Of a stretch of 64,000 nucleotides of DNA, positions 1 through 64,000 are shown piece after piece. Source of the DNA: Acrocarpospora phusangensis. GTDB lineage: Bacteria; Actinomycetota; Actinomycetes; Streptosporangiales; Streptosporangiaceae. The stretch lies in the NCBI RefSeq assembly GCF_016862995.1, contig NZ_BOOA01000014.1, positions 62,001-126,000 on the forward strand, read 5' to 3'. Made by a program: the position numbers and the translations under genes. The notes under the pieces are model-generated. The model worked only from the letters and a program-made list of their open reading frames with translations. It ran no database searches and was not told the DNA's origin. Positions within the stretch are counted from its first letter, which is position 1, and the number at the start of each line of letters is the position of its first letter.

Positions 1-2
1 CC

Positions 3-1040
3 GGCAGGTTCACCGCCGGCAACCGGTACGAGCGCCCGGCCTCGATGCCCAACCTCAACAACGAGGGCTTCGCCATCGCGCCGCAGCAGGAGTGCGTGGA
101 CGGCCACAAGCCCGTCTTCTGGACCGACGACAGCAACACCGGCGGCCACGCGCTGCGCAGCGGCACGATCAACTGCACCGTCCTCGATCTCGACGCGGAC
201 GACGACGGCGTCAACGACGACGTGGACGTGACGTTCCCGCCGGGCACCTCGCAGGCGAACAACCCGGCCAACGAGACGTTCTCCGACCGGCTCCGCGGCG
301 GCACCACGTCGGGCAAGATCCTCGACCGCGACGGCCGTACGCTGGCGGTCTCCGACGCCGCCGCCCCCGCCGGGGTCCTGGTGGCCACCGGTCCGGGCTC
401 GCTCCCGGCACGGATCCAGCTGGCCGACCACTTCGGCACGATCGACCTGGGGCAGGGCTCCTACAAGCTCACCGCCTCCGGCAAGACGGCCACGATCACG
501 ACGGTCACCGGCGAGCAGGCGGTCGTCACCGTCACCGTGAACGGCACGCCGATCACCCAGACCGTCGGCGCGGGCGCGTCCCTCACCTTCACCGAAGTGC
601 CGGGCAACGGCACGGTCGCCGGTCTGACCGGCATCCGGCGCACGGGCGCCGTCACCCTCCGCGCGAACGGCCTGCCCGCTGCCGCCTGCGCCGGCATCGA
701 CGTCCAGAACGTCATGGTCGCCACCAGCGCCACCAGCGTGATCTCCGGCACCGGCGGCAACGACCTGATCATCGGCCGGTCCGGCGACGACCGCGTCAAC
801 GGGAACGGCGGTGACGACTGCGTCGCGACCCAGGGCGGCGACGACGAGATCGTCACGGCCGGCGGCGGCGACTGGATCGACGCGGGCAACGGGAACAACG
901 TGGTGACCGCGGGCGGCGGCGACGACACCGTCACCGCCGGGAACGGCGACGACAGCGTGGACTGCGGGGCGGGCGTGGACGTGGCGCGGCCGGGCCGTGG
1001 CGCGAACACGAACGTCGGCGAGGGCTGCGAGACGTTCTGA
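3..1040 (+). CDS. C-terminal part of a secreted esterase/phytase-like protein with RTX repeats (5' end outside window)
   Basis: The reading frame is open from the first bases, so the gene starts before the window. The visible N-terminal part contains NLNNEGFAIAP and WTDDSNTGGHALRSG, which resemble the end of secreted proteins with an 'esterase-like activity of phytase' propeller. The middle is a beta-rich low-complexity region. The last 90 residues hold several calcium-binding nonapeptide (RTX) units such as GGNDLIIGRSGDD and GNGDDSVDCG, ending in a paired-cysteine tail. RTX units fold on calcium outside the cell, so the protein is inferred to be exported. The enzyme class is inferred from a short stretch and is moderately certain; the RTX repeats are clear. 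Confidence 0.72.
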   Translation, partial: GRFTAGNRYERPASMPNLNNEGFAIAPQQECVDGHKPVFWTDDSNTGGHALRSGTINCTVLDLDADDDGVNDDVDVTFPPGTSQANNPANETFSDRLRGGTTSGKILDRDGRTLAVSDAAAPAGVLVATGPGSLPARIQLADHFGTIDLGQGSYKLTASGKTATITTVTGEQAVVTVTVNGTPITQTVGAGASLTFTEVPGNGTVAGLTGIRRTGAVTLRANGLPAAACAGIDVQNVMVATSATSVISGTGGNDLIIGRSGDDRVNGNGGDDCVATQGGDDEIVTAGGGDWIDAGNGNNVVTAGGGDDTVTAGNGDDSVDCGAGVDVARPGRGANTNVGEGCETF

Positions 1041-1048
1041 GCCTGACC

Positions 1049-1080
1049 AGCCCGTGGCCTGCTCGCGCAGGTCACGGGCT
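1049..1080 (+). terminator. Rho-independent-type hairpin after the RTX gene
   Basis: Arms at 1049-1061 and 1068-1080 pair over 13 bp with one G-U pair and a six-base loop, starting 8 nt after the stop codon. No long T run follows, as is usual in high-GC actinomycetes. Confidence 0.75.
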
Positions 1081-1169
1081 CTGTCGTTGGCGTGTCGGTG
1101 CCTGCCGCACGGGTAGGGGAACAGCGTGGCAGTCGACAACGGCACAGCGAACGCAGTGAGGTGAGGACC

Positions 1170-1490
1170 ATGCCACGAGGTTCCAGTCCCAAGCGGGAAC
1201 GGCAGTACAAGCACATCAAGGACAGCGTCAAGAAGCGCGGGGAGAGCGAGAAGCGGGCCGAGGAGATCGCGGCCAGGACGGTCAACAAGGAGCGTGCCCG
1301 ATCGGGTGAGGCCAAGACGGCGAGCCGTACCTCGCTCAAGGACATCTCCTCCTCCCGGCGCGGCGGGCTCCGCTCCCACACGGGCGCGGGCGGCCGCACC
1401 AAGCAGCAGCTCTACTCGGAGGCGCAGCGCCGGAACATCAAGGGCCGTTCCGCCATGACGAAGGCGCAACTGGAGAAGGCGCTCGGCTGA
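1170..1490 (+). CDS. Small basic Rho-N-like protein ('plasmid stabilization' family)
   Basis: This 106-residue, very basic protein begins MPRGSSPKRERQYKHIKDSV. It carries EEIAARTVNKERARSGE and a C-terminal RNIKGRSAMTKAQLEKALG, a Rho-termination-factor N-terminal-like helix pair expected to bind nucleic acid. Actinomycete homologues are usually named plasmid stabilization protein, although the genes are chromosomal and the real role is unknown. I chose the ATG at 1170 because a GAGGTGAGG ribosome site lies just upstream and the family begins there; an in-frame upstream start at 1092 would add 26 atypical residues. It is followed closely by a small membrane-peptide gene. Confidence 0.8.
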   Translation: MPRGSSPKRERQYKHIKDSVKKRGESEKRAEEIAARTVNKERARSGEAKTASRTSLKDISSSRRGGLRSHTGAGGRTKQQLYSEAQRRNIKGRSAMTKAQLEKALG

Positions 1491-1529
1491 CCGCGTTAGG
1501 GAGGCGTTCCTCCGGGCAGTCGGGTGCTC

Positions 1530-1679
1530 ATGGTTACTCTGCTTTGGCTCATCGCCGTAGTGCTGGTCATCGCCGGGATCTACGTCATCCTGGCCCGCCG
1601 GGACATCCTCTGGGGGATCGTCCTCATCGTCGTCGGCCTGCTCGTCGGACCGGGCGGCGTAAGCATCTTCAACGTCTAG
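1530..1679 (+). CDS. GPGG-motif small membrane protein (copy 1)
   Basis: This is a 49-residue peptide starting MVTLLWLIAVVLVIAGIYV. It has two hydrophobic segments (about residues 3-21 and 26-39) separated by a short ARRD loop, and ends LLVGPGGVSIFNV. The GPGG signature near the C-terminus marks a widespread actinobacterial family of tiny membrane proteins with no known function. A near-identical paralogue lies at 32890-33039 on the other strand. The near identity at protein level and the conserved GPGG end argue strongly that it is a real gene despite its size. Confidence 0.8.
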   Translation: MVTLLWLIAVVLVIAGIYVILARRDILWGIVLIVVGLLVGPGGVSIFNV

Positions 1680-1798
1680 CCGCCCCGGGGAGGGCGTCAA
1701 GCAATCTCAAGCTGGGCGAACACGACGATTCCGGCCATCAACCAGGCCACGCAATCGCCGACATGCCCTGAATGCACGGTGTGCAATGCATCCCTGAT

Positions 1799-1847
1799 CG
1801 GCCGGGTGCCGGTCCTGGCACGTACTGCCAGGTCCGGCACCCGGCCG
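1799..1847. terminator. Long hairpin between convergent genes, likely bidirectional terminator
   Basis: Arms 1799-1820 and 1826-1847 pair over 22 bp with a single T-T mismatch and a five-base loop (CGTAC). It lies between a plus-strand gene ending at 1679 and a minus-strand gene ending at 1935. The remaining 1680-1934 sequence shows no gene. Confidence 0.7.
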
Positions 1848-1934
1848 TCCCACACGCCCAGCACGGCCACCGCCAGCGCGGCGAGTATCTTCGGAAGCCA
1901 CGCCAGCCACTCGATTCCGGTCGGATCGTACGGG

Positions 1935-2300
1935 CTACCGGTCCCAGGGGGCGGTCTCGCCCATCTTGTCGTAGTACTTGGCCAGGTGGGCCTTGACCCG
2001 CCCGACCTCGCCCTGCGGAATGTCCACCCCGCCCCGCGCCCCCTGCATGATCCCTCCGGCCGCCATCACCGCGCGCGGCACGGCCTTCAGCTTCCCGTCG
2101 ACCACGTCGGCGATGAGGAGCTTGTAGCTCCCGAAGTTCTGGGGTTCGTCGCCGTCGTACCAGACGTGCGCGTCACGGTAGGCCGCGTCCGGGGCCTCCT
2201 CCGCTCCGGCCCACTTGCGGACACGATCGTCGGCCGCGTCCCCGTCCCACTCACGGGAACGATCGGCCAGGGGCAGATTCTGGAATCGCGTAACAGTCAT
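1935..2300 (-). CDS. Conserved hypothetical protein
   Basis: This is a 121-residue soluble protein. It starts MTVTRFQNLPLADRSREWDG, is rich in charged residues and tryptophan, and ends in a helical segment with VDIPQGEVGRVKAHLAKYY. I do not recognise an enzyme fold. The C-terminal pattern (AVPRAVMAAGGIMQGARGG followed by a K/R-rich helix) reminds me of a short domain in some actinobacterial and phage-associated proteins, but I cannot place it. I chose the start at 2300 over 2327 because homologues begin with a TRFQNLPLADR-like sequence, and this start leaves room for the divergent SDR promoter. Confidence 0.6.
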   Translation of the reverse strand: MTVTRFQNLPLADRSREWDGDAADDRVRKWAGAEEAPDAAYRDAHVWYDGDEPQNFGSYKLLIADVVDGKLKAVPRAVMAAGGIMQGARGGVDIPQGEVGRVKAHLAKYYDKMGETAPWDR

Positions 2301-2448
2301 AACAAACCCCTGCCCGCCTACACACACCCAAACAGCCCGTGGAGGTCTGACGGCCCGCTCGTGTCGTCTTTACGTGGGCGGGGGCTTACCCGCTTCGCCG
2401 ATGGGCACGCGTTCGTTAGGTGATCAGATCGAGGGGCACTGGAGGGGA

Positions 2449-3312
2449 ATGTCCGATAAACCGAACCAGACGCCGCCGGCGCAGACGCAGAGGTATCCGG
2501 GGAGCAGCGGGGAGATGACTCCCGAGCCGCGGGATGAGATGCGTGACTACGAGGGGCGTGGGCTGCTTGAGGGCAGGCGGGCGCTGATCACTGGAGGGGA
2601 TTCGGGGATCGGGCGGGCGGTCGCGGTGGCGTTCGCGAAGGAGGGGGCGGATGTCGCGATCGCGTACCTGACCGAGCATGAGGACGCGGAGCACACCCGC
2701 AAGCTGGTGGAGCAGGCCGGGCGGCGGTGCGTGCTGCTGCCGGGGGATCTCGGGCAGGCCGATCACTGCGCGGAGGTGGTCGAGGAGACGGTGCGTGAGC
2801 TGGGCGGGCTGGAGATTCTCGTCAACAATGTCGCGTATCAGCAACCGGTGGACTCTCTCGACGAGCTCAGCGATGAGCAGTGGGAGCACACGTTCGCCGT
2901 CAACATTCACAGCTACTTCCGGGTGACCAGGGCGGCGCTGCGGCATATGGGCGAGGGCGCCGCCATCGTCAACACCTCCTCGATCAACGGGTTGCGCGGT
3001 AACAAGACCCTGATCGACTATGCCGCGACCAAGGGCGCGATCAACGCGTTCACCCAGTCGATGGCGCAGAACCTGATGGAGCGGGGGATCCGGGTCAATG
3101 CGGTCGCGCCGGGGCCGGTGTGGACGCCGCTGATTCCGGCCACCTTCCCGCCGGAGAGGGTCGACGAGTTCGGCAAGCAGGCGCCGATGAAACGGGCCGC
3201 GGATCCGGATGAGATCGCGCCGTCGTATGTGTTCTTCGCCGCCGGGCGGCTCTCGTCGTACTACACGGGCGAGGTGCTGGCGCCCGTCGGCGGCGAAACG
3301 CTGCCGGGCTGA
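2449..3312 (+). CDS. Short-chain dehydrogenase/reductase (YghA-like, general stress type)
   Basis: This 287-residue SDR has an N-terminal tail, then the cofactor motif TGGDSGIG (residues 48-55). It also has the NNVA motif near 126-129, catalytic Ser177/178 in NTSSING and the YAATK active site (Tyr191, Lys195). The tail with PAQTQRYPGSSGEM and MRDYEGRG is typical of the YghA/YdaD group of stress-linked SDRs that use NAD(P). I chose the ATG at 2449 over an in-frame ATG at 2401 because GGAGGGG lies directly upstream and the family starts MSDKP. One base separates it from the topoisomerase gene, so the two are probably cotranscribed. The substrate is unknown. Confidence 0.88.
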   Translation: MSDKPNQTPPAQTQRYPGSSGEMTPEPRDEMRDYEGRGLLEGRRALITGGDSGIGRAVAVAFAKEGADVAIAYLTEHEDAEHTRKLVEQAGRRCVLLPGDLGQADHCAEVVEETVRELGGLEILVNNVAYQQPVDSLDELSDEQWEHTFAVNIHSYFRVTRAALRHMGEGAAIVNTSSINGLRGNKTLIDYAATKGAINAFTQSMAQNLMERGIRVNAVAPGPVWTPLIPATFPPERVDEFGKQAPMKRAADPDEIAPSYVFFAAGRLSSYYTGEVLAPVGGETLPG

Positions 3313-3313
3313 C

Positions 3314-4312
3314 ATGGGGGAACTGCGGCCCAGCGATCCCGCCGAACCCGGGATCACGCGCCGCCGCCGAGGGCGTTCCTTCTCGTACGCCTACGCCGAC
3401 GGCCGCCCCGTGAAGGACCGGCGCACCCTCAAGCGGATCAGGGCGCTGGTTCTCCCGCCGGCCTGGCGGGACGTCTGGATCTGCCGCGACCCCGACGGCC
3501 ACATCCAGGCCGTGGGCACCGACGCCGACGGGCGGCGGCAGTACCGCTACCACGACGTCTGGCGCGAGGAGCAGGACCGGGCCAAGTTCGAGCGGGTGGG
3601 GAAACTGGCCGAACGGCTGCCCGATTTCCGGGAGAAGGTCCGGGCCGACCTCGACGAGAAGGGCCTGACCAGGGATCGGGTCCTGGCCGCTGCCGCGAGG
3701 ATGCTCGACCTCGGCCTGTTCCGGGTCGGCGGCGAGGCGTACGAGTCCGTCGGCCTGGCCACCCTGCGCGTGGAGCACGTGAGCTGTACGGCGGACCGGG
3801 TGACGTGCTCCTACCCGGCCAAGGGCGGCAAGCCGCGCGAGGTCGAGATCACCGATCCGGACGTCCGCGAGGTCGTCGCCGCCCTGTGCGAGGCGCATGA
3901 CGAGGGCGAGTTGCTCCGCTACGAGCGGGACGGCGCGTGGATCGACGTCAGGAGTGACGACATCAACGCGTACCTGCGGGAACGATTCGACGCCGAGGTG
4001 ACGGCCAAGGACTTCCGTACCTGGCACGCCACCGTGTACGCCGCCGTCGGGCTGGCGGTTTCGAAGCGGGTGCGTACCAGGACCGGCCGGCGCAGGGCCG
4101 TCACCCGGGTCATGAAGGAGGTGGCCGAGTATCTCGGCAACACTCCGGCGGTCGCGCGGGCCTCGTACGTGGACCCGCGCGTGACCGCCGCGTACGAGCG
4201 GGGGAAGACGATCGAGCGCGCCCTCGCCGACCTGGGCCGGGACGACGGCCCGGCCACCCACGGCCCGGCCGAACGCGCGGTCGTCGCCCTCCTCAAACGC
4301 GCGCCGCGCTAG
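3314..4312 (+). CDS. DNA topoisomerase IB (poxvirus type)
   Basis: This 332-residue enzyme would relax supercoiled DNA through a 3'-phosphotyrosine bond. The N-terminal domain (about residues 20-95) has the family pattern LVLPPAWRDVWIC and QYRYHDVWREEQ. The catalytic domain shows Arg137 (LFRVGGEAY), Lys170 (SYPAKGG), Arg235/His238 (KDFRTWHAT) and the nucleophile Tyr285 (ARASYVDPRV), in the order expected for type IB enzymes. It begins one base after the SDR stop codon and is likely translated from the same message. Bacterial homologues often occur in stress or DNA-repair neighbourhoods. Confidence 0.93.
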   Translation: MGELRPSDPAEPGITRRRRGRSFSYAYADGRPVKDRRTLKRIRALVLPPAWRDVWICRDPDGHIQAVGTDADGRRQYRYHDVWREEQDRAKFERVGKLAERLPDFREKVRADLDEKGLTRDRVLAAAARMLDLGLFRVGGEAYESVGLATLRVEHVSCTADRVTCSYPAKGGKPREVEITDPDVREVVAALCEAHDEGELLRYERDGAWIDVRSDDINAYLRERFDAEVTAKDFRTWHATVYAAVGLAVSKRVRTRTGRRRAVTRVMKEVAEYLGNTPAVARASYVDPRVTAAYERGKTIERALADLGRDDGPATHGPAERAVVALLKRAPR

Positions 4313-4357
4313 AACGCACACGGGCAGGTCGAAGAGGCCCGGGTCGGCGGGGAAGGT

Positions 4358-5572
4358 TCAGGCCAGGAGCGCCTCCCCGATCCAGCCGCCGGGGCCGCAG
4401 CCCGGCGGGATGTGGAACACGGCCGACCCGATCGGGGTCGTCCACTCGTTGAGCAGGTCGGCCTCGGCCAGACGCCGCTGCAAGGGGACGAACTGCCGGG
4501 CGACGTCGGCCTGATAGGAGGCGAACAGCAGTCCCGTGTCGGGTACGCCGTCCTGGGCGAGGCCGTCGTCGTAGTTGTAGACCCGCCGCAGGATCCGCAG
4601 GTTCGGGTCCTCGACCCTGGCGCGGCGGATGTGGGCGTACTCGGAGATGACGGGGAATCCGGCGGGGGTGAGCCGCTCGAAGTCCGGTTCGTCGTGTTCG
4701 CGCGAGCCGGTCAGGGGAGCGCCGTCGGACAGGCGGCGGCCGATGGTGAACTCCTTGGCCACGGTGTCGGCGGCGTCCCAGGTCTCCATGTCGGTGTGGA
4801 TCCGGCGCAGGACCAGCGTGGTGCCGTCGCCCGACCAGACGGCACGCTCGAAGTCGGCGTCTCCGGGGACGGGGTTGACGGTTCCGTCGAGCTGGCCCAT
4901 CACGTTGCGCTGGGTGTGGGTCGGCTCCTGCGTGTGGGCGGCGCGCCGGAACCCCCGCTGGGTCCATCTGACCGTGGCGAACGACCGGGCGTCCTTGACG
5001 ATCATCCGGAGGGCGTGGCTGACCGTGAGCGGATCGTCGGCGCAGATCTGCGCGAGCAGGTCGCCGCCGTTCCAGCGCTCCTGGAGCCTGTCGATGGAGA
5101 ACGCCGGCAGGGGCTCGACCGGCGCGGGAAGGCCGGCCGCCTTGAACAGGCCGGGGCCGAAGCCGAAGGTCACGGTGAGGCGGGCGGGCAGCGCCGCCAG
5201 CTCCGGTTCGGTGTCGGCCAGGGCCGCCCGCCCCTGGGTGAGGCGGCGGGCGTCGTCGGTGAGCAGCCGCATCAGGCGGGCCAGGCCGTCCCGGTCGGCG
5301 CCGGCGCGCAGGTCGAAGGCGGCGAACACCGCGTGCGCCTGGGCGGGCGTGGCGATGCCCGCCTGGCGTACGCCGTGGAAGGGCTCCACGGCCGCGCCGA
5401 GGACGGGAACCGCCGCCGGTGACGCCGCCGGGACGGTCTCCGGTGCCCGGGTCATCGCCATGGCCGTGCCCGCCACCGCGCCGGCGGCGGCCACGGCTCC
5501 GCCCGCGAACAGGCCCCGGCGGGTGAGCCGGACCCCGGGGCGGGGGCCCGGCTCATCGCGCGGGTCAGCCAT
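4358..5572 (-). CDS. Tat-exported DyP-type haem peroxidase (EfeB/DtpA-like)
   Basis: This 404-residue protein begins with a twin-arginine signal (LTRRGLFAGGAVAAAGAVAG) and continues as a dye-decolourising peroxidase. The diagnostic GXXDG motif is present as MGQLDGTVNP, with a histidine in SEYAHIRRARVEDPN as the probable proximal haem ligand. It is secreted folded with haem. The ATG overlaps the TGA of the upstream copper-chaperone gene (ATGGCTGA), so translation is coupled; an in-frame GTG at 5581 is a less likely start. In Streptomyces a comparable DyP peroxidase (DtpA) is functionally tied to a PCu(A)C-type chaperone and copper enzyme maturation, which is the model I favour over an iron-uptake EfeB role. 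Confidence 0.92.
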   Translation of the reverse strand: MADPRDEPGPRPGVRLTRRGLFAGGAVAAAGAVAGTAMAMTRAPETVPAASPAAVPVLGAAVEPFHGVRQAGIATPAQAHAVFAAFDLRAGADRDGLARLMRLLTDDARRLTQGRAALADTEPELAALPARLTVTFGFGPGLFKAAGLPAPVEPLPAFSIDRLQERWNGGDLLAQICADDPLTVSHALRMIVKDARSFATVRWTQRGFRRAAHTQEPTHTQRNVMGQLDGTVNPVPGDADFERAVWSGDGTTLVLRRIHTDMETWDAADTVAKEFTIGRRLSDGAPLTGSREHDEPDFERLTPAGFPVISEYAHIRRARVEDPNLRILRRVYNYDDGLAQDGVPDTGLLFASYQADVARQFVPLQRRLAEADLLNEWTTPIGSAVFHIPPGCGPGGWIGEALLA

Positions 5573-6116
5573 CGGAGTCACTCCCCATGTCCATGCCGGG
5601 CTGGTAGTCCTCCTTGGCCCCCGCGAAATCCTTGCCCAGCGCGGTGAACGCGAACGTGCCGCCGTCCTTGAGGGTGAGCGTGAAGGGGATCTCCGCGCCG
5701 GGCTTCACCTCTTCCGCGACCTTCATGAGCATGATGTGGTCGCCGCCCGGCTCCAGGGTGTGCGAGCCGTGCGCGGGGATCACGAAGCCGCCCTCCTTGG
5801 GCTGCATGACCATCTTCCCCTTGGCCTCCACGACCTCGTGGAGTTCGACCATCGGGGCCAGCGGCGTGCTCGCCGACACCACGGCGATGTCGGCGGCGGA
5901 GTTGTTGACGAGGGTGCCGAAGGCGGCGGTCATGCCCTCCTTGGTGGTCTTGACCCAGGGGTCGGTGATGGTGAGCGCGGGAGCCGCGGCGGACGGCGAG
6001 GCCACCGCGGCCGGCGCGACGACGGCGGCCGGAGACGCGGTCTGCCGCGCACCGCAGGCGGAGACGGTCGCGACGGCGGCGATGGCGAGTGTGACGAAGA
6101 CATGACGCGAAGACAT
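5565..6116 (-). CDS. PCu(A)C-type periplasmic/extracytoplasmic copper chaperone lipoprotein
   Basis: This 183-residue protein has a lipoprotein signal ending in a lipobox (TVSAC) and an alanine-rich linker. The PCu(A)C domain shows the copper motif pattern: His in ELHEVVE, Met in GKMVM, His in HTLEPGGDHIMLM and a final Met. A C-terminal QPGMDMG adds further possible Cu ligands. It would carry Cu(I) outside the membrane and hand it to cuproenzymes. It overlaps the DyP peroxidase gene by 8 nt and lies downstream of a membrane-protein gene on the same strand. GGAAGGG precedes the ATG at 6116. Confidence 0.9.
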   Translation of the reverse strand: MSSRHVFVTLAIAAVATVSACGARQTASPAAVVAPAAVASPSAAAPALTITDPWVKTTKEGMTAAFGTLVNNSAADIAVVSASTPLAPMVELHEVVEAKGKMVMQPKEGGFVIPAHGSHTLEPGGDHIMLMKVAEEVKPGAEIPFTLTLKDGGTFAFTALGKDFAGAKEDYQPGMDMGSDSDG

Positions 6117-6220
6117 GGGAATGCCCTTCCGCAAGCACTGGTGGAATCGGCGCGTACGCCGACGACACCCCTGGTCAGGGGTGCGAAGAGAAACCGAGAA
6201 GGCTGCGCCGACCTCGGGGA

Positions 6221-6784
6221 TCAGGCAGTGACAGTGCCGGCGGCGGGAGGTGGGCCGCGTCGCCCCACCTGGTGGCCGAGCATGGCGGAGCGCGGCGTCG
6301 GCGCCGACTCCACCAGCGGAAGAACGAACGAGACGTACGCCGGATCGACGGCGGCCACGACGATGAGCCGCAACCGGCTCTCCAGCCGACGCAGCAGCGC
6401 CCACACCAGGGCCTCGCCGCGCGACAGCCACAACGCGGTCATGCCCGCCGCCCACGCGTGCGTGACCAGCATCCCGAGACCGGGCACCAGCCCCGAATGC
6501 ACGTGCCCGGAGTGCGCGGCGGCCAGCGGCTCGACCGTGTGCGCGACCGAGAAGAGCACGTGGAGCGCCGCCTGCGAGGCCGCGAGCGCCAGGAAGATCA
6601 CGCCTCTGGATCGTTCGCGCCCGGCCACGGCGAAGGCGAGCAGGAAGGAGCCGGCCATCGCGACCAGCAGGGTACGCGCGGAGACGGCCCCGCCCGCGAA
6701 GACGTGCGCCCCGAGGCCCAGGACGACCGAGACCACGGCGAACGCGGCGGCCCGGACGGCTCTCAGGAACATCGTGGCTGACAT
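6221..6784 (-). CDS. Small multi-spanning membrane protein, paralogue of the gene at 8540-9082
   Basis: This is a 187-residue hydrophobic protein with about five predicted membrane segments. It starts MSATMFLRAVRAAAFAVVSV and contains LGLGAHVFAGG in helix 1 and a His-rich loop (AHTVEPLAAAHSGHVHSG). It shares the GAHVFAGGA / LHHLF-type signatures and order with the gene at 8540-9082, so the two are paralogues flanking a PepSY protein. The histidines could bind a metal, and the PCu(A)C/DyP neighbours suggest copper. The function of the family is not established. The start at 6784 has no strong ribosome site. Confidence 0.8.
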   Translation of the reverse strand: MSATMFLRAVRAAAFAVVSVVLGLGAHVFAGGAVSARTLLVAMAGSFLLAFAVAGRERSRGVIFLALAASQAALHVLFSVAHTVEPLAAAHSGHVHSGLVPGLGMLVTHAWAAGMTALWLSRGEALVWALLRRLESRLRLIVVAAVDPAYVSFVLPLVESAPTPRSAMLGHQVGRRGPPPAAGTVTA

Positions 6785-6888
6785 GGCGCCGCCATCATCG
6801 CACGGGAACAGGCCGCTCCCCCTCCCGCCCTCACCACCGATCGCCCCCAGCACAGCCCTGGTGGACCCCCAACGGCGAGGACAGGGAG

Positions 6889-6920
6889 GGCCGGCTCCCG
6901 GCCCAGCCCGGGAGCCGGCC
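6889..6920 (-). terminator. Hairpin terminator downstream of the PepSY gene
   Basis: Perfect 13-bp arms 6889-6901 and 6908-6920 (GGCCGGCTCCCGG and its complement) enclose a six-base loop. It lies 62 nt past the PepSY stop and separates it from the next membrane-protein gene. Confidence 0.8.
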
Positions 6921-6981
6921 TTGCAGCCGACCGGCCCCGAGGCTCTTGGCTCCCGAGCTGCGCAGGACGTCACGAAGGACC

Positions 6982-8337
6982 TCAGCGCGACCTGCTGACA
7001 CGGCCGAGCACGACGTCGACGACCAGGAAGGCGAGCAGGGAGATGCCGAGCAGCGGGATGAACACGCCCACCGCGACCGCCACCGCCGCCACGGGCAGGA
7101 GCACCGCCTTGGGCACCGCCCGCCAGCCGCCCCGCTCGTACGGCGCGGCGAAGCCGCGGGTGGGCCGCCGCAGCCACCACATCCGGTAACCCCAGACGAT
7201 CATGGTGATGAGCCCGGCGGCGAGGGCGGCCAGCAGGATCTGGTTGGGCAGGCCGAACAGCACGCCCATGTGGCCGTCGATGCCCCACCGGACCAGCTTG
7301 GCCGCCAGCGGGAAGTCGTCGAAGCGCAGCTCCGCGGTCACCTGACCGGTCGCCGGGTCGACGGCGACCTGGTCGTTTCGCTGGGGAATCTCCCGGTCCA
7401 TCTCCTTGACCGTGTACGCGGCGCCCGCTTCGGCGGGCCAGACGATCTCCAGCGGGCCGGACAGACCGCTCCCGGCCGCCGCCCCCGCGATCCGGTCGGC
7501 GTCGGCCCCGGAGGCGGGCTGCGCGGAGGTGCCGGAGTGACCGGCGTGGTCGCCGCCGGAGGAGGGCAGCGACGGCGTGGTCCAGCCGAGCGCCGTCTGG
7601 ACCTTGTCGACGTTCGCGCCCGCGTAGGTGGACCACGTCAGGCCGGTCGCCGAGAGGAAGAGCAGGCCGACCACGATCCAGATGCCCACGGACCCGTGCC
7701 AGGACAGCGTCCGCCGCAGCCCCGTCGCCTTGCGGTCGGGCCGCAGCGTACGGAGGCGGTGGCTCAGCCACAGCACGACGCCACCGAGGGCGACCAGCCA
7801 CAGCCAACTGGCGGCCAGCTCGCTGTAGAGACGGCCGGGTTCGCCCAGGTGCAGGTGGCGGTGGAGGGTCGAGATCCAGGTACGGACGGGCAGCGCGCCC
7901 GAACTCCCGTAACTGTGCTCCGCGCCGAGCACCTTGCCGGTGGCCGGATCGACGAAGACGGCTAACCGCGTGGATTCCGGCAGGCCGTCCACGTTCAGCA
8001 GGACCTGGGTGGTCTGCCCCGGTTCGGCGGCGGGGCGTACGGCGCTGATGGAGCCCTGGGGATGGGCGGTCCGGGCCGCGTCGATCTGCTGGGCCAGGGG
8101 AAGCGCCGCCTGTCCGGGCTGGGCGGGCGCCGTGGTCAGCACGTCGGAGTAGACGATCTTCTCGATCTGGAAGGAGGCGGCGTACAGCAGGCCGGTGGTG
8201 GCGGCCACCAGCAGGAAGGGGGCGACGAGGATGCCGGCGTAGAAGTGCAGGCGCAGCAGGAGGGCGCGCAGCGCGGGCCACGTGGCGGGCCGGGACTTTT
8301 CGGGGGCAGGCTGAAGCTCGCGTACATCAGAGGTCAT
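6982..8337 (-). CDS. PepSY-associated transmembrane protein
   Basis: This 451-residue membrane protein has the PepSY_TM layout: a first helix near residue 30-50 after the basic LLLRLHFYAG motif, then an extracytoplasmic PepSY domain (DPATGKVLG). This is followed by the paired helices with STLHRHLHLGEPGRLYSELA and a large loop with DHAGHSGTS, a second PepSY unit (DPATGQVTAELRF), and further helices. Such proteins often act in siderophore/ferric reduction or copper handling. Neighbours with His-rich loops and a copper chaperone favour metal handling. It sits between two paralogous small membrane proteins. The ATG is at 8337; the substrate is unknown. Confidence 0.9.
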   Translation of the reverse strand: MTSDVRELQPAPEKSRPATWPALRALLLRLHFYAGILVAPFLLVAATTGLLYAASFQIEKIVYSDVLTTAPAQPGQAALPLAQQIDAARTAHPQGSISAVRPAAEPGQTTQVLLNVDGLPESTRLAVFVDPATGKVLGAEHSYGSSGALPVRTWISTLHRHLHLGEPGRLYSELAASWLWLVALGGVVLWLSHRLRTLRPDRKATGLRRTLSWHGSVGIWIVVGLLFLSATGLTWSTYAGANVDKVQTALGWTTPSLPSSGGDHAGHSGTSAQPASGADADRIAGAAAGSGLSGPLEIVWPAEAGAAYTVKEMDREIPQRNDQVAVDPATGQVTAELRFDDFPLAAKLVRWGIDGHMGVLFGLPNQILLAALAAGLITMIVWGYRMWWLRRPTRGFAAPYERGGWRAVPKAVLLPVAAVAVAVGVFIPLLGISLLAFLVVDVVLGRVSRSR

Positions 8338-8539
8338 GGGGTTCTCCGTTCACGGGGGTACGCCCAGCGAGGGGTTCGTCGAGTCGACGCAGAGTCGACG
8401 CGGCCGCGATGGCCGAGCCGGTCAGCGCGTCCCGCGGCCATGGCGGCGGGACGGCGTACGGACGGGGGCATGCGGTGACACGGTGCGGCCCAGGACGGCC
8501 GGCACCGGCGGAAGAGGATTCACGGGCACACGGCCCGGA

Positions 8540-9082
8540 TCAGACGAACGACCCCACGGGCGGCCCACGCCAGGAGACGGCGGCGGCCAGCAGTCGGCTG
8601 GCGAACGAAGGCCCGGTTTCCACGGCGGGCCGCGAGACCACCGGCCGTACGGCCGGGATCCGCCACAGCAGCAGCGTGAACACGGCCGCGACGAGCAGGT
8701 GCAGCACCGTGGCCAGCGCGGTCTCCCCGCGCTCCAGCCAGTAGGCCGACAGGAGGGCGGTCACGGCGTGGGCCAGCAGCATCGTGAGGCCCACGGCCAG
8801 GCCGCCGTGATCGTGACCGGGGATCGGCGGCTGCGGTGCGGCGGCGGTGAACAGGTGGTGCAGGCCGTACTGGGCGGCGAAGGCGGCGGTGAGCAGGGCG
8901 CCCATGCCCCGCCGCCGCCGGGCCAGCACGAACGCTCCGGCCGAGACCAGGGCCGAGGCCCCGGCCAGAGTGGTCAGGCCGACGGCAGCGCCTCCGGCGA
9001 ACACGTGCATGCCGAGCGACACGGTCACGCACACGACCGCGAAGGCGGTCGAGCGCAACAGGCGTAACACCGGCACGCGCAT
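8540..9082 (-). CDS. Small multi-spanning membrane protein, paralogue of the gene at 6221-6784
   Basis: This 180-residue protein has about five hydrophobic segments. It begins MRVPVLRLLRSTAFAVVCVT and carries GMHVFAGGAAVG and YGLHHLFTAAAPQP followed by a loop with GHDHGG. It matches its paralogue in length, in the helix-1 HVFAGG signature and in the His-containing loop before helix 4. It is the first gene of the minus-strand cluster, 202 nt upstream of the PepSY gene. A metal-related role is inferred only from neighbours and the histidines. Confidence 0.82.
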   Translation of the reverse strand: MRVPVLRLLRSTAFAVVCVTVSLGMHVFAGGAAVGLTTLAGASALVSAGAFVLARRRRGMGALLTAAFAAQYGLHHLFTAAAPQPPIPGHDHGGLAVGLTMLLAHAVTALLSAYWLERGETALATVLHLLVAAVFTLLLWRIPAVRPVVSRPAVETGPSFASRLLAAAVSWRGPPVGSFV

Positions 9083-9624
9083 ATCCTGACAGAGATCGTC
9101 GGCCGTGCCGAGCCCAACGAGTCGATTTCCCGGTCGCCGCCGCCCGCGCGGACGCCGGGAGCAGCGGGATCAGCCCGCTGCGGACGATTGAACCTTCCCG
9201 ATCCGCTGAATCTTTCCGGATCGACCCTTCGAAGTTCCTCGACGCTCCGGACCTGCGGTACGCCGCACCCCCGGCCCTGGCCGCGACACTGTCCGCGTCC
9301 TGACCGGCCTGATCGCCTACAGCACGCGGGAGGCCGCCGGTAACGGGGCCAGGCCGGCGGCACCCGTCGGCACATCGGGGTGGCCACCGGCGTGGGCGGC
9401 ATCGCCGGAGCTCTGCTGGGAGCCGCCGTCGCCCGCCGGACCCGGGAACGTGCCCTGACCCTGCTCCTGGGCGTGATCGCCACCGCCACCGCGACCAGTC
9501 ACCTATTACGACCCTGAAACCGAACTCGTGCGTTCTCGGATCTCGGCGGGACCGATTATTTTCAGGGCGCGATATAGCGTCGCCTGAATGGGGCGGGCCC
9601 GTGGGTAGTCCGAGTTATTGACGG
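9083..9624. other. Intergenic region with one degenerate coding remnant
   Basis: This stretch has no intact gene I can support. It must hold the promoter of the minus-strand membrane-protein cluster near 9083-9200. The only coding trace is the plus-strand remnant at 9365-9517; 9518-9624 shows nothing recognisable before the terminator at 9625. Confidence 0.5.
9365..9517 (+). pseudogene. Remnant resembling the C-terminus of a TauE/SafE-type permease
   Basis: The frame ending at TGA 9515-9517 encodes RRHIGVATGVGGIAGALLG followed by AAVARRTRERALTLLLGVIA, the helix-loop pattern that ends TauE/SafE (TSUP) permeases. It is closed upstream by an in-frame TAA at 9341. The preceding sequence in another frame (TGLIAYSTREAAG) may be a further shifted piece. 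I infer a decayed gene; a chance hydrophobic frame is the alternative. Confidence 0.35.
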
Positions 9625-9660
9625 CGAGCAGTCCCACCCTTAAGAGGATGGGACTGCTCG
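9625..9660 (-). terminator. Hairpin terminator of the VCBS-repeat gene
   Basis: Perfect 12-bp arms 9625-9636 and 9649-9660 (CGAGCAGTCCCA and complement) with a short inner pairing lie 5 nt past the stop of the minus-strand gene at 9666. Confidence 0.85.
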
Positions 9661-9665
9661 TGTTG

Positions 9666-10886
9666 TCAGTTATTGCGGAATGTCGCCCCGAACGAGGTGC
9701 CCAGGGACACCCTGCAGGCGAGGTCGTTCTCGTTGATGAACTGGCAGAAGTCGGCCCTGCCGTCCGCGTTGAAGTCGGCCCACCGGGTTGTCCCGCCCGG
9801 GCCGGTCCCGGAGAAGGTGGTGCCGAAGCCGCCGCCGGTGGACAGGGTGCAGGTGCCGCGGTTGCCGCCGGTGTCCCGGCAGTAGTCGTCCTTGCCGTCG
9901 GCGTTGACGTCGGCCCACGTACCCGTTCCGCCGTAGCCGGCGTCCATCGTCGCGGAGGTGAAGCTGCTGCCGAAGCCGTTCCCCGTGGCCAGGGTGCATC
10001 GAACCGTGGTGGAGCTGTAGTTGACGCTGCCGACGATGCGGCAGTAGTCGGCCTTGCTGTCGCCGTTGACGTCGCCCCAGCGCCGGCTGTCGTCGTAGCC
10101 CGGGTCCAGGGGCGCGGACGTCACGGTCCGGCCGAATCCGGTGCCGGTGCCGGTGGAGAAGGTGCACTGCACGCTCTTGTCCCAGAACCCGACGATGCGG
10201 CAGAAGTCAGACTTGCCGTCGCCGTTGGCGTCGACCCAGGATCGGCCGGCGTCGTAGCCCGCGTCCAGCGGGGCGGACTGGAAGGTGTCGTCCCACCCGT
10301 CCCCGCCCGAGACGGTGCACTGCACCGACTTGCTGCTGAGCCCGACGACCCGGCAGTAGTCGGCCTTGCCGTCGCCGTTGAAGTCCACCCAGGCCCGGCC
10401 GGCGTCCCAGCCGGCGTCGACGGCGCCCGAGGTGAAGGTCTGCCCGAAATCGTTGTGCGCCGAGACCGTGCACTGAAGCATCAGACTTCCGGTGCCGACG
10501 ATGCGGCAGTAGTCGGCCGCCCGATCCCCGTTGAAGTCGGCCCAGGCGCGCCCGGCGCCGTACCCGAGGTCTCCTATCTCGATGAACGTGCTCGAGAAAC
10601 CGGTGCCGGTGGAGAGCGTGCACTCGATCGCCATGTCGGCCCAGATCCGGCAGCCGTCGGCGAGGCCGTCGCTGTTGGAGTCGATCCAGGCGGCGCTGCT
10701 CTGCACGTTCTGGAACCCCAGGACGGTGGCGTGAGCCGGTGTGGTGACGCCGGTGAGCAGCATCAGCACGGCGGCGAAAATGATCGCCGACGCCCGTCCG
10801 ACACCCGCGCGCACGCGCGAGCCCCTCGTGTCGGTGAGTTTCGCGGTCGGGTCCCCGCGATGTAACCGCCCGGCGTGTACACGCAT
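9666..10886 (-). CDS. Secreted VCBS/FG-GAP-like repeat protein
   Basis: This 406-residue protein has a basic N-terminus, a hydrophobic export segment (about residues 33-52) and a TTPAHA cleavage site. The mature part is about seven units of 50-54 residues built on DFNGDGKADYCRIVG, SVQCTVS and GRAWVDFNGDG. DxNxDGxxD loops are calcium-binding propeller blades of the VCBS/FG-GAP type, each with a cysteine pair (YCRI...VQCT). It is probably an extracellular lectin-like or scaffold propeller; no enzyme motif is visible. AGGGGGA lies before the ATG at 10886. Confidence 0.88.
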   Translation of the reverse strand: MRVHAGRLHRGDPTAKLTDTRGSRVRAGVGRASAIIFAAVLMLLTGVTTPAHATVLGFQNVQSSAAWIDSNSDGLADGCRIWADMAIECTLSTGTGFSSTFIEIGDLGYGAGRAWADFNGDRAADYCRIVGTGSLMLQCTVSAHNDFGQTFTSGAVDAGWDAGRAWVDFNGDGKADYCRVVGLSSKSVQCTVSGGDGWDDTFQSAPLDAGYDAGRSWVDANGDGKSDFCRIVGFWDKSVQCTFSTGTGTGFGRTVTSAPLDPGYDDSRRWGDVNGDSKADYCRIVGSVNYSSTTVRCTLATGNGFGSSFTSATMDAGYGGTGTWADVNADGKDDYCRDTGGNRGTCTLSTGGGFGTTFSGTGPGGTTRWADFNADGRADFCQFINENDLACRVSLGTSFGATFRNN

Positions 10887-11200
10887 GACGGTCCCCCTTC
10901 TTTCGATGGTGAATGTGTCGATGGTGAACGCCGCCGCATGCGCACGTATGCGAATGCGGCAATAAATGCACCATCGGCGAATGGCCTTGTGGCGGCCTTG
11001 CGGCGGTCATGTGGCGGCCTTGCGGCGGGCTTGTGACGGCATGAGAAAATGTGTGCCCCCCTCGGAAATGCGTCACCGGCGGGTCTTGTTCTAAGTAATC
11101 TCCAAGTGATCCGTGCCGGGTCCTAAGTCGCCGCCAACCCGGTTACCAGTGCTCACCGGGATCTTTTTCCTGTCGCGATTCACCTTCGAAAGGGAAGAAC
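10887..11200. other. Divergent intergenic region
   Basis: These 314 nt separate two secreted-protein genes that point apart and must hold both promoters. It contains repeated GGCGGCCTTG/GGCGG units near 10985-11030 and a relatively AT-rich stretch around 11085-11105. I see no convincing operator or RNA gene. Confidence 0.4.
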
Positions 11201-11902
11201 ATGAACGGCAGGAAGCGCGTCCTGGCGGCAGGAGTGCTGATCGGGCTGGTCGCCGGCGCGTCGGGGATGGCGGTGGCGGCGGTCGACACCGTGCCGATCA
11301 AGGCGTGTGTGAACTCCACCGGCGGCGTACGGATCCTCACCGACACCGGTACACCCACCCCCGGGGCCGCCAAGCCGGGCGAATGCAAGTCCGACGAGAC
11401 GTTCCTGTGGTGGAACCAGACGGGCCCGGCGGGCGCCACCGGCCCGGCAGGCCCCCAAGGGCCGCAAGGACCGCAAGGCGTACGAGGCCCGAAGGGAGAC
11501 CCCGGTCCCGCCTCCGGTCAGGTCTACTACGACACGGGAGAAGGGGTCCTCGCGGGCGTGGAGGAGATCGCTCGCCTGGACCCACTCCCCGCCGGCGACT
11601 ACCTCGTCCAGGGCGATCTCCGCTACAACGGCGGCGACGAGAAGTACGGCGTGCGATGCGACCTCCAGGTCACCAACGGCACGGTCTACCTGCGGGACGG
11701 CGGAGCCGGCCAGCACGGACAGGTGCACACCCCCGGGGAGTTCTACGGCGCGATGGCCTTCCAGGACGCCGTCACGCTGACCCAGCCCGGCTCGATCGTC
11801 ATGGAGTGCTACCAGTACTGGTCCGGCGGCCCGGACGACGTGCACGTGCTGTTCGCCAGCCTGTCCGCGACCGCCACACCGAAACTGACGACGTACTCAT
11901 AG
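11201..11902 (+). CDS. Secreted collagen-like repeat protein
   Basis: This 233-residue protein has a signal peptide (MNGRKRVLAAGVLIGLVAGA, cleavage after AVAA) and a small cysteine-containing head (IKACVNSTGGVRI, GECKSDETFLWWNQ). A short collagen-like Gly-X-Y run follows (about residues 75-103, GPAGATGPAGPQGPQGPQG). The C-terminal beta-rich domain contains two more cysteines (VRCDLQ, MECYQYW). It is expected to trimerise through the Gly-X-Y segment and sit outside the cell. GGGAAG precedes the ATG. Function unknown; actinomycete relatives are annotated only as collagen-like. Confidence 0.85.
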   Translation: MNGRKRVLAAGVLIGLVAGASGMAVAAVDTVPIKACVNSTGGVRILTDTGTPTPGAAKPGECKSDETFLWWNQTGPAGATGPAGPQGPQGPQGVRGPKGDPGPASGQVYYDTGEGVLAGVEEIARLDPLPAGDYLVQGDLRYNGGDEKYGVRCDLQVTNGTVYLRDGGAGQHGQVHTPGEFYGAMAFQDAVTLTQPGSIVMECYQYWSGGPDDVHVLFASLSATATPKLTTYS

Positions 11903-11931
11903 TCGGGCGATGCCGGCCGTGAACCGGAGCC

Positions 11932-13482
11932 TCACCCCTCTCCTCGTGCCTGGTGGGAGCCGTCCGGCAGCGGTCGTGTGCGGAGTTCGGGTTTGCGGAT
12001 CTTGCCGGAGCCGGTTCTCGGCAGGGCGTCCACGATGTCGTAGTACACGGGGATCTTGTATTTGGCGAGCCGGGTACGGAGGAACTCTCCCAGGCCGCCG
12101 GGGGTGACGGTGGCGCCGGCGCGGGGCACGACGAAGGCCCGGCCCACCTCGCCCCACGTCCGGTCGGGCACTCCGACCACGGCGGCCTCCGCCACCGACG
12201 GATGCTCGAAGAGCACGCTCTCCACCTCCGCCGGGTAGACGTTCTCCCCGCCGGAGATGTACATGTCCTTGACCCGGTCGACGATGGTGAGATGCCCTTC
12301 CCCGTCCACGGTCGCGATGTCGCCGGAGCGGAACCAGCCGTCCCCGGTGAACGCGGCGGCCGTGGCCTCCGGGTTGCCCCAGTATCCGGGCGTGACGTTC
12401 GGGCCCTGGATGTGCACTTCGCCCGGTTCGCCGATCGCCACGGGGGTGAGGTCGGGCCGTACGACACGGACGTCGGCGAAGAAGACCGGCACCCCCGCGG
12501 AGCCGACCTTGCGTACGCTCTCGCCCGCTTCGAGGAAGGTCGCGCCCGGCGCGGTCTCGGTCAGGCCGTAACCCTGGCAGAAGACCAGGCCGCGCTCCTG
12601 GTAGGTGCGGATCAGCTGGACCGGGATCGCCGCGCCCCCGGACATGAGGGTGCGCAGCGAGGACAGGTCGGCGTCGGCCCACCGCGGCGAGCGCGCGAAC
12701 TCGGCGAACATCGCGGTGACCCCGAACATCCAGGTGACGCGGTGCTTCTCGATCAGGTCGTAGCAGGCCCCGGCGTTCCAGGACGGCATGATCACTGACG
12801 TGCCGCCTTTGAGGAAGGTCGGCAGCAGCGTCTGGTTGAGCGCCGCCACGTGGAAGAGGGGCGCGCTGATCAGCGTCACCTCGGTGCTCGTCACGTCCAC
12901 GCCGACCATCATGTTGAGGCAGTTCCACACCAGGTTGGCGTGACTGAGCATGGCACCCTTGGGCCGCCCGGTGGTCCCGGAGGTGTACAGAATGAGCGCG
13001 ATGTCGTCGAGCGCCACCGGAACGTCGACGGGCGCGGGATCACCCTCCGACAGCCAGCTCTCGAAGTCCCGCTCCTCCGCCCCCGGCGACCGCAACGCCA
13101 CGACCGTGCGCAGTCCGGGCAGGTACGGCTGGTCGCGCACGACCCCGGCGCATTCCGGCGCGTACACGAGGACCCCCGCGCCGGAGTCGCCCAGCATGTA
13201 GGCGATCTCCGGCGCGGCCAGCCGGAAGTTGAGCGGGACGAACACCCCGCCGAGCAGGTGGGTGGCGAACATCGTCTCGGCGAAGGCGACGTGGTTGGGG
13301 CCGAGATAGGCGACCCGGTCCCCGGCCCCGACCCCGGCCTCGCGCAGCCGCGAGGCGAGCCGCGCCGTCCGCTCGTGGACCTCGGCGTAGCTGACCTCCC
13401 GGTCCGCGAACACGAACGCGGTACGGTGCGGGCTCATCTGGGCCCTGCGCGCGGGCCAGCCGCCGAGTCCGGCGTTACGCAT
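11932..13482 (-). CDS. AMP-dependent acyl-CoA synthetase (FadD/aryl-CoA ligase type)
   Basis: This 516-residue ANL-superfamily enzyme would activate a carboxylic acid via acyl-AMP to a CoA thioester. Motifs seen: the ATP loop YTSGTTGRPKGAMLSH, the YGLTE core, the GDGWFRSGDIA hinge aspartate region and the catalytic lysine motif PRTGSGKIRKPEL near the C-terminus. It follows an MHS transporter gene by 15 nt. An amidohydrolase and a PaaX regulator lie upstream, a set that resembles phenylpropanoid uptake/activation clusters of other actinobacteria. The substrate is therefore probably an aromatic or hydroxycinnamic acid, but a fatty acid cannot be excluded. Confidence 0.9.
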   Translation of the reverse strand: MRNAGLGGWPARRAQMSPHRTAFVFADREVSYAEVHERTARLASRLREAGVGAGDRVAYLGPNHVAFAETMFATHLLGGVFVPLNFRLAAPEIAYMLGDSGAGVLVYAPECAGVVRDQPYLPGLRTVVALRSPGAEERDFESWLSEGDPAPVDVPVALDDIALILYTSGTTGRPKGAMLSHANLVWNCLNMMVGVDVTSTEVTLISAPLFHVAALNQTLLPTFLKGGTSVIMPSWNAGACYDLIEKHRVTWMFGVTAMFAEFARSPRWADADLSSLRTLMSGGAAIPVQLIRTYQERGLVFCQGYGLTETAPGATFLEAGESVRKVGSAGVPVFFADVRVVRPDLTPVAIGEPGEVHIQGPNVTPGYWGNPEATAAAFTGDGWFRSGDIATVDGEGHLTIVDRVKDMYISGGENVYPAEVESVLFEHPSVAEAAVVGVPDRTWGEVGRAFVVPRAGATVTPGGLGEFLRTRLAKYKIPVYYDIVDALPRTGSGKIRKPELRTRPLPDGSHQARGEG

Positions 13483-13497
13483 CGCGGCCGGCCTCCG

Positions 13498-14829
13498 TCA
13501 CGTCGCGGACGATCCCACCACGGGAGCCGCCGGGGCGCCCGAGGCGAGGTCGTGGTGGCTGGTCTCGCGCAGCGCCAGTACGCAGACCACGGTCAGCAGG
13601 CAGCAGCCGGCGATGACCACCGAGATCATCGTCGTCCCGCTTCCCCCGGCCGAGGCGTCCAGCTGGGCGAACAGCAGCGGGCCCAGACCTGCCCCGAGTC
13701 CCGCCAGCTGGTAGCCGAGCGAGGCGCCCGTGTAGCGGCTCCTGGTGGCGAACAGCTCCGCGTACAGGGCGGCGAGCGGGCCGTACATGAGCGGATGGAT
13801 GATCGCCTGGCCGAGCACGAGCGCGAGGACGAGCAGGGGGACGCTGCCGGCGTCCACCAGCGGGAAGAGCACGAAGGCGAAGGCGGCCATGAGCACCGCG
13901 CCCACCAGCACGACCGGCCGGCGCCCGACGCGGTCCGACAACGCCGACCACCCGATGATGCTCACGACCGCCAGCGCCGAGGACAGCGTCAGCCCGTTCA
14001 GTACGGCCTGCCGAGTGAACCCGGTCCGCACGCCATAGGCGATCAGGTACGTGGTGAGCGTGCCCTGCGCCACGAACGCCGACAGCCCGACACCCACCCC
14101 GAGCGCCAGCGCCCTCGGATGGTCGCGCAGCACCTCCAGCAGCGGCGCCCGGGTGGGCCGGTCCTTGACGGCTTCGAAGACAGGCGTCTCCTCGACCTTC
14201 AGGCGGACGAACAGGCCGACCGCCAGCAGCAGGATGCTGAGCAGGAACGGCACCCGCCAGCCCCAGCTGAGGAACGCCTGCTCGTTCAGGACGGCCGCGG
14301 TGCCGCTGAGCACGCCGGTGGAGAGCACCATGCCGAAGGGCGCCCCGGCGTTGGTGAAGCTGCCCCACAGGCCGCGCCGGCTGGTCGCGTGCTCGGTGGA
14401 CATCAGCACGGCGCCACCCCATTCGCCGCCGATGGCGACACCCTGCAGGACGCGGAGCGCGACGAGCACGACGGGGGCGAGCACGCCGATCTGCTCGTAC
14501 GTGGGGATGAGGCCGATGAGGAAGCTGGCGGAGCCCATCAGGGTCATGGTCAGGACGAGCATGCGCTTGCGTCCCAGCCGGTCGCCGAAATGCCCGAAGA
14601 TCACACCGCCGAGCGGTCTGGCCAGGTAGCCGGTGGCGAAGGTGCCGAAGCTCGCGACGGTCGCGGTGAGCGGGTCGAGGGAGGAGAAGAAGACCTTGCT
14701 GAAGACCACCGCCGAGGCGGTCGCGTAGAGCAGGAAGTCGTAGTACTCGATGACGCTGCCCAGGAAGCTGGAGGTCACCGCGCGGCGGAGCTGTACCTGG
14801 TTGGGGGGTGTGACCGACTGATCCGGCAT
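13498..14829 (-). CDS. MFS transporter, metabolite:H+ symporter (MHS) family
   Basis: This 443-residue, 12-helix transporter has the MHS signature: SFLGSVIEYYDFLLYATASA in helix 1, the loop GHFGDRLGRKRML between helices 2 and 3, and GVAIGGEWGGAVLM in helix 4. MHS carriers import organic acids such as shikimate, ketoglutarate or aromatic acids with protons. It is the first gene of a two-gene unit with the acyl-CoA ligase and has a candidate PaaX-type site about 73 nt upstream. A paralogue lies at 38862-40181. Confidence 0.92.
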   Translation of the reverse strand: MPDQSVTPPNQVQLRRAVTSSFLGSVIEYYDFLLYATASAVVFSKVFFSSLDPLTATVASFGTFATGYLARPLGGVIFGHFGDRLGRKRMLVLTMTLMGSASFLIGLIPTYEQIGVLAPVVLVALRVLQGVAIGGEWGGAVLMSTEHATSRRGLWGSFTNAGAPFGMVLSTGVLSGTAAVLNEQAFLSWGWRVPFLLSILLLAVGLFVRLKVEETPVFEAVKDRPTRAPLLEVLRDHPRALALGVGVGLSAFVAQGTLTTYLIAYGVRTGFTRQAVLNGLTLSSALAVVSIIGWSALSDRVGRRPVVLVGAVLMAAFAFVLFPLVDAGSVPLLVLALVLGQAIIHPLMYGPLAALYAELFATRSRYTGASLGYQLAGLGAGLGPLLFAQLDASAGGSGTTMISVVIAGCCLLTVVCVLALRETSHHDLASGAPAAPVVGSSAT

Positions 14830-14901
14830 GACTGAGCTCCTCAGTCCGGGTACGAGAGTCCGCGTGCGAGCGGACGCTGCCCTTGCTGCCCCGGAGGTTA
14901 G

Positions 14902-14922
14902 GCATATCTGTAACGGACGTCA
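14902..14922 (-). promoter_or_regulatory. Candidate PaaX-type operator upstream of the transporter-ligase unit
   Basis: Read on the minus strand the site is TGAC-GTC-CGTTA-CAG-ATATGC. It shares the TGAC-N3-CGTTA-N3-AT-TGC pattern with a second site in front of the paaX-like gene (15843-15863). The position, 73 nt upstream of the transporter ATG, is suitable for repression or activation. Confidence 0.45.
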
Positions 14923-14937
14923 ATACATTGCCCAATA

Positions 14938-15804
14938 TCAGGCTTTGGTGAGGCCGAGCAGGCGTACCGCGTTGTCCTTGAGGATCTTCGGGCGGACCTC
15001 CGGCTTGATGTCGAGGGCGTCGAAGTCGGCCAGCCAGCGGTCCGGTGTGATCACCGGGTAGTCGGAGCCGAAGAGCACCTTCTCCTTCAGCAGCGTGTTC
15101 GCGTACCGGACGAGCTGGGGCGGGAAGTACTTCGGCGACCATCCGGACAGGTCGATGAAGACGTTCGGCTTGTGGGTGGCGACCGCCAGGGCCTCGTCCT
15201 GCCAGGGGAACGACGGATGGGCGAGGATGATCCGCAGGTCGGGGAAGTCCACGGCGAGGTCGTCGATCAGCATGGGGTTGGAGTACTTCAGCCTGATTCC
15301 GCCGCCGCCCGGCACGCCGGCGCCGATGCCGGTCTGGCCGGTGTGGAACAGCGCCGGTACGCCCAGGTCCTGGATGGCCTCGTAGAGGGGGTAGGCCGCG
15401 CGGTTGCCGGGGGACATGCCCTGGAGGCTGGGGTGGAACTTGAAACCGCGCACGCCGTACTCGCCGACGAGTCTGCGCGCCTCGCGGACGCCGGCTCCGC
15501 CCTTCCACGGGTCGACGCTGGCGAAGGGGATGAGCACGTCCGCGTGCGCGGCGCAGCTTTCGGCGATCTCCTCGTTGGAGATGCGCGGATGTCCGGTGGC
15601 GTGTTCCGCGTCGACGGTGAACACCACGGCGGCCATCCTCCGTTCGCGGTAGTAGGCGGCCATCTCGGGGATGGTCGGTCGCGGGTGCTCCTTGAAGTAC
15701 TTCGCCGAGGCGCCGAGCAGGTCCGCGCTCAGCGAGGTGTGCCCGTCGGCGGAGACCTCGGCGTGGGTGTGCACGTCGATGGCGACCAGTTCGTCGACGT
15801 TCAT
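14938..15804 (-). CDS. Amidohydrolase-2 family metal-dependent hydrolase
   Basis: This 288-residue TIM-barrel protein has the N-terminal metal motif IDVHTHAE, a lysine-region motif RGFKFHPSLQGM, HTGQTG, the histidine of ILAHPSFPWQDEA and the C-terminal aspartate in FGSDYPVITPDRW. This is the amidohydrolase_2 (PF04909) pattern, whose members hydrolyse or decarboxylate aromatic and dicarboxylic acids. Beside a CoA ligase and MHS carrier it may play the role of the beta-ketoacyl-CoA hydrolase of phenylpropanoid clusters (PhdC/CouO-like); a LigI/LigJ-like role is the other option. GAGGAGA precedes the ATG at 15804; the in-frame ATG at 15837 is less likely. It is divergent from the regulator. Confidence 0.88.
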   Translation of the reverse strand: MNVDELVAIDVHTHAEVSADGHTSLSADLLGASAKYFKEHPRPTIPEMAAYYRERRMAAVVFTVDAEHATGHPRISNEEIAESCAAHADVLIPFASVDPWKGGAGVREARRLVGEYGVRGFKFHPSLQGMSPGNRAAYPLYEAIQDLGVPALFHTGQTGIGAGVPGGGGIRLKYSNPMLIDDLAVDFPDLRIILAHPSFPWQDEALAVATHKPNVFIDLSGWSPKYFPPQLVRYANTLLKEKVLFGSDYPVITPDRWLADFDALDIKPEVRPKILKDNAVRLLGLTKA

Positions 15805-15825
15805 GGGCTCTCCTCGCGGACGCGT

Positions 15826-15840
15826 CAAGTGTGGCACTTG
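15826..15840. promoter_or_regulatory. Perfect palindrome in the amidohydrolase/paaX divergent promoter
   Basis: CAAGTG-TGG-CACTTG is a perfect 6-bp inverted repeat centred 22-36 nt upstream of the amidohydrolase start and next to the other candidate site. It may be an operator of the PaaX-like protein or of a second regulator. Confidence 0.45.
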
Positions 15841-15842
15841 TA

Positions 15843-15863
15843 TGACTGTCGTTAAATATTTGC
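15843..15863 (+). promoter_or_regulatory. Candidate PaaX-type operator in front of the regulator gene
   Basis: The site reads TGAC-TGT-CGTTA-AAT-ATTTGC and resembles the TGATTCGCGTTAA-type box described for E. coli PaaX (from memory). It lies 31 nt upstream of the GTG start, as expected for autoregulation. Confidence 0.45.
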
Positions 15864-15893
15864 ATGATGTCCGGGTCCGTCTAGGCTTTTGCC

Positions 15894-16751
15894 GTGACGA
15901 TCGGCGGCGAAGACGACCAGATGGCGCCGTCCGCGCGCCCGCAGTCCCTGATGTTCAGCTTCCTCGGCATCTACGCGCTGGACCGCGGCACGGCCGTCTA
16001 CTCGGGGAGCGTCATCGACGTGTTCGCCCGGCTCGGCGTCTCCGAGGAGGCGGTGCGGTCCACGATCGCGCGGATGGTGAAGCGGAATCTGCTGGCGCGG
16101 TATCGGCGGGGGCGGAAGGCGTACCTCGGGCTGACCTCGCGGGCCGAACAGGTGCTCAAGGACGGGCGCAGGCGGATCTGGGAGACCGGCGCGGTCAACC
16201 GCGACTGGGACGGAACCTGGACGCTCGTGGGGTTCTCGCTGCCGGACAGCCGGCGCAGCGCGCGGCACGATCTGCGGTCCCGGCTCATCTGGGCGGGATT
16301 CGGGCCGTTGCAGAGCGGGTTGTGGATCGCGCCAGGCGCGAAGGACGTCACCGGGGTGCTCGACTCGCTGGAACTGGGGGAGCACGTCACCGTGCTGACC
16401 GCCAAGGCATTCAAACCCACCGAAGCCGCCGACCTCGTCAGGAAAGCCTTCGACATCGAACAGATCGCCCTGCGCTACCGGGCGTTCCTCGCCCGCTGGG
16501 ACGTCGCCCGGCCGCTTCCCTCCGCGCCGGACGACCTCGCCAGGCAGCTGCTCCTGCACACCGACTGGCTCCAGCTCGTCCGGCAGGATCCCCATTTGCC
16601 CGCCGAGCATCTGCCTCCCGACTGGCCGGCCATCCGGGCCGAGCAGGTCTTCCACGCGCGCGCCGAGCAATACGAGCGCCCCGCCAGAGAGTTGGCCGAC
16701 ACCGTCCTGGATGAACTACCCGGTGGCGCGGGCGAACCGGGCCGGGGCTGA
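15894..16751 (+). CDS. PaaX-family transcriptional regulator
   Basis: This 285-residue protein has the PaaX layout. A winged-helix N-terminal domain comes first (SLMFSFLGIYALDRGTAVYS, VRSTIARMVKRNLLARYRRG). A central domain follows (DWDGTWTLVGFSLPDSRRSARHDLRSRLIWAGFG, in pieces), then a C-terminal domain with RAFLARWD and LLLHTDWLQLVRQDPHLP. PaaX proteins respond to CoA thioesters of aromatic acids. The divergent amidohydrolase, ligase and transporter genes are its probable targets, so the effector may be an aryl-CoA made by the 11932 ligase. The GTG at 15894 is the only start that keeps the full winged-helix domain. Confidence 0.93.
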   Translation: MTIGGEDDQMAPSARPQSLMFSFLGIYALDRGTAVYSGSVIDVFARLGVSEEAVRSTIARMVKRNLLARYRRGRKAYLGLTSRAEQVLKDGRRRIWETGAVNRDWDGTWTLVGFSLPDSRRSARHDLRSRLIWAGFGPLQSGLWIAPGAKDVTGVLDSLELGEHVTVLTAKAFKPTEAADLVRKAFDIEQIALRYRAFLARWDVARPLPSAPDDLARQLLLHTDWLQLVRQDPHLPAEHLPPDWPAIRAEQVFHARAEQYERPARELADTVLDELPGGAGEPGRG

Positions 16752-16802
16752 GTCGGCGGCGGTCTCGGAAATGGCCCCTGCAGAATGAAGCCGGTCACTT
16801 TT

Positions 16803-16858
16803 GGCGCCGGTGCGGCGAGAAGCGTCACCCGCGTTGACGGCGCCGGATATCGGCGAGA
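16803..16858 (+). repeat. Dispersed repeat, copy A
   Basis: A 56-nt block contains two tandem-like half units, GGCGCCGG-N2-CGGCGAGA and GGCGCCGG-N4-CGGCGAGA. It matches copy B at 19435-19491 in the same orientation, so the pair brackets the CGNR and DinB-PatB genes. A half copy lies inverted at 21608-21636. Confidence 0.7.
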
Positions 16859-16872
16859 GCCGGTGCCTCGGG

Positions 16873-17421
16873 TCAGTGCGGTTCGCGGTGTCTTCGGCGG
16901 AAGGCTTTGACCTTGGCGCGGTTGCCGCATTCCGACATGCCGCACCACTGGCGGTTCCCGCCGCGTGAGGAGTCGATGTAGAGGCGGGTGCAGTCGGTGT
17001 TGGCGCATCGTTTGATCCGGCCGAAGTCGGGGTCGCCGAGCAGGTCGAGCAGGTCGGCGGCGAGTGTCGCGAGCAGGCCGGACAAGGTGCCCTCGCGGCG
17101 GGTGCTCCCGTCGGGTAGCAGCGTGGGCACGAGCCGGGGGCGCGTCGCGTGCGCGTTGAGCAGGTCCACGTCCGCTTCCGTCGGGGGCCGGTCCTCCAGG
17201 CGGGCCCACACGGTGCGGTAGACGGCCTCCCGCACCTCGACCGCCTCGGCGAGATCCCGCGCGGTGAACTCGGGCGTCTCATCCAGCAGTCCGGCGGCCC
17301 GCGTCCATTCGGCCAGGCTCGCGGGAGAAAGCAACTGCTCCTCCGGTACGGCGCTGCGGCGCCACTTCCGCGTCCCGACGTAATCGAGGCAGGGGCGCCC
17401 GCTGACGAAGACAAATCCCAT
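16873..17421 (-). CDS. CGNR zinc-finger transcriptional regulator
   Basis: This 182-residue protein belongs to the ABATE-CGNR family. The N-terminal alpha-helical ABATE domain starts FVSGRPCLDYVGT. The C-terminal treble-clef finger has CANTDCTRLYIDSS followed by QWCGMSECGNRAKVKAFRR, with the diagnostic CGNR and four zinc cysteines. I chose the ATG at 17421 (MGFVFVSG) over 17457 because the family begins directly before the conserved FVSGRPCLD. It is divergent from the DinB-PatB gene and their shared promoter is packed with inverted repeats, so it probably controls that gene and itself. Confidence 0.9.
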   Translation of the reverse strand: MGFVFVSGRPCLDYVGTRKWRRSAVPEEQLLSPASLAEWTRAAGLLDETPEFTARDLAEAVEVREAVYRTVWARLEDRPPTEADVDLLNAHATRPRLVPTLLPDGSTRREGTLSGLLATLAADLLDLLGDPDFGRIKRCANTDCTRLYIDSSRGGNRQWCGMSECGNRAKVKAFRRRHREPH

Positions 17422-17483
17422 GTAACTAGCTTGACAGGTTACTGGTTCGGCATGCAAGCATGGTAACCATGCTAGATGGTTAC
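17422..17483. promoter_or_regulatory. Divergent promoter with overlapping palindromes
   Basis: It contains TTGACA at 17431-17436, the perfect 7-bp inverted repeat GCATGGT-A-ACCATGC (17458-17472) and the overlapping 8-bp repeat GTAACCAT-GCTAG-ATGGTTAC (17463-17483). GTTAC/GTAAC half sites also occur at 17422-17443. The palindromes cover the putative start of the plus-strand gene. They are likely CGNR-protein operators. Confidence 0.55.
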
Positions 17484-19388
17484 GGAGCCGCCGAAGTGAC
17501 GCTCACCTGCGAAGATTTCCTCTTCTTCGCCGAGCGCGCGGTGACGGGAATGAGTGAGATCCTCGGCGAACTGGGCGACGAACTGGCCAACACCCGGCCC
17601 GCCCTGCCCGGCGCCAACACCCCCTTCGCCCTGCTCACCCACTGCCTCGGGGTCATGGAGTACTGGGGCGGCCACCTGGTGGCCGGCCGCACCGTCGTAC
17701 GTGACCGCGCAGCCGAATTCCACGCCACCGGTCCCGTCAACGCCCTCCAAGCCCGAGCCACCCAAGCCCTGGCCACCCTCCGGGCCGACATCCACTCCTC
17801 CCAGCCGTTCGCACCCCTGCACGAGCAGCCCGACCCCGCAGTGCTCGGCCCCCTCCGCGAACTCACCCGCGACTCCGCCCTGCAACACCTCTACGAGGAA
17901 CTGGCCCAGCACCACGGCCAAATGCAGATCATGCGCGACACCCTCCTCACAACCCACCCGCCCACCCCACCAAGTCACCCCGGCCACCCCAGCCACCCAC
18001 CCAGCCGACCGCTCGCACCGAGCCCGCAGCGCTTGCCGCCAAGTCCGTCGCCCGTGTCGAGCCCGTCGAGCGCAGGTCCGCTGAATCCCGCGAGCCCGCC
18101 GAACTCGTCACCACGTCTGTCGCTCGTGTCGAGCCCTCCCAACACAAGTCCGCTTGACCCATCGAGCGCAGAGCGGGCAGAGCGTCCCAATCCAATCGAC
18201 GCGCCCATTGACTGGCTGCGCTCCAAGCGCGGCGTGAAGTGGCATCGCCCCGGACCCCTGCTGCTGCCCGCGTGGGTCGCCGACATGGACTTCCCGCTCG
18301 CCCCGGTGATCGTTGACGCGATTCGGGAGAGCCTTGCCCGAGGCGACGTCGGCTACCCCGACTGGGACGGCCACCCCCTGGCCGAGGCGTTCGCCGGGCG
18401 CATGCACCAGCGTTTCGGCTGGCAGCCGGACCCCGGTCAGGTGCGGGGCGTCACCGACCTCATCCAAAGCCTCCAGCTGACCCTGACGCTGCTCACCGAA
18501 CCCGGTGACGGCGTGGTCGCGTTCACGCCCAACTATCCGCCGTTCCTGCGGACCCTGGAGACGATGCGGCGCCCGCTCATCGCGGCACCCCTCGAAATCG
18601 GTGCCGACGGCCTCTGGACGTGGGACCACGACCTGCTGGAACAGCGCGTACGAACGCGGGGCGCGAAAGTGTTGCTGCTGGTGAACCCGCACAACCCCAC
18701 CGGCAAGGTCTTCACCACCGCCGAACTCGAGCGCGTGGCCGATCTGGCCGGCCGGTACGACCTCGTCGTGATCAGTGACGAGATCCACGCCGACCTCGCC
18801 CACGCCCCGCACCGGCACCGCCCGTTCGCCGCCCTGGACGAGCGCACGGCAGCCCGCACGGTCACCGTGACGTCGGCGTCGAAGGCGTTCAACATCGCCG
18901 GCCTGCGCACCGCGGTCGCCCACGTCGGCCCGGCCGCGCTGCGAGAGGCATGGGACGCCCAGCCGCCCGACCTGTTCGGCGCCACCAACGTGCTCGGCGT
19001 CGAAGCCACCCTCGCGGCGTGGACCCACGGCGACGAATGGCTCACCGCCATCGCCGCCCACCTCCGGCACCAGCGCGACCACGTCGCCGCCCGGATCGCC
19101 GCCATGCCTGGCCTGGACACGGTCACGCCAGACGCCGGCTATCTGGCGTGGCTCGACTGCCGGACCGCCGACCTCGGCGAGGAGGCCGCCGCCTGGTTCC
19201 GCCGCCACGCCCGCGTCGAACTCAGCACCGGCAGCGAATTCGGATCCGGCGACCTCGGATCCGTCGACGAGTCCCGCGCCCGCCTGAACTTCGCCACCAC
19301 CCGCGAGGTGCTCGACCTGATCCTCGATCAGATGGCCGCCGCACTGCACCTCCACCGGACAAGCCAAAGCTCACCGGCCACGAGGTGA
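17460..19388 (+). CDS. Fusion of a DinB/DUF664-like domain with a PatB/MalY-type C-S lyase (aminotransferase fold)
   Basis: This is a 642-residue open frame. Residues 1-165 form a DinB-like four-helix domain with the expected histidines (LLTHCLGVMEYW near 61 and AQHHGQMQIMRD near 151-152), the fold of thiol-dependent S-transferases. Residues 166-245 are a Pro/Ser-rich linker. Residues 246-642 are a PatB/MalY-type PLP enzyme with LLPAWVADMDFPL, GYPDWDGH, NPHNPTGK, Asp440 in VISDEIHADL and the PLP lysine Lys475 in TSASKAFNIAGLR. One protein could thus transfer a thiol and cleave a cysteine S-conjugate. The start is uncertain: ATG 17460 and ATG 17469 both lie within operator palindromes. The linker may hide an old frame change (see findings). 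Confidence 0.8.
   Translation: MVTMLDGYGAAEVTLTCEDFLFFAERAVTGMSEILGELGDELANTRPALPGANTPFALLTHCLGVMEYWGGHLVAGRTVVRDRAAEFHATGPVNALQARATQALATLRADIHSSQPFAPLHEQPDPAVLGPLRELTRDSALQHLYEELAQHHGQMQIMRDTLLTTHPPTPPSHPGHPSHPPSRPLAPSPQRLPPSPSPVSSPSSAGPLNPASPPNSSPRLSLVSSPPNTSPLDPSSAERAERPNPIDAPIDWLRSKRGVKWHRPGPLLLPAWVADMDFPLAPVIVDAIRESLARGDVGYPDWDGHPLAEAFAGRMHQRFGWQPDPGQVRGVTDLIQSLQLTLTLLTEPGDGVVAFTPNYPPFLRTLETMRRPLIAAPLEIGADGLWTWDHDLLEQRVRTRGAKVLLLVNPHNPTGKVFTTAELERVADLAGRYDLVVISDEIHADLAHAPHRHRPFAALDERTAARTVTVTSASKAFNIAGLRTAVAHVGPAALREAWDAQPPDLFGATNVLGVEATLAAWTHGDEWLTAIAAHLRHQRDHVAARIAAMPGLDTVTPDAGYLAWLDCRTADLGEEAAAWFRRHARVELSTGSEFGSGDLGSVDESRARLNFATTREVLDLILDQMAAALHLHRTSQSSPATR
18043..18160 (+). repeat. 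Imperfect direct repeat encoding the fusion linker
   Basis: Blocks 18043-18088 and 18115-18160 (46 nt each) share GTC-GTCGC-CGTGTCGAGCCC and a later AAGTCCGCT/AGGTCCGCT segment. The duplication accounts for much of the Pro/Ser-rich linker between the DinB and PatB domains. Confidence 0.55.
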
Positions 19389-19434
19389 GTGAACGGCGAA
19401 GAGGCCAAGAAGCCCTGACGAGTCGGCCGCGCTC

Positions 19435-19491
19435 GGCGCCGGTACGGCGAGAACTGACCACGCGCGTTAACGGCGCCGGACAACGGCGAGA
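19435..19491 (+). repeat. Dispersed repeat, copy B
   Basis: A 57-nt block matches copy A (16803-16858) over GGCGCCGGT-CGGCGAGAA, CGCGTT-ACGGCGCCGGA and CGGCGAGA, with only the short spacers differing. It lies just downstream of the DinB-PatB gene. Confidence 0.7.
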
Positions 19492-19521
19492 AGTCGGCTT
19501 TGGCCCGTCTGATAGCCCGCG

Positions 19522-20718
19522 CTAGACGCGTACGGGGAGGGTTTCGAGGCCGTGGAGGAGCATGGCGCCGCGCCAATGGAGGGTGGAGGCGGGGGAGACG
19601 GTCAGGTGGGGGAAGCGGGTGAAGAGGGCGCGGAGGGCGATTTCGGCTTCCAGGCGGGCGAGGGGGGCGCCTACGCAGTGGTGGGCGCCGTGGCCGAAGG
19701 CGAGGTGGCCGGTGGCGTCCTGGTCGACGCGGAGGTGTTCGCCGTGGGGGAAGCGGCGGTCGTCGCGGTTGGCGCCGGCCAGGGAGATGAGGACGAAGTC
19801 GTTCTCGGGGATGGGGGTGCCGCCGATCTCGGTGGCGCGCAGGGCGAAGCGGACGGTGGCGAGCGTGATGGGGCCGTCGTAGCGGAGGAACTCCTCGATG
19901 GCGGAGGGCAGGAGTTCTGGACGGGTTCGTAGCAGGTCCCGTTGGCCGGGGTTCTGGTCCAGGGCGAGTACGGCGTTGCCGATGAGGTTGACCGTTGTTT
20001 CGTGTCCGGCCACCAGCAGCAGGAAGGCCATGGCCAGCATCTCGCGGTCGTTCAGAGGGTCGTCTTCGGCTGTGATCAGGTCGCTGAGCAGGTCGTCGGA
20101 TGGGGCGGCGCGTTTGGCGGCGATGAGCTGTCCGAGGTAGCCCGCGATCGCCATGGCCGCCGCGCCGGCCTGCTCGGAGTTCAGCCTGGCCATCGCGGTC
20201 GACCACGACCGGAAGTCGTCCTGGTCTTCCTTGGGTACGCCGAGCAGCTCGCAGATGACGGTGATCGGCAGCGGGAACGCGTACACGGAGAGGAGGTCGG
20301 CTTCGCCGAGGGCGGCCAGGTCGTCGAGGAGGGTGGCGGCGATCTGCTCGATCCGGGGGCGGAGTTCGCGTACGCGGCGGCTCGTGAAGGCACGGCCGAT
20401 CTGGCGGCGCAGCCGGGTGTGCTCGGGCGGGTCGGTGTTGAGCATGTGCTCCGACAGCGCGCCGCCGAGTTCGAGCCCGGCCACGGCCAGCGTGTACGGG
20501 TCGAAGCGGGCGCGGGCGGTGTGGATGTCCTTGCTGAGGGCCGGGTCGGTCAGGGCGTCGCGGGCTTCCTGGTAGCGGGTCACCATCCACATGCGCTGGC
20601 CTTGGGGGGTGAGGATCTGCCGTACCGGGCCGGTCTCGCGCAGCAGCGCGAAGGCCCGGTGCTGGTCCTGGAGGAAGTCGGGTCCGAGGTCGTGGGGGGT
20701 CGTGGTCAACCGGAACAC
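19522..20718 (-). CDS. Cytochrome P450 (CYP107-like)
   Basis: This 398-residue soluble P450 has an I-helix oxygen motif LLLVAGHETTVNLIG, a K-helix EEFLRYDGP (ExxR) and the haem loop FGHGAHHCVGAPLARLE with the cysteine ligand. The extra TDPPEHTRLRRQIGRAFT motif is typical of actinomycete class I P450s that need ferredoxin partners. None is encoded nearby. No biosynthetic core gene is adjacent, so the substrate is unknown; a stand-alone hydroxylase for xenobiotics or a dispersed tailoring enzyme are both possible. Confidence 0.93.
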   Translation of the reverse strand: MFRLTTTPHDLGPDFLQDQHRAFALLRETGPVRQILTPQGQRMWMVTRYQEARDALTDPALSKDIHTARARFDPYTLAVAGLELGGALSEHMLNTDPPEHTRLRRQIGRAFTSRRVRELRPRIEQIAATLLDDLAALGEADLLSVYAFPLPITVICELLGVPKEDQDDFRSWSTAMARLNSEQAGAAAMAIAGYLGQLIAAKRAAPSDDLLSDLITAEDDPLNDREMLAMAFLLLVAGHETTVNLIGNAVLALDQNPGQRDLLRTRPELLPSAIEEFLRYDGPITLATVRFALRATEIGGTPIPENDFVLISLAGANRDDRRFPHGEHLRVDQDATGHLAFGHGAHHCVGAPLARLEAEIALRALFTRFPHLTVSPASTLHWRGAMLLHGLETLPVRV

Positions 20719-20891
20719 CTACCCGTTCACGTGGTGGCCGAGGTGATCTCAGTTTCGGCGAGTTCCCCGGGGCACGCCAGACGGACGGCAGCCGCACAAG
20801 TTGTCGGCGCTGTCAGGTAGAAATCCGGTTGACGGCTCCGACTCATTCCTGAGCGACCCCACTCCGGGGCCGCCGGAACAGGAGTGAGGAC

Positions 20892-21587
20892 ATGACCAAG
20901 GTGACGGCACAGATGTCGGTGTCCCTGGACGGCTTCTACGCGGGCCCGCGGTTCGGCGGCGAGCCGGGGGACTGGCTGGAGTCGGCGGAGAGCGCGGGCT
21001 TCTTCCGGGTCACCCGATGGGTGATCGACGCCATGGCCTGGCGGGAACGGCAGGGCTTCGCGGGCGGCGAGCAGGACACCGCATCGGAGATCATCGCGGA
21101 GACGTTCGCCGCCGCGGGGGCGTACGTGATGGGACGGCGCATGGCGGACGGCGGCGAGATCCCCTGGGGCGACGAGCCGCCCTTCCGCGCGCCGGTCTTC
21201 GTCGTCACCCACCGCTCCCGCGACACCCTCGTACGCCGGGGCGGCACCAGCTTCACCTACGTGACCGACGGCGTCGCCAGCGCCATCGAGCAGGCGCGAT
21301 CCGTCGCGGGCGGCAAGAACGTGGCGATCGCCGGCGGCGGCGAACTCCTCCGCCACGTGCTCAAAGCGGGATTGCTGGACGAACTGGAACTGCACATCGT
21401 CCCGGTCGTGCTCGGCACAGGCATGCGCCTGCTCGACGCCGACCTCGACCTCGCCGACAAGGAAGCCATCGAACTCACCCCCATCAGAGTGATCCACACC
21501 TCCCAGGCCACCCACATCCGCTACGCCGTCAACGGCCGCGCCGCCCTCCTCCTCGACGACCGCGGCAGCGGCTCCGGCACGCCGTAA
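20892..21587 (+). CDS. Dihydrofolate reductase-like (RibD C-terminal domain) protein
   Basis: This 231-residue protein has a DHFR/RibD-C fold. It has the N-terminal strand VTAQMSVSLDGFYAGP, the NADPH-region AAAGAYVMGRRM, VFVVTHRSRDTLVRRGGT and the dinucleotide-binding GGKNVAIAGGGELLRHVLKAG, followed by DELELHIVPVVLGTGMRLL. Members reduce pterin- or riboflavin-like substrates or are of unknown specificity; it is not the essential folA. GGAGTGAGGAC precedes the ATG. It is probably monocistronic, divergent from the P450. Confidence 0.88.
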   Translation: MTKVTAQMSVSLDGFYAGPRFGGEPGDWLESAESAGFFRVTRWVIDAMAWRERQGFAGGEQDTASEIIAETFAAAGAYVMGRRMADGGEIPWGDEPPFRAPVFVVTHRSRDTLVRRGGTSFTYVTDGVASAIEQARSVAGGKNVAIAGGGELLRHVLKAGLLDELELHIVPVVLGTGMRLLDADLDLADKEAIELTPIRVIHTSQATHIRYAVNGRAALLLDDRGSGSGTP

Positions 21588-21607
21588 CTCAGGGGCGCCT
21601 GAAGAAT

Positions 21608-21636
21608 CCGGTCGCTTCTCGCCACACCGGTGCCAA
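21608..21636 (-). repeat. Half copy (C) of the dispersed repeat, inverted
   Basis: The complement of this stretch reads TTGGCACCGGTGTGGCGAG-AAGCGACC, matching the first half of copy A (16801-16829) with a few changes. Confidence 0.5.
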
Positions 21637-21734
21637 GAGAAGCAGGCCCAGTCCGACAGCCGTCCCGGAGAAAGCCGCTGCCATGGGCGGGGCCGGGCGG
21701 GGCTGGTCCGTGGCACGCAGGCGGGCAAGCGGTG

Positions 21735-22682
21735 TCAGCCCGTCGTCGAGAAGGCCCCCGCGACGGGGGAGGCAGGGCGGGCGTGGTCGGCGGCGGCGCG
21801 GAGGCCGGTGAGGACGCGGCGGATGAGGGGGTGTTCGTCGGCGCCCCGGCGTACGGCGGCGAAGACGCGGCGGGAGGCGGGGGCGCCGGCGACGGGGAGC
21901 ATGACGACGGCGGGCAGGTCGACGCCGCGGAGGGCGGAGCGGGGGACGAGGGCGACGCCCGCGCCGGCTCCGGCCAGGGCGGCGACGGCGCGGAAGTCGT
22001 CGGAGAAGTGGGCGACCTTGAGCTGGAATCCGGCGGATTCGCAGGCGAGCGCGACCACGTCGTGGCAGGGGTTGTTCGCGTACGGGCCGATCCAGGACTC
22101 CTCGGCGAGGTCACGGAGGTCGACCTCGGCGGCCTCCGCCAGGCGGTGCCCGCGCGGCAGGACGGCGTCGAACGGCTCGGCGTAGAGGGGGACGCGGGTC
22201 AGCCGCTGGTCGTCCTGGGGAGGCGCGCCCCGGTACTCGACCGCGACCGCGATGTCGGCCTGCCCGTCCAGGACCATCACCAGGCTGGCGTCGCCCTCCG
22301 AGTCCCTGACCCGCAGCCGGATGAGGGGCGCGGTGTCGGCCAGCCCGGCCATGGCGGGCGCGACCACGGTGGCGATGCCGGTCGGGAAGGAGGCGAGGGT
22401 GACCTCGCCCGCTTCGCCGCCGCTGTAGGCGGCCAGTTCCGCCTCGGCGCGTTCGATCTGGGCGAGGATCATGTTCCCGTGGACGACGAGGATCTGCCCG
22501 GCCGCCGTCAGCGTGACGCCCCGGCCGTCACGCAGCAGCAGCTGGTGGCCGACCTCGTGTTCGAGGGCCACCAGCTGCTGGGAGACGGCGGACGGCGTCA
22601 GGTACAGCGCGGCGGCGGCGGCCGTCACCGTGCCGTGGTCCGCCACGGCCCGCAGGGTGCGCAGTCTGCGGGAGTCGATCAT
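21735..22682 (-). CDS. LysR-family transcriptional regulator
   Basis: This 315-residue protein begins with a LysR winged helix (MIDSRRLRTLRAVADHGTVT, LTPSAVSQQLVALEHEVG) and continues into a periplasmic-binding-protein-like effector domain (VTLASFPTGIATVVAPAMAGL, GVALVPRSALRG). The ATG at 22682 lies 4 nt after the kbl stop, so it is translated as the third gene of a tdh-kbl-lysR operon. It therefore may sense threonine, glycine or a related metabolite and control the operon. An upstream in-frame start inside kbl is rejected because the DNA-binding domain begins here. Confidence 0.9.
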   Translation of the reverse strand: MIDSRRLRTLRAVADHGTVTAAAAALYLTPSAVSQQLVALEHEVGHQLLLRDGRGVTLTAAGQILVVHGNMILAQIERAEAELAAYSGGEAGEVTLASFPTGIATVVAPAMAGLADTAPLIRLRVRDSEGDASLVMVLDGQADIAVAVEYRGAPPQDDQRLTRVPLYAEPFDAVLPRGHRLAEAAEVDLRDLAEESWIGPYANNPCHDVVALACESAGFQLKVAHFSDDFRAVAALAGAGAGVALVPRSALRGVDLPAVVMLPVAGAPASRRVFAAVRRGADEHPLIRRVLTGLRAAADHARPASPVAGAFSTTG

Positions 22683-22686
22683 CCAG

Positions 22687-23895
22687 TCAGTCCTCCAGCG
22701 CGTCTCTGGCGGCGGTGAAGGCCGCCACGGCACGCTCGACGTCGTCGGTGCTGTGGCCCGCCGACAGCTGCACGCGGATGCGCGCCCGGTCGCGCGGCAC
22801 GACCGGGTACGAGAAGCCGATCGCGTACACACCGTACTCCAGCAGCAGGTCAGCGATGCGCCCGGCCCGTTCGGCGTCGCCGATCATGACGGGGACGATG
22901 GGGTGCTCGCCGGGCAGCAGGTCGAAGCCCGCGGCGGTCATCCGGGTGCGGAACAGGGCGGTGTTGGCCCGCAGCCGGTCGCGCAGGGCCCGGCCCCGGC
23001 CGGTGGTCTCGTCGGTGAGCAGGTCCAGGACCTTCAGCGAGCCGGCCGCGATGACGGGGGCCAGCGAGTTGCTGAACAGGTAGGGCCGCGAGCGCTGCCG
23101 CAGCAGCGCCACGATCTCGGCGCGGGCGGCGACGTAGCCGCCGGACGCGCCGCCGAGCGCCTTGCCGAGCGTGCCGGTGACGATGTCGACGCGGTCCATC
23201 ACGCCGTGCAGTTCGTGGGTGCCGCGGCCGTTCTCGCCGACGAAGCCGACGGCGTGGGAGTCGTCCACCATGACCATGGCGTCGTGGCGTTCGGCCAGGT
23301 CGCAGATCTCGTCGAGGGGGGCGATGTAGCCGTCCATGGAGAAGACGCCGTCGGTGACGATCAGCCGGCGGCGGGCGCCGGAGGCGTCCTTGAGCTGCTT
23401 CTCCAGGTCGGCCATGTCGCGGTTGGCGTACCGGAGGCGGCGGGCCTTGGACAGGCGGACGCCGTCGATGATGCTGGCGTGGTTGAGGCTGTCGGAGATG
23501 ACCGCGTCGCGTTCGTCGAGCAGCGTCTCGAAGACGCCGCCGTTGGCGTCGAAGCAGGAGCTGTAGAGGATCGTGTCCTCGCTCCCCAGGAAGGCGGAGA
23601 GACGTGCTTCGAGTTCCTTGTGTACTTCCTGGGTGCCGCAGATGAAGCGGACCGAGGCCATGCCGTAGCCCCAGCGGTCCAGCGACTCCTTGGCGGCGGC
23701 GACGATCTCGGGATCGTCGGCGAGGCCGAGGTAGTTGTTGGCGCAGAAGTTCAGCACCTCGCCGGGGCGGCCGCCGGCGGTGACGCCGACCAGGGAGCTC
23801 TGCGGGGTGCCGATCACCCGCTCCGGCTTGTGCAGGCCGGCGGCCCGGATCTCGTCGAGGGTGGTGCGCAGGTCGGCGCGTACGGAGTCGAACAT
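22687..23895 (-). CDS. kbl: Glycine C-acetyltransferase (2-amino-3-ketobutyrate CoA ligase)
   Basis: This 402-residue PLP enzyme of the alpha-oxoamine synthase family cleaves 2-amino-3-ketobutyrate with CoA to glycine and acetyl-CoA. It shows [29 protein letters not shown], the aspartate of [18 protein letters not shown] and the PLP lysine in [17 protein letters not shown]. Its length matches E. coli Kbl (398). It lies directly downstream of threonine dehydrogenase, completing the two-step threonine-to-glycine pathway, and 4 nt before the lysR start. Confidence 0.96.
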
Positions 23896-23925
23896 CGGGG
23901 TTCCTCGGATCGGTGGATGGGGTGG

Positions 23926-24954
23926 TCAGGCGGTCCAGTCGAGGATGATCTTGCCGCAGCGGCCGCCCGCCGCCTCGTCGAACGCGGCGTCGAAGTCCCG
24001 GTAGGAGTAGCGGCCGGTGATGACCGGGCGCAGGTTCAGGCCGCCCTCCAGCAGCACCGACATGGAGTACCAGGTCTCGAACATCTCCCGCCCGTAGATG
24101 CCCTTGAGGGTGATCATCGACGTGACGACCCGGGCGAAGTCGATCGGGAACTCCTCGGCGGGCAGGCCGAGCATGGCGATCCTGCCGCCGTGCGTCATGT
24201 TGGCGATCATGTCGCGGAGCGCCTCGGGGCGGCCGGACATCTCCAGTCCGACGTCGAAGCCCTCCCGCAGCCCGAGCCGCCGCTTGCCCTCCTCGATGGT
24301 GGCCGTGCGCACGTCCAGCGCCAGGCTCACCCCCATGCGCTCCGCCAGCCCCAGCCGGTACGGACTGACGTCCGTGATCATCACATGCCGCGCCCCCGCG
24401 TGCCTGGCCACCGCCGCGGCCATGATCCCGATCGGCCCCGCGCCCGTGACCAGCACGTCCTCGCCCACCACGGGGAACGACAGCGCGGTGTGCACCGCGT
24501 TCCCGAACGGATCGAAGATCGCGGCGACGTCCAGGTCCACCGGGACCCGGTGCACCCAGACGTTCGAGGCGGGCAGCGTCAGGTACTCGGCGAACGCGCC
24601 GTCCCTGCCGATGCCCAGCCCGATCGTGCTCCGGCAGAGGTGGCGCCGACCGGCCAGGCAGTTGCGGCACTTCCCGCAGACCAGGTGCCCTTCGCCGCTG
24701 ACCAGGTCGCCCGCCGCGACGTCCTGCACGCCGGGGGCGACCTCGACGACCTCGCCGACGAACTCGTGCCCCAGCACCCGCGGCGTCCGTACGGCCTGGC
24801 GGGCCCACGCGTCGTAGGTCCGGATGTGCAGGTCGGTCCCGCAGATGCCGGTGCGCAGCACCTTGATCAGCACCTCGCCCGGCCCCAGCTCGGGCTCCGG
24901 CACGTCCATGAGCCAGAGGCCGGCTTCCTCCTTGGCCTTGACCAGCGCTTTCAT
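23926..24954 (-). CDS. tdh: L-threonine 3-dehydrogenase
   Basis: This 342-residue zinc alcohol-dehydrogenase-family enzyme oxidises threonine to 2-amino-3-ketobutyrate with NAD+. It has the catalytic zinc motif GICGTDLHI and [11 protein letters not shown], the structural zinc cysteines in [30 protein letters not shown] and the Rossmann motif [12 protein letters not shown]. The length fits Tdh (341 in E. coli). The ATG at 24954 ([12 protein letters not shown]) matches the family start. The kbl gene follows 30 nt downstream. Confidence 0.95.
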
Positions 24955-25067
24955 GACGTCCTCGACCTTCCCCCAAGCGATGGACCCAGCCTCCACACCC
25001 TGCCCCCCGCGCGGCGGCCGAGTCCATCGAGACTTTCTTAACCGCCCCAGCAGCGCAGCTTCACGCG

Positions 25068-26546
25068 TCACCCGGCCGGGTCGGTGACGTTCAGCTCGTA
25101 CGTGGCCGTGGCCGTGTGACTCGCCGCGGTGGCGGTGACGGTGAGGGTGAACCAGCCGGTGGACGCCTGCGGGCCGGCCGTCAGGGTGAGCGCGGAGGAG
25201 CCGCCGCTGATCAGCACGCCCGGGTTGAACGCCGCCGTCACCCCGTGCGGCAGGCCCGAGACCGACATGACGATCTTGGTTGGGCCGTTGATCGCCGTGG
25301 TCCCCACGTTGACGGTCAGGGAGCCGCCCGCGGGCACCACGCCGCCTTCCGTGTCGAGGTCGATCCTGACCTGCGGCGGAGCCGGCGGCGGCACCGAGCG
25401 TACGGCCAGCGCGTGGCTGGACGCGGCGCTCGCGGCGACCGCCAGGACGTTCTCCAGCCCGGTCACGCGTACCGGCACGGCACGGTCGGTCTGGGTGCCG
25501 TCGCCCAGCTGGCCGATCCCGTTGGCGCCCCAGGACCAGGCCTGGCCGGGCTCCCGCCGGGCGAGGCTGAAGTCCTCTCCCGCGTCGATCCTGGTGACGC
25601 CGCCCAGCCGTACGCGGTCCATGGCGGGGCGGTCGGCGAAGTCGCCGGTGCCCAGCTGTCCCGCCCAGTTGGCTCCCCAGGACCAGACCGTGCCGTCCCA
25701 GAGCAGCGCCAGGCTGTGCGAGGCGCCCGCCGCCACCTGGACGAACCCGCTGACTCCGGGCACGAGGATCGGCCGGGTACGCCGGATGTCGGTGTGGTCG
25801 CCCAGCTGCCCCGAGCTGTTGTTCCCCCACGCCCAGACCCTGCCGTCGGAGCGCACCACCAGGCTGTGCCCCTCGCCGGCGGCGGCTCCCGTCACCGCGT
25901 CCATCCCGGGCACCGAGCGGGGGTCCGGCAGGAAGTCCCCGTACGAGCCGAGGCCGAGCTGGCCGTGCTCGTTGTCACCCCAGGCCCAGACCGTGGCGTC
26001 GGACTTCACCGCCAGGACGTGCGCCGTGGCGGCCTCGATGTCCACGACGTTCCACAGTCCCGGCACCTGGACCGGCGTCGGCCGGTTGATCCCGGCGTCG
26101 CCCTGACCCAGCTGGCCCCGGCTGTTGTTGCCCCAGGCCCACACCGAGCCGTCGGCGCGCAGCGCCAGGCTGAAGCCCGAGCCCGCCTCCACCTCCACGA
26201 CGTCGGACAATCCCGGCACGGGTCCGGGGCTCAGCCGCGGGGTCGTGGTGCCGTCGCCGAGCTGGCCGGAGCTGTTGCGGCCCCAGCTCCACACCGTGCG
26301 GTCGGCCGCGACGGCCAGGCTGTGCGTCTGCCCGGCGGCGACCTTGGTGAACCGCTGGGGGAGCGCGCCCGCCTCGACGAACGTGGTCTGCGCGATCGCG
26401 GTCGCGCCGTTGCCGAGCTGGCCGTGCTTGTTCCAGCCCCAGCCCACCGCGTGCGACGAAACCGGCGCGAGCACGCTCGCCCGCGCCGGTGCCGCCGATA
26501 AGGACACCGCCACCATGGCGATGCCGACAAGTCGGATAAATCTCAT
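25068..26546 (-). CDS. Secreted RCC1-repeat (beta-propeller) protein with C-terminal Ig-like domain
   Basis: This 492-residue protein has a signal peptide ([20 protein letters not shown], cleavage near ARA) followed by about seven RCC1 units with the repeated WSWGxNxxGQLGDGT signature. These form a seven-bladed propeller over residues 30-385. After a Pro-rich hinge, a roughly 95-residue Ig-like domain with [19 protein letters not shown] ends the protein. Bacterial secreted RCC1 proteins have no proven function; adhesion or binding is plausible. No catalytic motif is visible. It stands alone, convergent with nothing. Confidence 0.9.
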
Positions 26547-26613
26547 CCTGATTCCCGATGCAGAGTTGTGTCACCTACATCGGGAAAGGTGTGACATCAC
26601 GTTCCAGGCGGTG

Positions 26614-28047
26614 TCACTCCAGGATGAAAGCGGCGCTCCCCCGGAAAGCGGTGGTCCCGTCGTCGCGTTCGACCCAGACGGAGCCGGCGCGGTGCCGGAG
26701 GTAGTAGCCCGCGAGGTTCGCCGCCTCGAAGGACACGGTGCCCGACCCGGCCAGGCCCGTACGCCGGGTGAAGGACGCGTCCGCGCGGAACAGCGCCGAG
26801 CCGTCGTTGCGCTCCACCCAGGCTTCGTAGTTGCGATGCCGCAGGTAGTACCCGGGGAAGTTGGTCGACTCCAGCGAGACCGTCCCACTCCCGGACAATC
26901 CCGTCACGATCCGGAACTGCGAGTCCGCCAGCGGAGCGACGTTCGCCTCCAGCCGCGCCCGGTACTCCCAGTGCCGTACGGCCCGGCCCGGCTGGTCGTA
27001 CGACATCAGCCGCACCGGCGTGGCGCCGTCCGGCACCGGAATGCCGAAGTCGGGGGTCCCGTCGGCCCGCCAGTAGATCTTCTGTACGCGGGTGCGCCGG
27101 TTGGGGTCGTTGAGCGGATCACCGGAGATGTCCCGGTAGTTGCGGTCGTGGTAGACGAGGACGTCGCTCTGGCCGTCCTCGGAGACGGTGAAGGAGTTGT
27201 GGCCGGGGCCGTACTGACCGGTCGAGGCGTTGGAGACGAAGACGGGGTTGGCGCTCTTGACCCAGGAGGAGGCCTGGAGCGGGTCGGCGCCGGCCTGGGC
27301 GGTGAGCAGGCCGAGGCAGTAGTTGGCGTCGGTGGCGCTGGCGGAGTAGGTCATGAACAGGCGGCCGTTGCGCTGGATGACGGCCGGGCCCTCGGCGACC
27401 CGGTAGCCGCGGGTCTCCCACGCCAGGGTAGGCACGGTCAGCCGGGTCGTGGACCCGGTGATCGTCCACGGGTTCGCGCCCATCCTGGCGATGTAGAGGT
27501 TGGAGTTGGTGGAGATGCCGGGCTCCTGCTGGGCCCAGATGAGGTAGCGCACGCCGCCGGCCACGAAGGTGGAGGCGTCCAGGGAGAAGGTGTCCCACGG
27601 GGTGACGATCCGGCCGCGCTCGGTCCAGGCGCCGGTCAGGGGGTTGGCCGCCGAACTCTCCAGGACGTACATGCGGATGCGCCAGATGTCGTCGGTCCGG
27701 CCGGCGGCGAAGTAGACGTACCACTTGCCGTTGATGAAGTGGATCTCGGGGGCCCAGATGTGGGCGCCCATCTCGCCGCTGGTGTGCTTGCGCCAGATGA
27801 CGGTCTCGGCGGCGCTCGCCAGACCCTGGATCGTGGTCGCGCGGCGCAGCACGATGCGGTCGTACTGCGGGACGGTCGCGGTGAAGTAGTAGTAGCCGTC
27901 GGTGTGGCGGAAGATGTGCGGGTCCGCCCGCTGGGCGGCGATCGGGTTGGTGTACTGCGCGGGCGGCGAGGCGTGCGCGGCCACGGGCAGCAGCGGGAGC
28001 AGGAGAGCTCCGGCCAGTGCGGCGGCCAGGCGGCGGCGGAGGGACAT
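26614..28047 (-). CDS. Secreted GH43-family arabinan/xylan hydrolase with AbfB (CBM42-like) module
   Basis: This 477-residue protein has a signal peptide (MSLRRRLAAALAGALLLPLL, cleavage near AHA). A five-bladed GH43 propeller covers about residues 30-330 with the general base aspartate in QRADPHIFRHTDGYYY, IWAPEIHF, SLDAST and the acid glutamate in VAEGPAVIQRNG. An AbfB beta-trefoil (residues 340-477) has the repeated LESTNFPGYYLRHRNYEAWV unit. It is predicted to release arabinose from arabinan or arabinoxylan. It starts 21 nt after the preceding GH43 gene with AAAGGACGG as ribosome site, so both form an operon. Confidence 0.9.
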   Translation of the reverse strand: MSLRRRLAAALAGALLLPLLPVAAHASPPAQYTNPIAAQRADPHIFRHTDGYYYFTATVPQYDRIVLRRATTIQGLASAAETVIWRKHTSGEMGAHIWAPEIHFINGKWYVYFAAGRTDDIWRIRMYVLESSAANPLTGAWTERGRIVTPWDTFSLDASTFVAGGVRYLIWAQQEPGISTNSNLYIARMGANPWTITGSTTRLTVPTLAWETRGYRVAEGPAVIQRNGRLFMTYSASATDANYCLGLLTAQAGADPLQASSWVKSANPVFVSNASTGQYGPGHNSFTVSEDGQSDVLVYHDRNYRDISGDPLNDPNRRTRVQKIYWRADGTPDFGIPVPDGATPVRLMSYDQPGRAVRHWEYRARLEANVAPLADSQFRIVTGLSGSGTVSLESTNFPGYYLRHRNYEAWVERNDGSALFRADASFTRRTGLAGSGTVSFEAANLAGYYLRHRAGSVWVERDDGTTAFRGSAAFILE

Positions 28048-28068
28048 CGGCCGTCCTTTCTGCTGGGG

Positions 28069-29412
28069 TCAGGCCAGCGGTGAGGTCACCGTGAACGAGG
28101 CGTCGGAGGCGAACACCGAGGTGGACTCCCTCAGGTCGAGCCGCATCGCGTAGTTGTAGTGGCGCAGGTAGCGGCCGGGCAGGTTGTAGGACTCGAAGGA
28201 GACCGTGCCGCCGCCCGCGAGCCCGGCCCGGCCGCAGAAGGTGGCGTCGCCCTTGAAGATCGCCGAGCCGTCGTCGCGCTGGAGCGTGAGCGCCATGTTG
28301 AAGTGGCGCAGGTACGAGCCGGGCGTGTTCACCGACTGGAACGAGTGGCAGCCGGCGTTGGCCAGCCCCGCGACCACGGTGAACGTGCCGCTCTGGCGGT
28401 CCGCGAGGGAGCTGGCGGAGCTGAGCGGGTCGATGTACGCGGGTCCGCTCCGGTGGCGTACGTACCGGTCGGGGAAGTTGGCCGAGCGCAGCGACCGGTT
28501 GCCGGTCGGGACGGCCGTGGTGTCGCCCACGTCCTCCCGCAGGACCGTGAAGTGCCTGGCCACGCCGGAGAGCCCGGCCAGTTCGACCTTGGCGCCGAAG
28601 GAGGACAGGGTGGAGCTGTCGGCGTAGTAGTACCGGCCGCCCGTGTAGTTGTCGAAGTACAGCCGCCACCGTCCGTCGGGCAGCCGCGTCAGCGCCGGAC
28701 CCTCCAGCCCGGAGCCCCAGCCCGCCCAGTTCCCGGTCCCGACGAACTGCCACGGCCCGTTGAGCGAGGTGGCGGTGGCGTGCTCGATGTACTTGCTCGT
28801 CTCGTTCTTGAGGAAGTTGTGGTACGTCGAGCCGACCTTGACCAGGAAACTGTCGATGTAGTTGGCCGGGATGCCCAGCGCGACCGGCGCGGTCCAGGCC
28901 GACAGCGCGGTGTTCGTGGCCGTGATCCGGTACGGCCGGAACTGCCCGGCGGTGCCCGTCGTGGACGCGGAGAAGATCACGTGCACGCTGCCGTCGGAGT
29001 CCTTGAACCACTCGGGCGCCCAGGTGCTGCCGGTGGAGCCGTTGAGCCCGACGGCCACGGTGCGCAGGAACGTCCAGCTGACGGAGTCGGCGCTGCGGGC
29101 GAAGCCGATCGTGTTGCCCGTCCAGTTGGTGGTGTGGACGAGGTAGTAGTAGCCGTCGGTGTGCCGGATCACGCTGGGGTCGCGGATCAGCCCGGACGGC
29201 GGGGTGTACGCGTTGGCCCTGATCAGGTTGTAGTTCGTGGCGTTGAACGAGTCGTAGACGTACATGTTGGACTCGCTGCTGTTGGTGAAGGCGGTCATCA
29301 GGTAGTGCGGGACCGGGCCGGCCGCGTGGGCGGCGGTGGGCTGGAGCATGCCGGCGGCGACGGCGGCCAGCAGCGCGAGGGCGGCGGCGAGGGTCCTCCG
29401 GGGAGCACGCAT
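28069..29412 (-). CDS. Secreted GH43-like glycoside hydrolase with AbfB module
   Basis: This 447-residue protein has a signal peptide (RTLAAALALLAAVAAGML, cleavage near AHA). The propeller-type catalytic domain shows LIRDPSVIRHTDGYYYLVHT, STWAPEWFKDSDG and GSGLEGPALTRLPDGRW. The AbfB trefoil has SANFPDRYVRHRSG, VNTPGSYLRHFN and SYNLPGRYLRHYN. The GH43 assignment rests on the DPSV and EGPAL acid/base positions. It heads a two-gene operon with the next GH43/AbfB gene and has a LacI-type operator 16 nt upstream, implying induction by an arabinose- or xylose-containing sugar. The ATG at 29412 is preferred over 29445 because AAGGACGG precedes it. Confidence 0.88.
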   Translation of the reverse strand: MRAPRRTLAAALALLAAVAAGMLQPTAAHAAGPVPHYLMTAFTNSSESNMYVYDSFNATNYNLIRANAYTPPSGLIRDPSVIRHTDGYYYLVHTTNWTGNTIGFARSADSVSWTFLRTVAVGLNGSTGSTWAPEWFKDSDGSVHVIFSASTTGTAGQFRPYRITATNTALSAWTAPVALGIPANYIDSFLVKVGSTYHNFLKNETSKYIEHATATSLNGPWQFVGTGNWAGWGSGLEGPALTRLPDGRWRLYFDNYTGGRYYYADSSTLSSFGAKVELAGLSGVARHFTVLREDVGDTTAVPTGNRSLRSANFPDRYVRHRSGPAYIDPLSSASSLADRQSGTFTVVAGLANAGCHSFQSVNTPGSYLRHFNMALTLQRDDGSAIFKGDATFCGRAGLAGGGTVSFESYNLPGRYLRHYNYAMRLDLRESTSVFASDASFTVTSPLA

Positions 29413-29427
29413 GAGACCGTCCTTAGG

Positions 29428-29447
29428 GAATGTTTGCGTTAACATTC
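29428..29447 (-). promoter_or_regulatory. LacI-family-type operator of the GH43 operon
   Basis: On the minus strand the site reads GAATGTTAACGCAAACATTC. It is an inverted repeat with 7-bp arms (GAATGTT/AACATTC) around a central CG, the usual form of LacI-family operators in actinomycetes. No lacI gene lies in the window. Confidence 0.7.
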
Positions 29448-29605
29448 ACCACCGCGGGCTTGCCGTGGTGATTTTTGGAGGTTCGCGCGTATTCGTAACG
29501 CGACGTGACCCGGGCTGTCAATCCCCGGTCCGGCCGCGCGCCGGTCGGTTCGGAGGGCTAGCGTCGATCGCGACCGTCCCCGTCATGCGGCGATAGGCGA
29601 CCCGA

Positions 29606-30307
29606 ATGGACGTCATGCGGTACGGAAATCCCGGCACCCATCGATACGCGGACCAGTTCCGCGACCTCTTCCGCCGCCTCATCCCCGAGAACCAGCAGAT
29701 GGCGCCGGCTACCATCCTCGACCGTGCCGCCGACGGGCGGCTCCAAGGCTTCGCGGACGACGACGCGCCGATGGACTACTCCCTCTATCTCGCGATCCAG
29801 GGTGACCGCGTGGTCGGCTTCCTGAACCTGCTCGTCTTCGCCGAACGCAACTACGCCCTCCTCGCCTATCTGGGCGTTCTGCCGTCCCCGGCGGGCGCGA
29901 GCTGGAAACTCCTCGAAACCGCCTGGAATGATCACGCGGACACGTTGTCGTCGCCGTTCACGCTGATTTTCGAAATCGCGCCGCCCGTCGCCGAATCGGC
30001 CCGATCGAACGCGAAGGCGAGATTGTTCACCGAATACGGCCGCCTGCGCGGCATGGCCACCGCGAAAGCGCCCATCGATTACATCCAGCCCGACATGGAC
30101 CACCGGGCCACCACCGAACAACCCGCCGACCTGTACGTCGCGACCAGCCCCGACGCCCTCGCCGCCCTGTCGGGACCGGGCTGTCTGCGCCTGGTCGAAT
30201 CAATCTACTTCGACGTGTACGCGCGGACCTTCCGCGACCTCGGCGACGACTATCCGCGTTATCTGTCCCGCCTCTACGAGAACGTGCGCGCGAAAAGCCC
30301 GGCCTGA
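29606..30307 (+). CDS. Hypothetical protein, possibly GNAT-like
   Basis: This 233-residue soluble protein starts MDVMRYGNPGTHRYADQFRD. A central strand pattern (YLAIQGDRVVGFLNLLVFAE, then YLGVLPSPAGASWKLLETAW) recalls the acetyl-CoA-binding core of GNAT acyltransferases. The second half (LIFEIAPPVAESARSNAK) could be the rest of such a fold. The match is structural impression only and no catalytic residue is diagnostic. An ATG three codons later is an alternative start. It lies alone between secreted-protein genes. Confidence 0.6.
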   Translation: MDVMRYGNPGTHRYADQFRDLFRRLIPENQQMAPATILDRAADGRLQGFADDDAPMDYSLYLAIQGDRVVGFLNLLVFAERNYALLAYLGVLPSPAGASWKLLETAWNDHADTLSSPFTLIFEIAPPVAESARSNAKARLFTEYGRLRGMATAKAPIDYIQPDMDHRATTEQPADLYVATSPDALAALSGPGCLRLVESIYFDVYARTFRDLGDDYPRYLSRLYENVRAKSPA

Positions 30308-30423
30308 AGCTTTCAGTTACGCGGGGGATTTCGCGGCAGGTCAGCGGCACAGCGCACCGGCCGTTCTGTACATCCGCCGGAAACGAGTCGAATCTGAGGG
30401 CCCCTCTCGGCTCGGAGAAGGCC

Positions 30424-31419
30424 ATGAGAATCCTGCGCGCATGGGCGTTGTCCACCGTCACCGCACTGCTGGCGGCGATGGGACTCGTCACCGCCACCCA
30501 GACCGCCGCACACGCGGATATCGCCTGCTCGGTGACGTACACACCGGTCTGGGACAGCGGCGGAGGCTTCGGGGCGAACATCACGATCACCAACCTGGGT
30601 GATCCGGTGAGCCCGTGGACCCTGCGCTACACGTGGCCGGGAACGCAGCAGGTCACCCACGGCTGGGGCGGCACGTGGACGCAGTCGGGGCAGAACGTGA
30701 CCGTGACCGCGCCGTCGTACGCGCCGGGCCTGGCCACCGGGGGGACCGCCACCGTCGGCTTCTACGGGACGTACACCGGCGTGAACACGCAGCCGGCGGC
30801 GTACACGCTCAACAACGTGCCCTGCACGGGGAGCGTGCCGCGCTCGGTCACGCTGACCGCCCCGGCGCACGGCCAGAACTTCGCCGCGCCCGCCACCATC
30901 GGCCTGGCCGCGACCACGACCCCCGCCGGCTGGGCCGCCAGGGTCGACTTCTACTCGGGCGCGACCCTGCTCGGCAGCGACACCACCGCGCCCTACACGT
31001 TCACCTGGTCCGCCGTCCCCGCGGGCCGGTACACGCTCTCGGCCAGGGCCCTCGACAGCAGCGGCGTGGCCTACCTCTCCAACTCCGCCACCGTCACGGT
31101 GACCGGCGTCGTGGCCGAGCCCTTCGTCGTGGTCAACCCGGCCTCCGTGAACGTCGCCGTCGGCGGCCCGGCCACCGTCTCCGTCCGCCTCTCCGGACCT
31201 CCCCCGATCGCCACCACCGTGACGACCACGCGCGTCAGCGGCGACCCCGACCTGACCCTCCAGTCCGGCGCGACCCTGGTCTTCACCCCCGCCAACTGGA
31301 ACGTCCCCCAGAACGTGACGGTCGCCGCCGCCGCGACCGCCACGGCCGGCGACACCGCCCAGTTCTTCTCGACCGCCCCCGGCTACCAGCCCGGCATCTT
31401 CACCGCCCGCGTTATCTGA
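30424..31419 (+). CDS. Secreted CBM2 cellulose-binding protein with Ig-like domains and no catalytic module
   Basis: This 331-residue protein has a signal peptide (MRILRAWALSTVTALLAAMG, cleavage near AHA). A CBM2 domain (residues 33-138) has bracketing cysteines (DIACSVTY, NNVPCTGS) and the exposed tryptophans of VWDSGGGF, SPWTLRYTWPG and HGWGGTW that bind crystalline cellulose or chitin. An Ig-like domain (LTAPAHGQNFAAPATIGLAA) and a third beta domain with LVFTPANWNVPQNVTVAA follow. No hydrolase or LPMO motif is present, so it is probably an accessory binding or adhesion protein. Confidence 0.88.
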   Translation: MRILRAWALSTVTALLAAMGLVTATQTAAHADIACSVTYTPVWDSGGGFGANITITNLGDPVSPWTLRYTWPGTQQVTHGWGGTWTQSGQNVTVTAPSYAPGLATGGTATVGFYGTYTGVNTQPAAYTLNNVPCTGSVPRSVTLTAPAHGQNFAAPATIGLAATTTPAGWAARVDFYSGATLLGSDTTAPYTFTWSAVPAGRYTLSARALDSSGVAYLSNSATVTVTGVVAEPFVVVNPASVNVAVGGPATVSVRLSGPPPIATTVTTTRVSGDPDLTLQSGATLVFTPANWNVPQNVTVAAAATATAGDTAQFFSTAPGYQPGIFTARVI

Positions 31420-31435
31420 GATCGGTCCGCCGCGT

Positions 31436-32434
31436 TCAGGAGACGGCCTCTCGCGCCGGGGGGCCGGGTTTGTGGGCGGGGCCGTGGGGGTCGGCGCAGT
31501 GGCCCTCGGTGGCGGTCGCGCCGATGGTCAGGGTGTCGGCGGGGGCGTGGTCGACCTGAAGGGTGGTGTGGTCGATGCCGTACTCGTCGTGGACGAGGCG
31601 TTCGGCGGCGACGCGGACGGCGTGGCAGTCGGCGCCGGGCTGGACGAGGATGTGGGCGGACATCGCGGGGTAGCCGGAGGTGACCTCCCAGATGTGCAGG
31701 TCGTGGACTTCGACGACTTTGTCCAGGGCGGCGGTTCTGGTGCCGATCTCGGCGGGGTTCATGCCGGCGGGGGCGGCTTCCATGAAGACGCGGCCGGCGT
31801 CGCGGACCAGGCCCCAGCCGGCCTTGAGCATGAGGGCGGCCACGACCAGGGCGGCGATGGCGTCGGCGCGGCCCCAGCCGGTGAGCCAGACGATCGCGCC
31901 GGCGACGGTGGTGGCGATGAAGGCGAACAGGTCGTTGAGGATGTGCTGGTAGGCGCCTTCGACGTTGAGGCTGCGCCGGTTGGCCTTGGCGATCAGGCGG
32001 GCGGCCAGCAGGTTGACGGCGATGCCGGCCAGGCCGGTCACGACCACGTACAGGCCGGCGACCTCGGGGGGTTCGACGATCCGGCGTACGCCCTCGACGA
32101 TGAAGTACACGGCCAGCAGTAGCAGGGTGATGCCGTTGAGCTGCGCGGAGATGATCTCGGCGCGTTTGAGGCCGTAGGTGAAGCCGCCGCGCGGGGGGCG
32201 GGCGGCGATGCGCATGGCGGTGAGGGCGAAGACGATCGCGATGGCGTCGGTGAGCATGTGCCCGGCGTCGGTGATCAATGCCAGCGACTGGGCGAGGAAC
32301 CCGATGACCACCTCGATCGCCATGAAGCCGGCGATCAGGATGAGGGCGCCGGTCAGGTAGCGGCGGTCGGCTTCCGCGCTCACCCCGTGCCCATGTCCAT
32401 GCCCATGTCCGTGGCCGTGCCCGTGATCACCCAT
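31436..32434 (-). CDS. Cation diffusion facilitator (CDF) efflux transporter
   Basis: This 332-residue protein begins with a histidine-rich tail (MGDHGHGHGHGHGHGHG), then six membrane helices of the CDF family with the metal site DAGHMLTD in helix 2 and HILNDLFAF in helix 5. It ends in a cytoplasmic ferredoxin-like domain with VHDLHIWEVTSGYPAMSAHI. This is the CzcD/ZitB group exporting Zn2+, Co2+ or Cd2+ against protons. The ATG at 32434 overlaps the upstream arsR stop by 8 nt, so the regulator and pump are translationally coupled. An upstream in-frame start would extend into arsR and is rejected. Confidence 0.95.
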   Translation of the reverse strand: MGDHGHGHGHGHGHGHGVSAEADRRYLTGALILIAGFMAIEVVIGFLAQSLALITDAGHMLTDAIAIVFALTAMRIAARPPRGGFTYGLKRAEIISAQLNGITLLLLAVYFIVEGVRRIVEPPEVAGLYVVVTGLAGIAVNLLAARLIAKANRRSLNVEGAYQHILNDLFAFIATTVAGAIVWLTGWGRADAIAALVVAALMLKAGWGLVRDAGRVFMEAAPAGMNPAEIGTRTAALDKVVEVHDLHIWEVTSGYPAMSAHILVQPGADCHAVRVAAERLVHDEYGIDHTTLQVDHAPADTLTIGATATEGHCADPHGPAHKPGPPAREAVS

Positions 32435-32831
32435 CGCCGCGTTCCTCGCTGTGCCCGATGTGCGCCAGAGCCAGGTCGAAGAGCATGCGCACATGGGAGT
32501 CGGCCAGCTGGTAGTACGCCATACGGCCCGACCGCCGGACCTTGACCACCCGGTGGGTGCGCAGCAGGCGCAGCGCGTGGGAGGCGGCCGACATGCTCTG
32601 CCCGGTGGCGGCGGCCAGGTCGCACACGCACATCTCCCCGCCTTCCAGGAGCGCGGCCATCAGCCGCAGACGGCCAGGGTCGGACAGGAGGGAGAAGACG
32701 TCGGCGAGGTCTTGCACGACCTCGTCGGCGGGCATCACCTGACGGACGGCGGCCACCCGCTCGCCGTCCACGACGGAGGTCGTACACGCGTCGGGAGACA
32801 GGGACACCACAACGTTTGAATCATTGTTCAT
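32427..32831 (-). CDS. ArsR/SmtB-family metal sensor repressor
   Basis: This 134-residue winged-helix repressor has the recognition helix QSMSAASHALRLLRTHRVV and a CVC pair (Cys68, Cys70) in EMCVCDLAA. An N-terminal cysteine (Cys16, SPDACTTS) is also present. A CVC pair plus an N-terminal cysteine is the alpha3N thiolate site of CadC-type sensors, so Cd/Pb/Zn sensing is inferred. It overlaps the CDF pump gene, its obvious target. The ATG at 32831 lies inside a possible operator; GTG codons 7-8 residues later are alternative starts. Confidence 0.92.
   Translation of the reverse strand: MNNDSNVVVSLSPDACTTSVVDGERVAAVRQVMPADEVVQDLADVFSLLSDPGRLRLMAALLEGGEMCVCDLAAATGQSMSAASHALRLLRTHRVVKVRRSGRMAYYQLADSHVRMLFDLALAHIGHSEERGDG
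32817..32830. promoter_or_regulatory. Possible ArsR operator overlapping the start codon
   Basis: TGAA-TCATTG-TTCA is a short inverted repeat within an AT-rich patch (32815-32836) that stands out from the GC-rich surroundings. An AT-rich TATATG box lies directly upstream of the ATG on the minus strand. Confidence 0.4.
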
Positions 32832-32889
32832 ATATCGGAGTGTGTGGGCGGGGGTGCGGCCTGTCAACACCTCCCGCGCACACGCCCGT

Positions 32890-33039
32890 CTACGGATGGA
32901 AGATGCTGACGCCGCCCGGTCCCACGAGCAGGCCCACGATGATCAGGACGATCCCCCAGAGGATGTCCCGGCGGGCCACGATGACGTAGATCCCGGCGAT
33001 GACCAGCACCACGGCGATGAGCCATAGCAAAGTAGCCAT
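32890..33039 (-). CDS. GPGG-motif small membrane protein (copy 2)
   Basis: This 49-residue peptide starts MATLLWLIAVVLVIAGIYVI and ends LLVGPGGVSIFHP, with two hydrophobic segments. It differs from the copy at 1530-1679 at only a few positions (MAT for MVT, VARR for LARR, VLIIVG for VLIVVG and the last two residues). GGGGAA lies upstream of the ATG at 33039. Two near-identical copies 31 kb apart suggest a recent duplication or strong selection. Function unknown. Confidence 0.82.
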   Translation of the reverse strand: MATLLWLIAVVLVIAGIYVIVARRDILWGIVLIIVGLLVGPGGVSIFHP

Positions 33040-33315
33040 GTATTCCCCGTGCCCCTGCGAAATCGGCACTAACAGGACATACAGGGATTTTGCTCTCCAG
33101 AGGTGGTGTCGGGAGACTAGGCCGGCCCCGGAGACCCCGACGCTCCCTTTGTACGGCCCAGCGCAGGATTTCACCTCTCCGAAACCTAAGCGGTGACCGT
33201 CGCTGGGTAGAGTCACGCCATCCTTCACAACGTTGATCCATTCATCGGCATCGCGGCCACCGACCTGCCCGGGGCACGCGGTCTGGCCGCCACCTGGTGG
33301 TGGCCGAAACCCCAG

Positions 33316-35460
33316 GTGGGCAACACCCACCCGGGCGCCACGTCCCCGCTGGGCATGGTTTCGGCCTGCGCCTACTCCGGCGCCTACCCGACCGGGTACG
33401 GGCGGTACGCGAAGAACACCGAGGGCGTGCCCGAGGAGATGTTCGAGCAGCTCCAGGCGTCCGGATTCACCCATTTCCAGCAGTCCGGCACCGGCGCGAT
33501 CCGCAAGTACTACAACTACGTCCGGGTCACCCCGATGGTGCAGCCGCTGGACGACCTGGGCGAGGCCTGGCCGCTCCGCGACGAGGTGGCGGAGGCCGGC
33601 TACTACGCGGCCACCCTCGACACCGGCATCCGCTGCGAGCTGACCGTCGGCACCAAGGTCGCCGTGCACCGGTACACCTTCCCCGAGCACGGCAGCGCCC
33701 GGGTGGTGGTGGACATGTCCTGCGGCGGCCTGGCCATCGAGCTCGGCCGTACGGTGCCGCTGCGGGCGCAGGTGCAGAGCATGGGCCACGGCCGCGCCCA
33801 GGGCACCGTGTGGATGGAGGGCGTGCCGCTCTCCGTCTACGTGGAGGTGGACAGCCCCGGCTGGCGGCAGATGCTCTGGTACGACCGGCGGCTCGTCGAC
33901 GGCGGCACCCGCCTGGACTTCGACAGCATCCGCCACACCACGCTGCGGCCCTTCGGCATGCTCTTCATGGGCCCGACCACCGCCGGGCAGACCATCGAGG
34001 TCCGGCTCGGGTTCTCGCTGCGCGGGTGCGACCAGGCGCGGCAGAACCTGGAGCGCGAGTGCGGCCACGGGCAGCCGGCGTTCGACCCGGTGAAGTCGGG
34101 GACCCAGGCCCGCTGGAGCGAGCACCTGGACCGGGTCCAGGTCGAGGGCGGCACCCCGGCCCGCCGCGGCGTGTTCGCCACGGCGCTCTACCACTCGCTG
34201 ATCAAGCCGTGCTTCGCCGACGACGAGAGCCCGTTCTGGCCGACCCCGGGGCCGTACGCGTTCGACGTCTGCACCATGTGGGACATCTACAAGACCCAGC
34301 TGCCGCTGCTCGCGGCCATCGTCCCGGACCGGGCCGTGGCGCTGCTGGAGTCGCTCATCCGGGTCTGCGAGGAGGAGGGCAACTTCCCGATCGGGTACCG
34401 CATGGCCCGCGGCGCCGACCGGTTCTTCCGCCAGGCCAGCGCGCTCGTGCACACCGCGCTGGCGGACGCCCACGCCCTCGGCCGGGCCGGCCTCGACTGG
34501 AACTGGGCGCTCGTGCACATGGTCGACGACCTGCGCCGCATGTACGGCGAGGACTTCTGGGAGCACGGCGTCGTGCACCCGATCACCCACACCCTCGATC
34601 TCGCCTACGGCCACCACTGCACCGCCCAGGTCGCCCGCGCCCTCAACGACGTGGGCCTCGCCGACGACCTGGAGAACCGCGGCCGACAGTGGTCCAACGC
34701 CTTCGACCCGGAGACGGGACTGCTGCGCGACTCGGAGTTCTACGAGGGCGGCAAGTGGAACTACTCGTTCCGGCTGCTGCACGACATGGCCGCCCGCATC
34801 GCGCTGGCCGGCGGCGACCGCGCCTTCGTCGGCAAACTGGACAGATTCTTCGGCTTCGGCGCGGCCCCGGTGAAACAGCCCGGCCGCCGCCCCCAGCCGG
34901 AGGAGATGGCCGCCGGATACGCCCTCAACCGCTTCGAGGGGCTCAACAACGAGCCCGACATGGAGGCGCCCTGGGCCTACCACTACGCGGGCCGTCCCGA
35001 CCGTACGGCCGAGATCGTGCACGCGGCGCTGACCTGGCAGTTCGGCACGGGACCCGGCGGGCTCCCCGGCAACGACGACTCCGGCGGCCTCAGCTCCTGG
35101 TACGTGTGGGCGTCGCTCGGCCTGTTCCCCGTCGCCGGGCAGAACCTGTTCCTGGTCAACGCGCCCGCGTTCGGCCGGGCCGCGATCCGGGTAGGAGGAG
35201 GCGAGTTCGTCATCGAGACCAGCGGGCACCGCGAGACGCCCATCGGCGTCGACGGCGTCGATCGCGACCCGCCGGCGCAGTACGTGCAGTCGGCTACCCT
35301 CAACGGCAAACCCCTGCACGCGGCTCACCTGAGCGCCGCCGCCGTGCACCGCGGCGGCGTGCTGCACCTGCGGCTTGGCCCGGAGCCGTCGTCGTGGGGG
35401 CGGGAGGTCCGCCCGCCTTCTCTTTCCGACCAGTCCGCGACCTCGGAGGAAGCCCGATGA
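33316..35460 (+). CDS. GH92-family alpha-mannosidase (true N-terminus probably further upstream)
   Basis: This GH92 protein (714 residues from the first canonical start, GTG 33316) shows WDIYKTQLPLLAAIVPD, NEPDMEAPWAYHYAGRPD and GLPGNDDSGGLSSWYVWASL with FPVAGQN, the calcium-dependent alpha-1,2-mannosidase signature. The conserved family opening (NVDPFIG...PKPQVGNTHPGA) continues in frame upstream to about 33229. Yet no ATG, GTG or TTG is found between the TAG at 33208 and 33316. The real start may be a rare codon (ATC at 33220), or an indel has removed it. The GT4 gene starts at ATGA overlapping the stop. It would trim mannose from mannans or glycoproteins; no signal peptide is visible. Confidence 0.88.
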   Translation: MGNTHPGATSPLGMVSACAYSGAYPTGYGRYAKNTEGVPEEMFEQLQASGFTHFQQSGTGAIRKYYNYVRVTPMVQPLDDLGEAWPLRDEVAEAGYYAATLDTGIRCELTVGTKVAVHRYTFPEHGSARVVVDMSCGGLAIELGRTVPLRAQVQSMGHGRAQGTVWMEGVPLSVYVEVDSPGWRQMLWYDRRLVDGGTRLDFDSIRHTTLRPFGMLFMGPTTAGQTIEVRLGFSLRGCDQARQNLERECGHGQPAFDPVKSGTQARWSEHLDRVQVEGGTPARRGVFATALYHSLIKPCFADDESPFWPTPGPYAFDVCTMWDIYKTQLPLLAAIVPDRAVALLESLIRVCEEEGNFPIGYRMARGADRFFRQASALVHTALADAHALGRAGLDWNWALVHMVDDLRRMYGEDFWEHGVVHPITHTLDLAYGHHCTAQVARALNDVGLADDLENRGRQWSNAFDPETGLLRDSEFYEGGKWNYSFRLLHDMAARIALAGGDRAFVGKLDRFFGFGAAPVKQPGRRPQPEEMAAGYALNRFEGLNNEPDMEAPWAYHYAGRPDRTAEIVHAALTWQFGTGPGGLPGNDDSGGLSSWYVWASLGLFPVAGQNLFLVNAPAFGRAAIRVGGGEFVIETSGHRETPIGVDGVDRDPPAQYVQSATLNGKPLHAAHLSAAAVHRGGVLHLRLGPEPSSWGREVRPPSLSDQSATSEEAR

Positions 35461-36722
35461 CCCACCCCCGTCGCCGTCTCGTGATCGTGGTCAGGGCCGA
35501 CCCGGTGATCTGCGGCCACTCCGGCGAGGCCCGTAACCTCGCCGAGGTGGCGCTGACCCGCGGTTTCGACGACGTACGGCTGCTGACCTGGCCCATTCCC
35601 GCGTTGCAGGCGGCCGGGCTTCCGCTCAAGCCGCTGGACCGGCTGTTGCCGTACAGCGAGGGGATCACCGTGGAGCGCCCGGACGCGGTCGGCGACTACC
35701 GGGTGCCGGACGGGCGCTACCAGGCCGGCCTCACCGGCCGCCTCGTCGAACTGCTCGCCGAGCCGGTGCCCACGACCTGCCTGTCCATGTACATCGTGCC
35801 GCACGCCTCGGTCGTCGTGGACGCGGTCGCGTCCGCCCGCGCGGCCGGGTACGCGCCCAACGTGCACACCGTCGTGAAGGCGGTCGGCTCCGACGTGACC
35901 AACGTGATCCGGTCGTGCCTGCGGGAGGGCCGGTTCGGCGCGGCCACCGTGCTGTTCACCACGTTCCTGGCCAACGACGAGGTCGTCGCGGTCTCCGAGT
36001 ACACCCGGGACGAGATCATCGCCTCGGCCGAGCAGGTGGACGCGCACTGCGGCACCACCTTCGCCGAGCAGTGCCGGCGCCGGGTGACCGTCAGCTACCC
36101 GCCGATCGACGCGAGCGCCTTCCTCGACCCGGAACCGGCGCGGGTGGACGCCGCGCTCGCGCGGCGCGGCCTGGAGCGGGACGGGTACATCCTGTTCCTG
36201 TCCCGGGTGACCCGGGCCAAGGGCATCTACGAACTCCTGGCCGCGTACGGCGAGATGCGCTGCCGGTCGCGGGTGAAACTCGTCGTCGCGGGCACCGGGC
36301 CGGAGCTGCCGCAGATCCAGGCGCTGGCGAAGGAGGACGGCCGGGTGGTCGTGCTCACCGACGTGGACGACCAGGAGAAGGCGCTGCTCATGAACGGCTG
36401 CGCCGCCTACGCCCTGCCGACCAAGCCGGAGCCCGACTTCGTCGAGACGTTCGGCATCGCGCTGGCCGAGAAGATGCTGGCCGGCGGCGGGCCGATCGTC
36501 ACCACCATGACGGGCGGCACGCTGGAGGCGGTCGGCGACACCGCCGTCATCGTCGAGCCCGGCGAGATCGGCGGGCTGGCCGCGGCGGTGGACCGGGTGG
36601 TTCTGGACATGCCCGCCGCCGAGCGGCAGGAGATGGAGCACCGCGCCCGGGCCCGCGCGATGACGTTCGACCGGGCCGCCGTGTTCGACGCCCTGTTCAC
36701 GCGGGAGGCGCTCGCCGTCTAG
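35457..36722 (+). CDS. Glycosyltransferase family 4 protein
   Basis: This 421-residue retaining GT-B enzyme has an N-terminal acceptor domain (LVIVVRADPVICGHSGEARN, VAVSEYTRDEI). The donor domain shows YILFLSRVTRAKGIYELLAA, VVAGTGPELPQI and the acidic ETFGIALAEKMLAGG motif (EX7E) that binds the nucleotide sugar. It overlaps the GH92 stop codon (ATGA) with GGAGGA as ribosome site, so hydrolase and transferase are made together. This implies one glycan is both trimmed and built, perhaps a mannose-containing compound. Donor and acceptor are unknown. Confidence 0.92.
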   Translation: MTHPRRRLVIVVRADPVICGHSGEARNLAEVALTRGFDDVRLLTWPIPALQAAGLPLKPLDRLLPYSEGITVERPDAVGDYRVPDGRYQAGLTGRLVELLAEPVPTTCLSMYIVPHASVVVDAVASARAAGYAPNVHTVVKAVGSDVTNVIRSCLREGRFGAATVLFTTFLANDEVVAVSEYTRDEIIASAEQVDAHCGTTFAEQCRRRVTVSYPPIDASAFLDPEPARVDAALARRGLERDGYILFLSRVTRAKGIYELLAAYGEMRCRSRVKLVVAGTGPELPQIQALAKEDGRVVVLTDVDDQEKALLMNGCAAYALPTKPEPDFVETFGIALAEKMLAGGGPIVTTMTGGTLEAVGDTAVIVEPGEIGGLAAAVDRVVLDMPAAERQEMEHRARARAMTFDRAAVFDALFTREALAV

Positions 36723-36830
36723 CCTCCGGTTAGATCTTTCGCGTGGAACCGGTGGCCTGAGCGTCAAAGCGGATTGATCGGCGGCGGACACGGAATGATG
36801 TCCGGTGAGAGCCTTCGGGAGGAGCCGGGT

Positions 36831-37700
36831 ATGCGGATCGGCGTCGTCTTTCCCCAGACCGAGATCGGCGCGGACGCGGGAGCGGTGCGCGCCTACGGGC
36901 AGCGCGTGGAGGAACTCGGGTTCCGGCACGTGATGGCGTTCGACCACGTGATCGGCGCGGACCCGGAGGTCCACCGGGGGTGGAGCGGGCCGTACGACGT
37001 GGGGTCCACCTTCCACGAGCCGATGGTGCTGTTCGGGTACCTCGCCGCGCTGACCTCGCTGGAGATGGTGACCGGGATCATCATCCTGCCGCAGCGGCAG
37101 ACGGTGCTGGCGGCCAAGCAGGCGGCCGAGATCGACCTGCTCACCGGCGGGCGGTTCCGGATGGGCGTCGGGCTGGGCTGGAACCGGGTGGAGTTCGAGG
37201 CGCTCGGCCAGGACTTCACCACCCGGGGGCGGCGGATCGAGGAGCAGGTCACGCTGATGCGCCGGCTCTGGACCGAGCGGTCGTTCGGGTTCGAGGGCGA
37301 GTTCGACCGGATCACCGGGGCCGGGCTCGCGCCCCTGCCGGTGCAGCGGCCGATCCCGATCTGGTTCGGCGCCCAGTCGCCGCCCGCGTACCGGCGGGCC
37401 GGGCGGCTCGCCGACGGGTGGTTCCCGCAGATGGCCCCCGGCCCCGACCTGGCCGAGGCCAAGGCGGCCGTCGACCAGGCCGCCGCCCGGGCGGGCCGTG
37501 ACCCCGCCAGCCTCGGCATGGAGGGCCGCATGGCCTGGCAGGGCGACCCGGACGCCCTCGCCGCCCTGGCCGGGCAGTGGCGCGAGTTCGGCGCGACCCA
37601 CGTCAGCGTGAACACCATGAAGGCAGGCCTCACCGGCGTCGACGCCCACCTGGCCGCCCTCGAAACCGCCGCAGAGGCCCTCGGCCTCGGCAAGCCTTGA
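36831..37700 (+). CDS. LLM-class F420-dependent oxidoreductase (TIGR03619-like)
   Basis: This 289-residue luciferase-like TIM barrel starts MRIGVVFPQTEIGADAGAVR. It contains EELGFRHVMAFDHVIG, IILPQRQTVLAAKQAAEIDLLTGGRF and GVGLGWNRVEFEALGQDF, the pattern of F420-dependent LLM reductases. The C-terminal half has PIPIWFGAQSPPAYRRAGRLADGWFPQ. It would reduce or oxidise a small molecule with coenzyme F420, a hallmark of actinomycetes. GGAGGAG precedes the ATG at 36831; the in-frame start at 36774 is not supported. The substrate is unknown. Confidence 0.9.
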   Translation: MRIGVVFPQTEIGADAGAVRAYGQRVEELGFRHVMAFDHVIGADPEVHRGWSGPYDVGSTFHEPMVLFGYLAALTSLEMVTGIIILPQRQTVLAAKQAAEIDLLTGGRFRMGVGLGWNRVEFEALGQDFTTRGRRIEEQVTLMRRLWTERSFGFEGEFDRITGAGLAPLPVQRPIPIWFGAQSPPAYRRAGRLADGWFPQMAPGPDLAEAKAAVDQAAARAGRDPASLGMEGRMAWQGDPDALAALAGQWREFGATHVSVNTMKAGLTGVDAHLAALETAAEALGLGKP

Positions 37701-37759
37701 CGACCGGCTCGGAAACTGGTTCATGGGCAAGCCCTGAGCACCGGCTCGGCGAACGGGTT
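37689..37759 (+). repeat. Tandem duplication of the 3' end of the LLM gene
   Basis: GGCAAGCC-TGA-ACCGGCTCGG-AAC-GGTT occurs at 37689-37721 across the stop codon and again at 37726-37759. The second copy would encode another GKP-stop, so the last codons, stop and downstream bases were copied once. Confidence 0.7.
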
Positions 37760-38034
37760 GGGCTGTCCTGAAAGCGCTGCGGACGCCTTCGGCTTGGCCG
37801 GACTCTGACCACGGGTCCGGAGGCGGAGCCCTTCCGTCTGCGGAATCGCCGGGGCGTCGCGCCATGCCCGTCCCTGGATGGCCTGATGGGCTTCGGCTGA
37901 CCCGAAGTTGTGTCCGATTTGTTATCTTATGGTGCTTTGTGTACCTTTGGGGGTGACGGCAGACGTGACTCTGGCCCTGTTGTGGCCTCCGCTGCCGGTT
38001 TCGTTGCCCGGACCAATTCGGAGTCAACTCATCT
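37760..38034. other. Intergenic region and leader of the GH25 gene
   Basis: No gene is seen. An AT-rich stretch near 37905-37950 (GATTTGTTATCTTATGG, then GTGTACC) is the best promoter area, which would give a leader of roughly 100 nt with GC-rich pairing potential (CGGCAGACG / CTCCGCTGCCG). I looked for a c-di-AMP (ydaO) riboswitch, common before wall-hydrolase genes, and did not find its conserved blocks. Confidence 0.4.
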
Positions 38035-38760
38035 ATGCCTACCCATCGGCGCTCCTGGAGCGCACCTACTCGTACGCGTCTGCGCTACGCCCTCGCCGGG
38101 CTGTGCGCGGCCATGTCCGTCGCCACCGCCGTCAGCCCGGCGAGCACGGCCCACGCCGCTCCGATGCGGGCGGCCGAACCCGAGTTCACCTACGGCCAGG
38201 ACATCTCCGCCTACCAGGCGTCCTACGACTGGCACTCCAGCCCCGCGCAGTTCGGCCTGGTCAAAGCCACCGAAGGACTGACCTTCCGCGACTCCAGCTT
38301 CGCCCGCCAATGGCACGAACTGGCCAAGAAGGGGATCGTCCGCGGCGCCTACCACTACGGGCACCCGGACGACGACCCGATCGCCGAGGCCAACCACTTC
38401 CTGTCCGTGGTCAACTCGCAGCCCGCCAAGCGCGGTGACCTGCTCGCCCTGGACCTGGAGACCGCCGCCGGCCAGTCCGTCGCCCACGTCAACGCCTGGG
38501 CCAAGACCTGGCTCGCGCACGTGAAGGCCAAGACCGGCATCACCCCGCTGTTCTACAGCAGCTGGAGCTTCGCCGACACCTACGGCCACGGCCTGTCCGC
38601 CTACCCCCTCTGGGTGGCCGACTACGGCAAGACCCGGGGTCAGGTCACCCCACCCGCCGACTGGAAGACCTGGACCATCCACCAGTACAGCGACACCCCG
38701 GTCGACCAGAACGTCTCCTCCCTGACCACCCAGCAACTCCGCGTCCTGGGCCGCCGCTGA
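38035..38760 (+). CDS. Secreted GH25 muramidase (lysozyme)
   Basis: This 241-residue protein has a long actinomycete signal peptide (RLRYALAGLCAAMSVATAVS, cleavage near AHA). A GH25 barrel carries GQDISAYQASYDW with the first acidic residue, FGLVKATEGLTFRD, GAYHYGHPDDDP, LALDLETAAG (catalytic D/E pair) and PLWVADYGK. It would cleave the MurNAc-GlcNAc bond of peptidoglycan during growth or competition. It has no separate wall-binding domain. GGAG lies about 11 nt before the ATG. Confidence 0.93.
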   Translation: MPTHRRSWSAPTRTRLRYALAGLCAAMSVATAVSPASTAHAAPMRAAEPEFTYGQDISAYQASYDWHSSPAQFGLVKATEGLTFRDSSFARQWHELAKKGIVRGAYHYGHPDDDPIAEANHFLSVVNSQPAKRGDLLALDLETAAGQSVAHVNAWAKTWLAHVKAKTGITPLFYSSWSFADTYGHGLSAYPLWVADYGKTRGQVTPPADWKTWTIHQYSDTPVDQNVSSLTTQQLRVLGRR

Positions 38761-38823
38761 CAGTCACAGCCTCAGCCCTGGGGCGGACCCGGTGAAGGCC
38801 GGGAGATCAGGACGTGGATTCGC

Positions 38824-38856
38824 CGCGTGGGCCGGGGGGCCGTACCGGCCCACGCG
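38824..38856 (-). terminator. Terminator hairpin of the MHS transporter gene
   Basis: Perfect 12-bp arms 38824-38835 and 38845-38856 (CGCGTGGGCCGG and complement) lie just 5 nt past the stop of the minus-strand transporter gene. Confidence 0.8.
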
Positions 38857-38861
38857 GGGTC

Positions 38862-40181
38862 TCAGCGTTCGGGGGCGCCGGCGGGGACGGTGGCCGGTTC
38901 GGTGTCCTGGGCGGTGGCGACGCGGCGGACGCCGAGGACGGCTACGAGGCTGACGAGGCCGAGCGCGGTCAGGAAGAGGGCGATCGGAGTCGAGGAGTCG
39001 TAGGCGGCGTAGAGGGCGGGGAAGACGGGGGTGACGGCGCCGGCGACGGTGGCGCCGACCGCGTAGGCGACGGCGATGCCGCTGTAGCGGACCTTGAGGT
39101 CGAACATGTCGGTGAAGAGGCCGCCCTGCGCGCCGGCCATGATGCCCTGGACTATCGCGGCGACCAGGAAGGCGACCAGGGCCAGGCCGGTGCTGCCGGT
39201 GTTGACCAGGGCGAACATCGGGAGCGGCCAGATGACGGCGGTGACCGCGCCGATGGCGTAGAGCAGTTTGGGGTCGAACCGGTCGGAGAGGATCGCGGAA
39301 CCGATGATCGCGAGGATCCAGACCGAGGTGGAGGCCAGGATCAGGGTGAGCAGGGTGGTGCGGTCGAAGCCGACGACCCGGGTGCCGTACGTGAGCATGT
39401 AGACGGTCACCGCGTAGCCGATCGCGGGCGGGGCGATGGCGGCCAGGGCGCCGAGGATCAGGTTGCGGGGGTGGCGGCGGACCAGCTCGGCGAAGGGGAC
39501 CTTGATGACCGTCTTCTCGCGTTTGGCCTTCGCGAACTCCGGGGGCTCGGACAGGCGCATGCGGATGATGAGGCCGACGACCACGAGGACGGCGCTGAGC
39601 AGGAAGGGGATGCGCCAGCCGTACGAGAAGAAGGCGTCGTCGTCGAGGCCCGAGAGGGCGAGGAACGCGAGGTTCGAGGTGAGCACGCCGACCGGGACGC
39701 CGAACTGGGCGAAGCTTCCGTAGACGGCGCGCTGGCGTGGTTTCGCGTTCTCGGTGGAGATGAGCAGCGCGCCGCCCCATTCGCCGGCCACGCCGAAGCC
39801 CTGGATGAGGCGCAGGGAGACCAGCAGCAGCGGCGCGCCGATGCCGATGGCCGCGTACGTGGGCAGCACGCCGATGAGGAACGTGGACCCGCCGGTCAGG
39901 ATCAGGGTGAGGACGAGCATCGACTTGCGGCCGATCCGGTCGCCGAAGTGGCCGACGATCGCCGCGCCGAACGGGCGGATGAGGAACCCGGCGGCGAACG
40001 CCGACAGCGACGCGAGCGTGGCGGCCTCGGGGGACGCCTCGGGGAAGAAGAGCGTGGGGAACACCAGCGCGGCGGCGGTGCCGAAGATGAAGTAGTCGTA
40101 CCATTCGATCGAAGTCCCGATGAAGCTGGCCGCGAAGAGGCCCTTCATCGACGGAGGCTTGGACGTGCCATGCTGGGCCAC
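38862..40181 (-). CDS. MFS transporter, MHS family (second copy)
   Basis: This 439-residue, 12-helix carrier has SFIGTSIEWYDYFIFGTAAA in helix 1, GHFGDRIGRKSML after helix 2 and GFGVAGEWGGALLI in helix 4, as in MHS proton symporters for organic acids. I place the start at GTG 40181, which has AGGAGA 8 nt upstream; GTG 40196 is the alternative. It lies 135 nt downstream of an SDR gene and near the IclR regulator, and could bring in an aromatic acid for the gallate-type operon. It is a distant paralogue of the carrier at 13498-14829. Confidence 0.92.
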   Translation of the reverse strand: MAQHGTSKPPSMKGLFAASFIGTSIEWYDYFIFGTAAALVFPTLFFPEASPEAATLASLSAFAAGFLIRPFGAAIVGHFGDRIGRKSMLVLTLILTGGSTFLIGVLPTYAAIGIGAPLLLVSLRLIQGFGVAGEWGGALLISTENAKPRQRAVYGSFAQFGVPVGVLTSNLAFLALSGLDDDAFFSYGWRIPFLLSAVLVVVGLIIRMRLSEPPEFAKAKREKTVIKVPFAELVRRHPRNLILGALAAIAPPAIGYAVTVYMLTYGTRVVGFDRTTLLTLILASTSVWILAIIGSAILSDRFDPKLLYAIGAVTAVIWPLPMFALVNTGSTGLALVAFLVAAIVQGIMAGAQGGLFTDMFDLKVRYSGIAVAYAVGATVAGAVTPVFPALYAAYDSSTPIALFLTALGLVSLVAVLGVRRVATAQDTEPATVPAGAPER

Positions 40182-40316
40182 AAGCGCTCTCCTCACAACG
40201 GGGGTGGACGTTTCCGGGACCGTCCGCGAGCAGGCGATCCCAGGTTGCGGGGGTTGTACGGAACGTAGTCCCGCGGGCGGCGCGGGTCGCGGGTCTTCTG
40301 CCGCACCCGGACTACG

Positions 40317-41168
40317 TCATGTGTCGCGGTGTGACGTGTCGCGGTCACCCGGGGGTGACGCGACGGGCGGTGGCGTGCCGGGTGGCCCGCCGTCCACGGT
40401 GAGGGTGTGGCCGGAGATCCACCGGGCGCGGTCGCTGAGCAGGAACAGGCAGGCGTGCGCGACGTCCCACGCCGTGCCCTCGGTCCGCAGCCCGGTGCTC
40501 AGCCGCCGGGGCTCGCGCCTCTCCTCGGGCATGTTCGCCGCCGCGAACGCGCCCCAGATCATGCCGACCCGTACGCAGTTGACCCGGATGCCCCTGGGCC
40601 CCAGGGTGGCGGCCGCGCCGTCGGTGAGGTTCTCCAGACCGGCCTTGGCCACGGAGTAGACCATGCCGGGCCCGCGCGTCCCCACCGTCACCGAGGAGAT
40701 GTTCACGATCGCCCCACCCCGCGGCAGCACCGGTACGGCATGCCTGGTCACCTGCCACGCCGAGGTCAGGTTCACGTTCATCAGCTCGGCGAACCGTTCC
40801 GGCGTCACGTCGAACAACCCGGCCGGATCCCCGGACGCGACGTTGTTCACCAGCGCGTCCAGCCCGCCCAGCCGATCCACGGCCGCGGCGACGGCGTCCG
40901 CGCACTGCCGGTCCGAGGTCACGTCGGCGACCACGGCGCTCGCCTCCCCGCCGGCCGCGACGATCGACGCCACGGTCCGCTCGGCGGCGTCCGCGTCCCG
41001 GTCGAGTACGGCGACCCGCGCGCCGTGCGCGGCCAGCACCCGGCTGACGGCGTAGCCGACCCCGGGCAGCGCGCCGTTCTGTCCGGCTCCGGTGACGAGC
41101 GCGGCCCGGCCGGCCATCCACCGCGGGCCGGCGTCGGCGAAGGGATCGCTCAGGGGATCTTCGGGCAT
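40317..41168 (-). CDS. Short-chain dehydrogenase/reductase
   Basis: This 283-residue classical SDR has the cofactor motif ALVTGAGQNGALPGVGYAV (an insertion-bearing TGxxxGxG), DADAAERT after strand 2 (an acidic residue suggesting NAD+), LVNNVASGD, IVNISSVTVG and the active site YSVAKAG. It ends SGHTLTVDGGPPG. GGAGGAGCCCC precedes the ATG at 41168. Between an MHS carrier and an IclR regulator it may oxidise an aromatic alcohol, aldehyde or side-chain hydroxyl, but this is inferred only from context. Confidence 0.9.
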   Translation of the reverse strand: MPEDPLSDPFADAGPRWMAGRAALVTGAGQNGALPGVGYAVSRVLAAHGARVAVLDRDADAAERTVASIVAAGGEASAVVADVTSDRQCADAVAAAVDRLGGLDALVNNVASGDPAGLFDVTPERFAELMNVNLTSAWQVTRHAVPVLPRGGAIVNISSVTVGTRGPGMVYSVAKAGLENLTDGAAATLGPRGIRVNCVRVGMIWGAFAAANMPEERREPRRLSTGLRTEGTAWDVAHACLFLLSDRARWISGHTLTVDGGPPGTPPPVASPPGDRDTSHRDT

Positions 41169-41615
41169 GGGGCTCCTCCACGGTCAGGCCGCGTCCCCGG
41201 AAGGGAAGGGCGGCTCAGGACGGGGGCGTTCACCCCGATGCCCCATGATCCCGAGCGCGGGTGTGTCAGGTCCCGTTTCGCGGCCTCGGCGCCCGTGCGT
41301 GGCCGTCGTGGGGTCAGGGCGGACGCGCCCGCTCCGGCTGTGCCTCGTCGCGCATCTTTTCGCCTCACTTCCGGGCCGCTGAGGCCCTGCTCAGAGCAAT
41401 GTAGAACTCGGCGACGGCGAAGGAATCAGGACTTTCGCGACGTGGAAGGGCTAGTCTCACAACGCCGATGAACGCCTGTGAGGGAAGCCGAATTCCACGG
41501 AGCGGAAGGGTATTTCGGCTGGTATGGGATGCTATTGAATGGCCGTCCATTCTGTGTAACCTGGGTTGACACTCATGTGATTTCTGTTCACGAATATGGA
41601 CGGGCAGGTGAAGTG
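41169..41615. other. Divergent intergenic region SDR/IclR
   Basis: Apart from the operator candidate at 41537-41552 and a TTGACA at 41566-41571, I see no gene. The 41480-41600 part is notably AT-rich compared with its neighbours and is the likely promoter zone for the IclR gene. Confidence 0.5.
41537..41552. promoter_or_regulatory. Candidate IclR-type operator
   Basis: GAATGG-CCGT-CCATTC is a perfect 6-bp inverted repeat 64 nt upstream of the iclR-like ATG, immediately ahead of a TTGACA box. Its position fits autoregulation. Confidence 0.5.
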
Positions 41616-42491
41616 ATGGCCGTCCCGACGGGCGATTCCCTGGAATCCCCTCGCCTGACATCGGCCCAGCGCGTGCTCTCAATCCTCGGCGTGTTCGACA
41701 CCGAGAACCTGTCGCTCTCACTCAGCGAGATCAGCCGCAGGACCGGCCTCACGCTCAGTACGACCCACCGCCTCGTCAACGAACTCCGCTGCTGGGGCGC
41801 GCTGTCCCGCAGCGGCGACGGCAAGTACAGCATCGGCCTGCGCATCCTGGAACTCGGCACCCTGACCCCGCAGGGCGGCCAGCTGCGCGAGATCGCGCTG
41901 CCGTACCTGCACGATCTGCAGCACGCCACCAGGGCGAACATCCATCTGGGCGTGCCGCAGGGGCATGACATCGTGTACATCGAGTCGCTGCGCGCCCGGG
42001 ACACCGTGCCGGTGCCGAGCAGGCTCGGCGGGCGGTGGCCGATGCACGCGACGGGCACCGGACTGGTGCTGCTCGCGCACTCCTCGCAGGAGTTCCAGGA
42101 GGAGGTGCTCGCCTCCAAGCTGCGCCGGTACACCGAGAACACGCTGACGGACCCCGACGCGCTCCGGCACTTCCTGGCCGAGGTGCGCAAGGCGGGCGTC
42201 GCCGTCGTGGAGAGCCAGCTCACCCGCGACGTGATGGCCGTCGCGGTGCCGATCCGCGGCCCCCGGGACCATGTGGTGGCGGCGGTCGGCATCACCGTGC
42301 CCAGCGGCTCCGTGTCCCCCCGGTCGCTGGTGCCCGCGCTGTCCGCGAGCGCCCGGAGCATCTCGCGGGCGCTCGGCGCTCCCTCGGCCGCGGCCGGTGG
42401 GCCGCCCCGGCGGCCCGCCCACTGGCAGGTACGCGAGGTCAAGTACTCCACCTCGGTGGCACAGCGGGAGCCGGGCCTGGTCGGCGGATAG
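41616..42491 (+). CDS. IclR-family transcriptional regulator
   Basis: This 291-residue protein has an IclR winged helix (RLTSAQRVLSILGVFDTENL, LTLSTTHRLVNELRCWGAL) and a GAF-like effector domain (VYIESLRARDTVPVPSRLGG, MHATGTGLVLLAHSS, VMAVAVPIRG). IclR regulators often control protocatechuate, gallate and related aromatic pathways. The start at 41616 has a GGTGAAG site; an in-frame GTG three bases earlier is possible. It is convergent with the ligase gene (1 nt between stops) and divergent from the SDR gene. It may govern these or the nearby ring-cleavage operon. Confidence 0.92.
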   Translation: MAVPTGDSLESPRLTSAQRVLSILGVFDTENLSLSLSEISRRTGLTLSTTHRLVNELRCWGALSRSGDGKYSIGLRILELGTLTPQGGQLREIALPYLHDLQHATRANIHLGVPQGHDIVYIESLRARDTVPVPSRLGGRWPMHATGTGLVLLAHSSQEFQEEVLASKLRRYTENTLTDPDALRHFLAEVRKAGVAVVESQLTRDVMAVAVPIRGPRDHVVAAVGITVPSGSVSPRSLVPALSASARSISRALGAPSAAAGGPPRRPAHWQVREVKYSTSVAQREPGLVGG

Positions 42492-42492
42492 G

Positions 42493-43782
42493 TCAGCCGG
42501 AGATCCGGGTCAGGCGGGACTTCATCTCGGTGCGCTCCAGCGATCCGGGCGGCACGAGGGTGACCGCCGCCGGCACGGTCAGCCGGGCCCGGATCAGGCC
42601 CTCGATCTCCCGGCGCAGCAGCTCCCGGTCGCCGGGCTCGTCGCCGGGCTCCACCTCGACGCGCAGCGGCGGCTCCACTCCCGGGCCGGGACTCGGCAGC
42701 ACGATCTGCATCGCTCCGTTCGTCCGGGGATGGAGGGTCTGCACCAGGTCGCGGATCGCCGTGGGGAACACGTTCACCCCGAGCACGATCAGCATGTCGT
42801 CGGTGCGGCCCACGCAGCGGATGAGCGGCGCGCCGTCCCCGGCGAGCCCGGTGACCAGCACCCGGTCCCGCGTGCGGAACCGGACCAGGGGGCAGCACTC
42901 GCGGTCCACCGAGGTGTAGACGAGTTCGCCGGAGACGCCGGGCTCGGGGTCGACGGGCTCGCCGCCGTCCGGGTCGATCAGCTCCACCAGCACGTGCCGG
43001 CCGCCGGTGAAGCGCATGCCGCCCGCGCCCGGCGGCTCGGCGAACAGCACCGGCGCCATGTCGGCGTTCCCCAGGCCCTCGGTGACGAGCGCGCCCCACT
43101 CCCGGTCCATGTGCCGCTGGAACGCCGGCTCGCCCCCGCCGGGCTCGCCGCCGACGAAGATCTTGCGGATGCCGAACTCCCGCGGGTCCCGGCCCCGTTC
43201 GCGTACGTACTCGGCCAGGTAGCGCACATACGACGGGGTGGCGTGCAGCGCGGTGACGCCCAGGGTGTCCAGCGCCTGCACCGCCTTCTCCGACGCGCCG
43301 GTGCCGATCGGGACCAGGGTGGAGCCGATGCGCTCCAGCGCGTCCCGGATCGGCAGCCCGCCCACGAACAGGGTCAGCCCGGCGCCGTGCAGCACCACGT
43401 CCTCGCGCGTCGCGCCCATGGTGAGGAACGCCCGCGCCACCATCTCGGTCCACGCCTCGGCGTCGCGCCGGGTCACGCCCACCCAGCTCGGCCTGCCGGT
43501 GGTCCCGGTGGAGGCGTGGACACGGATCACCTCGGTCATGTCCACGGCCGCGTGCAGGCCCAGCGGGGGAGCGGCGGCCTGGGAGTCGCGCAGCAGCTGC
43601 TTGTCCGTGAAGGGCAGTTTGCGGATGTCCCCCAGGGACACCAGCGCCGCCGGATCGGCGCCGTGCTCGGCGAACAGGCGGGCGTAGAAGGGAGAGCGCG
43701 CGGGCAGCCCGGCGAGCTGGGTACGGAGCATCGCGGTGACGGCGTCTCGGTCCTCAGGCGCGACGAAGCCGGGTGTGATCAC
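42493..43782 (-). CDS. Phenylacetate-CoA ligase-like (PaaK family) enzyme
   Basis: This 429-residue ANL enzyme of the PaaK group has the P-loop region VIRVHASTGTTGRPSWVGVT, YTSVDRECCPLVRFRTRD, the hinge RCVGRTDDMLIVLGVNVFPT and a C-terminal catalytic lysine region (LERTEMKSRLTRI). PaaK-type enzymes make CoA thioesters of aromatic acids. The start is GTG 43782 (VITPGF) with GGAAGGA upstream; the longer frame upstream lacks family similarity. It lies after the gallate-type operon on the same strand, so the substrate may be a lignin-derived aromatic acid rather than phenylacetate. Confidence 0.88.
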   Translation of the reverse strand: MITPGFVAPEDRDAVTAMLRTQLAGLPARSPFYARLFAEHGADPAALVSLGDIRKLPFTDKQLLRDSQAAAPPLGLHAAVDMTEVIRVHASTGTTGRPSWVGVTRRDAEAWTEMVARAFLTMGATREDVVLHGAGLTLFVGGLPIRDALERIGSTLVPIGTGASEKAVQALDTLGVTALHATPSYVRYLAEYVRERGRDPREFGIRKIFVGGEPGGGEPAFQRHMDREWGALVTEGLGNADMAPVLFAEPPGAGGMRFTGGRHVLVELIDPDGGEPVDPEPGVSGELVYTSVDRECCPLVRFRTRDRVLVTGLAGDGAPLIRCVGRTDDMLIVLGVNVFPTAIRDLVQTLHPRTNGAMQIVLPSPGPGVEPPLRVEVEPGDEPGDRELLRREIEGLIRARLTVPAAVTLVPPGSLERTEMKSRLTRISG

Positions 43783-44071
43783 GAATCGTCCTTCCGGGGG
43801 GAGCGGGGACTGCTCGTCAAGCGATCGACGCGGCCAAATCTCAACAAATCGGCCAATAACGGCGGCCACGGCGCGGTGGTTGCCTGCCGGCGCCGCGTCC
43901 GGCAGAGCCTCGGTGGTTGTCGGCGGTGCCTCACTATGCCCAGGACGCGAACCGGCCAGCCATATGACTTTCATGGCGCGGAAACCGAAATGCCCCGAAT
44001 GCGATTGTTTACCGTGACACGAAAGGCACGGCGTTTCCCGGCCGTGAACCCGCGACAATGGACGGCAATGG
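43783..44071. other. Intergenic region upstream of the PaaK-like gene
   Basis: No gene is supported. Three direct CGGCCA(A) repeats start at 43831, 43850 and 43863 within an AT-richer stretch and could be regulator contacts. The rest of the gap is filled by the tandem repeat starting at 44072. Confidence 0.4.
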
Positions 44072-44268
44072 GGACACGGTCCAGCATTCGGGCCGCGCGA
44101 TCTCCAGAAAACAGGTCCGCCCGGCGGGGCGGCGACGGAGACACGGTCAGCCTTGCAGGCTGCGGCGATCTCCAGAAGGCCCGCGAGGGCGCCCGGCGGA
44201 CCGCGGCACGGTCAGGCTCTCAGGACGCGGCGATCTCCAGGAGCAGGTCCGCGAGCGCGTCTGGCGCG
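44072..44268. repeat. Three tandem degenerate copies of the 3' end of the alpha/beta hydrolase gene
   Basis: The core GCGATCTCCAG recurs at 44097, 44165 and 44230 (period 68 and 65 nt) inside longer blocks beginning ACGGTC. The third copy is the actual gene end (antisense of LLLEIAAS-stop). The first two are decayed copies downstream of the stop. Confidence 0.75.
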
Positions 44269-44927
44269 GTGACCATCGCCTCGTGGCCGGTGGTGATCTC
44301 GTACACCGGCCAGCCCCGCGCGGCCGCCCGTTCCGCGTGCGGGGTGAACACCCGCATCCAGTCGGTGCACTCGATGAACGCCGCGGGCACGCCGTCCCCC
44401 TTGCCGGTCAGCCGGAGCGGCTCGGTGTAGGACAGCCACGGATGCGGGGTGAGCCGCGGGGTCAGCCAGTCGACGTCGGCGCGCTCGGTGACGCCCAGCA
44501 CGCTCAGCGAGCGTACGGGGATGAGCCAGCCGAACCCCGGGCCCGCCACCGACTCCCGGTAGTGCCCGGCGACGTCGGCGGGCAGCATATCGATGGCGGG
44601 CTCCCCGTCGTCGCCGACGAAGGCGTCGAGGTGGACGCGTCTGGTCAGGCGGTCCCCGATCCGGTCGGCCGCGCCGGTGACGACCTGACCGGCGTAGCTG
44701 TGCCCGACCAGCACCACGTCCCGGGCGTCGTGCGCCTCGATGAGCGCCACCACGTCCTGGATGTGGGTGCCGAGCCCGACCTGCGGGGTGAGCAGGTGGG
44801 CTCGGTCGCTGACCCCGGTCAGCGTCGGGGCGTGCACCTCGTGGCCGGCCGCGCGCAGCAGCGGAGCCACCCGCTGCCACACCCAGCCGCCATGCCACGC
44901 CCCGTGGACCAGTACGAACGTGCTCAC
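44220..44927 (-). CDS. Alpha/beta hydrolase of the methylesterase/HNL group, candidate CHMOD methylesterase
   Basis: This 235-residue alpha/beta hydrolase has the oxyanion motif FVLVHGAWHGGWVWQRV, the nucleophile elbow VLVGHSYAGQV (Ser), and the histidine in ITTGHEAMVTAPDAL. This group includes plant and bacterial methylesterases. It is the last gene of the gallate-type operon, starting with GTG overlapping the ligB stop (GTGA). Ring cleavage of 3-O-methylgallate gives a methyl ester (CHMOD), and alpha/beta hydrolases that open it are known from Sphingobium. I infer that role here; it is not shown by sequence alone. Confidence 0.85.
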   Translation of the reverse strand: MSTFVLVHGAWHGGWVWQRVAPLLRAAGHEVHAPTLTGVSDRAHLLTPQVGLGTHIQDVVALIEAHDARDVVLVGHSYAGQVVTGAADRIGDRLTRRVHLDAFVGDDGEPAIDMLPADVAGHYRESVAGPGFGWLIPVRSLSVLGVTERADVDWLTPRLTPHPWLSYTEPLRLTGKGDGVPAAFIECTDWMRVFTPHAERAAARGWPVYEITTGHEAMVTAPDALADLLLEIAAS

Positions 44928-45766
44928 GCGTTCTCCATGACGATCATCCCGGCGCCGGTCATCGAGGCGGGCGCGAAGTAGTGCCGGTGCCTGACCACGA
45001 CCTCGGGGTTGAGCGCGCCCCGCATGACGAGCCACATGATGACCTCCGCCCCCTCCCCGCCGAAGGTGTCGATGTACCGCTGCCGGCTCCAGCCCGCGAG
45101 TTTCCCGGGCTCCTCGGCGATCTCCGTGAGGAACCGCTGGTCGGCCTCCCGGTTCAGGAAGCCGGCGCGGGCTCCCTGGAGCTGGTGGGACAGGCCGCCG
45201 GTGCCGAGCACGACGAACCGCTCGTCGCTGTCGTAGCTCTCGATGGCCCGGCCCAGGGCCTGGCCGAGTTCGTACAGGCGGGCCGGGAGCGGGATCGGGT
45301 ACTGGAGCACGTTCACGAAGATGGGCACCACCCGGACCGGCCACGAGCCGGACGGCCGGCCCCAGAACAGCTCCATCGGCACCTGCAGGCCGTGGTCGAC
45401 CTTGATCTCCTGGATGATCTCCGGGTCGAAGCGGTTCTCCACCAGGCTGTCGAGCAGGTGCCAGGCGAACTCGGTCGCGCCTTCGAACGGCGGGATGGGC
45501 CGCGGCCCCCAGCCCTCGTCCACCGGGTGGTACTCGGGGGCGCAGCCGACCGCGAAGGTGGGGACGCGGTCCAGGAAGAGGGCGTTGTAGTGGTCGTTGA
45601 AGACCACCACGGCGACGTCGGGCCGGTGCTCGCGGACCCACTCCCGGGCGGGCAGGTAGCCGTCGAAGAACGGCTTCCACTCCGGCGTGTCGCGCAGGCC
45701 CTTGTCGAGCGCCGCGCCGATCGAGGGGACGTGGGAGGTGCCCAGCCCGCCGACGATTCTCGCCAC
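44924..45766 (-). CDS. ligB: Class III extradiol dioxygenase beta (catalytic) subunit, LigB-like (gallate/3-O-methylgallate/protocatechuate type)
   Basis: This 280-residue protein closely follows LigB of protocatechuate 4,5-dioxygenase. It has GLGTSHVPSIGAA with the first iron histidine, VVVFNDHYNALFLD with the second, PTFAVGCAPEYHPVDEGWGP, KVDHGLQVPM with the catalytic histidine, and VVLGTGGLSHQLQGARAG. It binds Fe(II) and splits the ring beside a hydroxyl. The start is GTG 45766 with GAAGGAG upstream, 3 nt after the ligA stop. As no ligC or ligI homologue accompanies it, gallate or 3-O-methylgallate is a better guess than protocatechuate. Confidence 0.93.
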   Translation of the reverse strand: MARIVGGLGTSHVPSIGAALDKGLRDTPEWKPFFDGYLPAREWVREHRPDVAVVVFNDHYNALFLDRVPTFAVGCAPEYHPVDEGWGPRPIPPFEGATEFAWHLLDSLVENRFDPEIIQEIKVDHGLQVPMELFWGRPSGSWPVRVVPIFVNVLQYPIPLPARLYELGQALGRAIESYDSDERFVVLGTGGLSHQLQGARAGFLNREADQRFLTEIAEEPGKLAGWSRQRYIDTFGGEGAEVIMWLVMRGALNPEVVVRHRHYFAPASMTGAGMIVMENA

Positions 45767-45769
45767 GGA

Positions 45770-46132
45770 TCACTCCTTCTTCCCGAGCCGGTCCCGCAGG
45801 AACGACTCGTGGTCCATGCCGGCCTGGTGGGCGCCGATCTCGGTGATGCGGATCGGGTCCACCGCGGAGATCTTCAGGATGAAGAAGAGGTTGCCGCCGA
45901 GGCGGACCATCTCCCGCCAGTCGCGGGCCAGCACCGCCGCCTTCTCCTCCTCGGTCAGGCCGTACCGGTCCAGGTAGGCGGGCTCGTCGGTGCGGAAGGC
46001 CGCGCGGTTGGCGGGGTCGCCCAGGCCCATGGCCATCTTGTTGAGGCGGTAGCCGCGGAGCTGGCGTGGCCGGTCCAGGAGGGGCGTGTCCGGAATGCGG
46101 TCCGGCTCTTCCATCTCTTCCATCTCTTCCAT
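45770..46132 (-). CDS. ligA: Extradiol dioxygenase alpha subunit, LigA-like
   Basis: This 120-residue all-helical subunit contains RGYRLNKMAMGLGDPANRAAF, YLDRYGLTEEEKAAVLARDW and RLGGNLFFILKIS, the order seen in LigA of protocatechuate 4,5-dioxygenase. It caps the active site of the beta subunit. The N-terminus carries a 9-nt triplication (MEEMEEMEEP), so three in-frame ATGs compete; the first (46132) has GGGAGGA at the best distance. It sits between ligM-like and ligB-like genes with gaps of 14 and 3 nt. Confidence 0.93.
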   Translation of the reverse strand: MEEMEEMEEPDRIPDTPLLDRPRQLRGYRLNKMAMGLGDPANRAAFRTDEPAYLDRYGLTEEEKAAVLARDWREMVRLGGNLFFILKISAVDPIRITEIGAHQAGMDHESFLRDRLGKKE

Positions 46133-46146
46133 GGGGGGTTCCTCCC

Positions 46147-47541
46147 TCAGGCCGAGGCGCGCCAGCCGCCGTCCGCGTAGACCCTGCGGGCGACCTCGGC
46201 GTACGGGACCGGGCTCACCGTGGCGCCGACCTCGACCTGCGCGTGCTCCTCGACGGTGAGCTTGGCGGTGCCGCCGCCGGGCTCCCCCCACACCAGGGTC
46301 ACCTGGGCGCCCGGCTCGGCGTGCTCGGCGTCGAGCATGGCCAGGGTCAGCATCCGGCGCTCGTTCCAGCTGTAGCCGATCCAGGTCGAGATGCCGGCGG
46401 GTTCTCCGTTGACCGTCACCAGGTCGTACGGATGCATCGAGTAGACCGCGGAGGGGAACTCGAACCATTTGGCGGGCAGCCCGTGTTCGAGCTGGGAGTT
46501 CATGGCCTGGAGGAAATCGGGGGCGTCCAGGGCGAGGGTGACCTTCCTGCGGTGCGGGCGGGTCGCCATGGCCTCCAGGGCCTCCCGGCCGACGAAGTCG
46601 TGGTCGAACTTGACGAACGGGCCGTAGCCGAGGTCCCACGGCGTCAGGTAGTAGTCCTCGACGCGGTCGGACACGAAGCTGCCGCCGATGGAGGCCGCGG
46701 CCTCGTAGCCGTCGGCCGGGAGCCACTGGCGGTAGCTCTTGAGCGCGTCGCCCGTGTAGATCGCGGGCAGGGGCGAGGGGATCCAGCCGGACTCCAGGGT
46801 GTTGGTGGAGTACGCCCGGCCGCCCACCAGGCGCATGCCGTACTCCCGGCCGGCCTCGACGAGCGCGCGGTGGATCTCCTCGCCTTCGGTCCACGGCCCG
46901 AACAGCTCGTAGCCGGGCTGCCCGGCCATGCCGTGGCGGAGCGCGCGCACCGGTCGGCCGGCGATGGTGACCGTCGTCATGTGGAAGAACTTCAGGTCCG
47001 GGGCCGGCCCGCCGGTCGCCTTCTCGATCACCCTGGCCGCGTTCGGCCCCTGGATCTGGTACCGGTACGACGTGCGGTTGAACGGATCCGGCCGGGCCGC
47101 GGAACGCTCGTCGAGGGTCACGCGCACGTCGTGGCCGCCGGTCTCGGCGTGGAAGCGCACCCAGTTCAGGGCCGGGATGCGGCCGACCAGGTTGAAGGTG
47201 TCCTCGGCCAGGTGGAAGAGGATGCCGTCGCCGATGACGTAGCCGTCGGGCGTGCACGGCACGTACTGCTTCGCCGTGTTCACCGGGAACCTGGCGAAGC
47301 TGTTCACCCCCAGGGACGACAGCAGTCTGAGGGCGTCCGGGCCTTCGACCAGCAGTTCCGCCATGTGGTACGACTGGTTGAACAGGACGCAGGTGTGCTG
47401 CCAGGCGTGCTGCTCGTCGCGCCAGTTGGTGTACTCCGGCGGCACCCCGGGGTAGACGTTCGGCCCGGCGGGGAGATTGCGCAGATGGTCCGCCGGGTTC
47501 GCGACTCCGTGGAGAACGTCTTCGAGGCTCTTGCGGGTCAT
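46147..47541 (-). CDS. ligM: Tetrahydrofolate-dependent aryl O-demethylase, LigM-like (vanillate/3-O-methylgallate)
   Basis: This 464-residue GcvT-fold aminomethyltransferase homologue parallels LigM of Sphingobium along its length. It has PPEYTNWRDEQHAWQHTCVLF, KQYVPCTPDGYVIGDGIL, RYQIQGPNAARVIEK, RAYSTNTLESGWIPSPLPAIY and GYGPFVKFDHDFVGREALEAM, with the C-terminal SPVPYAEVARR. LigM moves the methoxy methyl group of vanillate or 3-O-methylgallate to tetrahydrofolate. I chose the ATG at 47541 (MTRKSLEDVL), with AAGGAGAG upstream. It precedes ligA by 14 nt. The metF-purU operon nearby would recycle the 5-methyl-THF product. Confidence 0.93.
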   Translation of the reverse strand: MTRKSLEDVLHGVANPADHLRNLPAGPNVYPGVPPEYTNWRDEQHAWQHTCVLFNQSYHMAELLVEGPDALRLLSSLGVNSFARFPVNTAKQYVPCTPDGYVIGDGILFHLAEDTFNLVGRIPALNWVRFHAETGGHDVRVTLDERSAARPDPFNRTSYRYQIQGPNAARVIEKATGGPAPDLKFFHMTTVTIAGRPVRALRHGMAGQPGYELFGPWTEGEEIHRALVEAGREYGMRLVGGRAYSTNTLESGWIPSPLPAIYTGDALKSYRQWLPADGYEAAASIGGSFVSDRVEDYYLTPWDLGYGPFVKFDHDFVGREALEAMATRPHRRKVTLALDAPDFLQAMNSQLEHGLPAKWFEFPSAVYSMHPYDLVTVNGEPAGISTWIGYSWNERRMLTLAMLDAEHAEPGAQVTLVWGEPGGGTAKLTVEEHAQVEVGATVSPVPYAEVARRVYADGGWRASA

Positions 47542-47572
47542 GTGTCTCTCCTTGCTGATAGGCGAGGCGCTG

Positions 47573-48301
47573 CTAGTCCCGGTCCGCGTCATCGGCGTCT
47601 GCGTCGGCGGCGTCTACGTAGCGGACGCCGAGGCGGTCCAGGGTGGCGCGCAGGCCGTACAGGTCGAGGCCCAGGACGCCCTCCCGGAACTTGTCGCGTC
47701 TGGCGGCTTCGGCGGCCATCCGCGCGGTGGCCTCCCCGGCCACGGCGGGCGCGTCCCGGCGGGCCACCACGAGGACTCCGTCGTCGTCGGCCACCAGGAC
47801 GTCGCCGGGACAGACGCGCGCGCCGGCGAGCACGACGGGCACGTTCACCGAGCCGGGGCTCGCCTTGACCGTGCCCTGCGCGCTGACCGCCCGCGACCAG
47901 ACGGGGAAGCCCATCGCGGTCAGCTCCCGCACGTCCCGCACGCCCGCGTCGATGACCAGCCCGGCCACGCCGCGGACGCGCAGCGCGGTGGCGAACAGCT
48001 CGCCGAACATCCCGTCGTGGGACAGCGACGTGGTGGCCACGGCCAGGATGTCGCCGGCGCCGCACTGCTCGATCGCGGCGTGGATCATCAGGTTGTCCCC
48101 GGGATGGCTGAGCACGGTGACCGCGCGGCCGGCGATGCGCGCCCCCGAGTAGATCGGGCGCAGCGCCGGCGAGAGCAGCCCGCGCCGGCCCATGGCCTCG
48201 TGCGCGGTGGCCACCCCGGCCTCGGCGAGGACTTTCACGGCCGCCGCGTCCGGGCGGGCCTTGGTGCGCACGATGACGTGCCCGTCGCTGAAGCCGCTCA
48301 T
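47573..48301 (-). CDS. ligK: 4-Carboxy-4-hydroxy-2-oxoadipate aldolase, LigK/GalC-like (RraA fold)
   Basis: This 242-residue RraA-fold protein contains GVATAHEAMGRRGLLSPALRPI, VLSHPGDNLMIHAAIEQCG, HDGMFGELFATALRVRG and VIDAGVRDVRELTAMGFPVW (Arg/Asp of the divalent-metal site). It ends with PGDVLVADDDGVLVV and LDLYGLR. This matches LigK/GalC, which splits 4-carboxy-4-hydroxy-2-oxoadipate into pyruvate and oxaloacetate, the last step of gallate and protocatechuate 4,5-cleavage. Its ATG overlaps the upstream hydratase stop (ATGA), and ligM follows after 31 nt. The Asp-rich C-terminal tail (DAADADADDADRD) is unusual. Confidence 0.92.
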   Translation of the reverse strand: MSGFSDGHVIVRTKARPDAAAVKVLAEAGVATAHEAMGRRGLLSPALRPIYSGARIAGRAVTVLSHPGDNLMIHAAIEQCGAGDILAVATTSLSHDGMFGELFATALRVRGVAGLVIDAGVRDVRELTAMGFPVWSRAVSAQGTVKASPGSVNVPVVLAGARVCPGDVLVADDDGVLVVARRDAPAVAGEATARMAAEAARRDKFREGVLGLDLYGLRATLDRLGVRYVDAADADADDADRD

Positions 48302-49029
48302 ATCAGCTCGTCCCCGACCACGGGGAACACCCGCTGGAACGCCTCGGCCTGCACGACGCCGGCGGGCGCGCCGTTCCGCCTGGCCTGGACGCCTCGCCGC
48401 CGCCCCAGCTCGGTGTAGTACTCGATCAGGTGCCCCTGGGCGGACATGACCTCCATGGCCTTGCGCTTGCGGTCGAACACCGGCGTGACGTCCAGCAGCA
48501 GGTTGGGCGTGAAGCCGCACACCTCCGGCTGGTGCGGTTCGAACATGAGCACCTGCGTGGCGCCGATGGGCGTGCCGGCCGGGTCGTGCCCCATCGCCTG
48601 CGCGATCATGCGCGTGCGCAGCGCCGTCGCGTGGGCGGTGTCGTGGTCGAGGTTGTACGGGTCGTTCGCGACATGCGTCAGCAGCACGTCCGGCCGCGCC
48701 TCGCGCAGGGCCGCGACGATCCGGTCCCGGTCCCCGTCGGCCACCGTCAGCGGGTAGTCGCCCAGGTCGTAGAAGTCGACCCGCACCCCCAGCGCGGCGG
48801 CGGCCGCCTCGGCCTCCTCGCGGCGCACCCGCTTGACCGTCTCCATGTCCATGCCCGGCCGCGACCACAGACCCTGCGACTCGCCCCGCTCGCCGAAACT
48901 CAGGCAGATCACCCGTACGGCGTCGCCCCGCGCCGCCGACAGCGCCAGCGCGCCCCCCGCCCGCCACACGAAGTCACCGGAATGCGCGGTGACGGCCACG
49001 ATCGAGCGAGGCGTCCGAGATTCGGTCAT
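48298..49029 (-). CDS. galB: PIG-L-family hydrolase/hydratase, GalB-like 4-oxalomesaconate hydratase
   Basis: This 243-residue LmbE/PIG-L fold protein has the zinc motif VTAHSGDFVWRAGGA (AHxxD), LSFGERGESQGLWSRPG, YDLGDYPL and THVANDPYNLDHDTAHAT with further metal histidines. Most PIG-L proteins are sugar deacetylases. GalB of Pseudomonas putida is a member that hydrates 4-oxalomesaconate, and the following gene here is a LigK/GalC aldolase, so the hydratase role is strongly favoured by context. It is the first gene of the six-gene operon. The upstream region carries two ACGTAG motifs. Confidence 0.88.
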   Translation of the reverse strand: MTESRTPRSIVAVTAHSGDFVWRAGGALALSAARGDAVRVICLSFGERGESQGLWSRPGMDMETVKRVRREEAEAAAAALGVRVDFYDLGDYPLTVADGDRDRIVAALREARPDVLLTHVANDPYNLDHDTAHATALRTRMIAQAMGHDPAGTPIGATQVLMFEPHQPEVCGFTPNLLLDVTPVFDRKRKAMEVMSAQGHLIEYYTELGRRRGVQARRNGAPAGVVQAEAFQRVFPVVGDELI

Positions 49030-49123
49030 GTCTCCGCTTCCCGCTTCCGCCGGACGAGGATGCGCCCCCGGCCTGGTCCCCCGGGGCTGGTAAGGACGTT
49101 ACACACGGCCCGTCGAGGCACGG

Positions 49124-49164
49124 ATTGCGCAATTGACGCGCTCCACGTAGGACACATGACGTAG
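49124..49164 (-). promoter_or_regulatory. Upstream regulatory region of the gallate-type operon
   Basis: It contains the perfect palindrome ATTGCGCAAT (49124-49133) and two ACGTAG units as a direct repeat 14 nt apart (CACGTAGG 49144-49151, ATGACGTAG 49156-49164). The latter motif recurs upstream of the isomerase-like gene and of metF. Confidence 0.45.
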
Positions 49165-49175
49165 AGCCGCGCGGG

Positions 49176-49853
49176 TCAGATCGGGGGCGAGACCAGCCCT
49201 TCGCGCATGGCCACGAGCACCGCCTGCGTGCGGGAACGCAGCCCCAGCTTGCCGAGCAGGTTGCTCACGTGTGTCCGCGCCGTACGCTCGCTGATCACCA
49301 GTTCGGTGGCGATCTCCCGGTTGGAGCGGCCCTGGGCGATCAGCACGAGCACGTCCCGCTCCCGGCTGGTCAGCGCGGCGACGCCGCTGTGCGGGGCCCG
49401 CATCTTCTGGGCCAGCCGCCGGGCCACGGCCGTGTCCAGGAACACCTCGTCGTTGGCGGCGGCGTAGATCGCGGCGGCCACCTCGGAGGGGCCGGCGTCC
49501 TTGAGCAGGTAACCGGCCGCGCCGTTGGCCAGGGCGGCGTGGATGCGCTGCACCTCGCCGAAGCTGGTCAGGATGACCACCCGCACGCTCGGGAAACGCC
49601 TGGTGATCTCCGCAGTGGCCTCGACGCCGTCCATCTTGGGCATCATCAGGTCCATCAGCGCCACCCTCGGCAGCGGCTGCCGCCGTACCTTCAGGGACTC
49701 CAGGCAGTCGAGGGCGTCCCGTCCGTTGGCCGCCTCCCCGGCCACCTCGACGTTGTCCAGCGCCTCCAGGTACGCGACGACGCCCCGCCGTACCACGGCG
49801 TGGTCGTCCACCACGAGGACTCCGATGGTGCCGGCGTCCGGCTGCGCGGTCAT
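49176..49853 (-). CDS. NarL/LuxR-type response regulator
   Basis: This 225-residue protein has a CheY-like receiver (VLVVDDHAVVRRGVVAYL, phospho-acceptor Asp in VALMDLMMPKMDGVEAT, Thr in VVILTSFGE, Lys in YLLKDAGP). A C-terminal LuxR helix-turn-helix follows (LTSRERDVLVLIAQGRSNRE, RTARTHVSNLLGKLG). Its ATG overlaps the kinase stop by 4 nt (ATGA), so the two are a coupled pair. It lies 146 nt upstream of the gallate-type operon on the same strand; that operon and the divergent metF unit are its likely targets. Confidence 0.95.
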   Translation of the reverse strand: MTAQPDAGTIGVLVVDDHAVVRRGVVAYLEALDNVEVAGEAANGRDALDCLESLKVRRQPLPRVALMDLMMPKMDGVEATAEITRRFPSVRVVILTSFGEVQRIHAALANGAAGYLLKDAGPSEVAAAIYAAANDEVFLDTAVARRLAQKMRAPHSGVAALTSRERDVLVLIAQGRSNREIATELVISERTARTHVSNLLGKLGLRSRTQAVLVAMREGLVSPPI

Positions 49854-51538
49854 GGACGCCTCGGCCTACGGGCGGTCGGGACCCGGTGGAGTTCCGCCGG
49901 CAAGGAGGGAGGAAGCGGGAGTTCCAGGCGGACGACGGTGCCCTCGCCGGGGCCGGAGCGGGTGGTGAGCACGCCCGCCCAGCGGTCGGCGCGTTCCCGC
50001 ATCGCCGTCATGCCGAAGCCGCCCTCCTCCGCGGGCAGGCCGGCCAGGCCGCACCCGTCGTCGGCGATCTCGCAGGTCAGCCGCCGCCGGGTGCGGCGTC
50101 CCGTCAGCCCCGCGGTGATGGTGACGACCGAGCCGTGCGAGTGCTTGACGCTGTTGTGCAGGGCTTCGGCGATGACGCGGTAGGCGTCCTCCCGCAGCTC
50201 CGGCTCCAGGTCGTCCAGCTCGTGCCGCGGATCGATGATCGACAGCCGTACGTCGAGACCGGTCCTGGCCGTGGTCGACTCGGCCAGGGCGGCCAGGGCC
50301 GCGGGCAGCCCCTGGTCGGCCGACGGGGTGGGATGCAGCTCGGTGACCATCGCCCGCAGGTCGCCCAGGACCGCCTTGGAGATCTGGCCGAGTTCCCCCG
50401 CCACCCGCATCACGTACGCCGAGTCCACGACGCTGCCCCGGCCGGACAGCATGCCGAGGGACTCCACCTGCATGCCCATGGAGAAGACGTGCTGGACCAC
50501 GGAGTCGTGCAGGTCCCTGGCCAGGCGCTGCCGCTCCTCCCGCCGCGCCACCTCCCGCTCCCGCTCCAGCAGGCTGGCGTAGTGCACGGCCAGCGCCGCC
50601 TGGTCGGCCATCGCCAGCAGGAAGTCCAGGGTGGTCCCGCCGATCTCCTGGCCGGGCGCGTAGAAGGCGTTGAGGATGCCGACCGGCTCGCCGTGCACGA
50701 GTAGGGGCACGCTCGCGAACCAGTCCCATTCCGGCGCCCGCATGAGGTCGCGCAGGGGCGCCCAAGCCGGGTCGGACATGACGGCGTCGTATCGGTGCGG
50801 TACGACGACCGGCTTCCGCGACGTGAACGCGTCGATCATCCGCAGCTCGGCGCCGGCCTCCGCGCACTCCAGGAGCAGGTCGAAGAAGTTCGCCGCCTCG
50901 CCGAACCCGGCCACGCCCATCAGATCCAGCGAGGGGACTGCTGAGCCTACCCTGCGGGGGAGTCGCCTCCCTGATATAGTTCTGGTGTTCGAAACGGGCA
51001 GGGCTTGTCCGTCGCCTACCTCAAGCGGGGAAAGCGAGAAGCCGCTTCCTTCAGGGAGCGGAGGAGTCACGACCTGGAAACGTTCCCGGGCGGAGTTGAC
51101 GGTCAGGATCTGCACGCTGGCCAGGGCGTCGGCTTCCAGCACCTCGTTGGCGAGCGCGTCCAGGGTGCTGCTCAGCGAACGTTTGGCGGCCACGCGGCTC
51201 GCCGCGCTGGCGATCGCGGCGAGCCGCCGCTGGTGGCGCCGGCTCTCGGTGACGTCCTGGAAGACCACCAGGCGATCACCCCGGCCGGTCAGCCGCGTGA
51301 TCCGGTACGCGAACTCGCGGCGCGTCCCCGACGGCGGCTCCCACCCGGTGACGCCTTCGGTCTCCGCGTCGTCCGCGCCGAACGGGGACGCGGCCCCCGC
51401 GACGCCGGCCGCCTCGCAGAGCCGTACGGCGGCCGGGTTGGCCTGGACGAAACGCCCGGCCGGGTCGATGACGGCGATCCCGTCCGGCGTCCGCTCCAGC
51501 AGAGCGCCCGCGTCGAAAACCGGAGCCGCGTCCACCAC
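49850..51538 (-). CDS. PAS-GAF sensor histidine kinase with an insertion in the GAF domain
   Basis: This 562-residue cytoplasmic kinase has a PAS domain (residues 10-100, GIAVIDPAGRFVQANPAAVRL), a GAF domain (about 105-325), a HisKA_3 dimerisation helix with phospho-acceptor His344 in ARDLHDSVVQHVFSMG and a HATPase domain (EALHNSVKHS, IADDGCGLAG, GGFGMTAMRERA). Residues about 157-206 interrupt the GAF fold between FQV and MGVAGFGEAANFF and are encoded by an IS200/IS605-like fragment. The start is GTG 51538 with GAGGAGGA upstream. No membrane segment is seen, so it senses an internal signal, perhaps an aromatic ligand bound by GAF. Whether the insert inactivates sensing is unknown. Confidence 0.92.
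   Translation of the reverse strand: MVDAAPVFDAGALLERTPDGIAVIDPAGRFVQANPAAVRLCEAAGVAGAASPFGADDAETEGVTGWEPPSGTRREFAYRITRLTGRGDRLVVFQDVTESRRHQRRLAAIASAASRVAAKRSLSSTLDALANEVLEADALASVQILTVNSARERFQVVTPPLPEGSGFSLSPLEVGDGQALPVSNTRTISGRRLPRRVGSAVPSLDLMGVAGFGEAANFFDLLLECAEAGAELRMIDAFTSRKPVVVPHRYDAVMSDPAWAPLRDLMRAPEWDWFASVPLLVHGEPVGILNAFYAPGQEIGGTTLDFLLAMADQAALAVHYASLLEREREVARREERQRLARDLHDSVVQHVFSMGMQVESLGMLSGRGSVVDSAYVMRVAGELGQISKAVLGDLRAMVTELHPTPSADQGLPAALAALAESTTARTGLDVRLSIIDPRHELDDLEPELREDAYRVIAEALHNSVKHSHGSVVTITAGLTGRRTRRRLTCEIADDGCGLAGLPAEEGGFGMTAMRERADRWAGVLTTRSGPGEGTVVRLELPLPPSLPAELHRVPTARRPRRP
50921..51070 (+). mobile_element. Mini-insertion resembling the right end of an IS200/IS605 element
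   Basis: About 150 bp, lying in frame inside the kinase gene, has a composition unlike the flanks. Near its end it reads AAAGCGAGAAG, then a perfect 8-bp stem-loop at 51042-51061 (CCGCTTCC-TTCA-GGGAGCGG), then AGGAGTCAC. The order GAGAA, TTCA-loop hairpin, GGAG(g/a)-TCA is what I know from the right ends and omega-RNA 3' ends of TnpB-carrying elements. The left boundary near 50921-50930 is set only by resumption of GAF similarity. No transposase is encoded. Confidence 0.5.
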
Positions 51539-51641
51539 CGCCGACGTCCTCCTCGCTGGGCCGCCTCACCGGAACCCATGATGCCCCCGTTCCCCTGCGG
51601 GGGCACTACTTCGGCCGCGACGGCGACGCAGAATACGCCAT

Positions 51642-51651
51642 TTGACGTAGG
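51642..51651 (+). promoter_or_regulatory. GACGTAGG motif upstream of the isomerase-like gene
   Basis: TTGACGTAGG lies 80 nt upstream of the ATG at 51731, in the region divergent from the kinase gene. Related motifs occur at 49144-49164 and 52008-52017. Confidence 0.4.
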
Positions 51652-51730
51652 CGAGATGGCCGCCACACCCATGCCCGCGCACCCCGGGCGCTCTACCGTC
51701 GGAACACCCGCATCTCCCCAGGAGGATTCG

Positions 51731-52006
51731 ATGGAGTTCCTCGTCCGCTTCGAGACCCGCCTGCCGGACGGCATGGGCGACGCGGAACGCCTGCGCCTGC
51801 GGGACGCGGAACGCGCCCGGGCGATGGAGCTGCGGGAGGCCGGGATCCTGAAACGGCTCTGGCGGGTGCCGGGCCGCCGCGCCGTCGTCGGCCTGTGGGA
51901 GGCCCCCGACGCCACGGCCCTGCACGACGCGCTCGCGTCGCTGCCGCAGTTCCCGTGGCTGGACGTGACCGTGGAAGCCCTGGCCACGCACCCGCAGGAG
52001 GCCTGA
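51731..52006 (+). CDS. Muconolactone delta-isomerase-family small protein
   Basis: This 91-residue protein begins MEFLVRFETRLPDGMGDAER and contains AMELREAGILKRLWRVPGRR and LWEAPDATALHDALASLPQFP, the ferredoxin-like pattern of the muconolactone isomerase (CatC) family. CatC shifts a double bond in muconolactone, but no other ortho-pathway gene is present. Next to ring-cleavage and C1-recycling genes, it may instead isomerise or tautomerise a ring-cleavage product of the gallate-type route. GGAGGATT precedes the ATG at 51731. It heads the plus-strand unit with metF and purU. Confidence 0.85.
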   Translation: MEFLVRFETRLPDGMGDAERLRLRDAERARAMELREAGILKRLWRVPGRRAVVGLWEAPDATALHDALASLPQFPWLDVTVEALATHPQEA

Positions 52007-52007
52007 C

Positions 52008-52017
52008 CCTACGTCGA
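52008..52017 (-). promoter_or_regulatory. GACGTAGG motif upstream of metF
   Basis: The complement reads TCGACGTAGG. It lies in the 122-nt gap between the isomerase-like gene and metF, directly after the former's stop codon. Confidence 0.4.
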
Positions 52018-52128
52018 TTGTCGTGCTCCGGCTAGGACGGGCGCGGGCCCGAATGCCGTCATCCGCGCCGTTTCCGGGAACGCGCCGATGCCTACCGTCG
52101 GTGGGGACCCTCCGGCGAAAGGCCCGCG

Positions 52129-52992
52129 ATGCCCCTGCCCAGCGTGGCCGCTCCCGCGCTCGCCCAGGCGTTGAACACCGTCAGCTACGAGATCCTGCCG
52201 CTGCGGAGCGCCGAGGAGTCGGTGCTCGCCCACGTCCCCCGCACCATCCCGCTGACGATCACCACGACCGAGGCGAAGGGCCTGGCGCCCACGCTGGACC
52301 TGGCGCGGCGGCTGGCGGGCAGCGGCTACTCGGTCTCCCCGCATCTGGCGGCGCGTCTGGTGAGGGACAAGCGGGAGCTGGCCGACATCGTCGGCCAGTT
52401 GCGGGAGGCGGGGGTGGACAGCGTCTTCGTCATCGCGGGGGACGCGGCGGAACCCGCCGGCTGTTTCCCCGACAGCCTCGCGCTGCTGGAGGTACTGGAG
52501 GTGAACGGGCACCACTTCCGGCGGATCGGGATCGCCGGCTACCCCGAAGGCCACGCCGGCATCAGCCGGGAGCTGATCGACCGCGCGCTGGAGCGCAAGG
52601 CCGGGCACGCGACGCATGTCATCACCCAGATGTGCTTCGACGCGGCCACGACGGCCGCCTGGGCGCGCGGCCTGAAAGCGCGGGGGATCGGGCTGCCGAT
52701 CCACGTCGGCCTGCCCGGCGCGGTCAACCGGCAGCGGCTGATCCGCATCTCCGCCGGACTCGGCCTCGGCCAGTCGGCCCGCTTCCTGCGCAAGCAGCGG
52801 GGCCTGCTGTGGCGTTTCCTGCTGCCCGGCGGCTACCGGCCCGACCGGCTGGCCGTACGGCTGGCGCCGCGCATCCCCGACCCCGGCGACGAGATCCGGG
52901 GGTTCCACCTCTTCACGTTCAACGAACTGGAGCGGACCGAGGCGTGGCGCCGTGCGCTGCTGGCCCGCATCACCGACCTGGAGCACCGATGA
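52129..52992 (+). CDS. metF: Methylenetetrahydrofolate reductase-like enzyme
   Basis: This 287-residue TIM barrel of the MetF family contains NTVSYEILPLRSAEES, PLTITTTEAKG, GVDSVFVIAGDA, RRIGIAGYPEGHA (family GYPEgHp), ATHVITQMCFDAATTAAW with the FAD/folate glutamine and LPIHVGLPGAVNRQRL. In most cells MetF reduces methylene-THF. Paired with a THF-dependent O-demethylase it is expected to run in the oxidative direction, turning 5-methyl-THF into methylene-THF, as in Sphingobium lignin catabolism. It overlaps purU by ATGA. AAAGG lies upstream of the ATG. Confidence 0.88.
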   Translation: MPLPSVAAPALAQALNTVSYEILPLRSAEESVLAHVPRTIPLTITTTEAKGLAPTLDLARRLAGSGYSVSPHLAARLVRDKRELADIVGQLREAGVDSVFVIAGDAAEPAGCFPDSLALLEVLEVNGHHFRRIGIAGYPEGHAGISRELIDRALERKAGHATHVITQMCFDAATTAAWARGLKARGIGLPIHVGLPGAVNRQRLIRISAGLGLGQSARFLRKQRGLLWRFLLPGGYRPDRLAVRLAPRIPDPGDEIRGFHLFTFNELERTEAWRRALLARITDLEHR

Positions 52993-53864
52993 CCAGCTAT
53001 GAGCAGACCGACGGGCAGTGCGTGCTGACGCTGTCGTGCCCGGACACGACGGGCGTCGTCTTCGCCGTCGCCGGATTCCTGTACGAGCGGCGCTACACGA
53101 TCGTGCAGTCCCAGCAGTTCGAGGACCCCGGCACCCGCACCTTCTTCATGCGCGTGCAGTTCGCGCACGAGGACGGGCACGCGCTCTCCGTCACCGGCCT
53201 GCGGGAGGAGTTCGAGGACGTCGCGGCCCGGTACGGGATGACCTGGCGTCTCGTCGGCGCGCACGAGCGGCAGCGCGTGCTGATCATGGTGAGCCGGTTC
53301 GGGCACTGCCTCAACGACCTGCTCTTCCGCAACTCCCTCGGCGAGCTCAACCTGGACGTGGCGGCGGTCGTCTCCAACCACCCCGATCTCGCGCCGCTGG
53401 CCGTCGGCCACGGCGTGCCGTTCCAGCACATCCCGATCTCGCCCGCCACCAAACCGGAGGCCGAGGCCCGGCTCCTGGAGCTCGTCCGGGCCGAGCGCGT
53501 CGACCTGGTCGTCCTGGCCCGGTACATGCAGATCCTCTCGCCCGAACTGTGCAAGCACCTGGACGGCCGGGCGATCAACATCCACCACTCCATGCTGCCC
53601 AGCTTCAAGGGCGCGCGCCCCTACCAGCAGGCCCACGAGCGCGGCGTCAAGTTCGTCGGCGCCACCGCGCACTACGTCACGCCCGACCTCGACGAAGGCC
53701 CGATCATCGAGCAGCAGGTCACCCGGGTGGACCACTCGATCAGCGCCGAGGAGTTCGCCGCGCGCGGCCGGGAGGTGGAGTGCCGGGCGCTGGCCCGCGC
53801 CGTACGGTGGCACACCGAGAACCGCGTGGCCCTCAACGGCCACAGAACCGTGGTCCTGCGCTGA
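52989..53864 (+). CDS. purU: Formyltetrahydrofolate deformylase
   Basis: This 291-residue enzyme has an N-terminal ACT domain (LTLSCPDTTGVVFAVAGFLY) and a formyltransferase-type hydrolase domain with VLIMVSRFGHCLNDLLFRN, ILSPELCKHLDGRAINIHHS, MLPSFKGARPYQQAHERGVK and the catalytic Asp in YVTPDLDEGPIIEQQ. It splits 10-formyl-THF to THF and formate, regenerating the methyl acceptor. Start ATG 52989 overlaps the metF stop. Together with metF it forms a C1-disposal branch for the LigM-type demethylase; the intermediate FolD step is not encoded in the window. Confidence 0.95.
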   Translation: MTSYEQTDGQCVLTLSCPDTTGVVFAVAGFLYERRYTIVQSQQFEDPGTRTFFMRVQFAHEDGHALSVTGLREEFEDVAARYGMTWRLVGAHERQRVLIMVSRFGHCLNDLLFRNSLGELNLDVAAVVSNHPDLAPLAVGHGVPFQHIPISPATKPEAEARLLELVRAERVDLVVLARYMQILSPELCKHLDGRAINIHHSMLPSFKGARPYQQAHERGVKFVGATAHYVTPDLDEGPIIEQQVTRVDHSISAEEFAARGREVECRALARAVRWHTENRVALNGHRTVVLR

Positions 53865-54017
53865 TCATTCCGCTCGGCGGGCGCAGCCCGGCAGCCGCCG
53901 GGCGACCTCGGCCGGGATGGATCATGTGTGTCCTTTGACCCAGATCGGAACCACCGCCGCCGAGCCTCGCGTACCGGTACGCGAAAGTCCGAAAACCACT
54001 GAACACAAGGACATGAC

Positions 54018-54818
54018 ATGCGTACCACCATGAAGAAGAGATTGGCCCGGATCGCCCTGCTGGCCGCCGGCTTCACCGCCCTGGCCACCACGCTGGCCGC
54101 GCCCGGCCACGCTTCCTCGGCCGCGTCGGCCGGCACCGTGGGCCTCGCCAACGGCAAGGTCACCTACACGGCGGGCGTGGGCGGGATCAACAGCGCGTCG
54201 ATCACCGTCTTCAACGGCCTGATCGCCGTCTTCGACACCGAGCCGGTCAACCCGCTCCCCGGCTGCCAGCGGCTCACCCCGCGCGCGGTCACCTGCGGGG
54301 CCGTGGCCAGTGAGTTCGCCGCCAACCTGGGCGACATGAACGACGTCTTCAGCGTCGGCGTCTCCTTCCCGGGCACCGTCAACGGCGGGGCCGGCAACGA
54401 CAGCCTCATCGCCAGCACCAAGTCCCCCGCGGGCCGGGCCATCACCTGGATCGGCGGCACCGGCACCGACACCGTCTCCTACAAGAGCAGCGAGCTGTCG
54501 GTGCGGGTGAGCCTGGACAACCGGGCCAACGACGGCCGCAACGTCGACTCCGACAACGTGCGCGACGACGTGGAGAACATCGTCGGCACCACCCTCGGCG
54601 GCGACTTCCTGATCGGCAGCGGCGCCGTCAACCGCATCGACGACGCCGGCGGCTCCGGCGACAAGATGTTCGGCCTCGGCGGCAACGACCAGCTCCTGGC
54701 CAAGGACCTGGCCAAGGACAGCGACCTGGACTGCGGCCTGGGCGTCGACTCGATCGTCATCGACAAGAACGGCCTCGACCCGGAGCCGGTCAGCTGCGAG
54801 ACCATCGAGCGCTTCTGA
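54018..54818 (+). CDS. Secreted RTX-like calcium-binding protein
   Basis: This 266-residue protein has a signal peptide (RLARIALLAAGFTALATTLA, cleavage near HASS). The beta-rich mature protein has degenerate RTX/hemolysin-type nonapeptides such as GGAGNDSLIA, GGTGTDTVSY and GLGGNDQLLA. Paired cysteines occur at the middle (PGCQRLTPRAVTCGAV) and end (LDCGLG, VSCETIERF). Its tail resembles that of the RTX protein at the window start. Function is unknown; export and calcium binding are inferred. The ATG at 54018 is preferred over one two codons upstream because it follows AAGGA at normal spacing. Confidence 0.85.
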   Translation: MRTTMKKRLARIALLAAGFTALATTLAAPGHASSAASAGTVGLANGKVTYTAGVGGINSASITVFNGLIAVFDTEPVNPLPGCQRLTPRAVTCGAVASEFAANLGDMNDVFSVGVSFPGTVNGGAGNDSLIASTKSPAGRAITWIGGTGTDTVSYKSSELSVRVSLDNRANDGRNVDSDNVRDDVENIVGTTLGGDFLIGSGAVNRIDDAGGSGDKMFGLGGNDQLLAKDLAKDSDLDCGLGVDSIVIDKNGLDPEPVSCETIERF

Positions 54819-54830
54819 TTCCCCTCCCTC

Positions 54831-54863
54831 CGGCGCCCCAGCCCATCCCGGGCTGGGGCGCCG
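54831..54863 (+). terminator. Strong Rho-independent terminator
   Basis: Arms 54831-54844 and 54850-54863 pair perfectly over 14 bp (CGGCGCCCCAGCCC and complement) with a five-base loop, followed by TTTCCGTTTCC. Confidence 0.9.
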
Positions 54864-54880
54864 TTTCCGTTTCCAGGGTC

Positions 54881-54919
54881 TTGCCGACGATTACTCGCCT
54901 ACGTATACTCGTGTACGAG
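54881..54919 (+). promoter_or_regulatory. Promoter and likely autoregulatory operator of the PadR gene
   Basis: A TTGCCG box (54881-54886) and TATACT box (54905-54910) are 18 nt apart. The palindrome CTCGT-GT-ACGAG (54908-54919) overlaps the -10 end, suited to repression by PadR. Confidence 0.6.
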
Positions 54920-54942
54920 CAAGTGACTGAGAGGCAGGAACG

Positions 54943-55584
54943 ATGGCGAAGCGGCGCAAGGTGGCGAACCTGATGGCGCTGGCCGTGCTCTCGTCGGTCG
55001 CCGTCCGGCCCATGCATCCGTACGAGATGGCCGCCGCCCTGCGCGGCTGGAACAAGGACCACGACATGGGGATCAAGTGGGGATCCCTCTACACGGTCGT
55101 CGGGAACCTGGCCAGACACGGGCTGATCGAGGAAGTGGAGAGCTCCCGCCAGGGCCGCCGCCCCGAGCGGACCGTCTACCGCATCACGGAGGCGGGCCGC
55201 GCGGAGATGATCGACTGGACCCGGGAGCTGCTCAGCGTCCCGCACGCGGAGTCCCCGCGCTTCCGGGCCGGCCTGTCGGTGATGGCGGTCCTCGGCCCCG
55301 ACGAGGTGATCGCCCTGCTCACGGAACGGCTCGCGGAACTCGACCGGCAGGTCGCCGACCTGAAGGCGGCCCACGAGGCCCACAGCGCGGAGGTCCCGCG
55401 CCTGTTCCTCATCGAGATGGAGTACGACCTGGTCGTCCTGGAGGCCGAGACCGCCTGGGTGCGCGCCCTGCTGGGCGAGCTGACCGGGGGCGCCTTCCCC
55501 GGCCTGCGCGAGTGGCGGACCTTCCACGAGACCGGAGAGATGCCCGACGACCTGCGGGAACTCGCCGAAAAGAAGATTAATTAG
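54943..55584 (+). CDS. PadR-family transcriptional regulator
   Basis: This 213-residue protein has an N-terminal PadR winged helix (VANLMALAVLSSVAVRPMHP, YEMAAALRGW, SLYTVVGNLARHGLIEEVES, TVYRITEAGRAEM). A C-terminal Vir-type dimerisation helix region follows with ELDRQVADLKAAHEAH. PadR proteins repress detoxification or efflux genes until a phenolic or drug ligand binds. The FAD monooxygenase gene 137 nt downstream is the natural target. A palindrome overlaps its own -10 box. The ATG at 54943 follows GGCAGGA. Confidence 0.92.
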   Translation: MAKRRKVANLMALAVLSSVAVRPMHPYEMAAALRGWNKDHDMGIKWGSLYTVVGNLARHGLIEEVESSRQGRRPERTVYRITEAGRAEMIDWTRELLSVPHAESPRFRAGLSVMAVLGPDEVIALLTERLAELDRQVADLKAAHEAHSAEVPRLFLIEMEYDLVVLEAETAWVRALLGELTGGAFPGLREWRTFHETGEMPDDLRELAEKKIN

Positions 55585-55721
55585 TCCTGGTGGCGGTGCT
55601 GGAACACCGCCACCAGGAGACCAGCGAACCGGCCGGACGGACGGCCCGAAGGTGGCAACCCGAGGATAACGGGTCCCCTCCCCGGCCGGTTCGAGCGCAC
55701 ATCGACCGCTCAGGAGGAGAC

Positions 55722-56903
55722 ATGAAGCACGTAGCGATCATCGGTGGCGGCATCGCCGGACCGGTCACCGCGCTGGCCCTGCGCAAGGCGGGCATCGACG
55801 CCACCGTCTACGAGGCGTACCCGGCCGCCGCCGGCGGCCGGGGAGGCACCATCGCCCTGGCCCCCAACGGCGTCGCCGCCCTGGACATCGTCGGCGCGGG
55901 GGACGCGGTCCGCGCCGCCGGCCGGCCCAGCTCGCGGATGGTCATGACCGTCGCCAGCGACAGGCGCATGGAACTGCCCGCCGTGGCCGACGCCGGCCCG
56001 CTCTACGTGGTGGCCCGCGCCGACCTCCACCGCGCCCTCAACGACGAGGCCGCCCGCCAGGGCGTCAAGGTCGAGTACGGCAAACGCCTCGTCGGCGCCG
56101 ACCGCACCACGGCGCTCTTCGACGACGGCAGCAGAGCGGACTTCGACGTCCTCGTCGGCGCCGACGGCGTGCACTCCACCGTGCGCCGGCTCATCGACCC
56201 GGCCGCGCCGGGACCCCGGTGGACCGGCATGCTCGGCTTCGAGGGCCTGTCCTCGTACGAGGTGCCGGAGGACCCCGAGACCATGGTCTTCGCCTTCGGC
56301 AGGAAGGGCTACTACCTCTACTGGCCCGCGCCCGGCGGCACCACCTGGGGCGTCAACCTCCCGTACGACCGGCCGTTGCCGCTCACCGAGGCCCGGAAGA
56401 CGCCCGCGGGGGAGTGGATGCGCAAGCTGCGCGACACCTACGGCGACGACGTCCCCGGCGGAGACCTGATCCGGCACACGCCGGTCGAGTCGCTGCAGGC
56501 GACGGGTTCGCTGTACATCATGCCGAGCGTCCCGCACTGGCACCGCGACCGCATGGTCCTGGTCGGCGACGCCGCCCACGCGCCGTCCAACAGCTCCGGC
56601 CAGGGCGCGTCCCTGTCCATCGAGAGCGCCGTCCAGCTGGCCCGCTGCCTGCGCGACATCGACGACGTGCCCCGCGCGTTCGCCACGTACGAGCGGCTGC
56701 GCCGCGCCCGCGTGGAGAAGGTCGCCGCCCGCGCCAGGCGCATCAACCACAGCAAGACGCCGGGCCCAGTGGCCCAGCGCGTGATGCCGGTCCTGATGCC
56801 GCTCATGCTGAAGACGGTCATGAAGCCGGAGAAGACCCTCGGCCCCGAGCAGCTCTACCGCATCCCGTGGGACGCCCCCGTCACCCGCGACGCGGCGGCC
56901 TGA
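55722..56903 (+). CDS. FAD-dependent monooxygenase (PHBH/TetX-like)
   Basis: This 393-residue group A flavin monooxygenase has the Rossmann motif HVAIIGGGIAGPVTALALRK, the DG motif FDVLVGADGVHSTVRR and the second FAD motif MVLVGDAAHAPSNSSGQGAS. It would hydroxylate an aromatic or antibiotic substrate with NAD(P)H and O2. AGGAGGAG lies 2 nt before the ATG at 55722, a very strong ribosome site. It follows the padR gene on the same strand and is probably induced by the same ligand. The substrate cannot be told from sequence. Confidence 0.92.
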   Translation: MKHVAIIGGGIAGPVTALALRKAGIDATVYEAYPAAAGGRGGTIALAPNGVAALDIVGAGDAVRAAGRPSSRMVMTVASDRRMELPAVADAGPLYVVARADLHRALNDEAARQGVKVEYGKRLVGADRTTALFDDGSRADFDVLVGADGVHSTVRRLIDPAAPGPRWTGMLGFEGLSSYEVPEDPETMVFAFGRKGYYLYWPAPGGTTWGVNLPYDRPLPLTEARKTPAGEWMRKLRDTYGDDVPGGDLIRHTPVESLQATGSLYIMPSVPHWHRDRMVLVGDAAHAPSNSSGQGASLSIESAVQLARCLRDIDDVPRAFATYERLRRARVEKVAARARRINHSKTPGPVAQRVMPVLMPLMLKTVMKPEKTLGPEQLYRIPWDAPVTRDAAA

Positions 56904-57026
56904 GCCGACGCGGCCGATCTGGCCGAAGGTTGGTGCCTCCCATGGGTTGTCTTCCGGACGGCCCGGGGAGGTACCCCGGACAGCGGCGGACGCGGGCGGA
57001 CGGGGGCGTTCACAGGTGGTCGGGCC

Positions 57027-58403
57027 ATGAACTCGGGCGGGCTGGCAGCGGCGGCGGATGCCGTACGGGAGGCGGATCTGCTCGCCGCCCGGATGCAGAT
57101 GGCGCTCTCCCTGGGCTGGCACATCATCCTGGCCTGCCTGGGCGTGGGCATGCCCGCCATCACGCTGATCGCCGAATGGCGCGGCCACGTCACCGGCGAC
57201 CCGCGCTACCGGCTGCTGGCGCGGCGGTGGGCCCGCGCGATGGGCGTGCTGTTCGCGGTCGGCGCCGTCTCCGGCACGATCCTGTCGTTCGAGATGGGCC
57301 TGCTCTGGCCGGGCCTGATGAGCACGTACGGCCAGGTCATCGGGCTGCCGTTCGCGCTGGAGGGCGTCGCCTTCTTCATCGAGGCGATCTTCCTCGGCAT
57401 CTACCTGTACGCCTGGGACCGCCTGCCGCCCATCCCGCACCTGCTGGCCGGCGTCCCGATCGTGCTCGCGGGCGTGGCGAGCGCCTTCTTCGTCGTCACG
57501 GCGAACGCGTGGATGCAGCAGCCCACCGGGTTCTCCGTCGAGAACGGGCGCGTCGTGGCCGTCGACCCGTGGGCGGCCATGTTCAACCCGGCCACCCCGC
57601 CCCAGACCGTGCACATGATCCTGGCCGCCTTCATGGTCGCCGGGTTCGCGATGGCGAGCGTGTACGCGGTGGCCATGCTGCGCGGACGGCGGGACCGCTA
57701 CCACCGGACGGGCTTCCTGCTGCCGTTCGCGGTCGCCGCCGCCATCACCCCCGTGCAGATCGGCGTGGGCGACTGGGCCGCGCACTTCGTCGCCGACAAC
57801 CAGCCGGTGAAGCTGGCCGCCATGGAGGGCGTCTTCGAGACCGGGCGCGGCGTCCCCCTCCACCTGGGCGGCATCGCGGTCGACGGGCAGCTGCGGTGGG
57901 CGCTGGAGATCCCCAACGGGCTGTCGCTCCTGGCCCACTGGGACCCGGACGCGGAGATCGTCGGCCTCAACGAGACGCCCCCGGCCGACCGGCCGCCCGT
58001 CAACGTCGTGCACTGGGCGTTCCAGATCATGGTGGCGATGGGCTTGGCGCTGCTGGCGCTCGCCGTGTGGGCCGCGGTGTCCTGGTGGCGGCACCGGGAG
58101 ATGCCCCGTTCGGCCTGGTTCCTGCGGGCGTCGGCCCTGTCGGGCCTGGCCGCCGTCCTGGCCCTGGAGGCGGGGTGGGTCGTGACGGAGGTCGGCCGGC
58201 AACCCTGGATCGTGTACGGCGTGCTCCGCACCAGGGACGCCGTCAACCCCGCCCCCGGCCTGGTGTGGGGCTTCGTCCTGGTGTCCGTGATCTACGTGGC
58301 CCTCACGGTGGCCTCCGTCTACGTGCTGCGGCTGCTCGCCCGCGGCCGGCCCGTCCCGGCAGCCCCGCAGGAGTCCGACGTCACCGGCTACCCGGTGACC
58401 TGA
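57027..58403 (+). CDS. cydA: Cytochrome bd ubiquinol/menaquinol oxidase subunit I
   Basis: This 458-residue, nine-helix protein has the haem ligands in LGWHIILACLGVG and TVHMILAAFMVAG, the FALEGVAFFIEAIFLGIYLY glutamates, and the conserved GRQPW motif (VTEVGRQPWIVYGVLR). The short quinol loop suggests the cyanide-insensitive (CIO) type. It reduces O2 with menaquinol in the membrane under low oxygen or stress. The cydB gene begins one base after the stop. No cydDC exporter follows in the window. Confidence 0.96.
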   Translation: MNSGGLAAAADAVREADLLAARMQMALSLGWHIILACLGVGMPAITLIAEWRGHVTGDPRYRLLARRWARAMGVLFAVGAVSGTILSFEMGLLWPGLMSTYGQVIGLPFALEGVAFFIEAIFLGIYLYAWDRLPPIPHLLAGVPIVLAGVASAFFVVTANAWMQQPTGFSVENGRVVAVDPWAAMFNPATPPQTVHMILAAFMVAGFAMASVYAVAMLRGRRDRYHRTGFLLPFAVAAAITPVQIGVGDWAAHFVADNQPVKLAAMEGVFETGRGVPLHLGGIAVDGQLRWALEIPNGLSLLAHWDPDAEIVGLNETPPADRPPVNVVHWAFQIMVAMGLALLALAVWAAVSWWRHREMPRSAWFLRASALSGLAAVLALEAGWVVTEVGRQPWIVYGVLRTRDAVNPAPGLVWGFVLVSVIYVALTVASVYVLRLLARGRPVPAAPQESDVTGYPVT

Positions 58404-58404
58404 C

Positions 58405-59424
58405 ATGGCCGAGCTGATGCTGGCCGTCATCTGGCTCGGCCTCACCGCGTACGTGCTGTTCGGCGGCGCGGACTTCGGCGCCGGGGTGTGGGACCTGATC
58501 GCCGGGAACGAGGAACGCGGCCGGGCCCAGCGCGGGCTGGTCGAGCACTCCATCGGCCCGGTCTGGGAGGCCAACCACGTCTGGCTCATCTTCGTGATCG
58601 TGCTGACCTGGACCGGCTTCCCCGGGGTGTTCGCCGCCGTGGCCTCCACCCTCTACATCCCGCTGACGCTGGTGGCGCTCGGCATCATCGCGCGCGGGGC
58701 CGCGTTCGCGTTCCGCAAGGTCAGCGAGGAGCTGTGGCAGCGCCGCCTGTTCGGCGCGACGTTCGCCTTCTCCTCGCTGGTCACGCCCTTCTTCCTGGGT
58801 ACGGTGGCGGGCGCGCTGGCCTCGGGACGGGTCCCGCCCGGCATCGCCCGCGGCGACCTGGTGACCAGCTGGCTCAACCCGACCTCGCTGGTCGCGGGGG
58901 CGCTCGCGGTCGGCGTCACCGCGTACCTGGCGGCCGTGTACCTCACCAGGGACGCCCAGCGGGGCGGGGAGACCGCGCTGGCGGAGACCTTCCGGGGGCG
59001 CGCCCTGGCCGCGGGGGCGGTGACCGGGGTGCTGTCGGCGCTCGGCCTGGTGGTGCTGCGCGCGGACGCGCCGGCGCTGTTCCGCGAACTGACCTCGGGT
59101 CGCGCGCTGCCCCTGGTGGCGCTGTCCGTCGTGGCCGGCGTCGTCTCCCTGGTCCTGCTCTGGCGCCGCGCCTACCTGGCCGTACGGGTGACCGCCGCGC
59201 TGGCCGTGATCGGATTGCTGTGGGGGTGGGGGGTGGGGTGGTACCCGTGGCTGCTTCCCGGGGTGAGCGTCCGGGACGGTGCCGCGACCCCGGCCGTGCT
59301 GACGGTCACCCTCTGGGCGATGGCGGGGGGAGCGGTGCTGCTGCTGCCCTCCCTGTGGTGGCTCTACACGACCTTCCAGCGCGCGCATCCGGCGGACGGT
59401 TCCGATTCGAGCACGCCCGTGTAG
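58405..59424 (+). CDS. cydB: Cytochrome bd oxidase subunit II
   Basis: This 339-residue, eight-helix partner of CydA starts with LMLAVIWLGLTAYVLFGGAD and shows FGAGVWDLIAG, GPVWEANHVWLIFVIVLTWTGF and TPFFLGTVAGALASG, all conserved in CydB. One base separates it from cydA. Its last 61 bp overlap the end of the convergent glycosyltransferase gene. Confidence 0.96.
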   Translation: MAELMLAVIWLGLTAYVLFGGADFGAGVWDLIAGNEERGRAQRGLVEHSIGPVWEANHVWLIFVIVLTWTGFPGVFAAVASTLYIPLTLVALGIIARGAAFAFRKVSEELWQRRLFGATFAFSSLVTPFFLGTVAGALASGRVPPGIARGDLVTSWLNPTSLVAGALAVGVTAYLAAVYLTRDAQRGGETALAETFRGRALAAGAVTGVLSALGLVVLRADAPALFRELTSGRALPLVALSVVAGVVSLVLLWRRAYLAVRVTAALAVIGLLWGWGVGWYPWLLPGVSVRDGAATPAVLTVTLWAMAGGAVLLLPSLWWLYTTFQRAHPADGSDSSTPV

Positions 59425-60557
59425 GCGGACACGGTCTCGGCGGCGATGCGGGTCCAGCCGTACCTGGCCCTGGCGCGGTCGGCGCCCGCGATGCCGTACG
59501 CGGCGCGGCGTACCGGGTCGCCGAGGAGTTTGCGCACCGCGCGGGCCAGGATGACCTCCTGCCGGGGCGGCACCAGCAGGCCGGTCACGTTGTTGACGAC
59601 CGTCTCCCTCTGGCCGCCCACGCACGAGGCGATCACCGGCGCCCCGCAGGCCATCGCCTCCAGGGCGACCAGGCCGAACGGCTCGTACCAGGGCACGGTG
59701 ACCACGGCGGCGGCCGCCCGCATCAGCGCGGGCACGTCCCGCCTGGCCACCTCGCCGACGAAGGTCACCCGGTCGGCCACGCCGGCCCTGGCGGCCGTCT
59801 CCCGCAGCCTGGCGATCTCGGGGTCGCGGTGCAGGCCGTCCAGCGGCGGCCCGCCCGCCACCACCAGCTCCATGCCCGGCAGGTACGGCAACGCCCCGAT
59901 GACCGTGTCCACGCCCTTGCGCGGGGCCGGCCGCCCGAGCGACAGCAGGCGCGGCCGGCGCGGGTCGTACACCGGGCGGCCGTCCGGGCGGAAATGCTCG
60001 AGGTCCACCCCGCACGGCACGACGTGGACGCGGTGCCGGGGCACGCCCATCCTGATCAGCTCGTCCACCTCGTCGGGGCAGGCGGCGACGACGGCGGCGG
60101 CCGTCCCGCCGATCCGCGCCTCGGCGTCGATCCTGCCCGGCGCGCCGGGGATGTCGCCGGGGATGTCGCCGGAGATGTCGCCGGAGATGTCCTGGTGGCG
60201 GCTCTGGACCGTGGCGAGCGCGTGGCAGGTGTGCACGACGGGCACGCCCAGCGGTCCGGCCGCGTCGAGCGCGGCCAGGCCGCTCATCCAGGCGTGGCTG
60301 TGCACCACGTCCGGGCGGTCGGCCCGGAATCGCCGCTCCAGCCAGGACGAGAATTCGGAAATATCCGGAATATCCCCGGCCGGGTCATCGGGCATGCGCG
60401 CGACGGTCACGCCGGGAGCGGGCGGCGCGTCGTCCCCGCGGAGGTAGACGGTCACCTCGTGGCCGAGCCCGGCGACGGCCGCGGCCAGCGCGGTCACGTG
60501 CACGTTCCGGCCGCCCGCGCCGGCCCCCGCCAGCGGGGGAACCATCGCGATCTTCAC
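59364..60557 (-). CDS. Glycosyltransferase family 4 protein
   Basis: This 397-residue GT-B enzyme starts VKIAMVPPLAGAGAGGRNVH (GTG 60557 with GGAGG upstream). It shows DVVHSHAWMSGLAALDA, RPRLLSLGRPAPRKGVDTVI, LVVAGGPPLDGLHRDPE and the EX7E motif in PWYEPFGLVALEAMACGAPVIAS. A four-fold GDIP/GDIS tetrapeptide run near residue 125 sits in the acceptor domain. The gene ends 61 bp inside the 3' end of cydB, an unusual convergent overlap. The product could be a glycolipid or small-molecule glycoside; unknown. Confidence 0.92.
   Translation of the reverse strand: MKIAMVPPLAGAGAGGRNVHVTALAAAVAGLGHEVTVYLRGDDAPPAPGVTVARMPDDPAGDIPDISEFSSWLERRFRADRPDVVHSHAWMSGLAALDAAGPLGVPVVHTCHALATVQSRHQDISGDISGDIPGDIPGAPGRIDAEARIGGTAAAVVAACPDEVDELIRMGVPRHRVHVVPCGVDLEHFRPDGRPVYDPRRPRLLSLGRPAPRKGVDTVIGALPYLPGMELVVAGGPPLDGLHRDPEIARLRETAARAGVADRVTFVGEVARRDVPALMRAAAAVVTVPWYEPFGLVALEAMACGAPVIASCVGGQRETVVNNVTGLLVPPRQEVILARAVRKLLGDPVRRAAYGIAGADRARARYGWTRIAAETVSAYTGVLESEPSAGCARWKVV
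60145..60192 (-). repeat. 12-bp tandem repeat inside the GT4 gene
   Basis: The unit GCCGGGGATGTC (with G/A variants) occurs four times and encodes (GDI[P/S])4 in frame. Because 12 is a multiple of three, copy-number change would alter loop length without breaking the gene. Confidence 0.8.
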
Positions 60558-60885
60558 CGGGCCGCCTCCAGGAAAACGTGCCGGGCGGGGATTCTCAATT
60601 CGACCACCTCCGGGATGTTCAGGAATCAGGGAGGTGCGAGCTAAGTGCACCTTATCCGCGCGGATCACCGCCAAAACGGAGGGTTCAGCCGATTGTTTCC
60701 GGGGGAGCGTTCCGGCCGGTTCGCGGGGAATTGCCGCGCCGCGCGGGACGCCCGTACATGGCCGAGATCGAAACGCCGCCGATTTATTTTGCGGAAAAGT
60801 GAAGAAGAGCGGAGATCGGCTATCGCCCAGCGCCGAGTTCCCGGAGCGGCAGGGGGTATTGAGGGCGTAACGGGGGAGGTCGGCG
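60558..60885. other. Divergent intergenic region GT4/MgtC
   Basis: No gene is seen in 328 nt. AGGGAGGTGCGAGC at 60629-60642 and AT-rich patches at 60780-60800 stand out. I checked for an Mg2+ (M-box) riboswitch before the MgtC gene and found no match to its conserved blocks. GGGGGAGG before the ATG is the ribosome site. Confidence 0.4.
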
Positions 60886-61665
60886 ATGGTCGACGAGTGG
60901 TTCGGGCAGGGCTGGACACAGGTCGCGAACTTCGGGGTCGCGTTCCTGCTGTCCTCCGTCATCGGCCTGGAACGCGAGATCAAGCAGAAGGCCGCCGGCC
61001 TGCGCACCTACACGGTCGTCGGCATCGGCGCCGCCCTGTTCACCCTCCTCAGCAAGTACGGCTTCGCCGACGTCATCCACCCCGGCCGGGTCGTCCTGGA
61101 CCCCTCCCGGGTGGCGGCCCAGATCGTCTCCGGACTCGGCTTCATCGGCGCGGGCCTCATCTTCGTCCAGCGCGGCTCGGTGAAGGGGCTGACCAGCGCG
61201 GCCGCCATCTGGATGACCGCCGCCGTGGGCGCGGCCGCCGCCGCGGGCCTGACCCTGCTGGCGGCGCTCACCACCGTCGCCTACTTCGCCGTCGCGTACG
61301 CGGTCCGGCCGCTCTCGCACCTGCTGCCCCGGCTCGCCGAGCGGGAGACGCACTTCCGCGTCACCTACCACGAGGGCCACGGCACGCTGCGCGACCTGGT
61401 GGATCAGTGCGTCCAGGCGGGGTTCTCCCTCACCGAGCTGACGACGCTGAGCGCCATCGGCGCACGCCCGGAGCAATGGCCGCGCAGGGCCGCCCCCGAG
61501 GCCCCGTCCGAGCCGCCCGAGCCGTCCGAGCCGCCCGAGGAGGGGAGGACCGTGCAGGTGGCCCTCACGGTCTCCGGCCGGGGAGACACGAACGCGCTGG
61601 CCGCCCAGCTGGGCTCCGTCTCCGGCGTGCTGGCCTGCAAGAAGATGGAGAGCGACGACGACTGA
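60886..61665 (+). CDS. MgtC/SapB-family membrane protein
   Basis: This 259-residue protein has five N-terminal membrane helices with FLLSSVIGLEREIKQKAAGL, RTYTVVGIGAALFTLLSKYG, GLGFIGAGLIFVQRG and GLTSAAAIWMTAAVG, the MgtC signature. A cytoplasmic ACT-like domain follows (THFRVTYHEGHGTLRDLVDQ), interrupted by a Pro/Glu-rich loop. MgtC proteins help growth at low Mg2+ and, in pathogens, survival in host cells by acting on ATP synthase or phosphate balance. The role in this organism is unknown. Confidence 0.93.
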   Translation: MVDEWFGQGWTQVANFGVAFLLSSVIGLEREIKQKAAGLRTYTVVGIGAALFTLLSKYGFADVIHPGRVVLDPSRVAAQIVSGLGFIGAGLIFVQRGSVKGLTSAAAIWMTAAVGAAAAAGLTLLAALTTVAYFAVAYAVRPLSHLLPRLAERETHFRVTYHEGHGTLRDLVDQCVQAGFSLTELTTLSAIGARPEQWPRRAAPEAPSEPPEPSEPPEEGRTVQVALTVSGRGDTNALAAQLGSVSGVLACKKMESDDD

Positions 61666-61711
61666 ACGCCGTCCCGGCCGCCCTGTTCTCGGGGCCGGAA
61701 CGGCGTCCGGT

Positions 61712-61741
61712 GTGCTCAGCGGGTGCTCAGCGGGTGCTCAG
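61712..61741. repeat. 11-bp tandem repeat across the stop codon of the CBS gene
   Basis: GTGCTCAGCGG occurs 2.7 times (61712, 61723, 61734). The stop codon of the minus-strand gene is in the middle copy, so its last codons (LSTR-stop) are duplicated downstream. Confidence 0.8.
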
Positions 61742-62143
61742 GGCCTCAAGCAGGTCGCCGACCCGGTTGTTCGGCATCGCACGGGCCACGTCCGCCAGGG
61801 TGACGATCCCGGCCAGCCGCTTGCCGTCGATCACGGGCAGCCGCCTGATCTTGTGGTCGGCCATGGTGCGGAGGACCTGCATCGCGTCGTCGTCCGCGCC
61901 GATCGTCACGGGCTTGCCCTGCGCGAGCTCCTCCACCAGGCAGGACTTCGGGTCCTTGCCCTGGGCCAGCACCTTGACCACGATGTCGCGGTCAGTGATC
62001 ATCCCCTTGAGCCGGTCGTCGTCGCCGCAGATCGGCAGAGCGCCGACACCCAGCCGCGCCATCTTCTCCGACGCCTCGTTCACGCTCTCGTGCATGCCCG
62101 CGCACTCCGCGTTCGGGGTCATGATCTCTCTTGCGGTAGGCAT
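61727..62143 (-). CDS. Two-CBS-domain protein
   Basis: This 138-residue protein consists of two CBS motifs: TAREIMTPNAECAGMHESVN to GMITDRDIVVKVL, and KPVTIGADDDAMQVLRTMAD to GIVTLADVARAM. Such stand-alone pairs bind adenine nucleotides and are linked to stress or energy sensing; actinobacterial relatives are often hypoxia- or dormancy-linked. GGAGGAAGGT lies upstream of the ATG at 62143. It is convergent with mgtC. Confidence 0.93.
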   Translation of the reverse strand: MPTAREIMTPNAECAGMHESVNEASEKMARLGVGALPICGDDDRLKGMITDRDIVVKVLAQGKDPKSCLVEELAQGKPVTIGADDDAMQVLRTMADHKIRRLPVIDGKRLAGIVTLADVARAMPNNRVGDLLEALSTR

Positions 62144-62190
62144 ACCTTCCTCCAGGTGTCTTGGATGAAAGCTGCTTCTCCTGTCCCACG

Positions 62191-62787
62191 CTACTCCGGC
62201 GGCCGGCGCAGCCCGTCGATGGCCTGGCGGAGGCTGACCTCCAGATAGCTGATGCGGTCGGTCGCCTGGAGGAGGGTGGCGCCGCCGGTGATGGCGGTGA
62301 GGATCTCGGTGGCGGCGTCGTCCGCGTCGACGCCCGCGCCGATCTCGCCGCTTTCCCGGAGGGCGCGGACGCCGGCGGCGATGTGGGCGTGCCAGCGCTC
62401 GTACAGGTCGGTGATGATCTCGCGGACGGCCGGGTTGGCCATGCCCAGCTGGGCCGTCAGGGCGGTGAGGGGGCATTTCTGGCGCTGCGCGTCGTACCGC
62501 TCGATCACGCGCAGGCGCCAGGCCTCCCATTTGGGCCAGGAGGTCAGGTCGCCGAGCATCGGCTGCTGCTCGGCCAGCACCTGCTCGGCCTCGTAGGTCG
62601 CCACGGCCAGCAGCAGGTCGGCCTTGCCGTCGGCGAAGTAGTGGAACAGCTGGCTCTTGCTCGTCGCGGTGGCCGCGCGGATGTCGTCCAGCCCCACGTT
62701 GGCGGGGCCGTGCTCCCGCATCAGGAGCGCCGCGCCCGCCACGATGCGCTGCCGGGTGGCGGCGCCCTTCGCCGTGAGCGCGCGCAT
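62191..62787 (-). CDS. TetR/AcrR-family transcriptional regulator
   Basis: This 198-residue protein has a TetR helix-turn-helix (TRQRIVAGAALLMREHGPAN, VGLDDIRAATATSKSQLFHYF) and a ligand domain with KCPLTALTAQLGMANPAVRE, the TetR_C group seen in YxaF/LmrA-type repressors. I chose the ATG at 62787 because GGAGGG lies 7 nt upstream; an ATG at 62814 is weaker. An inverted repeat at 62839-62854 is the probable operator. The divergent gene it should control is only a truncated SDR remnant. Confidence 0.92.
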   Translation of the reverse strand: MRALTAKGAATRQRIVAGAALLMREHGPANVGLDDIRAATATSKSQLFHYFADGKADLLLAVATYEAEQVLAEQQPMLGDLTSWPKWEAWRLRVIERYDAQRQKCPLTALTAQLGMANPAVREIITDLYERWHAHIAAGVRALRESGEIGAGVDADDAATEILTAITGGATLLQATDRISYLEVSLRQAIDGLRRPPE

Positions 62788-62838
62788 GTGCGGTCCCTCC
62801 GGTGACGTGGCCATGGGCGTACCGAGCCTAGCAGATAC

Positions 62839-62854
62839 TGGACTGCTTGGTCCA
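62839..62854. promoter_or_regulatory. TetR-type operator
   Basis: TGGAC-TGCTTG-GTCCA is an inverted repeat about 52 nt upstream of the tetR start, in the divergent region. Confidence 0.6.
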
Positions 62855-62881
62855 CTTTGGGGTCCTGTCACGGGCCGGACG

Positions 62882-63166
62882 CAAAGTATCGCCCCCGGTA
62901 CGACGGACACCGCGCTGGTCCGGCCGCAGGCCCTCCCGGACGCGCTCTGGCAGGGCTTCGAACGGGCCTGGGGCCCGCTCAACGTCTCCGGTCTCCAGCG
63001 CATGGCCACCCCGGAGGAGACCGCCAGGGCCGTCGTCTCCCTGGCCACCGGCGAATTCGGCTACATGACCGGTTCGACCGGCCTGGCCGGCGGCGGTCCC
63101 TTCGGCGGCGGTCCCTTCGGCGGCGGCTCGATGAGAATGCCCCCGGGGTTCCCGGCGGCCGGATGA
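62882..63166 (+). pseudogene. 5'-truncated SDR gene (C-terminal third only)
   Basis: The frame ending at 63166 resembles only the C-terminal part of a short-chain dehydrogenase: SIAPGTTDTALVRPQALPDA, LQRMATPEETARAVVSLATG and FGYMTGST. The Rossmann and YxxxK regions are missing. Similarity begins abruptly at about 62885, some 30 nt after the TetR operator, which suggests a deletion joined the promoter to the gene's end. The tail is altered to a GGGPFGGGPFGGGS repeat. Confidence 0.6.
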
Positions 63167-63214
63167 AGCTTTATGGCTATTTGGGTTAAAACGTCTGCTT
63201 CTTCAGGGCATGCA

Positions 63215-63236
63215 CCCAGGGTGAACGCACCCTGGG
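63215..63236 (+). promoter_or_regulatory. Stem-loop enclosing the start codon of the last gene
   Basis: Perfect 9-bp arms CCCAGGGTG (63215-63223) and CACCCTGGG (63228-63236) leave a four-base loop. The GTG start codon (63221-63223) is the end of the left arm. Confidence 0.5.
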
Positions 63237-64000
63237 AGGCGGACGGCAGGACCGCCCGCCACACGGCGGTCGGCGGCGCCCTCCTCGTCGCCGCGCTGCT
63301 GACCGGCGCGGGGGCGGCCGGGACGGAGGCGCGCGGGCCGTTCCCCTGCTCCTCCCAGGACCACGTGAAACCCACGGTCGTCCTGGTCCACGGCGCCTGG
63401 GCCGGCACCTCCAGCTGGTCCGGCGAGGTGGCCGCCCTCACCCGGGCGGGCTACACCGCCAGGGCCGTCGCCAACCCGCTCCGCGGCCTCACCGGCGACG
63501 CCGCCACGGTCGCCGACTTCCTGAAGAGCATCCCGGGCCCGATCGTGCTCGTCGGCCACTCCTACGGCGGCTCGGTGATCACGAACGCCGCCGCGGGCCT
63601 CCCGAACGTCAAAGCCCTGGTGTACGTCGACGCCGCGGCCCCCGACGTCGGCGAGACCACCGGCGCGCTCAGCGGCGCCACCTCCGACCTGGGCAGGAGC
63701 CCCGCCACCCTGTACGACATGGTGCCGTACCCGACCGCGCCCCTCGGCGCCACGGACCTCTACCTCAAGCAGGACGTCTTCCTCCGCTCGTTCGCCTCGG
63801 ACCTGCCCCGCGACACCGCGCTCCAGCTCTGGGCCGCCCAGCGGCCCGCCTCCACCCGCGCCTTCGACACCCCGTCCAAGGCCGCCGCGTGGAAGACGAT
63901 CCCGTCCTGGTACTTCATCAGCGGCGGCGACCGGATCATCACCCCGGACTCCGAGCGGTCCATGGCCCGCCGCGCCAACGCGAAAGTCACCGAATTCCCC
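63221..64000 (+). CDS. Secreted alpha/beta hydrolase (3' end outside window)
   Basis: The frame is open to the window end (260 codons). After a short N-terminus and a hydrophobic export segment (TAVGGALLVAALLTGAGAAG), the hydrolase begins with TVVLVHGAWAGTSSWSGEVA. It continues with the nucleophile elbow IVLVGHSYGGSVITNAA, YVDAAAPDVGE and ITPDSERSMARRANAKV near the cut end. The catalytic histidine is expected just beyond the window. It resembles the pyrethroid-hydrolase/methylesterase-type fold of actinomycetes. The GTG at 63221 is the only start that includes the export segment; ATG 63210 runs into a stop. Confidence 0.85.
   Translation, partial: MNAPWEADGRTARHTAVGGALLVAALLTGAGAAGTEARGPFPCSSQDHVKPTVVLVHGAWAGTSSWSGEVAALTRAGYTARAVANPLRGLTGDAATVADFLKSIPGPIVLVGHSYGGSVITNAAAGLPNVKALVYVDAAAPDVGETTGALSGATSDLGRSPATLYDMVPYPTAPLGATDLYLKQDVFLRSFASDLPRDTALQLWAAQRPASTRAFDTPSKAAAWKTIPSWYFISGGDRIITPDSERSMARRANAKVTEFP

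Follow-up and report, generated by a model that had tools for sequence, protein, structure and literature searches.

Which aromatic substrate might be consumed by a set of ring-opening genes in an actinomycete, and how such a route could be completed, are questions raised by a locus of Acrocarpospora phusangensis within the 64,000-nucleotide stretch of DNA analysed here (the window). Protocatechuate is processed in Actinobacteria mainly by the ortho route, according to the available portion of one report (PMC8431788), and the literature consulted offers a scant experimental basis for actinomycete use of syringyl (hardwood) lignin units. An earlier note described six of the genes as a self-contained operon for 3-O-methylgallate (3MGA) and gallate with a LigM-type demethylase. 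Its enzyme families, its suggestion of a methylesterase, its syringyl-lignin route and its remark that such a set is unusual for actinomycetes have been borne out, whereas the LigM type, the gallate intermediate and the self-containment have not. Quite probably, the locus is a two-component-controlled syringate catabolic cluster whose linear route does not pass through gallate.

Gene content and conservation of the cluster

Six minus-strand reading frames at 44220-49029 are all open and packed as in an operon. They encode a GalB-type 4-oxalomesaconate/KCH hydratase of the PIG-L fold (galB, 48298-49029; PF02585, 79 bits; PDB 5cgz, 4-oxalomesaconate hydratase, E 9.4e-68), a LigK/GalC-type CHA aldolase that also matches the RraA-like family in a profile search (ligK, 47573-48301; PRK09262 equivalog, 330.8 bits, cut-off 179; PDB 3noj, E 8.7e-67), a DesA-type tetrahydrofolate-dependent syringate O-demethylase of the GCV_T family (desA, 46147-47541), the LigA/MgaA-type small subunit (ligA, 45770-46132; PF07746, 98.1 bits; PDB 1b4u_A, E 5.5e-19) and LigB/MgaB-type catalytic subunit (ligB, 44924-45766; LigB Pfam, 212 bits) of a class III extradiol ring-opening dioxygenase, and an alpha/beta hydrolase (est, 44220-44927; Abhydrolase_6 PF12697, 69.8 bits), a candidate CHMOD methylesterase in the role of MgaC or DesC. 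Overlaps of 4 bp join galB to ligK and ligB to est.

A six-gene limit is too narrow, and the cluster spans 44220-53864. The operon lacks the tautomerase of known pathways, requires folate recycling and has its own regulators. Upstream of galB on the same strand are genes for a NarL/LuxR-type response regulator (RR, 49176-49853) and a histidine kinase (HK, 49850-51538), followed by a divergent plus-strand unit that encodes a muconolactone-isomerase-like protein (MIase, 51731-52006), a divergent methylenetetrahydrofolate reductase (MTHFR) homologue (52129-52992) and the formyltetrahydrofolate deformylase PurU (52989-53864).

The synteny proposed as a check in the earlier note was found: other genera share this gene order, and thus the six-gene set is not a product of chance. 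The block HK-RR-galB-ligK-desA-ligA-ligB-est with a divergent MIase-MTHFR unit is present in genomes G154, G041, G038 and G148 (in G148, ligK reads as two overlapping pieces), and Phytoactinopolyspora halotolerans carries the same block with est relocated. The methylesterase is conserved across clusters. In G322, N. longispora and N. deserti, desA has no adjacent galB or ligK, and PrpF is encoded elsewhere in the genome.

DesA-like demethylases have already been noticed in Actinomycetota (Solirubrobacterales, Thermoleophilaceae and Rubrobacter; PMC9296663), and the available portion of that report describes neither a ring-opening cluster nor a regulator or isomerase linked to them. No DesA-headed syringate cluster from an actinomycete is described in the titles or abstract openings of the open-licence papers listed in literature searches. 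Syringate is one of the units of hardwood lignin, and some soil actinomycetes probably degrade it with a self-regulated gene set of this kind. A compact, regulated set with built-in methyl recycling would represent a testable pathway and a source of parts for converting lignin to PDC or pyruvate.

Demethylation and ring opening

The demethylase exceeds the cut-offs of both curated models, DesA (NF047633, 843.9 bits, cut-off 800) and LigM (622.9 bits, cut-off 580), and its specificity is therefore a matter of degree. Its nearest solved structure is LigM 5tl4, and its Tyr244 aligns with LigM Tyr247. In the tree, it falls inside an 85-row DesA clade (SH-aLRT 100; labelled from the curated model, with SYK-6 DesA itself outside the tree), and LigM 5tl4 is placed elsewhere. 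With model and tree both indicating a DesA type, the enzyme likely converts syringate to 3-O-methylgallate, and the route probably does not include gallate. The phylogeny suggested earlier places both DesA and LigB of the window beside alphaproteobacterial relatives.

For the dioxygenase, the closest solved structure is LigAB 1b4u, and LigB retains H12, N57, H59, H125, H194 and E241, the iron ligands and catalytic residues named for DesB. The concern that LigB might be a MEMO/DODA-type relative was dismissed on the basis of these residues and the PRK13364 score (358 bits, cut-off 290). The subunits are encoded by separate ligA and ligB genes, as in the LigAB/MgaAB type, and the fused protein of about 420 amino acids typical of strict gallate dioxygenases (DesB/GalA) is not present at the locus. 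Positions that determine DesB specificity lend at most weak backing to a non-gallate reading. Thr13 is replaced by Val, Thr267 is kept in one alignment and not in another, and Glu377' and Tyr391' fall opposite Leu86 and Gly100 when counted along a LigA alignment that is doubtful here because Ser occupies the place where the DesB paper gives LigAB a Phe. The solved relatives of the hydrolase include the plant methylesterases SABP2 and polyneuridine-aldehyde esterase, as well as hydroxynitrile lyases.

An unlikely alternative is that the demethylase acts as LigM does on 3-O-methylgallate or vanillate, that gallate or protocatechuate is then opened, and that the esterase is a side activity. The passing LigM score favours this reading, as do the several substrates accepted by Novosphingobium demethylases (available portion of PMC8091115) and the Nonomuraea sister clusters, in which a LigM-type enzyme (901.5 bits) has the same partners. 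Nevertheless, the DesA model and the tree point the other way, a gallate route would leave the conserved methylesterase without a substrate, and LigB branches separately from DesB, the gallate enzyme, in addition to carrying Val for Thr13. Furthermore, a protocatechuate 3,4-dioxygenase is encoded elsewhere in the genome (TIGR02422, 327 bits, cut-off 296), so the cluster is not required for protocatechuate.

Families, gene order, conservation and a promoter palindrome are read from the sequence, and from these we infer every substrate, the isomerase role and the sensing. In the preferred syringate route, DesA would transfer a methyl group from syringate to tetrahydrofolate (THF), yielding 3-O-methylgallate and 5-methyl-THF, and the MgaAB-like LigAB would open the ring to give the methyl ester CHMOD. 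The hydrolase would convert CHMOD to CHMA and methanol, MIase would shift a double bond or tautomerise CHMA/OMA to the form used by GalB, hydration by GalB would give CHA, and LigK would cleave CHA to pyruvate and oxaloacetate.

The ring opener, methylesterase, GalB and GalC homologues are encoded together, as in the linear 3MGA pathway of Pseudomonas sp. NGC7, a likeness drawn from its description. Mutants of that strain show a route from 3MGA through CHMOD and CHMA to OMA that is served by LigAB-like, hydrolase and isomerase enzymes together with GalB and GalC, the gene set being VanA1B1, MgaAB, MgaC, MgaD, GalD, GalB and GalC (available portion of PMC12314914, where BLAST comparisons also lead to the prediction that some Actinomycetes have complete routes headed by VanA1B1). 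As far as that portion describes, both systems combine two-subunit opening of 3-O-methylgallate, an alpha/beta-hydrolase methylesterase and GalB/GalC without gallate or a PDC hydrolase. By the same account, NGC7 has a Rieske demethylase instead of DesA, SnoaL-type MgaD plus GalD instead of a muconolactone-isomerase-like protein, and GntR and LysR proteins instead of a linked two-component system, and the folate recycling genes are an addition here.

Sphingomonads such as SYK-6 and N. aromaticivorans (DesA, LigM, LigAB, DesZ, DesB, DesC/D, LigI, LigJ/K/U, metF-ligH) share the DesA-type demethylase, LigAB-type dioxygenase, LigK aldolase and folate C1 recycling. However, a GalB-type hydratase stands here for LigJ and PurU for LigH, and the branched sphingomonad routes occupy separate operons with MarR-/IclR-type repressors and LigR (available portions of PMC6888825 and PMC12314914), in contrast to the one linear set of the window. 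The P. putida gallate pathway (GalA, GalD, GalB, GalC) has the GalB and GalC/LigK homologues in common with the cluster, which differs in having a demethylase and methylesterase and in lacking both a fused gallate dioxygenase at this locus and PrpF in the genome.

A candidate tautomerase

GalD, which we take to be a PrpF-family protein, has no counterpart here, since PrpF (PF04303) has no match anywhere in this genome. Gene linkage suggests MIase (PF02426, 101.2 bits, gathering score 26.7; the sole match in the genome) as a candidate tautomerase of a new kind for CHMA/OMA. A scan of the order found 75 isomerase matches, and neighbourhoods were read for 48: 19 (the window, L114-L118, L134, L135 and L169-L179) and 29 (L180-L208). 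The other 27, whose neighbourhoods lie outside the count, share 30-46% identity with the window protein. A pathway-gene match lies within about 7 kb in 18 of the 20 isomerase-clade genomes of the order, compared with one weak match at 28 loci outside the clade. At 14 loci est is directly 5' of the isomerase, and the demethylase at isomerase-clade loci is DesA, LigM or Rieske VanA. The 6.8-kb contig of clade member L181 carries no linked pathway gene, and the isomerase of N. longispora has only a ligK fragment next to it.

PrpF adjoins galB or ligK at 24 of the 31 PrpF loci read in the order with flanks of at most 1.5 kb (28 among the best-scoring PrpF matches and 3 others, from 120 genomes over the cut-off), and the isomerase occurs at none of these 24. 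Genome-wide depletion of PrpF was dropped as evidence, as its matches over the cut-off are not clearly rarer in isomerase-clade genomes (6 of 20, versus 114 of 325 others), and the argument is thus built on local linkage.

MIase shares its Pfam family, length and Glu27 with CatC and ClcF. This glutamate, presumably catalytic in muconolactone isomerase, is conserved in 22 of 22 aligned cluster rows, and Asn52 of CatC and ClcF is substituted in all 22. Its nearest solved relatives, muconolactone isomerase and chloromuconolactone dehalogenases, could indicate that MIase acts on a lactone by-product, for example by preventing cyclisation of CHMOD or opening the cyclised form, with tautomerisation being spontaneous or performed by GalB. 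This is possible but doubtful. Available portions of two reports note that CHMOD cyclises spontaneously to PDC (PMC12314914, PMC8091115) and, in the former, that growth of NGC7 is merely halved without its isomerase MgaD, so an isomerase may be dispensable. On the other hand, MIase and PrpF alternate beside galB/ligK, consistent with the same step, and in N. deserti (L135) the isomerase is tied to galB-ligK with no esterase within the 13.8-kb stretch. Far less credible is a muconolactone isomerase of the ordinary catechol ortho pathway that is a neighbour by chance. Its family membership would fit, but this idea was rejected since MIase scores 73.4 bits against the CatC equivalog TIGR03221 (cut-off 130.6) and forms its own clade (support 98/83) separate from CatC/ClcF. 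It also has other gene neighbours, being co-conserved with est, galB and ligK in several genera and another class of the phylum.

If MIase is the tautomerase, it would supply the missing step and give a well-known family a new activity; no muconolactone-isomerase-type OMA tautomerase is named in titles or abstract openings of the open-licence papers listed in literature searches. We give about even chances to the broader proposal that the clade is a third, unrelated tautomerase solution beside PrpF (GalD/LigU) and SnoaL (MgaD), and that a modular cassette for syringyl lignin (esterase, isomerase, GalB, LigK) is present in Actinomycetota, with interchangeable DesA, LigM or Rieske VanA heads and often a linked two-component system.

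Proposed methyl recycling and regulation

The MTHFR homologue (PF02219, 34.5 bits, cut-off 24) falls far under the cut-off of the MTHFR equivalog (49.8 versus 293.7 bits), and its gene overlaps that of PurU (TIGR00655, 324.2 bits, cut-off 285.95) by 4 bp. Together they may recycle folate for the demethylase: with a putative FolD, they would oxidise the methyl group to formate and regenerate THF. Of 9 other actinobacterial desA loci, 7 have the homologue, at 65-76% identity; it is absent from view at L119 and L121, whose contigs end 0.5 and 1.5 kb beyond HK. PurU adjoins the cluster in the window, G154 and P. halotolerans, and the loci of G041, G038 and G148 lack it; it also occurs at L114, L116, L120 and L037, and not at L115, L117 and L118. 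Among the 74 other named desA loci, 26 have both genes.

HK (HisKA_3, HATPase_c, GAF and PAS domains) and RR (PF00072 receiver and PF00196 GerE domains) form a NarL-type two-component pair. The kinase has no strongly hydrophobic segment (peak 19-residue hydropathy, 1.39) and is thus probably cytosolic. Where other actinobacterial desA loci carry RR, its identity is 76-93%. NarL-type regulators recognise a 7-2-7 site pattern, and all three cluster promoters contain an 18-bp palindrome, CTACGWCANNTGWCGTAG, a 7-2-7 inverted repeat (TACGTCA-N2-TGWCGTA). Its copies lie upstream of galB (49147-49164, 2 mismatches), between HK and MIase (51633-51650, 2 mismatches) and upstream of the MTHFR homologue (52009-52026, 3 mismatches). 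DNA folding of the RR-galB gap is unremarkable (z 0.19).

With up to 2 mismatches, the 64-kb window holds three sites against 0.01 expected, two in the cluster and one (40312-40329, 2 mismatches) before a gene for an MFS metabolite:H+ symporter (38862-40196, minus strand; TIGR00883, 363.6 bits, below the cut-off of 443). Genome-wide the palindrome occurs at four places, these three and one other, and a reversed control pattern also gives two sites. The palindrome is a putative RR site. HK might sense a pathway compound, and RR would then activate the three promoters through the palindrome and probably also switch on the symporter gene, tentatively a regulon member for uptake. In Nonomuraea cypriaca (L121), a 69% homologue of the symporter likewise has the palindrome upstream.

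Composition and conservation of the cluster

All six catabolic genes claimed by the earlier note are open, lie tightly packed on the minus strand with 4-bp overlaps or gaps of 3-31 bp, and carry names that are backed by family and structure searches. The product of galB (48298-49029) matches the solved 4-oxalomesaconate hydratase 5cgz (E 9.4e-68), and that of ligK (47573-48301) scores 330.8 bits with PRK09262 (cut-off 179) and matches the CHA aldolase 3noj (E 8.7e-67). The demethylase gene (46147-47541) is followed by ligA (45770-46132) and ligB (44924-45766), whose products match the two chains of 1b4u, with LigB also reaching 358 bits for PRK13364 (cut-off 290). Mapping of the DesB specificity positions onto the window proteins is doubtful. 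The final gene (est, 44220-44927) encodes an Abhydrolase_6 protein, a candidate methylesterase, whose solved relatives include plant methylesterases and hydroxynitrile lyases. Just 3' of est, degenerate direct repeats of 38 nt (71%) and 45 nt (80%) occupy 44060-44243, and one copy overlaps the 3' end of the gene.

Describing these genes as a self-contained operon proved too narrow. Comparison of desA loci adds an upstream histidine kinase (HK, 49850-51538) and NarL-type regulator (RR, 49176-49853), as well as a divergent unit encoding a muconolactone-isomerase-like protein (51731-52006, the sole PF02426 match in the genome), MTHFR (52129-52992, which passes Pfam PF02219 and fails TIGR00676) and PurU (52989-53864; TIGR00655 324.2 bits, cut-off 285.95). 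The synteny check proposed earlier recovered the order HK-RR-galB-ligK-desA-ligA-ligB-est with a divergent isomerase-MTHFR unit at the window and in genomes G154, G041, G038 and G148 (contig C112) of its order, and Phytoactinopolyspora halotolerans has the same cluster with est shifted into the divergent unit. PurU is encoded at the desA locus of the window, G154, G322, N. longispora and P. halotolerans, and was not found at that of G041, G038 or G148; MTHFR is present at seven of the nine other actinobacterial desA loci. Neither galB nor ligK was found at the desA locus of N. longispora, N. deserti or G322, the last of which also lacks est there.

For SYK-6, PMC6888825 proposes that methyl groups taken by DesA or LigM are handled in turn by MetF, FolD and LigH. 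In the window cluster, MTHFR would serve the first folate step and PurU the last, releasing formate and THF. Relatives of both lie beside desA at 26 of 74 named loci not labelled actinobacterial.

Two features of G148 deserve mention. The tblastn match to ligK in its main cluster (L118:8309-8755) is split into two pieces that overlap, which may reflect a frameshift or an error in sequencing. Its second desA locus, on the N. cypriaca contig, carries only desA and HK of the cluster, and the fuller cluster lies elsewhere in the genome.

Demethylase type, predicted route and origin

The demethylase, previously taken to be LigM-type, is instead DesA-type as judged by model scores and tree position. 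It scores 843.9 bits with the NCBIfam syringate O-demethylase model (cut-off 800) and 622.9 bits with the vanillate/3-O-methylgallate model (cut-off 580). A tree built from 121 rows, of which 114 differ, places it within an 85-row DesA clade (SH-aLRT 100); the LigM structure sequence clusters with 18 rows that come from the same family as the window and represent 12 genomes. Its Tyr244 aligns with Tyr247, the catalytic residue of LigM. Eight of the 345 genomes scanned in the order encode proteins over the DesA cut-off, with two such proteins in G148. Passages of PMC9296663 describe the methyl-transferring tyrosine as conserved and report DesA-like proteins in other Actinomycetota.

Gene content and order suggest that the cluster encodes a linear syringate route. 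Such a route was worked out in Pseudomonas NGC7 (PMC12314914), where it is also predicted that some Actinomycetes have the whole syringate route headed by VanA1B1. The cluster described here differs from that of NGC7 in being DesA-centred, in carrying genes for probable folate recycling together with a two-component system at the same locus, and in having a muconolactone-isomerase-like protein at the place that a tautomerase would fill. A role in protocatechuate degradation is unlikely, because the window genome itself encodes a protocatechuate 3,4-dioxygenase.

Phylogenies of LigB and the demethylase, also proposed earlier, place both beside alphaproteobacterial relatives. The ten actinobacterial DesA rows group together (SH-aLRT 99) and join a Hyphomicrobiaceae MAG (SH-aLRT 99), nested in proteobacterial sequences. 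In a tree whose LigB rows came only from loci fetched here, the nine actinobacterial ones join Chelativorans sp. J32 (100/100), whose LigB gene shares its stretch with a desA, apart from SYK-6 LigB and DesB. The simplest reading is transfer from an alphaproteobacterium-like source. The desA of a Candidatus Planktophila MAG is near-identical to the copies in one Janthinobacterium MAG and one further MAG contig, and may be the product of misbinning and not actinobacterial at all.

The isomerase-like protein as a candidate tautomerase

PrpF (PF04303), the family of GalD/LigU, has no match anywhere in the window genome. The divergent muconolactone-isomerase-like protein may occupy the tautomerase slot instead, as gene order and similarity suggest. 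Its score with the CatC equivalog, 73.4 bits, is under the cut-off of 130.6, and its closest solved relative is 1mli (E 3.5e-15). PMC12314914 gives the NGC7 methyl-ester route as 3-O-methylgallate to its ring-opened methyl ester (CHMOD), then CHMA, OMA, KCH and CHA, with the enzymes MgaAB, MgaC, MgaD, GalD, GalB and GalC.

Queries with the window isomerase matched 62 of 345 genomes, and neighbourhoods were read for 48 of the 75 matches in the order. In a 59-row tree, cluster-type isomerases form one 23-row clade (98/83) separate from CatC and ClcF, which join loci L207 and L208 (100/100); the inner forks are weak because the tree has only 90 columns and is unrooted. The clade spans 20 genomes of the order, 18 of which have an est, galB, ligK, ligA, ligB or desA match within approximately 7 kb; the exceptions are N. 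longispora, with a ligK fragment alone, and G339, with no pathway match on a 6.8-kb contig. Loci beyond the clade, of which 28 were fetched, gave no galB, ligK, ligA, ligB or desA match and one weak est-like match (38%, L201). Furthermore, est lies immediately 5' of the isomerase gene on the same strand at 14 loci, comprising L169-L179 (11/11), P. halotolerans, L209/L253 and L210/L254, the latter two from another class of the phylum and also carrying ligA, ligB, galB, ligK, MTHFR and PurU within 19 kb.

Two side observations concern these loci. The 28 loci outside the clade (L180, L182-L208) encode isomerase-like proteins that share 30-60% identity with that of the window, and just two of these proteins fall with CatC. 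In N. longispora, L134:8259-9112 holds only the isomerase gene and the ligK fragment where N. deserti has galB and ligK; this is perhaps a decayed second cluster, and another galB-ligK set with PrpF lies elsewhere in that genome.

The isomerase might simply have replaced PrpF, which exceeds its cut-off in 120 of 345 genomes. Among 31 PrpF loci read, mostly the best-scoring from those 120 genomes, none carries the isomerase, 24 have galB or ligK no more than 1.5 kb away, and two of the remaining seven (N. longispora and N. deserti) have galB/ligK a few kb off. Thus, galB-ligK pairs at the loci read come with one protein or the other, and the alphaproteobacterium Chelativorans xinjiangense has the order galB-ligK-PrpF on the same stretch as desA. 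Simple replacement is nevertheless argued against, because genomes of the isomerase clade carry PrpF almost as often (6/20: G322, G149 (N. deserti), G160 (N. longispora), G328, G329 and G339) as the others do (114/325).

The best argument for an isomerase acting after ring opening is that the core remains constant while the demethylase changes. In window-type clusters, est, isomerase, galB and ligK co-occur with DesA. A LigM-type head is found at L170 (901.5 bits, cut-off 580), with relatives at L171, L172, L175, L176 and L179, where no ligK match was seen. A Rieske VanA_C head with a reductase and a different LigB is found at L169, L173 and L174. These three loci (L169:7405-15001 for the first) combine the VanA-type oxygenase, reductase and LigB-family protein (30-35%) with ligK, galB, est, isomerase, HK and RR, and seem to represent, in three further genomes, an oxygenative version of this route. 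Loci L177 and L178 carry only HK, RR, est and the isomerase.

Shared promoter sites and neighbouring genes

Three intergenic gaps hold sites resembling CTACGWCANNTGWCGTAG: one ahead of galB (or desA), one separating HK from the divergent unit, and one ahead of MTHFR. Three sites with ≤3 mismatches are present in cluster promoters of the window, L114, L115, L116, L117, L118, L119, L120 and P. halotolerans (where one precedes desA rather than galB), a fit that is partly circular because the pattern was drawn from the same loci. Shuffles predict 0.01 sites with ≤2 mismatches for the window, which contains three, two of them within the cluster and one ahead of an MFS gene; with ≤3 mismatches, 0.34 are expected and four are present. 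Genome-wide, ≤2 mismatches gave four places, the window's three and one other, versus two for a reversed control pattern. The MFS site is approximately 116 bp upstream of a symporter gene (38862-40196). On the N. cypriaca contig, two palindrome sites lie near desA and HK, and a homologous MFS symporter near this second desA also has sites upstream.

Both subunits (I and II) of a cytochrome bd oxidase are encoded at 57027-59424, preceded by a FAD monooxygenase-like gene and one for a PadR regulator, and no link of this region to the cluster was seen. Adjoining the cluster at 40317-43740 are genes for an SDR, an IclR (PcaR/PobR-like) regulator and a PaaK-like CoA ligase, which have homologues (76-85%) near the cluster at L115 and L117, but on its opposite side. 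These genes could represent an extra upstream step or unrelated neighbours.
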